Shown here: positions 1 through 64,000 of the stretch, in pieces
How the letters are laid out: each line of letters starts with the position of its first letter
How positions within the stretch are numbered: position 1 is the stretch's first letter
From: Pempheris klunzingeri
Lineage: Eukaryota > Chordata > Actinopteri > Acropomatiformes > Pempheridae
Reading direction: 5' to 3'
Length of the DNA: 64,000 nt
Assembly: GCF_042242105.1 (NCBI RefSeq)
Contig: NC_092022.1
Span: 11,342,001-11,406,000 of the forward strand
Translations under genes and position numbers: made by a program
Notes under the pieces: model-generated
The model's database searches: none
Told to the model about the DNA's origin: nothing
Seen by the model: only the letters and a program-made list of their open reading frames with translations

Positions 1-1025
1 GACTTGCTTTATTATTTTAGTGTTTTTGTCCTTATCTTCACCATAGATTTATTCTTGATCTCAGATTCCTCGTCGCCTGCAGTTTTCCTGAGAATCCCAC
101 TCATAGAACAAAACGTACCCGCCTGCACACCCAGCTTCTCCCACAGCGTGTCTGTTTTCTAATTCGCGTACTCCTTTTGTTTTCTTAGTATGTAGTCTTG
201 TTTGAAATGCTCAGGAAGAATTTCTTTACCTCAGAAATATAAAATTAAAGAATGTATGTAATCTTAGGGTCTTAGTAGAGATTGGCGCAAAGCGAGATAA
301 AGGAGCGAGGAGAAACCTGACAGTCTTGTAATACCCACTACAACTGGGCTTTTACCTCGGGAGAGAAACTTGAATATGCTACAAAGAGTAACATTGAATG
401 TAATTCAGGTATTTCAAAGGATATTTGATGCCATAAATCCATGTATTATTATATATGAATATATAAATACATTTTCTTTTCTGTTCTTTTACCCTTTATT
501 TTTTATTGTAGTCTATGGTGGAGTGATGATTGTCTTCAAGAAATGCTATGTAGAAAACAGAAAATATTGCTTTTTTTTGTTGGACAAACTGCCTGCAAAT
601 ATTCTTGTTTACATATCCTGTATATGCATGTCTGCTTTTTATAGTTTGGCTGTAAAATACCATTTTGAAAATGTAAATATAACGCACACAATCATACACG
701 GTGAACATCTGAGCACAAAATACCTTCCAAAAAGACAACGAACAAAAACACAGATGCAAAAAAATAAAGAATAAATTGCCGTTATATGTAGCTTTCAGCA
801 AATCCCAAAGTTTAGAAATTCACAGCCAATGTGTACATATTGCAGATGAACCCAACATGTAGACAATCCAGACAAATCTGCCCTTTTCCAGCAGTCACAC
901 AGCTCTGTTTTAACAAGCTGGAAAAACCTGGTCACTGGACTGCAGGTACAGAGGTTGCACTGTTGCCATGGTCCTAAGGAGGTATAAACAGAATGATGTA
1001 ATATTTCCTACCGCCCTTTCCCCCC

Positions 1026-1052
1026 TCTATCCCTCCCTCCCTCCCTCCCTCC
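1026..1052. repeat. (CCCT)n pyrimidine microsatellite
   Basis: Repeated CCCT units in a pyrimidine-rich stretch of about 80 bp. Confidence 0.85.
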
Positions 1053-4000
1053 TTCCTCGTCATTATTTTTCTCTTTTTCTCTCTCCCCAATGCAATCTCA
1101 TTAGATTGGATTGCCCCCTGGCCACGAACCCCAGTGGCCATGTGGCGCGGTATCCTCCCCCCACACCCCCACCACCTCACCCTTCCCTTATACCGATTCC
1201 TCTGGAGTGGAAGTGGTCTGATTGATGTCCAGCAACCCTATATCACAGTGCAGCCGTCCCTCTCCAGCTGGTGGCTTCAGTCATGCCATACAGCCAGATC
1301 AATCAGAGTGACCCCCGCTGTGCATACTGATCACTGTCTCACAAACCCAAAACACAAATTACAGAACAATCCCTGCCCCAAGCGGCACGGTCTAGAGAAC
1401 GCTAGCGATTATTCACAGGTAATTACAGAAAAGAGGTGATAATGATGTCTTAGAGGTACAAATACTTACAGTGTTTTGATTTGTTGTTCCCGCTACTCCC
1501 AACAGTTTGTCCAACAAAACAAGCTTTTATTTTTTAAATTTTTTTGCTCTGTTATCGCGGTAACGTTGTTCTTGGTTATTGTACATTTTCTGTAACCATT
1601 TCTACCTCATTTTTGCGGCATATTGTACATGAAAGTATTTATTTCATGTCTTTTTTGATGTCTGTTTTAAAAATGATAATAATGTTCTTGAACTGTAATG
1701 GTCTACCTCAGAAAAGACTGTATTTTAAGAGAAGAGTATCACACAATAATAAACAGAATTTGTCAATATTGCACTGCGGTTATTACTTTGATTTTTTTTT
1801 TTCCTCTGATTTCAGCAGTTAAGAGACTGCAATTGACCAGAGTGCAGAAATTACATGATGGTGGTGCTTACCTTCTGTTTCTGAGTCTGTACCCTGACTT
1901 GACCCCAGTGTTAAGGTCAGCACGGTTACTTAAACTGATTGCTAAATTACTTAATGTAGAAACACAAAAAACTACATCACGAGGTTTAGGATTAGTTGTA
2001 ACATCAGCATGCATTGACTTCACACTTTAGCCTGTGTAATCAGCACTACACTGTACGTGTTTCGTGAGTCTGCGTGCACATAATTTTGCCGGCCTGCATG
2101 TGCGTGTGTTTTTATGTGTGTGTTTCCGAGTCCGGAGCAGCAACAGAAGCAGAGCTGGTCCACCCCTGAGGCTTCAGACCCAGCACCAGAGCACAGAGGT
2201 CCTTCATCCCTGTCACTGTCTGTAAACAACAGCTCGTCCCAGCGGCCTGCCCTGTGCTATTCCTGGCCTTTCCTGACATCTTTCAAAGTCTCAAAACTAA
2301 CTGAGAGAAAAAGTAAATCTGAGCAACTCTGTGCAAAGAAGTGAAAGTTTAGTCAAAGCCTGAAACAAGATCCGTTGCTCCGCAGTTATGGATAGTGGTG
2401 TCAAAGCTGTGCTTGAAACATCTGTGACTGAATCCCAGAAGAACAGTGGTGCTGGTGCCGTTGATGACAGAGTAATTAATTGTCTAATAATGATGCATAG
2501 CTCTGTTATAAGCACAACCTTGTTCAGCGACTGCCCTTCATCCCATGATGAAGGATAATCGTTTCTGCAGCTGTTTAAAAATTATTTCCTATCTTTTCCT
2601 GTCACAAAACTCACTAACATAATCCACAGAACAACCTTGCAAAGGTAGAATAGACCATGTGGAAATGTGACATTGGTGTAGGAGGAGAGGCCGATTTACA
2701 TTTTACCTACTAATTTCACTCTACAGGTATGACAGGTTGTGACAAGTGAACAATCTAGTATTGATTATCCTAATATTTGTACATGCAGCAGTCACATAGT
2801 TGTGAATACTTCACCTCCACAGTGTGATAGCATTGCTGTAAGAGAATTGGTGATCATTTCAAGAGCCTTCCTGTGATTCAGTTGCCATCGAGTAAGCAAC
2901 TGAAAACCAGTTTGTCCTTTTTTGTCCTGACTGATTCCTGTCCTCCCGGAAGTCAATCATTTTCTTCTCCCTGCTGATTGGAGGTAATTAGGCGAGCAGA
3001 GTTTGTAATTGGATAATAAAAGATGCTGATGAGCTGCTGTCCTATTTACTCATACTTAGGCAGTGAATAGCAGGACGCAGCTCGGCCACGCTCTCCTCAC
3101 TGAGATACAGCTCTAATAAAAAGTGATATTGAAAGCACAGTTCATGATAATAGGTAATAAAGTTATACGTGTTAATTATCAGAATAATTGCCTTTTTTAT
3201 AGTTGAGTCTATAATAGCTGAGAGTGGGAATAATTGGCCTTATAATACATTTTATATAATCTGATCATGTTTGTACTTTTAATAGAAACAAAAGGTTTTA
3301 CACATTGTACTGATGGAGACATTTATGACTGTTTTGCTCTGTTGATGATATTTTGGTTGTTTCACTTGATGTCACCTGTAAGCAGTTTTAGCAACATGTG
3401 ATTGAAGGCTAATTTTTCAGCATGCACTCAACTTGAATATATACATTTTTTTACGGCAGCTTCTGCGTGCACTTCATTCAGAGGTTCCTTGACAAAAACT
3501 TGAAAGTTATTTATGGTAACAACCTTCATGAAAAGAAAAAAAAGGTCATTCTCTGAATCTCATCACACTCAGAAACACTCCTCGTCTCTACCTTTGCCGT
3601 CCTGCTGGCCTTCCATTGTCCAGGCCTTGATACTGACAAGGTTGACATCAGAGGAGAGCTCTGACACCGGGTGAGTTAGGACAGCCAGCTGTTAGCAATC
3701 AAGTCTATTTTGAAGTCAGGGACACACGGACCCCCAGGGCCAAAGCAGCAACTAGCCCAACCCCTCGCCCCCAAACCAGCCTGCAACCTCAGAGCCCCCT
3801 GGTACCACAGATAACCGGCACAGCTGTATTGGTTCCAGATGTTGCAAGGCTGCAGGAAGGGCCCTTTACCTAAAAGGACCCCAAAAATGATGACAGCCCT
3901 GTGTAGAGAGTGGTAATGCAGCAAACAATAACCCAAACTCTGAGTTTTATTATGTGTTTCATCACCAAATCTGCAATCAACAGACGGCTAAATAGCTAAA

Positions 4001-5184
4001 AAAAAAAAGTTGATCCATCTATTTTCAAGTTCTAAATAACATTTATTGAGCTGAAATGTTTCACATACTATTTTCAAACTCTTGTCCTTGACAGAGGAGG
4101 AGCTGCATAATGTGACAGAGAAAACAACCACTGCAGACTGCTTTTAGGGAATGGGATCAATGTCGTTTAACATTAGATATCGGCTCTTTCCTGGACGGAG
4201 TAGCTGTCATCACAAATATCGGCCTGAATACTAAAGAGTCTGATCTTAACGGTAACTGGGTCTGAGTCCATCAGCCCTGCAGTATTTGGCAGTTTTTGAA
4301 CACAGTAGCAAGAGCTAAGGAGATAACATGGAAAGACTGAATCACGATTACCACGTGAAGTCTGCAGCTTGATGCCAGATAAGTAAGCCAATCTGAAATG
4401 TAGATCAAGTGAAGGGAAAAAAATGGCACAATGCTCTTTTGAAGGAAATGATCACATCTTTGCAGCTGCATTGTTTCTGTGTTGGACAGGTCAATCAAAA
4501 TTCACAGGAAATTGGGTTTGACAGGTGGAATGTCCTGGTGAAATGCCCTGGCCTTTCCCCCTCTCACATGACTAAAATGTGATCACTAAATAAATAAACA
4601 GTATATAGTTTAATATAAGAGAATAAACAGGTTTCTCTTGAAAGCCAGAAAAGTCCCTTGCAGCAGAATCTGAAGCTGACATAAACGGATGAAAGGGTTA
4701 AGATGAAATTCTCCTGCAAAGTTTGATCCATGTAGACTCGTCTGCTATGATGGAACATAATTTCAAACAGACCAGTGAGCCCACTGAAGACAGGTGGGTT
4801 TTATGCAGGTCTTTACCTCCCTCATGTGGCCAATTTAAGAAAATGTAAAAACCAGATGAGGATCCACTCAGATTAGACCGCAACAGATAAAGCTACAATG
4901 AGCTGATTTTTTTGTTTTTGGTATTTATTTTGACATTAAAGTTAACCAGAATTGATTTAGCCAAAGTATTATATTGGACTCAGGACGTGCAGTGCTCACA
5001 AATAGGAAACAGTATTTAATCTAGTGTGTTGGATCTAAAGATTACCAGATGTAATATGACAATGAAACAGGGTTTTAAAGATTTGCAAAGTTATAAACAG
5101 CCACAAAATACCTGTAAAATGAACAGAATCACAAGTTTATAAACTTCAGACAGCAAAACTGAACTGTGACATATTAAACACATC

Positions 5185-5203
5185 AACGCCCCCTGGTGGC
5201 TCC
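5185..5203 (-). promoter_or_regulatory. CTCF-like motif, reverse orientation
   Basis: Reverse complement GGAGCCACCAGGGGGCGTT is close to the CTCF consensus. It lies about 2 kb upstream of the presumed stat6 promoter. Confidence 0.5.
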
Positions 5204-6939
5204 TTTGAGGAAACACTGAAAAATTCCATTCATTTCTGTTCCACATGAAAATGAAACATATGTCCCTTATATGCACAACATGAAATATATAATTTATACA
5301 AAAGCATCCTAATATAAAGAACAAACATACTGTCCACTACAGGTAGTGTGTTACATGTCTCACATGCAATGATCATATCCAATTCTTTTTTCTTTATGTC
5401 AACATGTGAGTTCATACAGTGTATAATAAACAAACATACTGAATCTGTCGACGCATATGAGGTAACATAGTGAATTTATTGCTATGTACGCTGACATATG
5501 TGGTCTTGTGGGCAAACTCTAATAACATTTATATGTTATAATAGCACATACTTAACTAGGAGTGTTTCTAGATACTCCCATTTTCTCCTTCATGTTAACA
5601 TACTAATGCAGTACTTGTAAACATATTGGATAACGTTTACCACAACGTTACCACAGTGTGAATATTTCATGCAATTTTTTTTTTTAGATGCAAAAAAGTA
5701 AAATTACAGGTGTTGTAAAATGTACCTCAATGTCATAGAGACTTTTTTATTTTCAAGTTTACATAAGCTGCATTTTAATGTTTTAATTGGATCAGGTTTC
5801 ACCATTTTATATTGCCAGGAGTGATATAATCTACAGCAGTACATCAACATTTATATTTCTTATGATAATATCAGTGTTAAAGAGTAAAAACCACAAGTGC
5901 TCTGTTGCTACACCTCATAATATTTCTCTGCTCTCATGTGTTCTTCTGCTTTTAGGCAGCCCTGTGTAGCTACAGTATAATGTCAATATAAATCCAAAAC
6001 CCACATATATAATTAATGATATAATGTAATATGTGAACACGTTGTCAGAACAGTTGTATGTTCACAAAGCTTTGGTGCATAACAAATTATGGAGTGCGTC
6101 ATCCTGTGCAGTCCTTTCATACAGTATTTTGATAGAATGGCAGCTGTGGTACACAGCTTGTGTCCACATCCCTCATTTAAGTACAAGCAGCATCACCACA
6201 ATATATAATTACTCCATTAAAAGTAAAAAATCAAAATGTCAGTAAAAGAGCAGAAAAGCTCCCGACACTGTTGTATGCATACATACATACATTTGTATCT
6301 CAAAATTGTACTACAGTGCAGTATTTGATGAAATGTAAAAGCTGCACAAGAGGCACCTTATAACGCTCTAAGAAAAAAAAAAGTCAAACCACGGTCTCCT
6401 ACTCTTTCAAACTGCTCGAGGTCGCAGAAAAGGTAAAACAAATCCCGAGTATTGATGAATTCGATTAATTGAGGGAGTTGATTTTCCGACAGTGGGTGCC
6501 GTTGAGAGTATGTCTGACTTGAAGGCAGTGCCATCTGCAGATATGGTATCGTGTGTCTCAGAAGAGCGTTACTGGAAGTTACAGCATAGATCTGGTGAAA
6601 TGACTCAACATTACTCCGCCTACGTTTGCTTCAGTGGAAGTTTACCAAGCTCACAGGACTGTTGTAGTTTCTGCTCGAAAGGCGGCGCATAAATGCACAA
6701 GTGCGCTCTAGTTATGGCTATTTTCGGTCTTGTTTCAGTCTTGTGACATTACCAGAGTGCAGATGCGAGGCCAGGGCCACACAGGGCGCACAGCTGGGGG
6801 AAATATTGCAGTTTATCCTGCATGCGCAGACTGTAAACAGTGTCCTATTGCTTAACAGCACAACTGCTGCTTTCCTGGATGTTTCATACTTGTGTGAACT
6901 TGAACGTGAGCACAGGAAATAAAGCGCGCTCTTGCGTTA

Positions 6940-7242
6940 CTGGCACACGCACGCACGCACGCACGCACGCACACACAACGTGCGCAACAGGGAAGTGAGC
7001 CTAACCTAGTTTATGCCTTGGTGACAGTTGCTCGGTGCTCAAAGTTGATCTCTCCTCGGTTAAAACGAAGGTATCTGAAGTTTTCTTTTTTTTTTTTTTT
7101 TAGGGAAGCGTCCACGTTAAATTGAGTAATGGAAGCAGGAAATGCTCAGTAGGATATATTCGGACTGTCGGAGTACTCATGAGACAGAAGAGGAGGAAGA
7201 GGACATAACCGATTTTCAATGTTTTCTATGATTTAAGTGAAG
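6940..7242 (+). promoter_or_regulatory. stat6: Putative stat6 promoter and non-coding exon 1
   Basis: From about 6.4 to 7.24 kb the sequence is richer in GC and CpG than its AT-rich surroundings. It ends in a strong splice donor (AAG, then gtgagt, at 7242/7243). The next acceptor in register is at 12444, 12 nt before the stat6 ATG, so a 5' UTR intron of about 5.2 kb is implied. No TATA box is evident, and the transcription start is not visible. This is inference from splice signals and base composition only. Confidence 0.35.
6944..6977. repeat. (ACGC)n microsatellite at the stat6 promoter
   Basis: About seven ACGC units pass into ACAC, directly before the putative non-coding exon 1. Alternating purine-pyrimidine sequence of this kind can adopt Z-DNA. 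Confidence 0.9.
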
Positions 7243-7952
7243 GTGAGTGTCACTGTTGTTTGTTTTACTGTCACACAGTGGGACCTGAAGCTGATAAGAC
7301 CTTGTCAGATGTATGAACGGTGGCTTATAGAGGAGGTGTTTGCTTCTGTCATGCTTTGGTTTACGTGACAGGCTGTTGTGCATGTTTTCCTCGGCCTGAA
7401 ACACAATGTCATGTGTCCTTCTATATAAACCTTTAAAGTGATTGTATCCAGCAGTTTTCACCAGTTGCGCTTTTAATCGTTGTCTCGTGTTTTATATAAT
7501 GTGTGACAGGGATTATGTGTTGAGGCAGCGAAAATGTTTTCTTTATCAGCTAGTCAGTCCCTCCCTTCATGCCCCAATAGACGCGGTGTTTCACGTCAAC
7601 TGAGCTGTTCCTAGAAACCCTGGTCAGTTTAGTTCTGTTTATGTGGCATGAAGCCGTTCACTGATGGGATTCATTAGATTTTAACTTTGTTCATATCATA
7701 GTAGTAGCTCCCCAAATAATATTCAATGAATATCATACACGATCCAGGTCATTTCCTACTTTGCCATTCAGTATATACTGGTGTAAGTATTTTTGAGGCG
7801 TGTGGCTGCACTGCTCTCCAATGTGAGGGTGTAACTAACACATGAGGGGCAGATTAGACAGCTGTGACCGTCCCCTGTGTGCAGATGTCATCCAACAGAA
7901 TCAGAGATATGAAGCCCCTCCAGATTTCACAGAGCCAACATTAAGGAAACAT

Positions 7953-10640
7953 TAGGCAAGGTGCATTTATTTGTATAGCACCTTTCAGACACAAGGCAAT
8001 TCAAAGTGCTTCACATGGACATAAAACACAATGAAAACCACACACCGAAACATTAAATGACATGTAAAAGATCATAAAAGCATGTCGATAGATGTGGACA
8101 AATTAAAAGAAGTTATGTGCTTGGTCTGATTATTGGAACGCTGAGTAGACCAGCAGCAGGTGACCTGAGGGGTCTGGACGCCTCAGACCTTACAAGTAAG
8201 TCAGTTATGTATTTGGGTCCAAGACCATTTATTGCTTTGTAAGCAAGTAATAGGATTTAAGAATTGGTGTGATGTGCACCAACTTCTTGGTGTCAGTGAG
8301 GACTCTGGCAGCTGCATTCTGGACAAGCTGCAGTTGTCTAATTGATTTTTTATTAATACCCGTAAAGACACTATTGCAATAGTCTAGCCTGCTGAAGATT
8401 AATGCGTGAATAAATTAGTTTAGACAAACATCTTGGTCCATTATTACACCAAGATTTCTGGCTTGATGAGTTGGCTTTAATTTCATGGAGTCAAGATGAG
8501 CGCTGACTTTTAATCTTTAGTGTTTGGGGTCAAAAACAATTATTTCAGTTTTATCTGTGTTTGGTTGTAGGAAATTCTGGCACATCCACTCATTGATGAG
8601 GTTGATACATTTGTTTAGCAAATGTAAGGGACAGTAGTCATGCGGAGACACTGTTACGTAGAGTTGTGTGTCCTTTGCATAGGTATGATACGAGATGGTG
8701 TAAGATTCAATGATCTGAGCAAGGGGAAGCATACAAACGTTAAAAAGAAGAGGTCCAAGAATGGACCCTTGAGGTACCCCACATGCTATTTTTGTTCGCT
8801 CAGATTTAAAATGACCAATTAACACAAAGTAGTCCCTATCCTTTAAGTAAGATTTGAACCAGTTTAACATGGTGCCAGACAGTCCCACCCACTTTTCTAA
8901 TCTGTCCAGCAGTATTTCATGGTCGACAGTATCAAATGCAGCACTGAGATCCAATAAAATTAGAAGAATTAGATGCGTCATTACTCAGCTTTCCCAGAAA
9001 AGGCAAGTTTGATAAGTCTGTAGTTATTTATCACTGAAGCATCTTGATTAGACTTTTTCAAGAGAGGCATAATAACTGCTGTCTTCAGGGCCATGAAGAG
9101 AACTGTTGACAATTTGCAATATATCTGATGGTAAGCAGTTAAAAACATCTCTAAAAAACGGTTGTAGGCAAGCTATCAAGGCAACACGTAGTGGGTCTAA
9201 GATTACACACAATGTCTGTCAAGGCTGCACAATTTACAGAGTGAAAAAGTATCAACTTAAAAGAAGTGGTTTTACATAGAGGCACAGGTGACGTACAGGT
9301 TTTGCCCAGAGACGAATTACAGATTTTCTGTCTGATCTTTTCTATTTTCTCTGTAAAAAAGGATGCAAAGTCATTGCATGATTTGGCGGATAACAGTTCA
9401 GGGGGAACTGACACTGAGGGGTTTGTTAGTCTGTCAACGACAGTAAATAAAGTGCATGCGTTGCTGTTATTTTTGTTAATAATCTCAGAGAAAAAAAGAT
9501 AGCCTTACCCTTTTTAATTCAAAGTTGTAAATGTGAAGTTTTAAAAATATCATAGTGAACCTAATGAAGTTTGGTTTTACGCTCTCTGTTATGCGTTTTC
9601 ACCAGTGTGGCATTCCCCCATGGTGCTTTCCTCTTACCAGAGACCACTTTAGTCTTTAAGTGGGCAATGTCATCTGAAATATTTGTTACATTAAAATTGA
9701 AACTGTCAACAAAGTCACTGACGGAAAATGAAGGTAGAGCTGGTGTGGATGTAAAGGCCTGGGTGAATAATTGGAATGGTCATTTCAAAGAAAGCACGGT
9801 AGTGAACGGAGAGGGCAACATCAGTCACTACAACCTCAGAGATGAGTAGGCCTTTGGACATAATTACGTTTAAGTTATGTCCCTTATTGTGTATTGACTC
9901 TGATACATGCTGAGAGAGTTCAAAGTAGTTAGAAGTGTGCACTCAGCTGGAGTGCAACATATTCAAAGGAGGCAAATTTTCCATATGAGAACTGTTTGCA
10001 TTGGTAAGTATTGTTAAATTAAGTGGCTACTCCTCGTCCTTTCTTAAATACTCTAGCCTGACTGATAAAATGGAAGTTTGAGGGAGCTGATTCAATAAGG
10101 GCTGCTGCACTGTTCAGACTGGTGTGGATGAGGAGTAACGATGGAGGTTAGTCAGCATGAGGGAGAGTGACAGATGGAGTAGAAAGAGTTGTCAGTTAGA
10201 ATGTGTAAGCCAAGGCCATTTGTGTGGATGCCATCCTGACGGAAAAAAGCTGGATGATGAGTGGAGGAATGGGAGCATGAATAAACTGACCATTGACCAT
10301 GAGAGAGTCCAGAAGTCCGATGAAGTTCAGAGGTCTGACTGGGAATGTCATTAAATTCTATGTGAAGGACAAAGTTTTGGGCTTTTCGGTGCTTGCCCAG
10401 GATTGTGGGAATCTTTCCTATGGCATCAGTAACTTTAGAGTGTGTTCAAATGTTGATGTAACAAAACCTAAGAATCTGTAGGATGTGGGGACCACAGAGG
10501 CGCTCCTGGGAGACAGATGAAAAGCCAAGTCTGCTGAGTGCGTCCTGTACAAACTGTATGATAAGAGCTCATATTGAGCAGCCACAGCTGGACTAACAAG
10601 CCACTCAGACAGATCGATCTCCTCTGCTTTCCACTACACA
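7953..10640 (-). mobile_element. Decayed L2/Maui-type non-LTR retrotransposon, antisense in stat6 intron 1
   Basis: Read on the minus strand, the pieces run in LINE order. An ORF1 remnant at about 10.2-10.4 kb contains FNDIPSQTSEL-like and DGIHTNGLG-like stretches reminiscent of the esterase-like ORF1 of L2/CR1 elements. An endonuclease remnant follows at about 9.7-10.05 kb (KFASFEYVALQL, then HNKGHNL and EVVVTDVALS). A pre-RT segment lies at 9151-9414 and the reverse transcriptase at 8517-8981. The 3' end at about 7.96-8.0 kb has the typical GAAAGGTGCTATACAAATAA tail. Stops, frameshifts and a deletion inside the endonuclease show that it is dead. The clade assignment rests on motif recognition. 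Confidence 0.85.
8517..8981 (-). pseudogene. LINE reverse transcriptase fragment
   Basis: A 154-codon open stretch carries RT motif A (LLDLSAAFDTVDH), the GVPQGSILGPLLF motif and the downstream NTDKTEIIVF motif of L2-type reverse transcriptases. The catalytic YADD box reads YAKD, so one of the paired aspartates needed for metal binding is lost. The frame is also cut off from the upstream endonuclease. It is a non-functional remnant within the L2 element and belongs to no host gene. Confidence 0.9.
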
Positions 10641-12456
10641 TGATCAAAACGAGAGGGGAAGTCTGATGCTTTCTCTTTCAATTCAAGTCATACCAAACAG
10701 AATGGTAGGAATCTACAAATGACAGATGATTGAAATCACTGTATAGACATATATGTTCATAAAAATCCACAATATTACCTGTGACACACATTTACACTGA
10801 AAACAAGAGAAAAACCATGATGGTAACTGTGTTAATTCATTTGTTAGTTGTAGAGGAGAGAAAGGCTGCTGGAGCCAAGCAACAGATGGATTGGGTTGTC
10901 AATGCTCTTTGGGTAATAACAGAAGATTTTAAACATGTGTTTCTGAATAGTGACCTGGCAGCTTGTGCTCTGTTCCCTTGAAACACTTTTGCAGAAGCCT
11001 GCATTTGGACATTCAACTGAGTGCCTTTCCCAACTCAAAAATCAAACGAATGGGGTCCCACTCCTCACCACCTCTAACTTTCTTTTGTTTCATTAGCTGC
11101 TCATTTAAATAGCCTCTCTGTCTCTGTCTCTGAGCCATTGCTCACAAGTCAGCAATTATCTGACTTTTGCTTGGAATAATCAGATTAGGGGCTACAAAGC
11201 TTTGTTTTGTTAATCTATGTAATATGAGTCTGTAAAATTGGAAAATAGTGGAAAATGCTCATTCCAATTGTGTCTTCAAATTACTTGCTGAACAGGCCAG
11301 AACAGAGAACACACCCGAAATATGTCCGTACGTACGTCCGTACATACGTACATTTGCCATGGCCTCTAAAGCCGGATATGAAACTGGCCAATTTCATAAA
11401 GCAGGTTATAAACTACACAGAAGAAAGTTTATTGCTATAAACCCAAACTGAATGCATTTGGAGACAGACCAGGACGACATTCCAGGCTGTGGTTCTATTC
11501 TTCACTCTGTGGTTGTTTACTGCTGTAGACTCCCGGTGTGGCTGCCTTTCTCCCTCCAAGTCGGAGTTGGCAGTGCATTGTCCAGAGTCTAATGTCGTAT
11601 CCCAACAATAACGTGTCAGAGGTCATTTGTGCTTCCTTTTTTTGACAGACAAGCAAAATAGCGGCACGTGCAATAAAACTTGTAAGCAGACTTCCCAAAA
11701 CTATTCTTTAAAGGGGGGATTTGTTCTCCCTGCAGTATCCTCATTACTGCTCAGATTTTTAGAGAGCTTCCTCGAAGAACACAGCCTCCTCTGCCCGACC
11801 TTAACTTAAAGTAAGTTTTTCCTTTAAAGCACGGTGGGAATGTTTGTGGCAGCGAAGGAATTGCCTTCAGATTAGATTACGACATCTGCTGGATCCACGT
11901 AAACAGCTTGTCTCACGCGGCCCCCCTCGCCTCAGTATGAAGCTGTAACAGTTATAAAAAGTTGCTCAATTTTGCGTACTAGATATCAGGACCTACTGTA
12001 AGAATTTCCCTTGTGCCATCATCTCTCTCCTCACCTTTTAAAAGTACAGTGTCTGAATTGGACATACTTTATAATGCTGCTGTTTAATTAAATCAACATG
12101 AACACCAACTCAGATCAAAAATGAAGGTTACATAATGACAGCGATATCCAGATGAAATGAAAATGAAACTCTACTATATATTTCTGAGTCATTTTTAAAA
12201 AAGATTTACGTTTTTGTGAAGAAAGAACGTTCTTTGGCCTTAGTGCCAACAGTACAAGAGACAAGAGATTTATACATTGTTAGGTTTGGTCTTTTCATGG
12301 AATTGGTTGAGAATAAGAAAAATACTGAGTAACAATGCGTCCAGTTCTTGGAAGCCTGCCATATTGGACCCTTTAAAGTCAGTGTGACTCTTGATCAAAA
12401 GACTGTGAATTCAAAAAATGTTGTCTGCACTCTGACTTGTGCAGCCCTGCTCGATC

Positions 12457-15400
12457 ATGGCCCAGTGGATACACATGTCCCAGATGATACAGTGCCTACC
12501 TGAGGAGACTGTCAGCAGCCTCTATCCCCCATCTGCCTTCCCCATTGAAGTCAGACATTTTTTAGCTGAATGGATCGAGAACCAAAGATGGTATGACACA
12601 AACACATGCTCATACAATAACATACACACACACAGACACACAAACATGCTTACATATGTTCTTTATGTTTATTGCACATGTGTGCAATGTGTGTGTGCTT
12701 GTTCATATGTTGCTTTGCGTGTATGGATCTGTGTGCATGTGTGCTATTAAAGAGTTTGGTCTAGACCTGCTCTTTATGGAAAGCATCTTGAGCCAACACT
12801 TGCTATGAATTGGTGCTATATAAATGTGTCTATGTTTACATGCACATACTGTATATGAATGTGCATGTATGTGTGTATGTGCCGACAGGGATGACTTTAC
12901 CCTGGAAAAGGTGGAGCAGGAGAGCCAGGCTCAGGCTCTGTTGGACCAGACTATCAGCATGCTCCAATCGATTGCTCAGCAGAATGCTAATGTGGTGGAC
13001 AGGATGAAGCTGATGCAGATCAGCAGGAACATGGTAGGGGGACGGGGGACAGATGGGGGGGGCGGGTTGGGGGGGATAGGTTCCTATCCAGTGAACCCTG
13101 ACAGGTTTCAGTAAAACAATGTCAGTCTGCCTGCTGTCTGCATCTGAGGTCACATGCAAAGACAAAGGCATCAAGTACTTCAAGAATTCTGATGAACACA
13201 AGATATCATAGAAAAAAGGAATTCATTATAACTACACAAGCTTGCTTAAATGTGCTTGTGCTGACCCGCTATAACATAAAGGAAACGAACTAGAAGTGTG
13301 TTATCTATGATCTACCAACTGTGTAAAGAACTACACGCTCCATGGTCTTTAAGATTTGATTAACATGTGTTTGCTTTACAGGCCATGTTTCAGCAGCAGC
13401 CTCTACAGTTTGGAGTGATGGTCAGGGACATCCTCAGGAAGGAGAGGGCTTTCCTCAACACAGTAAGATCATTTGTATCAAATGTCACCAGTGTGTAGTT
13501 CAACTACAACCCTCATCCTAATAAGATGCCTGATCTGTTTGTTGGGCTCGATCTCTGAGAGTTTATATTATAGGTGACCATCACTAATACATAGTCCTTA
13601 ATAAAAAGGCATGGCTACTTTGCCAGCATAACTTACAAAACACAGAACTATAACATTGGTTTTGCAATACCAGTGGTGCATAAATGACGATTTATATTTT
13701 TTCCAGGAAAACATCCCAAGTGTAAATTTATTTCCTAACTTCTTGGCAGCCACCGGTTTCGGTTATTATCAGTAGTATCAGTTATTGCTCAGAGTTGAAA
13801 CTTGCCTGAGAAAGTTGTAACTTTTTAATCAGAGCATTCACTCATAATTTAACATCTCTCCTTTGTGGTTTATGTGTTCAAGGATCCAAGGACCATGAAC
13901 CTGTTTATTTAGCTGTATTTTTTTCCTCCGGCATTAGTTTGGGGTGCGTGACAATTGTGCCAGCGTTTGCACTCCCTCTCTGAGTCTTAACTGAAATGTT
14001 AACACAGACATAATCAACTTGTTTTTGAGGATTTCATTATATCTGATGTTCATCGTGAATAAACGACCATAGATCTGGGCAGAAATGATAAAAAATATGC
14101 TCCTTATTACTCCAGAACTTGCCTAAGAATGTTGACGTTTTCAAGTTTTCTTCAGTATCAAAGCTATCCAGTTATAGTTGTCTGTACATTTATGGGTACA
14201 TTGCAAACAAGAACTGTTAATAGCTGATTCGGCATAGTAATTGGTGCCAATTTAGCAAAATGCATACAAACGTGGGTTAAACAAATGGGTTATAGCACTC
14301 GGGTAATTTGATAATGCATGTTATTATATTTGTTTATATCCCCCAAATTATGGGAATTCAGAGTATAATTATCCCCCACATCAAATTAAGACAAAAAATA
14401 GTAATAGGAGCAGGGTTGGAGTCGTCAGACTTTGAACCCCCGATGTAATTACGTGTGCTATCTTATTACTATACATACTACTATTGATTTACAAGTAAAC
14501 AGTTCTGAGCCCAGCACCATCGTACTGTAAGTATATTAAGTGCCGTTTCTATGTTTGTAGCCTTCTCAGATCTCCAACCCTCCACAGTACCAACAGTACC
14601 CGAGCAGGGAGTCCTCGTTCCCCAACATGCAGGATGTAGACCACCTGGTTCTGAAGGTGCTCGATGTCCAGAATATACGGCAAAAGATGCACCAGCTGCA
14701 AGAGGAGCTCAACTGGGAGAGGCAGAACTATGAGGGTTTACAAGGTGAGAGGCAGACGAACACAACACGAGCACAAGATAGATGCACACAGAGCTCACAG
14801 AGCTTCAGCAATGCTTCATGGTCACGTACATAAATAGCTGTGATTTAGCATAATGTTCCAACAAGCTCTAGTGATGCAAGTGGAGCTTACGTAAACATCT
14901 TACCACAGAGGCTGAGACTGGTGTAAGGTATTTTAGTTCTTTTATTTCTTTTTCAAGATGAATTAATGGTGTGATTTTATTTTCAGCTCCGTTTCCTGAG
15001 CTTTTGAAACAAGTTCTGTTTTTATCTTTGTTTGACTGAGTTTGTGACTTCTGTCTTCTCAATCATTTGGTGTCATGTGGTCATAAAACTCAACCTGACA
15101 CTGTCTGAAGTTAAAACCTATTTAAGTTAAGGTTGAGCTCAGTTTGGGGAAAGAAGGGGTTTTCATAATCAACACTGCACATGCTCAGTTCTAAAGCTGG
15201 TTAGTTAATGAACCGATTAACAGAGACAATTAATCTGAAGCTGTTTTGATAAATGATTTATCGTTTGTCATTTTCAGAGGCCCCCTGGGAAACTGTGCTG
15301 TAGAGGTTTCACAGATCTCTCACATGTTATTGATCACAAGATTAATATAGAAAGTATTCAGTGGATTAACCAATAGTGAAAATATTTATTAGATGCAGTC

Positions 15401-18400
15401 CTACTCTACTTTTTTCTTTGCAGGAAATTTATGTCACAAAGCCGGTTGTGTTGAGTAAGACGGACAGTGTTGTTGAGATCAGTTGACAGATAGAGCTGCA
15501 AGTCACTGGTGTAGGAATGAAACACAAAGGCATTACGTCTCCGAATGACATGACAGAGAGCTAACATAACTAAATGCATGAATAAACCTGATCTTTCTTT
15601 CTAATAATACCCTGCTCCTACTACACACGATTCATGGATTAAACACTGTCCTCCAACATGTGTATAGAAAATAAAAAGAGAAAATGTGCTTTCTGTTCTT
15701 TTTCAGTGGGACATAAATGATGTATTTCTTAGTTTTTTCAAAAAAATCTTTTAAAATACTTTTTCAGTGTGCAGTGCAAGTAGCACTATCCATACCAGCT
15801 GTACATAAAATGTTTATGTGGCCAAGCTTAATGTATTTTGTGTGTCCTTTGTTTTATCTGTCAGAGTTAATAAGAGTTTTTTTTTTATTTTTCCTATCAC
15901 CATCAGAATTCCCGTCAGAGTTCCCCCCAGTGTCAACCCTCACTTATAGTGATAATATATATTATTAGTGTTTTTGCTTTGTTTTCAAAACAATGACCAC
16001 TATTTCCCATTTAGGAGTTAAGTCCACCAACATGCATTTTATATTCCTGTTTAAGGAAATGCAGTAGGATCCTGTAGGTTAGGATGGACTCACCATTTGA
16101 TGTTATTCATTGTTTGCACAGGGCCGATTCAACAGAACGGACTGGATCCTGCAAAGTCAGAAATCCAGAAACTCCAGAATCACATTCAGCAGCTGGAGTA
16201 CAATGTGAAAGCAATGGCCACGGTGAGCTCGGCAGTGACCTCTGCTGCTAGTGCCAACATTACCTGAACCTTGGAGGAAAAATAGGTCTTTTTTTTAATA
16301 AACATTTCTGAAGAAATTAAAGTTGTTTATCATTAAATGGATGCTGGTTGTTTGCAGAAGCGTTTCCAGCTGCTGAAGGAGTGTGTGGACTGTCTGGACA
16401 AGTGTCAGACCCGACTGGTGAGCAGGCTGAAGGCGTGGAGGTGGGAGCAGCACAAGGCCGCCATCGGACATCCCTTCGACGACAACCTCAACCCCCTGCA
16501 GACCTGGTGAGGTGCATCACAATCTGTAGGCCTCTGTGTTGTGATCTTATCCTGAAAAAAGCACACACCTAATTAAACATTACACTTGGTTACGTTACAT
16601 TACATTACACAGCAAGACGATATCTGACACATGCTTATCTTTAAATGCTGTCTTACAGGTTTGTTTTATTTCCTTTTACAGGGCAAATCCATTGTGATAC
16701 ACTATCACTGCTTTACTTACCAAGGGGTCAAATACTCAAACATATTGCATCTCTGTAGTTACACCCCAGTAATTAGCTGCATCCCCATTCAAGTATATTG
16801 TTCTATTGATTGATATATTTCTACCCATGCTAGCATTGTGGCTCAAGGAATGGTTGGTCATTCGTTCCACCAGTCTGGTCCAGACTGAAATATCTCTAAC
16901 TAACAAATGGACTGTCATAAAATTTTGTTTTCCAGTGAAATAACTGTATAATATAATTATCGATTATGCTTTAAATATAATTCTTAAGTTAATTTCTTTG
17001 GTAAACATGTCATGTTGTATGAAATGATGAACTTTCTATCTTGCCTTCTCATTTTCTTCACATATGTCTTTGTTAGGTGTGAGCAGCTGCTTGGTGTGAA
17101 CGGGAAGCTGAGACAGGAATTGATGCTGATAGGGGAATCATTCCCGGAGCTCCAGGAAAGGCTGGGGCAACTTCTGCAGGTTATCATTCAAAGGTAGCGC
17201 CGTCAGATTGTTTTCTTTTCCATATATTCATATGTGAGTGCAAAAGAAAGACAATGTATTTAACTTCACTCACAAACTGCAACATAAAAGCAGAAAGTTT
17301 GTTTCCTCACTGATGTCTCCTTCAGCTCTCTTGTAGTGGACAAGCAGCCCCCTCAGGTCATCAAGACCCAGTCAAAGTTCTCCACCACTGTGCGATATCT
17401 GCTGGGGGAGAAAGTAGCTCCGGGGAAGCCTGTGGTGCTGAAGGCGCAAATTATTAATGAACTGCAGGCCAGAAATCTGGGCAGTGTACCAGGGTGAGTC
17501 ATATGCGGCATATGCTGAGGAGGAGGAGGAGGAATATCTTGTTTTTTGTGGATTCCCTTTGTTGATTATTGGCTGTGCCAATTTAAGATGACTGGAATAA
17601 TCTACCTGTTTGATCCATATCATCTTTCCACTTGTTCATGCCTTGTCTTCTCATTGTTGAATCAGTTGTACATGTCCATAATAACACAATTATGTTTCAT
17701 ATCTTTATTCATTCTATTAATGACATTAACATTTTTCTGTAATCTATGTTTTTTTGTTTTGTTAGTTTTTTGTCACATTTGGTATTGTATAATTACCTTG
17801 ATGTTTTTTTGTTATATGTCTTCTAATTGTACTGTATTATTGTCATTGAGGACCCCTTTGAAAATAAGGTGATACATCTCAAGGGGTTATTCCTAATAAG
17901 GTGTCACAACTCTTGGAATCCAAAACATTTAAAAACACTTTACTTGGAAAAAAGTATTTGGTACACAAGCGATCTGTCTGGAGGATGACTAACAATCTAA
18001 AAGCAGGAACACTAAACATGAGTGCTGGAACGTTTGACACAGAGGTACACAGACGAGCTGGCACAGAGAGGGAGAAACACATGCACTAAATACTAAATAA
18101 AAAAGGGGAGGGAAATCACACTGGCTGGAAACACACAAGGGCAGCAAGTGAAGTATCTGAAATGAGAGAATCGAGTATGACGGAGTAAAACAGGAAATGA
18201 CGAAAGAATTCAAATGAATGGGTCATCATCTGACTTCTGCAGGGCTTCACGATGAGCAGATCGTTTGAATCAGGTGTGTTGGAGCACGTAAACATCTAAA
18301 ACATGCAGTTCAGTGGGCCATCAGGACCAGGATGGGTCCTGGTCCAATACAGACATCAGATCAAACAAACACAATAATAGAGACACTTCAAAATGGCCTC

Positions 18401-21400
18401 CATTAAGGTTCATACTCTACACTACTTACATGAATAAAATACTGACAGTAAACATCTGTTGTTTTTGTTTTGTTACCTGCAGTGATAATGTCGGTGAACT
18501 GATTAACAACACAGCCATCCTAGAACACAACACAGCCAGCAAGAGCACATGTGCCACCTTCAGGAATATGGTACGTACCTCTCGGCCTAAATTAGATCAC
18601 AGTGTTGTCTTGTTAACAAATTTAAACTTTTATTTTTCCTTTAACAGTCCATCAAGAAGATCAAAAGAGCAGACAGAAAGGGATCAGAGTCTGTGACAGA
18701 GGAGAAATTTGCTCTCCTGTTCTCGACAGAGATCAGTATCACGGGCTGTGACACTCCCTACAGGATACAGGTTTGACCTTTATGAAAGAAATGTTGTTTT
18801 TTCTTGTATCACATTACATTGAGCTGAAAACTATGTGGTCATTCAGTATATATCCTTGGTGGGATCAGGGTTGTCAACAATTTTAAAATATGTCATTGAT
18901 TATAGATGATCTCACTGCCGGTGGTCGTCATTGTCCACGGTAGTCAAGACAACAACGCTCTGGCCACCATCATATGGGACTGTGCTTTTGCGGAAGCAGT
19001 AAGTGTCAAAGTATTCTTTTCGCTTTTCTTGTTTCCTCTCTTTCGGTTTGATACCTCTTCACTTTTTAGCCCCTGTTATCAATGGTGCACTTTTGTCTGC
19101 CTGTGCCGTTGTGAACACAGTAGCTCTACTTTATGCAGTGTTAATGTTTGGTGCTTAGGCTCTAATGTCATCACTCCCTGTGTGGAAAGACCGAGCTCAG
19201 CACAGCAAAGAGTGGGGTGTTATGATAATAACTTCTTGCCATAGGGGAGCAAAGGCTACATACCCCACAGGTGGATGCTGGGATGAAGGTGGGGCTCATA
19301 AAATGCAAAATGAACAGCATTGGTAGCGAGTGACAGCGTAGCTCTCAGGTGAGCGCTGTTGCAGAAGGCATGAGTGGAGCACTGATGGCACTTGAGGGCA
19401 CTGCCTGAACAAGGTTGCAAGTTTCACTTCATGAAATCAGTGACATATAGAGGCTCACCTTGTAGACTAGTTGATCTGATTGACTTCTAGAGGAATGTTC
19501 TGTAATTGCTTTGATATTAATTTGATTGGAAATGAACAATAACTCCTTAAGCTTACTAATCAGGGATGTCCATCTCCAGCAAAAATACTATTCGATAGTC
19601 ACTGTGAACTAAAGATTATTCCAATATTCCCCTGACATGCAGCAATAGGCGATGACAGCTATGCTGCAGATAATGCAGCAGATAACTTATTAATAATTAA
19701 TCATTATTAACTTATGTTATGTGTAATATATTCATGACACAATAATTCATGTTGTGGAATAGACAAGCTATATTTTGTTTTGAACAAAAATATGAAAATA
19801 AACAGCAGTGCAATGGTCTGAAGGAGAGAATGACAGATTAATGTGACATCTAGGGAGTACATATCTTCTTTCCAATTGTAAATGTTGGGACTTTGACAAC
19901 ATGCAGATAACGGATGTGACAATGAAAAACAGAACAGGAGGAAATGGCACATTCAGCCATAGAAAAATAAAGGAAGCCCTTGAGCGAAAAGCTTTCCTGT
20001 ATTGAACTTTTGCCAAAGCTACATTGCAGGTTGATGTGTCTACAGATAGTAATGAATTTGCTGATTCCATTAACAGTGTAGAGTCTGGTGACAGCATAGT
20101 TCAAAAAGGTCTGCCATTGTTTCTTTATTTATCTAAGGTGCTGAACCACTTGTGTGAGCTCTAAATACTGGATAATGTAGAGCAGTGCCAAAACATAAGA
20201 GAAGGGGAGCAATCTGCACCCTTCACAAATGGGACCTACATTAAGACACAATTAAGCAAACTATCTTATCAGATGTAACTTAGTGTCAAAGGTTAAAGCT
20301 TAAAATTAGCTATGAGTTTGACTCATGTTGTACATGAGGGCTGTACATGAGGACTTTTTTGACTTGTCATAGTAAGAAAAGCAAACAAATTTGTGTCCCA
20401 TTAAGCCATGGTGAGTGAGTGAGCCAGCATGAACAATAGGGGGAATACCATGGAAGTATGACGCATACTGTAAATGGAATGCAGTCATTTTTTATGCCTG
20501 CAATGAGAAGTCATAATGTTTGCTGCAAGAGGGCTAATGGATTTTTCCATAAAGCCAATATTACAGGAGGATAATCTCTATGTAAATGGGCTGTGCGCAA
20601 GATGTTTACGTCCTTAGCACCAAAATAAAATATTATCCTCCACTGGAAACCTGAGTTTGCATAAACCCTATTCAGACAGTACAGTACTTGTACTACTGTA
20701 CGTCTTTGTCAAAATGTATTGTATACATGGTATATATTTTATGCAGCTTTACCAGTTTACTATATCAAGTTGGAAGTGAGCCATAGACTTCCAGTAATGT
20801 GCACACAATCCCAGTGGGCCTAAACGGATTTCCTGTTTGTTGCTCTTTGCTTTGTCTGGAAATAGTGAGATGTGTCCTGTAAGAAATAAATAGATTGTCT
20901 GAAATGCCTAACCACTCAATTAAAATGAGCAATGCCTAAATAAACGATAAACATTTGTGATACAAGTGTATTTAGTCATTCCTTTTCTCTTCCCAATTTT
21001 TGTTTCTTTCACTCTTCCCCTGATCATGTCAGCCTCTTTGTCGTTGTCATTAGGACAGAGTGCCATTCGTGGTGCCGGAGCGCGTGCCCTGGAGGATGAT
21101 GTACAGCACTCTCAACAGTAAATTCACAGCTGAGGTCCAGACACAGCACAATCTGGACCACTACAACCAGCACTTCTTGGCCCAGAAGATATTCGACAAG
21201 CCTGATTTTGCAGACGACTTCAGCAACATGATGGTTTCCTGGGCCCAGTTTAACAAGGTACATGCACACACGCGCACAGACATGCACTGGCTGACATACG
21301 CTCACACCTAACCGAGCCTTTCAATCTCACAGGAGGTTCTCCCAGGTCGACCGTTCACTTTCTGGCAGTGGTTTGAGGGAGTGATGGAGCTGACCAAAAA

Positions 21401-24219
21401 GCACCTGAAGACGTACTGGAGTGAAGGGTGAGGAAGGCTCACTTGCTATTTCATTAGTAAATAAGAACAACCAGCGACAGTCTGTTAATAATGACAATTG
21501 TTTGTAATGTTTTGCTCCACCAGCCTGATATTTGGTTTCATTGGGAAGCAGCATCTACACCTGATACTCAAAGACAGGCCCAACGGGACGTTCTTGCTTC
21601 GCTTCAGTGACTCTGAGATCGGAGGCATCACCATTGCATATGTGTCTGCTAGTGAGAGTAAGTGTTGGTGTGGCCTCAGTTTGATTTTGATTGTGTATTT
21701 TCCCACAAATTCCTCTGTTTCTTGTCTTGACAATGATAATTCTGAAGTACACCCAGTAAATTCAGTGTGGACATATTTATCTTTATTTATCTGTTATTTT
21801 TATGTGAAGGAATTTGGGGACTTAATTTTGACAATTGCCATTTAAAGCTTTAACAACCCCCCACCACTTTACGGGTGGCTCTCCTGAATAAAAACAAATG
21901 GATGGTGTTATTTAGACCCTTTCAATAGATTTCGACATCTGTGGAGCTCCTGAAAGGCCATGGTGAGATTTTGTTTTCTGAAAAACTTTTGCATCTCCCT
22001 GCATTAAGTTTTATGTTCCCTCACAGTTCATTTTGCATTTCTTTCTTGGAGATGGACTGTAGCTGTTATTGTGACTGTCGCCATAGGATGGCATAGCTTT
22101 GGCCTCTGCCATCGTTGTGCTTTGGTTGTTGTGATTATGGCTGTGACACATTAGTTTATAATGGTGTAACACTGTCGACATGCAGGTTGTGGTTGTGTAT
22201 GTGGGGTGAAATGACATGGTTGTGGTGGCACAGCGTTGAAGCGAAACTAGAGTATACCTGAACTCCTGTGATGTATTACTAAAACATCTGTCATATCTAA
22301 TGTAAGCACCTCAGATTCAAATCTTCAGTGGCTCAGCAATGTTTTCTTGGCAGACAGGAGTACTGAAGAGTAGAAACAGTACAGGGAGCCATATCTGTAA
22401 CGCCATACATGAATTAAATCACAAATGCAGCCTCAATCACCACAGCCAGGCAGAGCAGCTGCAGCTGTGCTCTTGGTCAGTGACTGGAGTTTGGCCTTTT
22501 GAAAGGCGTAATGAGCAAAAAATGCATAATCTAAAGGGTCTAATCATCTCTCCTTTCTGTTGTATGTGCATTGTTCCCATAAACTGGCAGTCTAACTGCT
22601 CTATAACTTGGCTGAACCAACACACTAACTGTTCATCTGGATCAAAGGGAATGCAAAAAGCATTAACGTAGTTCCAGGAAAAACCCCACTGTGTCCTTTT
22701 GGGGCTCCTTAGATATCCTTTTTTGAAGGCAGGAAGCCACTTTCTGATCTGTACTCCTCTTGTGTTTTGGATGTGACTCATTTTCACAACACAACATTGT
22801 TTTTGAAAATGACCAGAAAGACCAGAAAGACTTTTCTAACTTTTCCTACATAGTTACAATGTCTTAGATGATCAGTGGATATTAAGCATTAAGTAATAAT
22901 AATGTGATAATACTCCTCTGCCTCTCCCACTCACTCATATGCACTGACACATCAAACATTTTTTCTCTTCTAGACGGGGGACAGAAAATCCAGAACATCC
23001 AGCCGTTTACCAAAAGAGATCTTGAGATCCGAAGCCTTGGCGACCGCATCCGCGACATCAACCACATAACACACCTGTATCCTGACTTTCCCAAACATGA
23101 GGTTTTCAAAAAATTCTACTCAGGTAACGGCCTTCATGCACAGAGTCAGTTTCATGCTCAGAGGTACAAGTGAGAAGTAACTAACAATTCTTCTTTTTTT
23201 TTTTTTCCTGCTATCATTTAAACCAGAGCCTCAACCGTCACCCATCGGGGGTTATATCCCTGTGTCTCTCCATACTAAAGTTGGCATGTAAGGATTAATT
23301 TTACACATAAACAGTGTCATTTGATGCACTTTGAGTAAAAATATTTGGAACATGTTGGTCATGCTTTGTTTCTGTGTGTGTGTGTGTGTGTGCGCGCAGG
23401 GAAGCTAGCTCAGCCACATCCGTGGCTCCTCTCGCTGTAAACCCTCCCAGTAATGCTGGCTTCACCGGGTAAGTGTCACTCTCATTTTTTGTAAAGGTTA
23501 TGTTGAAATAGTTGGTGCTACACTCATGCTACTTTCTTCCATTATTACTTTATTGGCTTGGTTAGAGTCATTGTGTACATACCTTACATTATGCAAAATT
23601 TTCGTACGTCATCCCCTATAACGTCTCATGAAATAGAAAATACATGCGCAAATCAAGGGTAACTCGTATTTGTGGAAATTTCAGTATGATGCATATTTGT
23701 GTTGATATTTCGCTTTAGATTTGACATTGAAAGATCTTTAGTAAATAATGAGGACCATAAATTTGATGTGTAATTTGTAATAATGTGTCAATTTCTTGCG
23801 CTTAAACATGCCAACTTTGAGTCCTTTGATTGAGTGAATGACGGAAGTTTGTTAATGGTCATTAATGAATCCAAGGTTCCTTTTTATAGCGCTCCTGTTC
23901 CCGCTGTTTATTTCAGACATCAGTTCCAGCAACCATTTGGTTCGCCAGAGTCCATCAGTCTGGACAGAATGGAACGTGCTCCCACTCCTGCGGTGGAGTT
24001 CAGTCCAAACACTCCTGGTGTCTTCACTCCACAAGACATGTAAGTTTTTATCTTCATGTCTGTGTATGAAATCCATTCCATTGTTTCTTTTGTTTTTTTC
24101 TAGTTTGTAAGTCCACAGTTCTGAGAGGCCATTTTATGAATGTTTGTCTGTCTTCTAGTTCCACAGATACCAGTATGGACATAGATTTGGACACTCTCCT
24201 TCAGACTCTGAATAATTAG
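12457..24219 (+). CDS. stat6: STAT6 transcription factor, 19 coding exons, 759 aa
   Basis: Latent cytoplasmic transcription factor of the IL-4/IL-13 JAK-STAT pathway. Coding exons: 12457-12590, 12889-13033, 13382-13462, 14561-14744, 16122-16222, 16358-16506, 17077-17193, 17326-17493, 18483-18570, 18648-18770, 18906-18998, 21054-21257, 21333-21427, 21524-21657, 22974-23123, 23227-23287, 23400-23468, 23917-24039, 24159-24219. All have AG/GT borders and compatible phases (2280 nt). The N-domain is residues 1-120, the coiled coil about 135-300, the DNA-binding domain about 300-450, then linker and SH2 (about 535-665). The SH2 core [11 protein letters not shown] puts the phosphotyrosine-binding Arg at 587. 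SLGDRIRDI and the GGYIP site (Tyr665, aligned with the human GYVP activation tyrosine) identify STAT6 rather than STAT5. The C-terminal transactivation part is short (about 90 aa after Tyr665) and ends with an LDTLL motif at 750-754. The ATG at 12457 opens the conserved MAQWI N-terminus and sits 12 nt after an acceptor. Confidence 0.96.
12757..12832 (+). repeat. LINE/SINE 3'-tail-like fragment in stat6 intron
   Basis: The stretch with AGCATCTTGAGCC followed by TTGGTGCTATATAAATGTG resembles the 3' end shared by many teleost L2-type LINEs and their SINEs (CGCCTTGAG, then GCGCTATATAAATAAA). No coding part is attached. It lies in the intron between stat6 coding exons 1 and 2, in sense orientation, next to a CA/TG-rich stretch. 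Confidence 0.5.
13034..13079 (+). repeat. G-run tract directly at the stat6 coding-exon-2 donor
   Basis: The first 46 intron bases after the donor contain at least four runs of three to eight G (GGGG, GGGGG, GGGGGGGG, GGG, GGGGGGG) with short spacers. This fits a G-quadruplex-forming pattern on the coding strand and therefore in the pre-mRNA. Confidence 0.85.
16790..16930 (+). repeat. Dispersed teleost repeat, copy 1 (stat6 intron)
   Basis: Contains TGGTCCAGACTGAAATATCT at about 16876, shared exactly with copy 2 near 41540. It is preceded by TTTCTACCCATGCTAGCAT, which also recalls this family. It lies in the intron between stat6 coding exons 6 and 7. The family name is not known to me. Confidence 0.6.
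23373..23399 (+). repeat. (TG)n tract forming the stat6 coding-exon-17 acceptor
   Basis: About ten TG units followed by CGCGCAG abut the 69-nt exon at 23400. They replace most of the normal polypyrimidine tract of this 3' splice site. Confidence 0.9.
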
Positions 24220-24249
24220 GAGGATTTCCCATCAAAGACATTGAATAAA

Positions 24250-27200
24250 GACCAAAGTCTTCCATCTACAGCTTCTTCTACTTTTGAGTAAAAACTTCCC
24301 AGAGACCAGTCTGACTTCTCTTGGACTCAACATGTTGAGCTGGTGCTACGTGAAAGCAGGAAATCATTTTAAGGACAAAGTAAAAACAGAAGAAGCCAGA
24401 TCGAGAAGTCATTGTCTGTCTACCAAATGTGTTGCGCGCCTCTTTAAAAACCTTCTCTCTCTCTCTTTCTTTCCTGGTGGTAGGTTTGTTGATGCTGATC
24501 TCTGTGCTTGTCTGTTTATACTACACTCCATGCATTTTGGGAAATGAGTGATTTACTGTACATAGTGCTCCGCTTTTCCTGCAACAATACATCAAAGTAG
24601 ATTGTGTAATGCTCATGGAAACATAAAAGTAAAGTGACATCTCCACTCAGTGAACAGTCATCAACCGAAGATTGGTTTTGACGTTATTTTACCTTCAATA
24701 CTTGTTGCATGTTTTGCAGTCATATTTGAATATTATCCCTGTGTTATACATAACCCTTTCTTGTGATTGAAAAGCCTGGCTAAGCCTCGGTGTGTTATGT
24801 ACTGGGTCTCACGGTATGCATGGTAAACACTTAGCCCATCATGCTCTATGTTATAGTGAGAATCAGCAACATGAAAGGAACAATAAACTTTTCATCACTG
24901 TTGGCTGTGAAACATGTTGATGGAAACTTACAATGTAGCACGATGGGAGTGGTGATGATGATGGTGGTGGGAAAATGCTTACATTATATCTTTAAACTAA
25001 AACTTCTGTTGTATATATATATTTTTTTTCAGTTTTTGCCTAATAACCTCAACTAATAATTTTCGGGCCTTTTTGTAAGTAAGTATCAAGTCCTGCTTAT
25101 TGAGCATAAATGTTACTGATTACATGGGTTTGATTTTTTTTTTTATTACTCTATTTAGATGTCAGTGATGAAATCTGAATCTGTCTTCAGTCTTTGGAGT
25201 GAAAAAAACAGATGACAATGGCAAAAGTAAATGATCGACAATATTTTTACATATCACTGTTCTGAATTATTCTTCAATGTAAAATCTCCAGTAAGATGTT
25301 CTTTTACGTAACTGAATTAATGCGCCGTTTGGAGTGTGACGTGACACCTTAATGTGCCGTTAAAATGGTTTAAAAGTATAAGAAATATAAAAGTAAAGAC
25401 GTAATTAGCATTGCAGTTAATAAACATTATAGGGTTAAGAGCAATATTATGATGGGGGTTACTGTATTGTTTCATTGTGGGAGCTCTAAATCTAATATTG
25501 TTCTGATTTTAGGAGCTTTTATTTACCTCTGAATGTATATCTAAACAAATCTTCCCCACAAACTAACTTCTGGGTTTTTGAGAAGCTTTGCACTACCTAC
25601 CATCACGGTAGATAAGATAATGGTATGTTGGATGGACCGTGTTGCATGCATGCTTGCTGGATGGTGAACTTTTATATCTTGTAGACTGACTTTTCTTTAC
25701 ATCAATCCGAGGCTACTACTACAATCCATATAGTCTTTTAACTGTGGGAACAAATAAAATCTCAGTTTATCTCAAAATATCAAAAATATTTACAGGAAGT
25801 TTGTCATCTCCCTCAAGTCAACGTTGACTGATATTACAGCTGTTTGGGGAAAACTTTGACACTCTACACATGAAGGAATGCGTCCTACAAGCAGTTACAG
25901 ACAGATGAATCCCAACTTTTACTGGCCACTGTGGTATCACAGATATAACCTCAGCAGATGTTTATGTAAATGGTCACAGGCCTAAGTTCTCAGGAATGAA
26001 TTTGTCATGTATGATAATTGTTGTGTACATCTAAGAATCCCTTGCAAATGCACATATAGGTCTGTCCGATCTGGAACCATCTGTTTAAATACCATATTTT
26101 TCTACAGTCAGTCCAAAAGAAAACAGACAAAAAAAGGATTGGAAACGTAAGAATTTTCGGATTTTTTTGACATATAAAAATAATAAATCAGTGGCATTGT
26201 GATTGGGAAGGTATGCCTGGTACCAAAAAGCCTGTCCATTGAATGAAAGCATATTGGTGTATAACATAATTGGCATTACTTCCATAATCCATCAGCCTAA
26301 GAGGAGACATTGCATAACTAGCATATTATATTTCCTATCCATCCAGTTTCAACAATCATGATATTGATTTTTTTTTTTAAAAAAAAGAAAACTTTACACT
26401 GTACATCACAAAGCTTTTCCATTAGAACACAAATTCTAATTTCAACATGTCACTAAAATGTAAAATTCTACTCAACCACTGCCAGGGAAATCACACTGGA
26501 AAAAAAAGGTTATGTAGAGGAAGCAGAAAGAGAATCAGCTTACATGCCTGGTTCATTAACTGCTCTGGTGAAATTTGTCAAAATGCTAAATTAGCATCAG
26601 TGCCCCGTCCCCTTCCCTCCATCCCAGCAGCTTTAGATGTCCCCTCATTAGAGCAGAACAAGATGGCTGCCTCGTAAACAAAGGGAGGAGGTAGGGTGAG
26701 GGAGGGATGGAAGAGAGAGGGGACACCAGGGCAATGTAGAGCTTCAACTTCAAAGTTCATTCTCTCTTGTGTAGATCGTATGAAAATAAAGGTGTACATT
26801 TATCACCCTGTACAAACACACTAAAGATTTCAGTCGCCTCACAGTGACCTTCTCTCTTCTCCCAAATATCAGAGAGGGGCTTGTCCAATAAAACTATCTC
26901 ACTCCCAAAGAGCCACCCAGCTCAGCGTAGAAAAGAGAAGGCACCAGGTGTTTGCCAACACCAGCAACAAGCCACCACACCTCATGCACTCTTTCATTTC
27001 TAACCTCGAGTTGATGTAACAAAGACCCTTCAGTCGTGCCAAACAACACAGTTCAACTAGAAAACGCTTGTTCCTCACGACAGCTTGTCAGGTTTGCTTT
27101 CTTTGTTTTTCCATGGCAGACACGCAAAAGTAAAAAGCAAACCAACTATCACACACCTGTACATGAATCTTTGATAAGCGCTGCTCTAGAAGCAAAGCTC

Positions 27201-28391
27201 ATATCAGAAAGTCATTTAAAATGTAGCCCAACACAAATACTGTATAAGTTCTCTAGATGTGGCACAAACCTGCAGATTTCCCCACTTATAAAGCAATGGG
27301 TAACAGATTTGCTGACAGTTTTAACATTTCAAATGTAATTTTGACTTTGTGGAAGACTGAGCTCAGAAAAGACCAGATAGTTTTGTGTTTTGTGTTTATT
27401 TTAATATAAATATGAATGTGTGTGTATTTCACTAGATGAGACACAAACTCTAAACTGAATGAATTTGGCTTTTTGACTCAAAGGCATAAGTTATTTTCAT
27501 CTGATATAAAAAGGGGATCACTCTAAACATGGAATCTGTTGAACTTTTGCCGCATCAGTGAGGGCGTGGAAAAGGCTGCATCTTTCCCTAAAATATGCTT
27601 GTATGATAAAAAAAAATCACGATACAGACAAAGGATTGTGGCAATGAAAAATGAAAAATAAAAATGATAAATTAAAACAAGCACTCACGCATACACATGC
27701 GCAGAGACATGAATGCACACTCACTCTCTGTCTCACACACAAACACACACACATACAACTGGAAAAAAAAGTGTGAGCCAAATAAATACTGGTAAAGTAC
27801 AATACGTACATGTAATTTACCCCAAAGTTCATTAAACGAAACAAAACAAAGGGCGAGATCACACTGGATCAAAATGGAAAAGCATGCAGAAGTCCACTGC
27901 TCTACTGTAGCTTCACTCCTAGCAGACTACAAAATAGGGAGAAAAACAGAAAGAGGGAGAAAGGGGAAGAAAGATAGAGAGAGGCCCCTGTCCTGAGCAG
28001 TTATAGCCACCTGGTCAGCCAGGAGTAACTGACTCCCCACACCACAGGGCACAGGGTGCTTCCTTCAGTGGCAAGTCTTCTTCTAACCCTCCATCTTTGT
28101 CCTGCAGTCCAAGGGGAAGGAGGAGGAGGAGGAAGGATGCGTAGAGGTGAAATCAGGTGAGATGGTCGGGGCTGTGGGTGCCCCTTCGCTGTAATTCAGC
28201 AGGTCCAGTTCTGGATGCAGAACAAGGATAACAAAGGTGTTTGGGATCTGTGTTAGCATGTGTGGAGGCAGGGAGGAGGTATGTGTGCAGAAATGCTGAA
28301 TGGGCTGAGGATGGACCGGGAGTTAGGGGTGCAGATTGGGGGGTGAGGGGTGAGGAATGGGGGGTCAGAAAGCCAATCTTCTTCTCCAGGC
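24250..28391. other. Convergent stat6-mip intergenic and 3' UTR interval
   Basis: AT-rich sequence lies between the converging ends of stat6 and mip and should hold both 3' UTRs. I see no coding exon. It contains a T/A homopolymer run near 26370, a CA-rich stretch at 27690-27760 and a GGA-rich stretch near 28120. A reverse-strand AATAAA (TTTATT at 27395) could end a mip transcript. Short ORFs here look like chance. Confidence 0.6.
24882..24887 (+). terminator. stat6: Candidate stat6 polyadenylation signal (AATAAA)
   Basis: An AATAAA lies about 660 nt after the stat6 stop, followed by T-rich sequence. Another AATAAA at 24244 is only 25 nt after the stop, and a further one is at 25753. Which is used cannot be told from sequence alone. 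Confidence 0.4.
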
Positions 28392-29652
28392 TTATAGGGC
28401 CTGTGTCTTGAGCTCGATGGGCTCTCCCCTGGTCTCCTGCTGGCCCTCGGCTTCTGGGGGCCGAGTGCCCTTCAGTGTGGCGAGCCTCTCGGAGAGGCCG
28501 CGCATACGGGGGAACAGCATGAAGTCATACAGCAGAGCACCCATGGCACCACCAATCATTGGTCCCACCCAGTACACCTGTCATTAACAGAAAAGACAGA
28601 GAGCAGAGCGTGTTGGCGTGAGTTTGTTACTCACATTCACATTACTGTGGTTTGCAACAGTTTGTAGTGTAAAAACACTTAAAGACACAATTGTCTTACC
28701 CAGTGGTTGACAAAATTCCTGACCAGGACAGCAGGGGCGAAGGACCTTGCTGGGTTCATTCCTGCTCCGGTGTAGTACATCTAAGTCAAAGACAAAGAAG
28801 GAAGTTCTGTAAATGTGACCGTCAATGTGTTTATGTGACATGATACAATAGTCAGATCATTGTATGAATCCAGTGAACCGTTTCAAACGTTCACATCCTC
28901 CTGGTTGGTTCTTACCCCGAGAAGATGCCCCATGAGCACAGAGAAGCCGATGGCCAGGGCAGCAGAGCCCATGCGTCCATTGCGCCTCTCATCAGTCACA
29001 GCAAAGATGCAGACGACAAGCTGCAGGGTGAGGAAGACCTCCATGGTGGTGGCCATGCCCAGGCTGATGCCTGGCTGCAGCTGAAAGACCGGAGGGGAGA
29101 AGAAAGAAAATTAAAAAGACACAATTAACATGGTTTTAAGTTCTGATAGATGCAGTTGCATTGCTGTTTATGTAACTGAGATGCAGAGTTTATTTTGCAG
29201 AATTGGCTAAATGTAATGTAACATTTGTAATACAGGAATGAGACCCTGTCTGCTTAGTCTGAAGCATTTCAGTGATTGGCAGGTGATCTTACCGTGTTGA
29301 GTGCTAGATTTCCCCTCATGTTGCCGGGTGTGACCCCATAGAGCACGGCAGCACCAGCCATCGCTCCGAGACACTGGGCCATCATGTAGAAGAAAGCACG
29401 GAACAGGGACATCTGGGAGCCAATCAGGTAGGCAAAGGTAACAGCTGGGTTGATGTGTCCTCCACTGATGTGGCCGATGGACTGGATGAGGGTGGCAGCC
29501 GCCATCCCAAAGCAAAAGGCAACATGGAGGACATTATGGGGCCCAGTGGTCCAGCGGAGGGCTGCCCCGAGCCCAAAGAATACAAAGAACATGGTGCCAT
29601 AGAACTCAGCGAAAACCGCCCGCCAGAAAGACATAGACCTGAACTCCCACAT
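28392..29652 (-). CDS. mip: Lens major intrinsic protein, aquaporin-0, 263 aa
   Basis: Water channel and junctional membrane protein of lens fibre cells. Exons on the minus strand are 29652-29293, 29080-28916, 28780-28700 and 28577-28392 (792 nt). That gives 263 aa, the same as human MIP, with the four-exon structure typical of the family. There are six membrane helices with two NPA boxes (68-70 and 184-186). The selectivity filter is Phe48, His172, Ala181, Arg187, as in AQP0. The C-terminal helix, [16 protein letters not shown] at 224-239, corresponds to the calmodulin-binding segment. The ATG has a Kozak-like GCCACC before it. Compared with human, Tyr23 is Phe, Tyr149 is Thr, loop A carries His39-Asn40, and Ser235 is Ala. 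Teleosts carry two mip copies. This one resembles the 'a' copy as I remember it, but I leave the suffix open. Confidence 0.97.
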
Positions 29653-30050
29653 GGTGGCAAAAGGTCAAAAAGCAACCTCTAAGCAATGGAGGGATGAAAA
29701 ATCAACAGAAAAACTAACTAATTAACTCCACAATAATGACTGTCAGAGACCAAAAAACACAGAGCAAATGACAAAAATTTGCCCTCAAACAGAAACTGCC
29801 TCTCTAAAGCTAAATGCAACAACACGTAAACTGCTCAACATGTAACTCTCATGCAACTGTGAACAATCTGCTGCTCTGCCTGAATTCTGATTTCTGTCAT
29901 AGAGAGCTCCTGAGTGGAGCAATTCGCCAGTCTCTGTGCATCTATGTGCCAACCCTGCTGGTTGTTAGTAGAAGAACATGGATAGACAAACGTTAAGCAT
30001 GTCCTGCAGACATTCAGCCTCTTTACCAGAGCAGGGGGACCTCAGAGGCC

Positions 30051-30058
30051 CTTTTATA
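30051..30058 (-). promoter_or_regulatory. mip: TATA box of mip
   Basis: TATAAAAG on the minus strand lies about 400 bp upstream of the mip ATG, in a GC-rich patch. A plausible acceptor (CATTGCTTAG at about 29680) suggests that an intron may split the 5' UTR, which would explain the distance. The donor is not clear. Confidence 0.6.
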
Positions 30059-30109
30059 ACACCCCGGGGTCACAGCAACCCCGCCAAGCCCAGGGGAGGG
30101 GCCAGCGCA

Positions 30110-33100
30110 CAATACTACAAATCAAAACAAAATCATTTAACCCTTCGCATGCCTTGACATCCCTCTATCTGCTCATTGCAAAAAATTACACTGAAAGCTC
30201 TCAACATACTGCACTTAGTCAGTTTTCAAGGTGCTCTGAAGTTATGACTTGAGGTTGAACCTATGTGCTCAGGACAAGAGGAGAAGTAAACAAAACTTAA
30301 AAAGCTTTGGAACATCTTCTATTATTACACTGGGGGCTCGTTTTTACTGGAAGAGGTTGAGATCTAGTACCTGAGTACCACAAACAGCCTGGTTGAAGCA
30401 TTAAAACAAACAAAGTGGCAGAATATCCCATTCATAACTGACTGAAAAGCCCCAGTCAGTATCTGCACCGACCTGAAAATAGAAAAGCAGTGGGCATGTG
30501 GTGGACAGAACCTGTGAACAGGTAGAAGTGGAAAGCAATGGATTTTTGCTTTGTGTCAATTAATTTTTATGTTTTTTTTTTTTTTTTACAAGCACGGAAG
30601 TCATGTAATTACAGTGTCCACCTTTTACTCATTTCCCATGATTTTGCTTGCATTGTCTCCTCTGCAATGTACGATCAACAGTTCACATTCACTCCAATCA
30701 AAGCTGTGATCACCAACGCACGAGCAATTTCTCAATTTCTCCACTTGTGCTCTGGATTAGCACAAATTAGGTTTGTGGCAGCAGAACTGATTAGGCACAG
30801 TTTTGCATTGTGTGTGTGTGCTGGGCAGGTTTGGAGGCTCAGGTCGGATAAAGCGGTGGAAAATCCACGGTTGGAGAGGAAGAGGGGAGAGCCGGCCTGG
30901 TATTGAGCTTCTGCACTGGAGCATCATGCTGACCAGGGCAGCCAGAGGGACGGCCGCAGCCCTCTGAAAGGATTATGCTGAGCTCACTGCTTTTCTCCTT
31001 TCATGCATGGAAACAAAACGCTGGCAGTAACAGTTTCTGCTGGTTTCTATGATCTGTTTGTGTTGCCATCTCTGAATCTGTGAGTCCCCATTTCCATGGG
31101 CCACAGTGGCTATATATATAAATTTACATACATTTTTGCCGCTGCACTCATGCTTCAGACAGCTGTGTTGAAATGGCATCAGAAGAATGCATAAATATAA
31201 TCAGTGGACATTTTTATGTTTCAGATATGTTTTGTGGAAGTTGTCTGTGGTTTACAAATATTCAAAGTGATTTATCATATCAATTTCAAAGCAGCCAGAC
31301 ATTTGGATGTTTCATCACCTCACATTCAAAACAGGGGGAACAAAATCTAAAACAATCATATGCTGTACAATGGTGGTTGTTACTGGAGAAGAAAAAAAAT
31401 CTATCGCTAAAAATAGTGTTGATGCTGTTGCCCTGATTCTGACAGTTTATTAGTTTGCCAGTTGGTGAAACTCTATTGTGGTGAGTATTATGTCCTTCTC
31501 ATGACTCCCTCCATCAGTAGTAAGCCACCTTTTGTGGGTTTAAGCCCACAGTTTAGTTTTACAGGGGAGGGGGTTGAAAAGGTGCTTGCATTGTATTTTC
31601 CTGTTCCCTGGGTCCAGACTGCTGACACATACATAATAACATGCAGCCCCTAAACATCTCACAGTGGAGTAGGAGCTCGGGCCTGCAATCAGCACACAGT
31701 GGTGAAAACATGCATTACAATCCTTCGTGAGATGAAGGACTTTAATATCCATGTAATATATGGGGTCCTCAGAAGTGCTGATAAAAGAAAAAAAATCCTC
31801 AACAGGAGATTTAAATGATCCATTTACATGACAGAAACTACAGATTGAATACCTTCGTCATCTATAAAATCTATTATGAGCCTCTAAATACTTTATAGAC
31901 TATTTGTTTTAATACCAGATATAAGAAGCGTCAAAGATATATGAGATAGCACCTTTGCATATTACTAAGGGAAGTATGTATTACCGTTACCATGTTTTGA
32001 AACAAAACAAATGATTTACACCGGAAATTTACAGCATAAAAGAATTTCTGGTTTCCATTTCCCTTTTTTTGCACTAACTGTAAACGCACAGGGAGGATGG
32101 GAAGCCCCTGAAATGTCCTGAGTAATAATAGGGAGAAGTGAGAGTAGAGTGCTCAGAAACATTAGCACTACACAGTGGTGACAAAGTAACATTTCACATT
32201 TCCATGTGAATCAGACGTTATCAGAGTTAAGACACGTGAAGTGGGTATTTTGTTTGTGTTGTGTTTATGTCTTTTTAGTGTGAAGTTCCCTCTTTGGGTT
32301 ACAGTCACTCTGCTGCAGCTTAGAAAGGAAATAGAGAGGGAATTTTATTCTAAAAAGCCTGTAAACTTGGAGGATCACCACTTGTCTACCTCATACTTAA
32401 AAAAAAAACCAAACACAGACCACATATCAATGATTTTGCACGCCGTCACTTATATTGGATGGTGTTAGGAATGGATCTTCTTGGCCAGTTAAGACAGGAG
32501 GATCAATTACAGTGTGAGGATCAATTACAGTGTCGAAACCGAGACCAGTGGTGGAAAGCAACGAAGTACATTTATAATACAAACTATAACGAATTTAACT
32601 ATGTATTATTAAAAATCAAGTCAAGACTTTATTGATGCCAAGTGGAAAAATCAAAAGCTACTCAGCAGTATATTAAGTAATTTAAGTTAGCACCACCTTA
32701 ACCAACTGCATCATTAAAGTGATGTTATCATTGACACGTCAATAATTATAGTGCAAAACAATAAACACTGCCTCTACTTTCGTGCTTCGATGCAAGTCAA
32801 ATCTTGCATATATTTATACACTATGGTATTGCTAGTTTTATAGCAGTACTTCATCACTCCCACAATATTAATCCTCCCACAGTGTATTAAATCTCTAAAC
32901 TCAATTGAAATAAATTTTTTGGGAACTTTGACAAGTGATGATTCAATACTAATATTTGTGTTCAACGGTCTGAAACAGTTTATTAGAAATATATAACCAA
33001 ACTCCCACAGCATATGACAAACGCAAAAGTGTTCAACACGTGTTGCATCAAACACACAAGCTTCAAAGCATAGTTCTAGTGTATCTGATTGACAAACATT

Positions 33101-33280
33101 TATAACCTGTATGGTTTAAACTATTTGGGAAACTCTTGGTAGACTACATAGGATTTCTGCCTTGCCCTCTGGAAGAAAATGCATTTTAGCACCTGCTACA
33201 ATGTGCAATGTTTTGTACACTGGCATAGAGAAACAAACTCAGTGACTAGATGCGATTGTACTACTCCAATTGCTTAATGT
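30110..33280. other. mip-ptges3 intergenic interval
   Basis: About 3.2 kb lie between the mip promoter and the 3' end of ptges3, which is transcribed in the same direction. No coding exon is recognisable. There is an 18-bp direct duplication (AGGATCAATTACAGTGTG) at about 32498-32534. A GTGGTGGAAAGCAACGAAGT repeat-like stretch starts at about 32548, and a fragment resembling a retroelement tail (ACTTTATTGATGCCAAGTGG) is near 32626. Confidence 0.5.
32546..32650. repeat. Probable teleost interspersed repeat relic
   Basis: CAGTGGTGGAAAGCAACGAA, continued by GTACATTTAT, resembles a common fish dispersed repeat (CAGTGGTGGAAAGTAACTAA type). A DNA-transposon origin is suspected. Only one end is visible, and the assignment is from memory of the motif. 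Confidence 0.35.
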
Positions 33281-33309
33281 CAACACAAGCTGTAAGTTGC
33301 ACAAGCATG

Positions 33310-33315
33310 TTTATT
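33310..33315 (-). terminator. ptges3: Candidate ptges3 polyadenylation signal
   Basis: AATAAA on the minus strand (TTTATT on +) lies about 570 nt beyond the ptges3 stop codon. This would give a plausible 3' UTR of about 0.6 kb. Confidence 0.4.
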
Positions 33316-33883
33316 TTAAATGCTGAAATATGTTTTAAAAAAATGAAATTATTGTTAAATATCTGAAGATGTTGGCATACATTGGAAAACCCATTTCAAG
33401 CGGAACCTCCTGCTTTTTAAATTAACAAACAAAATAAGTGCAATTTACAATACAAACATTAAAGGGGAAAATCTGTCATTAAAAAAATCTACTTTTTTGG
33501 AAAATAGGCATTTTGAGTTATTTTTTTTTCTTCTTCATTAGAAATCACAATGTCCAATACATAACCTGACATCGCAAAAGAACAGAGAGAGAGAAGGTGT
33601 AAGACATCAGCACATCCCATTACAGTCATTTAAGTCAATGAACAATAACATTTTCATTTGAATAGTCGTCCATGCAGAACAGAACAGCAAAGCACAGCAC
33701 TGTATGTCGCTATGGATCTGTGCATGTCTGTATCCAACAGTCACTCCCTTGAGGGGTTTCACTTTGGAAACTGCGTAGAGAGATGAGGTTTCTTCTCCAA
33801 CATGGCTGCCAACTCATGTCTACTCTCTCTTCGACCGATTTATAACTTGCTTTGTTTACTACTGAGGTGGCATCCATATTCAT

Positions 33884-35590
33884 CTACTCCAGGTCGGGCA
33901 TTTCTGGACGAGAGACAAAATTAAAAACGTGATGTGTGAGAGCATGTGATTTCATTTGAATCTAATCATTTGTCAATTAATAATGACAAAAAAACTAAAA
34001 GGACCAAAAAGTAAAGCTTTAAAATGTAATTTACAAGACATTCAAAAAAATTACAGTACTACATTATTCGGCCACATTTGTGATTTTATGGTAAAAGTTA
34101 ACCAGCTCTTAGTTAACTCTTAATTTTAGCCATTTTGATTGAATACATTTTCTTTCAAAGACATTTTATAGCTTACTTAACAGATCCTAACAATGACCCC
34201 CCCCCCCACTCCATGGGATCTACTGACTACAAATTATAAGGCAGCTCTTTGAGAATAGTACTTACTTTCATCGTCGCTGTCTGCAGAATCACGCTGCAAA
34301 ACAATATTATATAATTATAAAGCAAAAACAATGACAACTTCCTGCGCTGCTTTACCTTGTAAATTTCACTTGATTAAAATCTTTCCAAACAAAACACATG
34401 CATCTGTAATAGAGAATATGAACTACTTAAAATAGTTGTGAATGCGCTTAAAAAACAAACCTCGTCTTCTGCACCATCTAAGTCAGGTAGATCATCCCCT
34501 CCCATGCTGTTCATCATCTGGAGAAAAGCGAAAGAGACAACAATGAGCACATTACAGGCATAACAGTACATCTGGAAATACTCACACTTGAGCACTGTGC
34601 ATGTTCAACATGCTTACCTCTGAGAATTTGTCAAAACTTGACAAGTCCTCATCTGAGTCATCTTCCCAGTCTTTCCAATTATTGAAATCCACACTCAGCC
34701 AGTTGTTCTGAGAGAAGATAGATTCATGTAAGGCAGCATTTAAAATGTAGTCAGTTTATCTCCGCCAGGCGTCAGACTGCAGGGGATCATGTGTTTGCTC
34801 ATGTGTAGGGATGGGCATTGTTAGGATTTTATTGATATTACTGCTCTTATTGATACTCCTTATCCGTTCTTTACTGATACTCTTCTTTTTTCATTACAAA
34901 ATCATTGCATTTCTTTATTAAAGTCTATTCTGAAGTTTAGAAAAAATGAACAGACGTCAGTGAGTATAAGTCATTCCTCATGTCCTCTGTCCTCCTCCCT
35001 CTACCAGCGTTACCTGCTGACAGTGAATCACCTCAGCAGCAGAGGACAGCTGATTTGTCTCAGCTAAGTTTAACAATTTAGTTTTAGCTTATACAAAACT
35101 TTTGTTTTACCTTGTTTGTACCAGGTCGCTATTAGCTGAGCTAGCGCGCTGTGCTTGTGTTAAACAGCTGTGATGGATGAGAGACTGAGGACACAGCTGA
35201 TTAAAATATCATATTTTTACACTTTTATGCTTATTGAACAGGTGTACTGATGAAGTATTGGCTGTTAACTTGCAAACGTTTATTGGACTTATTTATTGGA
35301 TTACAGTAACAAGTGTAGATGTCAGCTCAAGTAATGTGAAGTACAAGTTATCTTTCACTTCACCTGATTAACTTCCTCCACCAAAGCCACTCTGCTGCTG
35401 CACTCTGTGTATGAGGAAGAACTAGGCCCAAACACAGAGAGCAGAGAGGCTCCAGCGTGCTAATAAATTAAACAAACATTATAAAAAGTATGGATAAAAG
35501 AAACTGCAACAACAGAGCTAATCAATTCTATGGTCTTTAATAATTTAGCCCCAAGTCCAGTTTAATACCAGGCTGTGGTACCTATCCCTT

Positions 35591-35661
<71 letters not shown>

Positions 35662-37982
35662 CTAACCACATGTCCGCAGCTAACCTTGAATACTTCAAAA
35701 CAAATCAGCCTTAGTTATTTTTATGTAGATTTATGCCAGTATGCTCAACAACCCCTTGTGTTAGCCTATTTTATTGACCATTTTACAACGTCATTGACTC
35801 CTGCAAGTAATTAACAACTGCTTCAGTTTGACATCACAGTGCACATGGCATTTGCAGCATTTGTCAAGGCCAAAAAACAGGCCACGTTTTGGACTTTCTA
35901 ATGACTCAAATACTGAAACCCACAGAAAAGTTTGGCCTCTTTTTGAACCAGATCATCTGCAGATAAATTCCACACCTGATATGGTATGATCCACTTAAGT
36001 TAAGTAAGATACAAATAAATTCCTGTATCTGTTTATCTTGCCACCATGACTGTTAGGGGGGGGCGTGTTAACAGCTGTTGAGTTGAAGTCTGCTCCCCCA
36101 TTAGACAGCGTTTCCCTGTTGCCCTCTGCAGGTGGGGTTAGATTATAGTTAGGCACAGATCACATAGTGGAGATCTGCATTCTACTGAGTACACTTTTGT
36201 ATGTAGTTTTGTATTTTTTCAATTCTCGTTTACTTAGCTGTTTAATTAGGTGGTATACTATATTATTACCATGAATAGAACTGTGGCTGCTTTTAATCAT
36301 ACTTAGTAAGACTAAGCAGCTAGATGCATGTTTATTTTTCAATATAGAGGTTAAATATGAGTTAAAAGCTTATTAAGATTGATGGCAATTAAATTGGCAG
36401 TATCTGGTCCGTCTTTTTTAAATAATCAAAGTTACCTTTGTCTTATCTTTGGTAAGTCGTGGCCATGATTTTCCAGACTCTGCTTTTCGTAAACAACACA
36501 GCACAGACCTGTCCGTCCGTCTGTGTTTGGATGCCTGTGTGAAACAGAGAGAGTTTAATGAAGTATTTGAATGAATAAAACATATGGTGGAACTATAAAT
36601 ATATCAAAAGGTGACAAACATACTTTGGGGTCTATCTCCCCAAACAGGTCCACTGTATTCTGATGTTTGATTTTATCTGTCCCACTAACACAGCTGTAAA
36701 GATGAAAAGAGAAGAGGTTGTGAGATTTCCAACAACAGAAAAACAATAAGTTGTTTGTGTTTTAATCATTCTGCTCATATACTGTATCAATACCCCATTA
36801 CCAAAAAAGCATCTCAAGTATAATCTTTTCTTTAAGACGTTTCTAGAAGACAGGACCTCAGTCGGTTAGTCCAAAGGACAAGTAAATTCTTCAGAATTTA
36901 ACCATTTAGTGTGCTATTGATGCAACTTACTTGAATTCAAATTTGGAGTTGTCGAATTTTACTTGCACATCTTTACTGTCCTCCACGCAGAACTCTACAA
37001 AAACAGAGTCCCGTCTGTCGTACCACTTGGCTGTTGCAGGCTGCCTAATGGCAAAGAGTGGAAAGAAGGAACAAGTCATATTAGGACAATCCAAACTCAT
37101 CCATGCTTCATTCTAATGTGTCATCTATCCAAGAACTATCCCGTTTGTTAATATTAGTTGGGCATGGCATGTTTCCACAGCTTGGGATCTGCTTTTTCTG
37201 ATCTGGTGGCCCATGAGGTGAAGGACATCCGAAGTCAGGCTTGACTCATGTTGACGAAAGCTTCATTCATTCTCTTCAGATTAGCATGAGAGCCTCAAAA
37301 GTATCATACTGCGAGAATGAGCCCTTTAATCAAAATGGTGCACCTGCTAACATTATATTTCGGCTAACACACACATATGAGAGCACCAATTAGTCTGTCA
37401 TGCTTGGAGGGAAACGAGTAGTACTACATTAATAGTAAATTGTATGTCTATTTGAATGAGAACGACAGTGAGGAAAGAAATATTTGACAGAATTTTGCCA
37501 GCTTGTGTTATGTGTATCAATGAGAAACGTGTGTAATTTGGTGTTGGCATGCGTTAGCTAAAGTAAGGTTTTCCGAGCTAATCATGACACCATGCTTTTT
37601 CAGCGCTAACATTAACGTTACCCTTATTGTGTTGGTTGACATTAGCCGGCTAGCTAGCTAGCCAGCTAACAAAATTGTAGCTGATGTGAGGTGCGTTAGC
37701 AAAACTAGAGTTTATCAGCTAATGGGGCATAGTGGTGCCAAAATATATAACGTTGAAGAAAAGTTAGCTGTCGGTGGATTTAACTGTGTGCTGTGCCTTT
37801 TAGTCTTGACAGCCGCGTAAGTATGACTGCACCACTGAGGCTAACTCGTGTGCTAAGCTCAGTTAGCTAATGTTAGCTAATGTTGATCCGCAGTATATCA
37901 CACCACCAAGACTTGCAGCCAGTTAGCTACCACGGTTAACGGTCTATGCTAACGACCACGCAGTCACACCCAAAACTTACAT
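33884..37982 (-). CDS. ptges3: p23 co-chaperone / cytosolic prostaglandin E synthase 3, 159 aa
   Basis: HSP90 co-chaperone that stabilises the ATP-bound closed state and is also described as cytosolic PGE synthase. Coding exons on the minus strand are 37982-37981, 37044-36931, 36693-36624, 36534-36436, 34707-34618, 34517-34461, 34293-34266 and 33903-33884. They total 480 nt with all phases closed, giving 159 aa against 160 in human. The start codon is split: exon 1 gives AT and exon 2 gives G, yielding MQPATAKWYDRRD. The CS fold occupies about 1-110. The p23 signature WPRLTK is at 86-91, and DFNNWKDWEDD at 102-112 keeps Trp106. The acidic tail ends in KMPDLE. The human caspase-cleaved PEVD site corresponds to PDLD (136-139). 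A reverse AATAAA lies at 33310-33315. Teleosts have a and b copies; this one is not assigned. Confidence 0.96.
34197..34207. repeat. Poly-C tract in ptges3 intron
   Basis: Eleven consecutive C on the plus strand (G in the transcript), about 60 bp from the small exon at 34266-34293. Confidence 0.9.
34806..35592. mobile_element. Probable non-autonomous DNA transposon (hAT-like) in ptges3 intron
   Basis: The left end reads TAGGGATGGGCATTGTTAGG, followed by TTGATA-rich repeats of the type seen in fish elements that begin AGGGATGGGCATCGATA. The right end reads GTGGTACCTATCCCTTA, whose reverse complement starts TAAGGGATAGG, so the ends are imperfect inverted repeats. There is no transposase ORF. 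The interior lies between ptges3 exons 4 and 5. No clear target duplication is seen because the right flank runs into a GT microsatellite. Confidence 0.4.
35595..35659. repeat. (TG)n microsatellite, about 32 units
   Basis: A perfect dinucleotide run of about 65 bp in the ptges3 intron. It is the longest uninterrupted microsatellite in the window. Confidence 0.98.
37340..37980. promoter_or_regulatory. Cluster of GTTAGC/GCTAAC motifs in ptges3 intron 1
   Basis: About fifteen TTAGC or GCTAA cores in both orientations occur in 640 bp. They include a near-perfect inverted repeat at 37641-37670 built around GGCTAGCTAGCTAGCC. The cluster sits immediately inside the first intron of ptges3. Its function is unknown. 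Confidence 0.6.
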
Positions 37983-38160
37983 CTCCACAGTTTTAGCAAT
38001 TACACTCCCTCGTCGGACCACGATCTAGGTAATAATGTTATCTAGCTGTAGTGCCCGGCAAAAACTGCAAACTGAAACCTAAACAGTTAACTCAAACGTT
38101 TGTATCAGATACATCCAAACATCGCGAGTTTTCCTCGTTCTCTCGTGACGTACCGTTCCA
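37983..38160 (-). promoter_or_regulatory. ptges3: Probable ptges3 core promoter / 5' UTR
   Basis: This stretch just upstream of the split ATG contains CGCGA near 38122 and a TGACGTA (CRE-like) at 38146-38152. There is no TATA box. It fits a housekeeping-type promoter, but the start site cannot be placed. Confidence 0.35.
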
Positions 38161-38672
38161 CGAGACTGAGCACGAGAGCTTCGCAGGCCGAAACCGTTTG
38201 AGACAATTCTAGAACATGTGCCCAGAGTTCCAGAGCAGCGCAAGAGCTCCACCAGCAGTGCAGCAAGAGAATGGATAATCTGACACTTAATTACCCGATG
38301 AGAAGGCATGTGAACACCTGATAATGATACTCTGCTGAAGACAATGCACTGATCGATGTTTCTTTTCGTTTCCTTTCCACCTTTGTGTGTTCAATATCCC
38401 CAATCCTCAAGTAAAAGTGGCAATACCACACTGCATAATACTCAAGAGAAAATGTAAATAATAGCTCAATAAATGGATACATACATAGTATTATTAACAA
38501 AATGCACTTTAGATATCAAGGAAAACCCTATTCAGTGTAGAAATATGGCCTTTGTGTGTGTCATGTTATTGTTATGTCATTATGTGTGTGTCATTTTCCT
38601 GTTGTAGTTTTTCAACGGAGAACAAATAAAAAGTAAAAGACAATATTTGCCTCTGAATTTTGGGATATTATT

Positions 38673-38707
38673 ATAATATAATATAATATAATATAATATA
38701 ATATAAT
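38673..38707. repeat. (ATAAT)n pentanucleotide microsatellite
   Basis: About seven near-perfect five-base units in the ptges3-dtx3 intergenic region. Confidence 0.9.
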
Positions 38708-41283
38708 TGTGTTAGTATCACCACTGTAGGCACATTTAACAAGTCACATCTTCATTTACAGTATAGGCCTAAACTAACATGACATACAGAGGGCAACAGT
38801 AAGCACATTGTCAATGATACAGGGAAATTGTAAGAAGCATTAAAAAAAGGACTACTGTATATATCATCCGTCAGTGTCTACACGCAACACAAATATTTCG
38901 TATTTACACATAATGTAAGATAGAATAAAGTAAAACCTTTTTGATTCAAAGAGGGGAAACTCACAAAATACAGTTTTAAGGAACCTTATTCATTGCAAAG
39001 TCAAAACACAAACAAAAAATATGTTTCCTATAGTGTGGAACTGTAATGAGAATGACTCAGAGAAGTTTCATATCAGCATGCTGATGTTGCAGGACAGATA
39101 ACACGAGCAGCAGGTTTTCCTTGCAGGCGGAGCAGAAGCAGTTTGTTCACGTGCAGGACTGTCTACAGTTGCTGATTCCAGTCTTGAAGCCATCACATTC
39201 AGAATATGAAGCTGATGTTTCTGTTGTCATAGTTGAGTCAGTGTTGAGAATATGACTTTTACAAGTGATTAATATGCGAATGTGTGATTGTGATATGTGC
39301 TCTATTTATTGCCATGGAAAACAAAATGAGGGATGGCACTTCTGTAGCTGTTCCTAACCACTGCCTCCATCAAGGGATCTTGTACTCTGGAGAAGGACTA
39401 GTAGGCAGAAGACTTGGGGCATTTCTGCATTTGGAGGTGATGAAAAAGACAAAGGACTCTGGCTTGTAGTAATTTTCTCAACAGAGACGAGCACAGATAG
39501 AATGGTGGAAGCCAAAGCGTGTCCCTTCACACCTAGTTTCTCAGCCAGCTTATTAATAAATGTCTCTTTAGCATTACTCTCAGCCATAAAATCTGAGTGA
39601 AGCTCAATCAGTTTAGGTCCCCGTAGGTATGGAGACTGTCAAATGCACCTGCTACAGGGACATTTAATTTCCCATTTTGGTTTTCTTAGGGGCCAAAAAA
39701 CACTCAAACAGCAAAAAAAATGACATTGGAACTGACAGGCGACTTTAAAAGCAAACAGGGAATGCTCCAGCTACTGTCAAGCAGTTTCAAGCAGCTTGAC
39801 TTGGACAAGAGAGGAGATAAGCTGAGAGACAGTGTCACCAGTATGACGCTTGGCAGCCGTTGATAGAGCAAGTGGAACAATAGCACAAAGGCAAGGAAAG
39901 AGAGAGCAGCACCATCAAATGAGTGGAAAGTGTGCACTGTGGACCGAGCCACAGATGACACTGATGATGACTGATAGAATAACAATGCCAGGCAGCTTCT
40001 GAGTGTGTGGGACAAGACTGGTGATGTCGAAGATGATGGGATGAAAATATTTGAAAGAATAGGCGAAGGAGGTTTGAGTAGATGGGTAAATACTGATGAC
40101 AAATAAATTGTTTCTTTCCAACCGTAACCACCCAGTGCCAGACACGTGCCTTTCACGGACCAGAAGTGGAGCCAAAACAGTGGCAGGCCTTATGGGAGAG
40201 AGTGGACAGAAGGAGGGAGGGAAGACACTTTGGAAATGAGATGAGAGGCTGGACGTAGTTGACAGATGGCAGTTTTCATTTGCCATGGGAAGGACGGTAA
40301 TTAGAGTACACAGTATAACTACTCAGTCCCAATTTTAGCCCCATTTTTAGTAGGACGGGACATGAGGCTCAGACGAGAGCAAAAGCCGAGTATTCACTTT
40401 TACAGGCCTGAGCATTCCTTATAGGATAATATATAAGGGTCAGTTCACAGAAAGGTCTGTGGATTTACTCCATTAACTTATATTAAGTGTCAGCTATAGA
40501 ACATCTGCAAAACAAACCAAACTAGCTGCATCAGTCTGCGTCACACACTGTGACAGTGTGTGTTATTGTCCTCCGTTTATTCAACCAACCTAGTCTCGTG
40601 AATTAGTCATCATTAAAAAATGAAAGACATCAGTGAAATCTGAATTACTTCCAAGAGCTCTCTGCTGCTGCAATGTGATCTTAATGGGGAATTAACAATG
40701 GCTTGCTGTGTTTTTCCCACTAGTCACTCTTTTGGATAAAAAGCCATAATTGGGATGCATTATTGTGATCTTAAAAGCTAATTTCCTGCTTCACTGTGGT
40801 CCAGTTGACAAAAGTTTGCCTACTGGCCTCATTGTACTGATGGCATTTACACAGTTTGTATGGCATACTGTTGAAACTATGTGGTAAAATGATTTTACAT
40901 TGCACTTTATGGTGATACACATAATATAATGATAAGTCTTTATATACATCAGATGGCCTAAGAGAGTTTTGTTTGCATGCTCACATTGGTAAATGGTAAA
41001 TTCTGTAAGGAGGTGGCCTTAAAAAAACCACATGAAATCTAGTCTAACATATAATTTATATTATTTCTTTAATATTTTGCAGCTCTTACAGGGTTTAATC
41101 TGCAACATTTTTTCTTTAAATAGCAGAGACAAGATGTCAGCCTGACAGAAAACATAGGGCTTCTTCATATACAATAAATAATGGATCAACCCTTTGGACA
41201 CTATAACTGCCGCCATGAGGGGCTTTGCCCAGATATGTCTACATTTTCTGCTTCACAGCTGAATGTCCTGCATTCATGTAACC

Positions 41284-41512
41284 CTCCATCTATCCATCCT
41301 TCAATTTTCTATACCACTTATCTTTAAGGGTCGCGGGGCGGGGTGGGGATAGCTGGAACCAATCTCAGCTGACATTGGTTGAGAGGTGGGATACACCCTG
41401 GACTGATTGCTTGTCAATTACGGGGTTGACACATACAGAAAGACAACCACTCACACCAATTTAGAGTCACCAATTAACCTAACCTGCATGTCTTTGGACA
41501 GTGGGAGGAGGC
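41284..41512. repeat. Teleost dispersed repeat ending in an (ATCC)-like tail
   Basis: It starts CCATCTATCCATCCTTCAAT, continues with GGGTCGCGGGG, then GGATACACCCTGGACTG. It ends with TTTAGAGTCACCAATTAACC and CTGCATGTCTTTGGACAGTG. This is a very common fish repeat often found next to RTE/Rex3-type tails. The exact family is uncertain. Confidence 0.7.
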
Positions 41513-41523
41513 GACGGTCGGTC

Positions 41524-41660
41524 AGAATTTCCACCACTTTGGTCCAGACTGAAATATCTCAACAACTATTACTGTTGAGATACTGACTTTGGGGATACTC
41601 TGACTTTTAGTTTGACCAAATTTTAAGTTGGGCCAACTAACCTACTGTACACATGATAAA
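41524..41660 (+). repeat. Dispersed teleost repeat, copy 2
   Basis: Contains CACTTTGGTCCAGACTGAAA continued by TATCTCAACAACTATT, then ACTGACTTTGGGGATACTCT. It shares the TGGTCCAGACTGAAATATCT core with copy 1. A 10-bp inverted repeat (TATCTCAACA at 41555 and TGTTGAGATA at 41573) forms a small hairpin. Confidence 0.65.
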
Positions 41661-42509
41661 TGTATCCCGGTAACTGGAAAAGGACTCGAACACAGAGTCA
41701 CACTAGCTGCAGACTGGAGAGGGATATCTAACTTTTCTGTTGCCCTTGTGTCTTGTGTATTTTAAGTGGAGGAGGAAACTTGAGGAGTCACAAAATATCA
41801 TTGGTTTCAAGAGGCTTAATGATGGCTGACCCAGTACAGAGGTTAATGTGAATCAGGCTTAGGACATTCTTTGAATGTTCTTATTATCATTCATTTGTAG
41901 ATGTTGAGACATGCTGTCATTAAGTCAGTTTGAAGATAATTGCATCACTACATAAGCCCCACATTAAGTGAAAAGCAGCAGGACGGAGATATTGTTGACA
42001 CAGGGATGATTCCCGTGTCCCACCCTGATTTTTTAGTACTTTTTTTCTAGATTATTTTCTTTTTCTTTTCTTTCAAAAGTCTGTGCAGAAATGGAGCAGA
42101 CAGCACTGATTGATTGAAAGATATCTGTAGTGCTGCATTCTTGTCATATCGGAGAAATGACTTTCTCAATCAGAAGTAAACTTACAGATGCAATTGTGAT
42201 TTGCAGCCAACTCTCAATCATTAGATTTCAGAGCTGAGAGCACCAAAATTACAAAACACTACCATTTACCGAATGAAAATGTGCCAATATGTTGGTTACA
42301 GCATCTCAAATGTGCTAATATTCTGCTTGGGTAAATTTAACTCATTCTTTTTTTTTCCTGTTGGTTAAACAAAACAGGAAATTTTAAGACACCAGTCTTG
42401 TAACTTGGGAAGAGTGTTGTGATTGACGTTTTATAGACACAATGATCGGTAAATGTATCAATCAATGATGAAAATAAAAATTTCAGCCAGGTTTAGTAAA
42501 GTAATAATG

Positions 42510-42535
42510 ACAGACAGACAGATAGATAGATAGAT
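42510..42535. repeat. (GACA)n(GATA)n tetranucleotide microsatellite
   Basis: GACA units pass into GATA units in a 26-bp stretch of intergenic DNA. Confidence 0.9.
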
Positions 42536-43112
42536 GTAGAGGAGAAACAAATCACATTACAAAACCACAAATATTAAATAATCACTAATCAATAATAAAT
42601 ACATAAATACATTTAAAAAAGTCTGAGGGTAGAAACTAAAAACTAGAGCCAACTCATCATGTATTGAGGGTTTACTGTGTGTACAATGTTGTAGGTCACA
42701 CACACGCTGTCAGAGTAATAATTTAACTATAGCTTTATTATGCATCATTCATATCCTCTTCCTACAGTTTCAGCTATAGAATAGTGAATTACTAAAGCTA
42801 TATAAGCAGACTGAACACTAACACCTGATCTATTTTTTAAAACTGTACATACTATTACTGAATTTGAAAAAAAAAAATCCACGTGCTCATGTAAAAAGCC
42901 GTAGTTACACAACAATGTGTCCTGTCGAAATGATCACTGATTGCAACATTGACATCAATAAATCAGTGTTCCTGATTTGCATGATAATTGAACGAGTGGG
43001 TATTCCCTCGATGGCGCGTGGGCTGTCTGACTCTCGCGTGTACTTAGCCCGCATTGAACGTTGATTTATCATAAAAGCTGCTAATCACGACAAAAGTGTG
43101 ATTCACTCGAGG

Positions 43113-43120
43113 TATAAAAA
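43113..43120 (+). promoter_or_regulatory. dtx3: TATA-like element upstream of dtx3
   Basis: TATAAAAA lies about 540 bp before a good donor at 43655/43656, which would close a non-coding exon 1 (about 43140-43655). The region from 43.2 kb on is GC-richer than its flanks. This is inference from motifs only. Confidence 0.35.
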
Positions 43121-43743
43121 GAAAAAAAAAAAAGAAAAAACACGCACACAAACCACCATTTGCCAGCCAATCGTATCGGTCCAGTGACGAACTTCCTGGC
43201 CACATCTCGTAAGTCCCAGTCCTCTTATTAATGGGTATGTTTGCGCCCTCACAGTCAACAGAGAGTCTGAAAAAAATGAGAAGAAAGAGCAAATTATCCG
43301 CCTGGAGAAAACTGTCTGGTAGCTAGGGGATCGGAAAAGAGAGCACAAACGCTTTTCACCCAGTGTTGCGCCGAGCCCAAGGACGTACCCAGGAAGGCAA
43401 ACACAGGCGAGACTTGGGGACGAGGTGCGGGATTTGGATGGCGTCTGCCAGCGCCAGGGAACGGCTGTGGAAGACCTAAGGAGATGTGAGCTTGGGAATG
43501 CGTTTTGGATATCATGTCTTGACTACAAAAGACCAACTACCCCGCGGATAAGCTGCAGCAGCACGCCAGAAATAAAGGCCTCCTCTGATGGAGCAGTGGG
43601 CTTTTTAATCCAGCCAGAAACCTCCCTGACAGGCAGCGACGAGCTACGGCAAAGGGTGAGGTTACTGAGACAATCCGGGGGAAAAAATCACTTAGCTTAA
43701 TGTTGACGCAAAATGTAGCAAAGCTTAAGTAAATGTTGCCCTT

Positions 43744-43745
<2 letters not shown>

Positions 43746-43772
<27 letters not shown>
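43746..43772 (+). repeat. (CTG)9 trinucleotide repeat in dtx3 intron 1
   Basis: Nine perfect CTG units followed by interrupted units lie between the putative donor at 43656 and the acceptor at 43883. In this model the repeat is intronic and not translated. The Leu-run reading frame across it would be an artefact. Confidence 0.9.
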
Positions 43773-43776
<4 letters not shown>

Positions 43777-43911
43777 TGCTCTTTCTGCTGCGGAGAATGG
43801 CTCAGCCGAAATACCGCCGAGCAGCTGTGATAACGTTTGCTCCAGACCTTCAGCTTTTCTTCCTCTCTTTTTCTGTTCAACAGGACGCTTTATCCGCAAT
43901 TGAAGGGATTT

Positions 43912-46900
<2,989 letters not shown>

Positions 46901-47298
46901 CAGCGTGAAAATGACTCTTCCAAGACTTTCTAGGACTTTCCGAGCGTCCGTTCAATGGACATGACTCGGCTCCAGGTTGTGCTCTGAGACTGCCCGTCCC
47001 ATAAAGGATGGCTGAAGACGAGGCCCTCAGCAGACAGGCGTCTTAATGCTGCAGCAGAGCCCACATCACTCCACTAGTTGTTCCTCTGTTTGTTCATTTT
47101 TTTTCCTCCAGAGTTCAACTTAACCCAGTGCTACACGTGGAAGAAAATACTTTGAGTGCAGTGCATTCTTGTATTACACAATCCTCTGCCTGTCACTGTT
47201 GGCAATAGGACCGATATCTGATGCATTTATTTAAGAGCATCGTGGTGTGTGGGAATTCATGGTACTTATATATTATTTAGGAAATCTAAGTTTAATGT

Positions 47299-47304
47299 AA
47301 TAAA
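47299..47304 (+). terminator. dtx3: Candidate dtx3 polyadenylation signal
   Basis: AATAAA lies about 400 nt after the dtx3 stop, with T-rich sequence downstream. Confidence 0.55.
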
Positions 47305-47692
47305 GACAGTTTATGTTATATTAATGTTAATTTTTACTCTGGGGATTATTTTATTTCTTACAAGCACACATTCTTAGTTTTCTCTCCCCAGAAATGTTTG
47401 TTAATTTCTAATTTGATTGTTACTAATTACCTGGTGTAAGGATAGTACTTGGGTTATTTGGCAGAATAGCACTGCTTCAATAGAGGAATATTTCATTTTC
47501 TGAAGTTATTGCAATCTAAAGCACTCACAGGCACTTTGGTAAGGGAGTTTGTTTTTCAGTGAAGTTGTCGTCATGGATTTTGCTTCCTCTGTGGAAGAGT
47601 AATCGGGGCAAACAGGTTCATGCAGCCATCAGCTGTTAGCTTGGTGACTACAAGTTGATGTCAATTGCTTGGAACTTTTCATTTGCGTGTGA

Positions 47693-47708
47693 CCCCCCCC
47701 CCCCCCCC
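47693..47708. repeat. Poly-C tract, 16 bp
   Basis: Sixteen consecutive C in intergenic DNA. The exact length is prone to sequencing error. Confidence 0.9.
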
Positions 47709-48933
47709 GTTTTGACTGAAATAGGAAGAATGTTTAACTATATCACATTGCAGCACCTTTCATCATGCGCATTAGGACTTTCCCCTGGGTATTTCTGCCA
47801 CCGGTCACTCCTGTTATTTCAAGATGTCTCGCAGGTGTTGAGCCCATTACCTCAGTTGTTAGTAATGTGCTCCTCTAATTACCAGATTTATGACGATGTC
47901 AAGTAAAAAGGGCATATAGACCACTTAAACCAAATCAAAGGCACAAAAGCTCTTTAAATATCTATGCCTCTGTCCCTGTCAAACTGGGAGATTTGCCTGC
48001 TAATGTTCTCATTTAAAATGAGGTAACTGTTGTATATTTGTTTATCTAAAAAGATAATCAAGGATACACAGTGAAAAAATAAAAGAAAATGTTGCTGTAA
48101 CAATTGATCTGATTTAGCGTGGGGTATTGATCTCATTTTTTGTGCCTTTCTTATATTCACTTTTGATAAAAAAAATAAATAAAAAAAAACCAAGCATGAT
48201 GTTACTCATGAGGGTCAAGCAGTTTGGGCGTATTTCGGTGTTAAACAGCATTACGTTTGTAGCTCTACTATCTGGCTTTAAGTACAAAAATTAGTTCATG
48301 AAGATATGTATACTAACGTGTATTAAATTAGCTTCTCCTCCTTAAACATTCTTGTAGTCCAAATGCTGAAAAGCCCTGAGACTTGATAAAGCTGTAAGTG
48401 TGAAAGTGCTTCGCTGAGTACAGTAACCTGCTTGGCTAGTTGTAAATCTGTCATTAATTTGACCTGTCAGATCCATACATCAAACACCCTTTCATAACGT
48501 TTTCATTCCCCTTTGTATTTTAGTTAAGGGACCAACTGAAATATTTTTGGGACACAGGATTGTAGTTTACTAAAGCTACTGTGCAAACATTTCTATGCAT
48601 TACATGACCGAGGAGAAGCCAGGCGAATGGGTAGTTGGAGAAATTACACATATTACAAATTGATTGTTAAGGAAAAGTTGGAGTTTTGCTTTTCTAATTG
48701 TGTTGATTCGTACTTTGTTGATATTCCGAATAATGTGCTTTACATTTTAATACTTGAATAAAAAGTTATGTTTGGGTTTGTGTTGGATATTCAATGTAGG
48801 CCATAAATAAACCAGGTGCGTCATTAGCAAGTGAATATCGAACCTGTGTCCATTTGGAATGAGTTGGGGTTGTTGCCTCTAACCAAGATGTGAGCTGAAA
48901 TGTTCCCCTGTTCCCCCTCTGCTAAAGCACTCT

Positions 48934-48952
48934 GTGCCATCTAGTGGACAAC
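48934..48952 (-). promoter_or_regulatory. CTCF-like motif, reverse orientation
   Basis: Reverse complement reads GTTGTCCACTAGATGGCAC, close to the CTCF core CCACTAGRKGGCAS. The match was judged by eye. Confidence 0.5.
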
Positions 48953-50416
48953 AACTGGCAATACTTCACACCACAGTGTGTACTTAATTTTACCTAATTT
49001 TACACAATAACTACATTAGAAATGGGTAATCACAGGGGCTACGTTTGATTATGTATTTTGAGTATAATTATGAATATTAATGAATCAACTTTCCAGTGCA
49101 TCTGGTATGCTATTGTAGGTCCTTGCAACAAACTGTTCAGTATACAGTGTCACAGATTTGGCATCCTGCTAACCACAGTGCACTGCTCTATATGCGGCTG
49201 CGGTCCTTTATTGCATGTCATCCCCCTTTCACACTCCTCATATTTCCTGTCTATCTCTCCACTATATACTGTCAATTAAAGGCAGAAATGCCCAGAAGTA
49301 ATATTTTAAAACAGCTGTTAGGTATCCTATGCTACCGCAAAATGTATATGTGCCATATTGAACACCAGCAAAAGGGATTATATAAAAAATGCATAAATGC
49401 TGAATGAAGGAATAACACAGAGGCTCAAATGCATCACTGTTAGTACCTGCTCATCTCAGCTCTATGAAGAAATACTAGCTGCGACTGCGACTGATTGAGG
49501 AATTAGAGTTGACCACTAAATTAGAAAACAGTCATTTTTTTTCCACTTCATTTTATTTTTGGCAAAGTTTTAATCATGTTTGAAAAGAGAATTACAAAGT
49601 GGCTTTCAGCTCTGAAATACTCAGTAGGAGACTCATCTTAGTTTGCTTTGAAGCTCTTTCATTGATAAAGCAATCTCCCAGAAAGCTTTCCTTTAAAGAA
49701 TCACAGAACTCAAGACAAATTATGGGTAAGGACACCTTGTTTGCCCTTTAAAACACAATGACTCTGTGCATGAGTACTTTAACTTGAGTAGTTTTACAAA
49801 GCCAGCAGATAATAAAGTTGCCACTCAACATCCTGATTTTTTTACTCACCTCAAGGAAAGAAGTTACTGGTTAATTATTAAAAATGGTCAAAGTATTGAC
49901 GTGGCCTAAGCATTGTTTGGCCTAATAAATTGCAGGAATATTCACTCCTGTGTTCTAAATGTTAAGTGGGTGAAGTATGTAAGTAATGGCAACAAAATCT
50001 ATATAAAGTATAAAATTCACTCACTATGCAGGCGAAATCACCACCGTCAGTGTTACATTATTATAAAATATAGTAGTGGATTATCATTACTGATGCATTA
50101 ACATGCACACTGCATTTTAGTACTGTAGCTGACTGCCTATTTTCTATATTTCTGGTTGGTTTAATTAAACGTATAACAACATGTATTATATATATGCTCA
50201 TTATCACCATTAGTGACTAGCTGTCAGGTGGAATAAAAAGTGCAATAATTTTCTTTTAAATGCATGTAGATGCAGTAGAGGCAGCCATTGTTTCTATTTG
50301 ATTCGTTAAATGTGCAGATGTCTTTGCAGATGAAGATAAAATTCAGACCAATCAGAGGACTGTTTGCACATTTATGCGCATCCCCCGGTGGAAACAGCTC
50401 TTTCCTTTCCTTAATT

Positions 50417-50424
50417 TGACGTCA
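50417..50424. promoter_or_regulatory. Consensus CRE upstream of the deltex paralogue
   Basis: A perfect TGACGTCA palindrome lies about 80 bp before the ATG at 50500. An ETS-like ACCGGAAA follows at about 50489. The stretch 50.35-50.5 kb is GC/CpG-richer than its flanks and probably holds the core promoter. Confidence 0.55.
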
Positions 50425-50499
50425 CATGTCTTCAAACTGAAGCCATTTGCGTCCGCACGCAGATACGGAGCGTAGTCGTCACCACATAACCGGAAAACA

Positions 50500-52488
50500 A
50501 TGGAAAAGAGACCCAACGACCACAATGTGGTCCGTAAAAGTGCGGAAGACTGCGCCATTTGCTTGGACAACATTCAGGAGAGGAAAACTTTAAAGTGCCT
50601 CCACTCGTTTTGCTCTCAGTGTATCGACTCGGTTTTCAAGTTGAAGCCAGCTTGTCCGATATGTAACACCCTCCACGGGGAGTACACGGGGACGCAGCCG
50701 GACGGCACCATGACGGTGACGCGCAGCTGGCAGCGCCTCCCCGGCTACGAGCACTGTGGATCTATTGTGATAAAGTACGTTTTCCCAGCGGGGATACAAG
50801 AGGTGAGGACGACACTACAGACGGAACCTACATGATGTCGTTACCTCTGAGTGCCGCATATGCCCAACAGGGGGCGCTGTCGTTTGTTTTTGTTGTAATC
50901 ACAGGTCCACAGCCCCGCACTGACACATTAAAACATCTGGATTAGGTATGATAAAATGGCCGCTAGCTCTGTTCGGCGCCCCCCCCACCCCCCAGCCACT
51001 CACATGGGATTGTCCTTTAGCTCCAGTCTCTTATTGTAAAGCATCATCCACTGTGAAGCGTTTATGAACCATGCAGAGATACGAGGAAGTGATTTCAGAG
51101 GAGCATCCAACTGTTGCCATAGAATCAGTGAAGAGGTGGAGGAGGACAAGATGCTCGCCTTGTTATTTAGGAGTATGAACTAGGAGCATGAAAGTATTTT
51201 GCTGGTAGATTGGTTTTATTACTTACTCTGACACTTTGGCTGAATACATTCAAATTATTGTTTTATTTAATGTGTAATCGGCCAATTCCTAGATTCCATA
51301 TAGGCTACTGACAAATGGATCAATGACCGTGCACTTTTTCTCTGACATAATATGTAAGAGAAGTCAAGCCAAAGAGACTTGCTGAAGTCTGATAAATCTC
51401 AAGTGGGGCTGCAACAAATGGTTATTTTCGCAATCTGTTAATCTGCAGATTATTTTCTTGATTAAATCTTTGTGATGCCAAAGTATTACTAAAATTGCCC
51501 ATCACAGTTTACCATTGTTTTTTTTTTACCCTTTCAATGCCTTCTTTTTTCTAGTTATTGATTCTCAAAAGATTTTCAGTTCAGAAAAAATGCTGAAAAT
51601 GATTGATCATCTCTCAACACCTTTAGTATATGGCCGAAATTCAAATTCAATTTTTCCACAATTCCTTAAGGGAGAATTTTCACCTGCAATAAAACATCAC
51701 AAATGGGTCACATTTGTTGATCAGTGCATGCCTCTGTTTACTGTATTACAGCCAAAGCACCCAAACCCTGGGGTGAGGTACAGCGGCACCTTTCGCACTG
51801 CCTTCCTGCCAGCATGCGAGGAGGGTGAGAAAGTCCTGAGGCTGCTGAAGAAAGCCTTCGACCGGAGACTCACCTTCACCATCGGACGATCTGTTACCAC
51901 TGGCCTCAACAATGTAATCACCTGGAACGACATTCACCACAAGACCAACATAGAAGGGGGTCCGCAATGGTATGCACATCTTTGCTGTGGAATCATATAA
52001 TAATAATAATTTTGACCTGATGATGGCGCTACATGAAAAGTTAAGGGATCACCAAAGTGCAGAATTCGTCATGAGGAGAACATGAACATGTCTACAAACT
52101 TCATGGCAATCAATCCAATCGTTGCTAATTATCATTCTGGGACAAATAAGCGAAATGCTTGTAAATATTTACTAGGTATCAATTAAAATCTACAGGGATT
52201 TTTGATGCTTGGCTGTCGGAGCAGCATATTGTTGTTGCACAAACCTCTCTAAGGCCCAGTGTTTCACATTTGGCTCTAAACTCTATATAGCCTTTGGTTA
52301 TAGTGGATGAATTAAAAAATGGGTTCAGTGAGCTAAAAGAAGAGCTTTTTCCTTATACAGGAGATACGATCAACTACATTTTCTGTTATTTTTTCTTTCT
52401 CCATTCCAGTTTTGGATATCCAGATCCAGAATATTTGTTCAGGGTTCAAGAGGAGCTTCGTCTTAAAGGAGTGACAGAAGATCAGTGA
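50500..52488 (+). CDS. Short DTX3-like E3 ligase (RING plus deltex C-terminal domain), 199 aa
   Basis: Tandem paralogue of dtx3. Exons are 50500-50802, 51752-51969 and 52410-52488 (600 nt, phases closed). The C3HC4 RING is at Cys18-Cys55 (CAIC, CLHSFC, CPIC). The deltex C-terminal domain follows with [23 protein letters not shown] and FGYPDPEYL. The middle exon is 218 nt, as in dtx3, and both following introns have the same phase, so the two genes share ancestry. The 185-residue N-terminal region of dtx3 is missing, and the RING loop before the third cysteine is one residue shorter (TLKC against TLERC). The ATG at 50500 (AACAATGG) opens the frame just ahead of the RING, after an in-frame region with promoter motifs. 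RING and DTC together are the catalytic unit of deltex ligases, so the protein could be active. No official symbol is assigned. Confidence 0.92.
50862..50880 (+). promoter_or_regulatory. CTCF-like motif, forward orientation
   Basis: GCCCAACAGGGGGCGCTGT matches the CTCF consensus core (CCANNAGGGGGCGCT) closely. It lies in intron 1 of the deltex paralogue, 60 bp after exon 1. Confidence 0.55.
52013..52160 (-). repeat. Dispersed teleost repeat, copy 3 (reverse)
   Basis: Reads GATGATGGCGCTACATGAAA, then GGGATCACCAAAG, then AACTTCATGGCAATCAATCC. This is the reverse-orientation body of the family whose other end (GGTCCAGACTGAAATATCTC) is seen in copies 1 and 2. It lies in the last intron of the deltex paralogue. 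Confidence 0.6.
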
Positions 52489-53760
52489 TGAATGAAAACA
52501 ATCAGAAAACATCCTTCAAATAGATGTGTATTGTTACAGTGTTCTGATTTCAAGCCCGCAAGTTGTGCAGTCCTCAAGCAGGGATCTTCATCACTGACAC
52601 TTTAAGATGTTTTTTTTTTCTATGTGGATACATAGAATTATTATCTTGATACATGAATGTTAGTGGCTTTCCCCAAAGATTTTTCAGAATAACCTGACTA
52701 TGCAAAAAAACCCAAAATGTCTGTACTGTATGTAATCCAACAAAACAAATATTACATTGCAGAAGGTTATCAATAGGGTTCATACTTCCAGACATCAGAT
52801 TTCAACAATTTGAATTTAAATGCCATATCTCGTCTTTTGTAACACTGGATCACAGGTCTGGTGCCTAAGAGCAGACACAGGAGGCAGAACAGGTGGTAAA
52901 AGCAGACTTCACCTGATCTGACTCATTGTTTGCAGCAAGGATGGAGGAAGAACTGGCAAAGTAATCCCGAAGGGCTAAAGTGAGCAGAACGGCGCAAAGG
53001 CTGCACAGCGTGAACTACGCGGACTGTCTAACTGTGAGTGAGTGCTGGTTGTGGTGTATATAGTTTACAGTATATAGGGGAAGTGGCCACAACCAGTATC
53101 CACATTTCTGAATGTAACTGGAATGGGTGCAGTAACGTATCATTACTGTTGTTTATTCCAAAGCTCAAGCCGTTATTGAATGAGTATAATTTAGCTGATT
53201 CTGGGTGACTGTTTGGACAGTGGTCAGTAGGATAAATTCATGCTCTGTCCACACCCTCAACCAGTGAGGTCCACAGTAGGATAATGTGTGTGAAATGAAT
53301 TGGTAAAGTTTCAGAGGAAAATAAGAGGTGATAATGTGTTTGAAGATAATACATTTCTTCTGACAGAGTCAAAGGATAAGCTTGGTGATATTCAGTATTT
53401 TTCTTATAGTCAACAAATCCCATAAAAAGCAAAAACAGCAATGAATGGATCCTACAAGTATTGGCTGCGTAGCCAGCTCCTGTGTAAGATGCAGTTTAAT
53501 CATCTGTAGAGACGTACGTTTGAAGTTGATCCCACATACACAGTTCTGCTGCTGTTTAAATAAAAGTCAATGGTTGGTTTTCATTCTTTTATCGGATATA
53601 TTGACAAAAAAACAACACATAGAATATCACCAGTCTTATCCTACAACATGTTTAATACTATATAAATTAGTTTGTGCCTTTATATTATCAGTCAGAGTGA
53701 TTTTGAAATTTCAAATCTATCTAGTTCTGGTAGTTGGAAAGCATCTTTGGTGTATTTCAG

Positions 53761-54073
53761 CCCTGCCTTGTACCTGTGTGGTCCACTAGAGGGTGATGCT
53801 CTCTTCAAAGACGACTATGCGATGGCGTCTGCTTGGTATGCAGCTGTACCATCACCACAGACCCACATTCCCTCAGCACCTCCCAAACCTCGTCGGCCAA
53901 AGTCAGTGAGAGGAGCATCTGCTATAGATGATGAGTCATGTGTTTCTATGGTGCTCGGGGCAGTTTTAGCAGCAGCGGCTCACACTGCATGTAGCTACGA
54001 CGGAGAGAATGGTCATCACTTTGTGTCTGACCACACTGAACTGATCACCTCTGGATTTCTTATGGCGGCATGA
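53761..54073 (+). other. Exon-like open frame of unknown identity
   Basis: An acceptor-like TGTATTTCAG ends at 53760. It is followed by an open frame to a TGA at 54071-54073, including MASAWYAAVPSPQTHIPSAP and a PPKPRRPK stretch, then an Ala-rich segment. I recognise no family and see no partner exon. ORFs of similar or greater length occur by chance elsewhere in this window. It could be a terminal exon or nothing. Confidence 0.2.
53782..53800 (+). promoter_or_regulatory. CTCF-like motif, forward orientation
   Basis: TCCACTAGAGGGTGATGCT resembles the CTCF core CCACTAGRGGGC. It is weaker than the sites at 48940 and 50870. Confidence 0.4.
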
Positions 54074-55736
54074 ATACTGTTACAGATGAGTTGTGGCTGT
54101 TACATGCACAGAAAGGTGCAGATTTAATTTAAGGGTTGATAAAGACAAAACAATTCAGGGCTCATTTTGTTGAATGTTGAATGTTTAATGTGTAACAAGT
54201 GTCCTTGCCATCACTAATGCAAAGAAACCTGAAAATACTGCAACCAGATCTCTTTTTATGTGTCTAAAGCTGGACACAAAAGCTCAGTTTTTGCTTTTTA
54301 CTGAACTATCTGACCAGCACCCATTTCTTCATTTACAACTTCACATGAATAAAGTCCAGCTGCGCTTCTCAGGGACAATAGTACAGAGTTATTGGATGAG
54401 GAAATACCTTAAACCCATATTTCTGTATCAGACAGAGCGCACATGTGACAAGGCGGGGTTACTGGGCTCAGCCTCTTTAGTGCTCTGGTGTTTAGCGACT
54501 GAGGGCATTTCTGTGGCCTAGGATCTCAGGGCATCTGCTGCTCTCACAAAGCAGAGCTGGACCCATCTGCTCGCACGTACACTCCCCCCACCTCCTCTTT
54601 CTCCCACAATTCATCAGTCCTGTCCATCCACGTCTCATCATCATTCCTTTCCCTTACTCGACCCTTTATCAGTTTTCTATTAACTGATTATTTATGGGAT
54701 TTTCCCTTCTGCTGTAAATGCGTAAATGGAAAGCGTATACAGCAGCGTCTGCTACAAATTCATGAACATTTCATTGCGTATTTGCATATTTTGTTGTGAT
54801 TCATTACTGTGTTTTAGACCTTTTATTAACAGTCGAGTGACTTACAGTGACAGGCTGGAAAATTGTCTTTCTAAGTAGAGGAGCAGATTGTGAAAAGAAA
54901 AAATGGAGGTTCTCTGGAAATACAGCAGACATTCTTCAAAATTCATGTTCAGTTCAGTGAATGTAACCTACATTTGAACATAAGATATTATATGTGAAAG
55001 GCGGAAAAGTGTTTCCATAAGAAGACATCCTCCCATCTGACTGTATTTCTTCAGGCATTATTATTTAAATGCAAATTATCTTCTTTATTAAACTGAAGTA
55101 AAATGGCCTGGCACTCTCAGTATCTTGTTTGCACTCCCTTATAAATTAAGGTCATGGGTCCGGAATCTTTATTAAATTTGAATGACCCTTTGCCCCTGTC
55201 TGTGGGTATCTCCCTTCCCCGTTATTGTCCATCTGGACATCTGGGAATAGGAGCAAAGAAATGCAACCAAAGATATAAATATGTATCAATGATTATGCAG
55301 GGCAATATTGTGGGTGGATTAAACATGCATTAATGTAAATTGCCAGTGACAAACCTCCCCTATAAAATGGATTGATGACAGAGTGAAAATAAGCTCTCAG
55401 TGTATGGATTAAGATGGATACATCTGTAGCTGCTTTCATTCGTCTCCATCAAACGTGGATCCACACTGTTGTGGCAGGATGACTTGAATCTTCTCCTGTC
55501 AGGCACTGAAAATAGCACCAAGACTTTCTGGGTGTGACTAGACAGCGGCTCAGGGGGGGCTCACGAGAAACACACAGACGTGCGTACCCATCAGATGTGA
55601 GATGTGTAGTGTTTCCTGTACTAGAGATGATAAGAAAATCATTATGTGACAATGCAGGGCTGTTGTTCTCGCCCCCTCTCCCCACTGTGCTCCTTAATTA
55701 GAGTGTCTCTGGCTGTGGGGAGAACCCTGGCACATC

Positions 55737-55756
55737 GCCTGCCTGCCTGCCTGCCT
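55737..55756. repeat. (GCCT)n microsatellite
   Basis: About five perfect GCCT units. Confidence 0.9.
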
Positions 55757-58700
55757 CCTCATCCTCTCATCCTCTGGTGCTAAAACCACCCAATCACAGA
55801 CAAACCTGTCTATCTGGGTGCAGGGCACGCTACTCTTCGTCTCCCTTCACTGTAATGAGGATCAACTCCACCAGACGTAGCCTACTTTAGCATACCTTTG
55901 ATGGCATGTTTATTATATCTTCACCCACTTTCTGCTTTTAATGCCAAAGTTCACAGAGATAAAGATTCACTGGAATTAAAAACCTCTATATCCAAATCAT
56001 ATAGGACAAACAAGGATATTTCAAGCAGTGACTGTATGTTAGGTAAATGGACAGAAGGAGGATGAGGCTGAGGCTGAGGCTCTTTGTGTGACAGAATGTC
56101 AGCCCACACCGCTGACATGCTCATTCACTGTGCCTAAGGCTGTTTGCTTAAGAACAGTAAAGTGAAGGTGGGTGTGTGGGTGCTTGTGCTTCTATGGCTT
56201 TTGTTTGTGTGCCCTTGACTGCATCTGTGCATACAGTATGTACGGATATGCACTAGTGAATCCTTGAGCATGTGTCTGTGTGTGTGCACGTGCGCATGCT
56301 TGTCGAGGTGGTTTCTCACATTCTGTTCTCTGATTCATAGCCGCAGCTACATAGCTTTTTGTCTGCCCGATTTAGCAGAACAGACCCTCTGCTTTTCTTA
56401 GGAATGCTGACAGATTTACTGACTTACTTCACCGACAGGACACAACAGCAGAGCTGGCAACTATTGGGGTCTTTGGCTTGGTTGTCAGCGTCACAGATTG
56501 AAGGCTTTGCTCAAGCTGTTCTTCATTAGCGACAGCTGAGCTTCTCCTTAATATGAGAATAGCAGCTCCATCATGCGTCCCTTGTGAGAGAGATTAAAAC
56601 AATGTCCAGTAATTACCTCTCCAAACTGAAATCAGGAACAATGTTGAATCAGTCGCCTGTCTTGCTTATATAGGTGTTTGTGTTCATATCACTCACAGTA
56701 CCCAACCTCATAGTCTCATATTTTCACGTTTCACTGCAATAACAATGAAACATGAAAATATTCAACAAAAGCTGAACAAAAATAGAGTGTAGTGTATTTT
56801 CTGGTTGCACCAGGAATGCCAATCTCCTTTGTTGTCCTCCCTGTCTGCATCCTCAGCCTTGGCCATTCACTCTCAGACCGCCTCATGTAAGAGCAATTAG
56901 CTTTGGCTGTCATGGCAACTAGCATGACCTTTCTGTCATTTTACAAACAGGAATCTCAACCAAGGCCTGTCTTTCTTCTGAACAACAGCTGTCCTGGAGC
57001 TTTTTTCAGATTAGTGAATGTTTCTGTTTCTGTTTTTATTACAAAAGCTGACAGAGCTCAGTTTGGTCTGCCACAAGTTTAAGTGAATGAAAAGCACTGT
57101 AGTGCTAAATAAATGGAATTAAGGATTAATTCAATTACTGTTAACCAGTTGTTTTCCAAAAGAATGGCCAGATGTCACAGAGAAAGCATCCTTATTAAAT
57201 ACACAATTGGGCCTAGGCATCGTCCTGTGCGCAAGCTTTTAAGGCTTCACATTGAATATAGAGTTTAAATATAAATATTGACCAGCTCATGAAAAACTTG
57301 TGATTGCACAATTGTAGATTTTATATTGCTGTGCCAAGGTGTGGGCTGAAAAAGTATTCTCTGCTGCAGCTGAGTGCACTCGCTGACAGATATTGTGGGC
57401 CACACAAAGATTTTACTCACCCACATGTGATGTAACTATTTCTTGTACTGTAACCCAGGTTGACCATCCATGCAGACATCTGATACAGATGGAAGACAAT
57501 CAGGCTAAACCTGCTGAACCATCAGACAAGTAATACCCGTCTCTAACCAGTGTTTTTTTTTTTAGATGTCTCAAGGTTAAGTGTGTGATGGCGGGAAAAT
57601 CCGTACGGTTATGAAGTGGACACCTTGCTTCACCTGTGGTTTGTTAATGCAGAGACGTCACACTTCCAGAGGACTTAGCTGGAGGTCTTACAATTAGCAA
57701 ATGGAACAGCTGCACCTTATGGCAACAAACAGCTCACTCAGCAGTTTAGACGTTGAATCATAAGCGTAAACAGAAAGCTTAATCATGTCAGATAATTATA
57801 GTAAGAGTTGAGAATGTCTGCTAGAGTATGTCCTTGTATGATACATAAATCAGTGTGAGTCATAAGACACATTTTCACATAGCCCTCGTAGCCCAGCTCG
57901 TATCCCTTTTATGGAAGAGAGATTGGTCAGATTGTACTAGCCAGCTAATACAGTTACAGACTGGAAACATTGGAAAATGAAAGTAGTCCCACCTGCGAAC
58001 ATGGCATACCTCTCACAAACCCAAAAGAATGAGGAAATCTTGAGAGAAACTTATGCCTTATTGTCATATTTAAAATTTGGCTAAGTTCCTGGCATACATA
58101 GTGCAGGTAAACTATCACAAAACAATTGTGAAATGAGGGTAATGCATTAGTTAAACTGTAGATTTATGAATATTTTGTCTCCATTCAAGAGCTCTTTTAA
58201 ACATCACAAGCGATCTCAGTATAATTAGAGGGAGAAGGAGAAGTTGGAGAGAGAGAGAGCATTTAAATACTGACTGTGGAATACTGATTCCTGTCACAAA
58301 GGTGCCTCGAAGCCTTCTGCAGTCAGTATCAAGGCAGGAAGGATAGCAACTGGGGGGGGAAAAATGCATATTTACTTATCAAAGACACCCCCCAAGCAGC
58401 TGTGAATCAAAAGCCAAGGAATATGTGAGTCAAAGAGACGACGAAGAAGAAACAGTGGAAAAAGAAGAAACAGCATCAGGATGGAGGACACAGACAGAGA
58501 GCGGATTAAAATCCTCCATGGGAATATCTTTGGAGCTGATGTGTTGCATAGTAACAGACTGCATCCCATCCAGACTATGCATTGATTAAAAACTTCTCTT
58601 TCATCTCCAAGTACTTTCTTTGCCACTCTTTTAAATGTGGTGATGCATACCCAGACAGAGAACCTGGCTTTATGTCTGATGGCTATCAGGACTTGTATGA

Positions 58701-61349
58701 TTGTCTAATGAGGAGAGAATGTAAAGCACGAGTAGGTAAGAGCAATCCAAGAAAGTAGAGATGTTCCCCCCCCCTGCCAGATCAGAACATCAGACAGGAT
58801 CAGTGACGTGCACTGTCCTTGGACACTAGCTGAAACCTTTGGTGTGTAATTTAGAATATGAAATTATGCACCGTTGCCGTGCTGAACCACTCTGCTAGGT
58901 AGTGATGCTGTGCTTTGCCTTCTGACAAATGTGAACTGTGACCTGTGAATCTGCAGGAGGTCCAGGCAAAGATTTTTGTTGTGTAAATCACTATTACATT
59001 TATTATTTGCATAATTTTATGATAAATAGATGAGTGGCAAAGTGAACATTTACAGACATTGGCACAAAGGTGACTCCTCAAGATAGTTTGAAATGTCACG
59101 ACCTACAAAACAACAACCCTAAAGATGAGCAAAGAATATCTACCAATTGTGTTCTTCTCCATTAAAATAAGTGGGCCGCATGTCTGCTCTGGTTGGCAGT
59201 TGGTTTGATCCTATATGCACCCACAAATACAGAAATATGGAGATGCCAAGCAGGCATGCAGGACTGATGTTTACTGAGTTCATCAACTGTCTCGTATGTA
59301 GCACAGTGTTGCCTCAGTATCTGTGCTGAATGTGCTGCCGAAAATACTGCTGTGAGTCAGTGACTGAGGCTGATACTGTAAATCCACACCAGCCTCTTGA
59401 CACCTCTGTTACACTGTAAGACAAGAAGATGCACACTGCAGTTAGATGGTAAAACAAGTCTGATACATTTTCTCTGAAAAGGCACCTGCGCAGCTCTACT
59501 GTCTCCTTCAAAAACCCATTCATTGCACGTCTGCCTTTTCCTTTCCTCTATAAAAAAAAAGTAAGGAAACATGCTTTTAACACAGATGGGCTAACCCTAA
59601 CCTGTTGTTGTCATGACAACATATCCGTGCAATGAACTTGTTGCAGATCGGCACACCAAATGCCAGTTAAGTAATTATAGTGATAACAAAAAACTTGCAA
59701 GCTTGCTTGACTTGTAAGACACAGTGGCCATAGCCTCTCTTGTATTTTCTCGTAGGATAATCCTCACATCTTCGCTGCAACTTTTGGTTTGTTTCAGTGT
59801 TCTGTGGATGCTGCCTTCCAGCAAAGACCTCTTCCCGGTGCAGTGCTTATGTAATCTGTATTGGCTCTATGCTTCAGTTCCCCTTTTGAGTATGTACATG
59901 CAAGAACATCCCTCTAGTGTGTGTATTCTCTGTGCTTTCAGAGCTCCCTTGTCACTGTGGCTCAATGTCATTGCTCAGCGCACTTTCTCTTAGGTACACC
60001 CGCCTTCTTTAACACTCCACTGTCCATATCATTTGTAGCAGGGTTAACATGAAGCATTTCGCTCTTCGAAGGCCACTCACTTTGAAGTAAAATAGAGATG
60101 AGGTTTACATCGAGCCACCGAAGATACCCTCCCATCTCCACACACAGCCTCCCCCTCAGCCTTTGCTCCCTCCCCATCTACTTATTCCTTTACGCCCAGC
60201 CCCCCCCAGGCAAGAGCAGGAGAGTTATTGCTCGGTGGGAGGGCCCACTGGTCCGGCGTGCATCTAGGACTAAGCCGAACACACACCTCACACTCCCTCA
60301 AACCACTAAAGGCACATGCTCCTGCCTGTAGCCATGGTTCCCCAAAGAGGAGTGGTGGAGAAAAAAATGAACAGAGTGCTGTCTGCAGTGGCCTCTGCCT
60401 CCCTTTTGTCTGTCTCCCATCCTCTCCCCCCACTGCTAATGCTTCTCTCATAGCTGCAGGGACCTTAGGGGTAACAGTTGCACACATGCACACACATACA
60501 TGCACGCTGATCACTGATGGAGACGTGCTCTGTTTGAAGGAATGCACTGGGATTTTTTTTATTGCTGCTGATGTTTTCCCTCTGACTTTTAGAGCAGGTT
60601 CATCCATCAACTTCAAATGGATTCAGTACTTTGATGTGAGCAATTAAAGCAGTGTTTTTGCACATAACCACTGAGTAAAACAATGATGGTGAAACACAGC
60701 AGAGACACAATACGTGTTTAGGCGTAATTATGGAGTAATTATCACTGCTGTGCACTCAGTCTGCTGCAGCTGACCTAATCTAGCATTTTAATCAGCATGA
60801 AGGACAAAGCATCAGGGCCTGCTTATTTCTCCACTGGTGCAGCTGAAGGGATGGCGCTTATGTACTGGATGTCTCCATGTTATTTTGGCTTGTGCAGACA
60901 CACGCAGGATGTGGCCCGTAGCCAAATCCACTGTGTGTGTGTGTTTCTCTGTGTGTATTTGTGTGTGTTAAGTGTACAGCCCAGTGCTCCTCCTCACCCT
61001 CTCGTGCTCAGTGTCACAATGTGCACAGCAGAGCACGCCTCAGCCTTTGTGTGCGGTTGCCCAGTGATCACAAAGACGGGTGCAGAGCATGTGCGTCTTG
61101 TGTGTGCATTTGACTGCGTTTTATGTTTTAGATGCAAAGTTTGGACTGATGCACTGCATATGATCTGTATAAAGCATGCACAAAAGAGTTGCCAACACAA
61201 TTTAAGACACACACATGCTCATAAATATGCACAAGCAATTTCTTAATAGTATTTATTTGTAATGAACTGTTGATGAAAAAATGCCATTTCATTTATTACC
61301 CCAGACTTTTCATCTGCAGTCCTTTCAGGTTAAGATTAAAACATATGCA

Positions 61350-61350
61350 C

Positions 61351-61381
<31 letters not shown>

Positions 61382-61386
61382 TATAT
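61350..61386. repeat. (AT)n(AC)n compound microsatellite
   Basis: About twelve AT units, then a short AC run and a second AT stretch. Confidence 0.9.
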
Positions 61387-62395
61387 AAAGCAGTAAAACT
61401 TGGTACAACATAACATCCCTTGTATGATGTGAGATTAAAATGTACATATTTTTATTTTCTACCAGCAAATACCTGCTATTTCATGTAAACAAGAAATTTG
61501 CTCCCCTGGCCAATAGGGGCAAGTAAACATTGCTATCAGATGCAATGCTCACACACACAAATAGCATATAAGGATTAGAATAAACCGATGATTCCTCGTT
61601 CAGCCTGCATCTGCTCAATTTGCGTGACTTGTGCCACAGGCACGTTTCTGGCCCACACTGGTTAATGCTTAAGGATGTGTCCTAAAAACAACAGAGCATT
61701 TTTTTTTTTTGGATTCCTTTGAAAAATAACATCCAGTTTCAGAGGAACAACTTGTGCTTTCCCACTGTGGCCACAGGGAACATTAAACAATTGCTCACAT
61801 TTGACTGAGCTCATTGGTGGTGCTACCAGGGAAACACAAGGTCAAGAGAGAGCTCTAGGGGAGGCGAAGGTTTCACCACAGGCAGCAGTGTGGGGTCAGG
61901 GGTCACGCAGAGAGGTGGGGGTGATGGAGGAGCTGCAACATAGTATTTAGTCCTCACTGAGTCTGACGATACAGAGGAAAGATCTGTTCAGGTGGACAGT
62001 CACTGGTGCTGTGTGTATAAAATGACAATGCAGAGAAGGTGTTTTTTTAAGCTGAGGATTTCATTAACGCCATCAACAAGTAAAATAATGAGATACAGAA
62101 AAGAGAATATTTAGATTTTACATCAATCCATAGACCTTCATCTCTAAAACCCCAGTGCAATAATTCCCTGTGAGCCTGTTCATATGAAAAGAACACGATT
62201 TAAAAAACTGCTGGCCTTTGCAGGAGCTGGTATAGAGATCATGGGGATAAAAGGCATAAAAGACATGTGATCATGTCCTGTTGGATCCTGTTATGCTACC
62301 CCCTTTTTGAGAGCAAAACTGGCTGAAGTAGGAATTGATGGGTTTGGATATTCTGGCCCTGCCCTGCACTGCGGCAGAGGCAGAGAATCTGGTGT

Positions 62396-62396
<1 letters not shown>

Positions 62397-62435
<39 letters not shown>

Positions 62436-62454
62436 GACAGAGAGAGAGAGAGAC
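62397..62454. repeat. (GA)n polypurine tract
   Basis: Nearly uninterrupted AG dinucleotides over 58 bp with three C interruptions. This is a mirror-type polypurine tract with triplex potential. Confidence 0.92.
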
Positions 62455-64000
62455 AGCACAGACTGCAGGGCTCGACACATCATCACACCTCATCAGTAAT
62501 CAAAGATTAGCACATATCTGCGTGTAGATGGATACAGGCAAATTTTCGCCATAGCATTCATGAGCATAGTTTGTTATTTTTTAAGATGACAATATGGTAA
62601 ATTTGAATCTGCCTCCATACAAACGGGAAACATAAAGTGACAGATTACTTCTGGAATGTGCTGCTGTGTTGTTGTGCTCTCGCCGAGAGTTATCTGAGGA
62701 CCCAGAACATGATGCTAATGTTACACAACAGCACTGAGGGCTGTCCACTCAGTGCTGCATAACTCCCCTCAGATCACCCTTTGTACACCACCGTCCAGAC
62801 CCGCAGAAAAACTGTTCATTTCAGCCTGAACACTGACTCATTGTACGATGCTGTCAGGTCTTAAACCTGTTTTATTTCAGTTGCACGTGCCTTTGAATTA
62901 GAATATAATCACAAAAACTACAATAAAAAGGAGAATTAAAGTTGGTTCATCTTCCATCATTTATGATAATGAATTAATGTCACCAGGGAGATAATGATGT
63001 TAGCACTCTTATGAATTTCATTTTGTGATGTGGATTGATGTTCTGATTAGTTAAGTGTGTGTGTGTGTGAATCAGAATTAATACACTGTGTCTCACAGCC
63101 TGTTAAATTGTCCTTGTGTGGGTAAAATACCCTCTCTCTTCAGCTTTTGTCCGTGGCAACACTGTAATCCTCGGTCAAAGTGACCCCACTGTTTGTGTAG
63201 GAGACAAAGAACTTTTCTAAGGTGGCTGTGTGTGGCAAAGTCTTAACAAAATGGCAGGGTCGATCCTGAAAGCTCACTGGACTGTGCCTCGACGGCACTT
63301 CTCCTTAACTGAGCCCTCAAGGTACAAGCCACAGCTGAGTGGGCAATTGAACTCTCTGTGCCTGTCCAGATGTTGCCCTAATTTACTACGACTAGCAGCG
63401 TATGTGGCCCATTTACATGTCCTCACGCCCAGTGTGTGTATCTGCATGTGTACAATGTCAGCCTCTACCTCAGGTGCTCTAGCCTCAACCTACTAACATC
63501 CCATGATTCATTTTGTTTTTAGCAGCAGTGTTTTTTTTTTGTTTTTTTTTTCTTTTTAGAAAAAAGTGGCAAGAGGTTTGCTTTGTGAGTTCTGAATCCA
63601 GGACAACTCAGTGTCCCCACACAAGTTTCTTAAGGTTCATTTTTATGAGAATAGAGACACATTGAAATCCTGGGATGATATTTTAATGCTGGCACTATTA
63701 TTGTTCCTATGCCCCCATGTTATTTAGCATGTCAGACAAGTTGAGATGACAGCATAAATGATCATTTGCTATGGTAATGTCACCTTGCTACTATGTAGGA
63801 GGCAGTTAACTTCTAGTTCCAGAGTACATGTCATCGTGATCGATCACTGGCTCTTGCGTGGACTCGTTTTCTAATCCAGGACTAAAACATAAAATAAATC
63901 TCTTCTGGACAAAAAGTAGACCTATATTTGCATTAAAGCTGATGGTACCAATACTTTTATCCAAACAATGGATCAAATAGTAGTTATAGTAGTTGTAGTG

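Follow-up and report, generated by a model that had tools for sequence, protein, structure and literature searches.

Can a deltex ubiquitin ligase work when it consists of nothing but its RING and DTC domains? The question is raised by a 64,000-nucleotide stretch of the Pempheris klunzingeri genome (the window; positions given here count from its first base), in which a gene for a short RING-DTC protein follows dtx3 in the same orientation, about 3.6 kb beyond the end of the dtx3 coding sequence at 46900. Based on its sequence, we posit that this gene is an old DTX3-type paralogue encoding just the RING-DTC unit, and that its product is probably a self-sufficient ADP-ribose-ubiquitin ligase. 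The argument turns on whether the gene is intact, what its protein has kept and lost, how old it is relative to dtx3 and what the known behavior of human deltexes would predict for it.

An apparently intact three-exon gene

The paralogue occupies 50500-52488 on the plus strand and has three exons separated by two GT-AG introns. Exon 1 (50500-50802, ending in phase 0) carries the start codon, the RING and the first part of the DTC; exon 2 (51752-51969, 218 nt) carries DTC sequence including the catalytic histidine, H163; exon 3 (52410-52488) carries the end of the DTC with the glutamate E189 and the stop codon TGA at 52486-52488. The spliced 600 nt encode 199 residues with no internal stop. A previous sequence-only reading had proposed a three-exon, 199-residue gene at this place, and the intact frame and the GT-AG introns bear it out. 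The start codon lies in a strong context (A at -3, G at +4), the pyrimidine contents of the two acceptors (0.70 and 0.90) compare with 0.70-0.75 at the three acceptors of dtx3, and the first AATAAA 3' of the gene (53559-53564, plus strand) is a possible polyadenylation signal. The gene may well be annotated already in Ensembl or NCBI Gene; in the open-access literature, none of the matches listed names a short deltex gene adjoining dtx3.

Is the paralogue under constraint? Its protein matches that of dtx3 at 109 of 179 aligned residues (61%), and at 64 of these 109 identical residues the two genes use a different codon. By the NG86 method dN is 0.36 and dS is saturated, as we take the program's output of -1 to mean. 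We simulated 2000 copies evolving neutrally to 0.2 changes per site: stops were absent from 3% of them, and none of the copies lacked both stops and indels when 0.1 indels per substitution were assumed. The reading frame of the gene has stayed open while synonymous change reached saturation. It is very unlikely that the gene is a pseudogene in decay or an unexpressed coding fragment, given the open frame, the good splice sites, the strong start context, the constrained substitutions and the CpG island described below.

The neighboring dtx3 and the missing N-terminal region

The upstream gene has a large exon (44472-45274) encoding the N-terminal region, the RING and the start of the DTC, a 218-nt exon (46393-46610) and a last exon that includes the stop codon (46825-46900), all on the plus strand; its first coding exon, which we place by eye, is probably 43912-43924 (plus strand; start codon and three codons, ending in phase 1). 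We compared its product with a provisional human DTX3 sequence, the length and cysteine position of which agree with the available part of PMC12407064, as its linchpin residue does with that of PMC7615817. The alignment covers 321 residues at 53% identity and takes in the N-terminal region, so that we regard the gene as a DTX3. Its own linchpin residue is Arg (CPVCR, 45131-45133), where human DTX3 has Gly according to an excerpt of PMC7615817.

What has become of the N-terminal region in the paralogue? Human DTX3 has 163 residues before its RING; the paralogue has 17, and the long N-terminal extension of human-type deltexes is absent. The absence noted in the sequence-only reading is confirmed by a tblastn search, in which the 172-residue N-terminal region of dtx3 found no counterpart in 46901-50560 (best E 1.6). 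The accompanying proposal, that the upstream exons had been replaced, does not hold: the missing region is mostly encoded in the RING exon of dtx3 itself (44472-45274), and the loss or absence therefore happened within that exon. Could the protein nonetheless be longer, with an upstream exon spliced at 50476 restoring an N-terminal region? An AG at 50474-50475 precedes a stretch whose frame is open from 50476 onward, but the pyrimidine content before this AG is 0.40, against 0.70-0.90 at the five acceptors of dtx3 and the paralogue, and the search of 46901-50560 speaks against a dtx3-like N terminus there, although an unrelated one would be possible. We consider such an extension most improbable.

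A repeat search listed no long noncoding repeat common to the two genes, and the direct repeats in its list are at most 28 nt. A Pfam scan of ten open frames of the window gave matches at E < 0.001 in five outside the dtx3 pair. Among the neighbors are a STAT gene (12436-21842, plus strand; STAT_int 12436-13111, SH2 21495-21842) and an aquaporin-type MIP gene (29272-29664, minus strand). This neighborhood fits the vertebrate DTX3 region, in that human STAT6/STAT2, MIP and DTX3 are found close together on chromosome 12. An open frame at 8520-8984 on the minus strand matches a reverse transcriptase (RVT_1, E 1.8e-19) and is probably a LINE-like remnant.

A candidate promoter

A CpG island covers the presumptive promoter and first exon of the paralogue (50400-50999), with observed/expected ratios of 1.09, 1.07 and 0.68 in successive 200-base blocks, compared with 0.38 for the whole window; at 1.08, the stretch 50401-50800 ranks fourth in a list of 1273 overlapping 400-base windows. 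Part of this CpG content is coding sequence, which makes it support for a promoter rather than proof. The sequence-only reading had described a new promoter with a perfect CRE and an ETS-like site. The exact CRE-like match TGACGTCA is present (50417-50424, plus strand), ending 76 bases 5' of the start codon, but its frequency is about that expected by chance (one found against 0.49 expected per window, and at least one in 37 of 100 shuffles). Likewise, the ETS-like CCGGAA at 50490-50495 is there, but as one of four on the plus strand of the window it is weak evidence. The CpG island thus supports a promoter of the paralogue's own better than the CRE does. Another CpG island lies 5' of dtx3, around 43000, and two more (about 6400-7250 and 37750-38400) have no gene matched to them.

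Domains and catalytic residues

In the Pfam search, the DTC (PF18102) matches residues 63-195 of the paralogue at E 4.6e-61, with 205 bits against a cutoff of 25, and the RING (PF00097, zf-C3HC4) matches residues 18-55 at E 3.7e-9, above its cutoff. The RING limits are those proposed earlier; the DTC match begins at 63 rather than at about 65. The RING directly precedes the DTC and keeps all of its C3HC4 zinc ligands. Between C21 and C33 its spacing is one residue shorter than that of dtx3. The deletion previously described is therefore real relative to dtx3 but not unusual, being the spacing of RNF8, which aligns without a gap to residues 9-56 of the paralogue and has the same 11-residue gap between the second and third cysteines. 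A structure prediction for exon 1 from a two-row alignment reached a pLDDT of 39 and was not used.

The histidine and glutamate of the paralogue, H163 and E189, align to His582/Glu608 of DTX2 and H707/E733 of DTX3L. Excerpts of PMC7615817 assign the DTX2 pair a proposed role in activating the ADP-ribose 3' hydroxyl, and report that every tested substitution of the two residues impaired Ub-NAD+ formation; in the part of PMC11460948 available, H707A abolished ubiquitylation of single-stranded DNA (ssDNA) by DTX3L and E733A impaired it considerably. DTX1 and DTX2, which we aligned, and DTX4, as given in an excerpt of PMC11460948, also have a DTC with the catalytic His and Glu. These three deltexes differ from the paralogue in having WWE domains, an AR motif and a larger RING (a partial text of PMC2770060 gives the deltex architecture as WWE/RING). 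The paralogue lacks the AR motif and the RING insertions in our alignment, designated A1, as is characteristic of the DTX3/DTX3L subgroup. DTX3L, unlike the paralogue, carries KH-like domains in an extended N-terminal part (PMC11460948, in part).

Two positions could bear on the activity of the paralogue. Its linchpin residue, directly behind the final RING cysteine, is an Asn (N56) that may weaken closing of E2~Ub, and at the position of DTX3L Y719 the paralogue has Phe (F175), as do both DTX3s; the same partial source on DTX3L reports that Y719A is defective with ssDNA. Together, N56 and F175 may lower the rate of the enzyme. Does this make the paralogue a regulator that transfers little ubiquitin itself and competes with dtx3- or DTX3L-type ligases for ADP-ribosylated targets or for E2, or pairs with them? 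The two residues and the lack of a targeting region would suit such a role, whereas the complete set of zinc ligands and the intact His-Glu pair would not, and the available text of PMC7615817 indicates that human DTXs work without a linchpin Arg (Gly in DTX3, Lys or Gln in the others). We regard a mainly regulatory function as unlikely, and a RING-DTC ligase, perhaps a slow one, as the better reading.

Age and branch point

Did a recent tandem duplication of dtx3 in this lineage give rise to the paralogue, which then shed its 5' part and diverged quickly? It adjoins dtx3 in the same orientation, and its introns interrupt the same aligned codons as those between the last three dtx3 exons, in phases 0 and then 2, around a middle exon of 218 nt in both genes. 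The kinship and shared introns on which the tandem duplication of the sequence-only reading was built are thus there; the phases do not, however, prove a tandem event. Shared intron phases indicate common descent but could already have been present in the ancestor of the DTX3/DTX3L group, in which case they do not date the copy.

Sequence comparison points to an older origin. The RING-DTC core of the paralogue is about 61 to 62% identical to those of human DTX3 and the window dtx3. When the RING end and the DTC are aligned, the identity of the paralogue is 61.7% with dtx3, 64.4% with the provisional human DTX3 and 58.4% with DTX3L; dtx3 and this human DTX3 are 71.5% identical to each other. 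In both DTX3s the QP-x-G stretch is longer by one residue, another residue is inserted before LPG and the RING loop has one more, and the paralogue lacks all three. DTX1, DTX2 and DTX3L (58% identical to the paralogue in the DTC) are also without the QP-x-G and pre-LPG insertions in alignment A1, although a separate MAFFT alignment places the second DTX3L gap differently. We file the gene as a paralogue rather than as a DTX3 because it has neither the DTX3 N-terminal region nor these two insertions.

In the deltex tree the paralogue groups with the DTX3s (support 81/92, not starred). A clade of dtx3 and the paralogue (AU p 0.15) and a clade of the two DTX3s (AU p 0.157) are each about 2.3 log-likelihood units worse than the best tree, which accordingly pairs the paralogue with human DTX3, but without support. 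Grouping the paralogue with DTX3L is disfavored, though not rejected (AU p 0.067). The recent-copy explanation therefore has the location, the introns and an unrejected clade of the two window genes on its side, and against it the saturated dS, an identity to the provisional human DTX3 as high as that to dtx3 and the absence of the two insertions common to both DTX3s. We consider it improbable: the sequences do not look like those expected of a recent truncated copy, and fit an old gene within the DTX3 group. The recent-copy explanation concerns origin, and can be compatible with the same ligase mechanism.

A bacterial DTC protein

Searches beyond vertebrate genomes found one relative. None of 11 pattern matches in viral contigs was confirmed, and collections of plasmids and phages yielded none. 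In a pattern-based scan of 84,980 prokaryote species, one of 40 candidate stretches was confirmed, from Endozoicomonas cretensis, a bacterium that part of PMC12491435 describes as causing epitheliocystis in larvae of the sharpsnout seabream. It is an intact gene of 1040 codons (OODV01000002.1, L001:2331-5453, plus strand). The protein has a C-terminal DTC (residues 903-1039, E 7.3e-53) with His and Glu kept, and two stretches pass as Macro-domain matches, the best at 511-624; Pfam finds no RING, and from residue 620 on the only cysteines are at 800, 888 and 891. The flanking genes (alanine racemase, ABC transporter, AsnC-type regulator) are bacterial, which makes contamination by host DNA unlikely. 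The gene was probably acquired from an animal host, and the protein looks like a host-derived factor related to ADP-ribose and ubiquitin. Within the open-access literature searched, no paper has both Endozoicomonas and deltex. The bacterial DTC also has a longer spacing at both places of the DTX3 insertions; either it came from a DTX3 or it gained these residues in parallel, and the insertion character is thus not beyond doubt.

Proposed mechanism and implications

In the model that we favor, the RING of the paralogue would recruit a ubiquitin-charged E2 while the DTC pocket holds ADP-ribose, either free or on an ADP-ribosylated protein or nucleic acid, and the His-Glu pair would activate the 3' hydroxyl, to which ubiquitin would then be joined by an ester bond. 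With no N-terminal targeting region, the choice of target would fall to the RING-DTC unit alone, and output would be set mainly by expression from the paralogue's own promoter. Transcription, enzyme activity and substrates we infer, as we do the specialized function that had been suggested for a stand-alone RING-DTC protein.

Work on human deltexes makes the model plausible. In transfected cells, residues 152-347 of human DTX3 (196 residues) are reported in the available part of PMC12407064 to be necessary and sufficient to bind tankyrase and monoubiquitylate it, the target being mono-ADP-ribose of PARylated tankyrase. By analogy, a 199-residue protein of similar extent should not need an N-terminal region in order to act. 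The laboratory constructs of DTX3 (152-347) and DTX3L (545-740) described there, each 196 residues, were cut from larger proteins; the paralogue is encoded as such. The same excerpts report that the DTX3L RING-DTC construct does not bind tankyrase. RING-DTC units therefore differ, and the targets of the paralogue cannot be read off from DTX3. Under the assay conditions in the accessible text of PMC11460948, ssDNA was ubiquitylated by just two of the five human deltexes, DTX3L and, to a lesser extent, DTX3.

We speculate, and much more tentatively than in the case of the ligase itself, that the paralogue represents a conserved deltex without an N terminus that predates the split between fish and tetrapods and is not among the human five, a free-roaming, promoter-controlled writer of ADP-ribose-ubiquitin, possibly also on the ends of single-stranded nucleic acids, as is reported for DTX3L and, more weakly, for DTX3. 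A genome-encoded deltex that lacks the N-terminal region would be a natural experiment on ADP-ribose ubiquitylation, one that bears on the contribution of the deltex N-terminal regions and that could easily be put to the test if the paralogue occurs in a laboratory fish.
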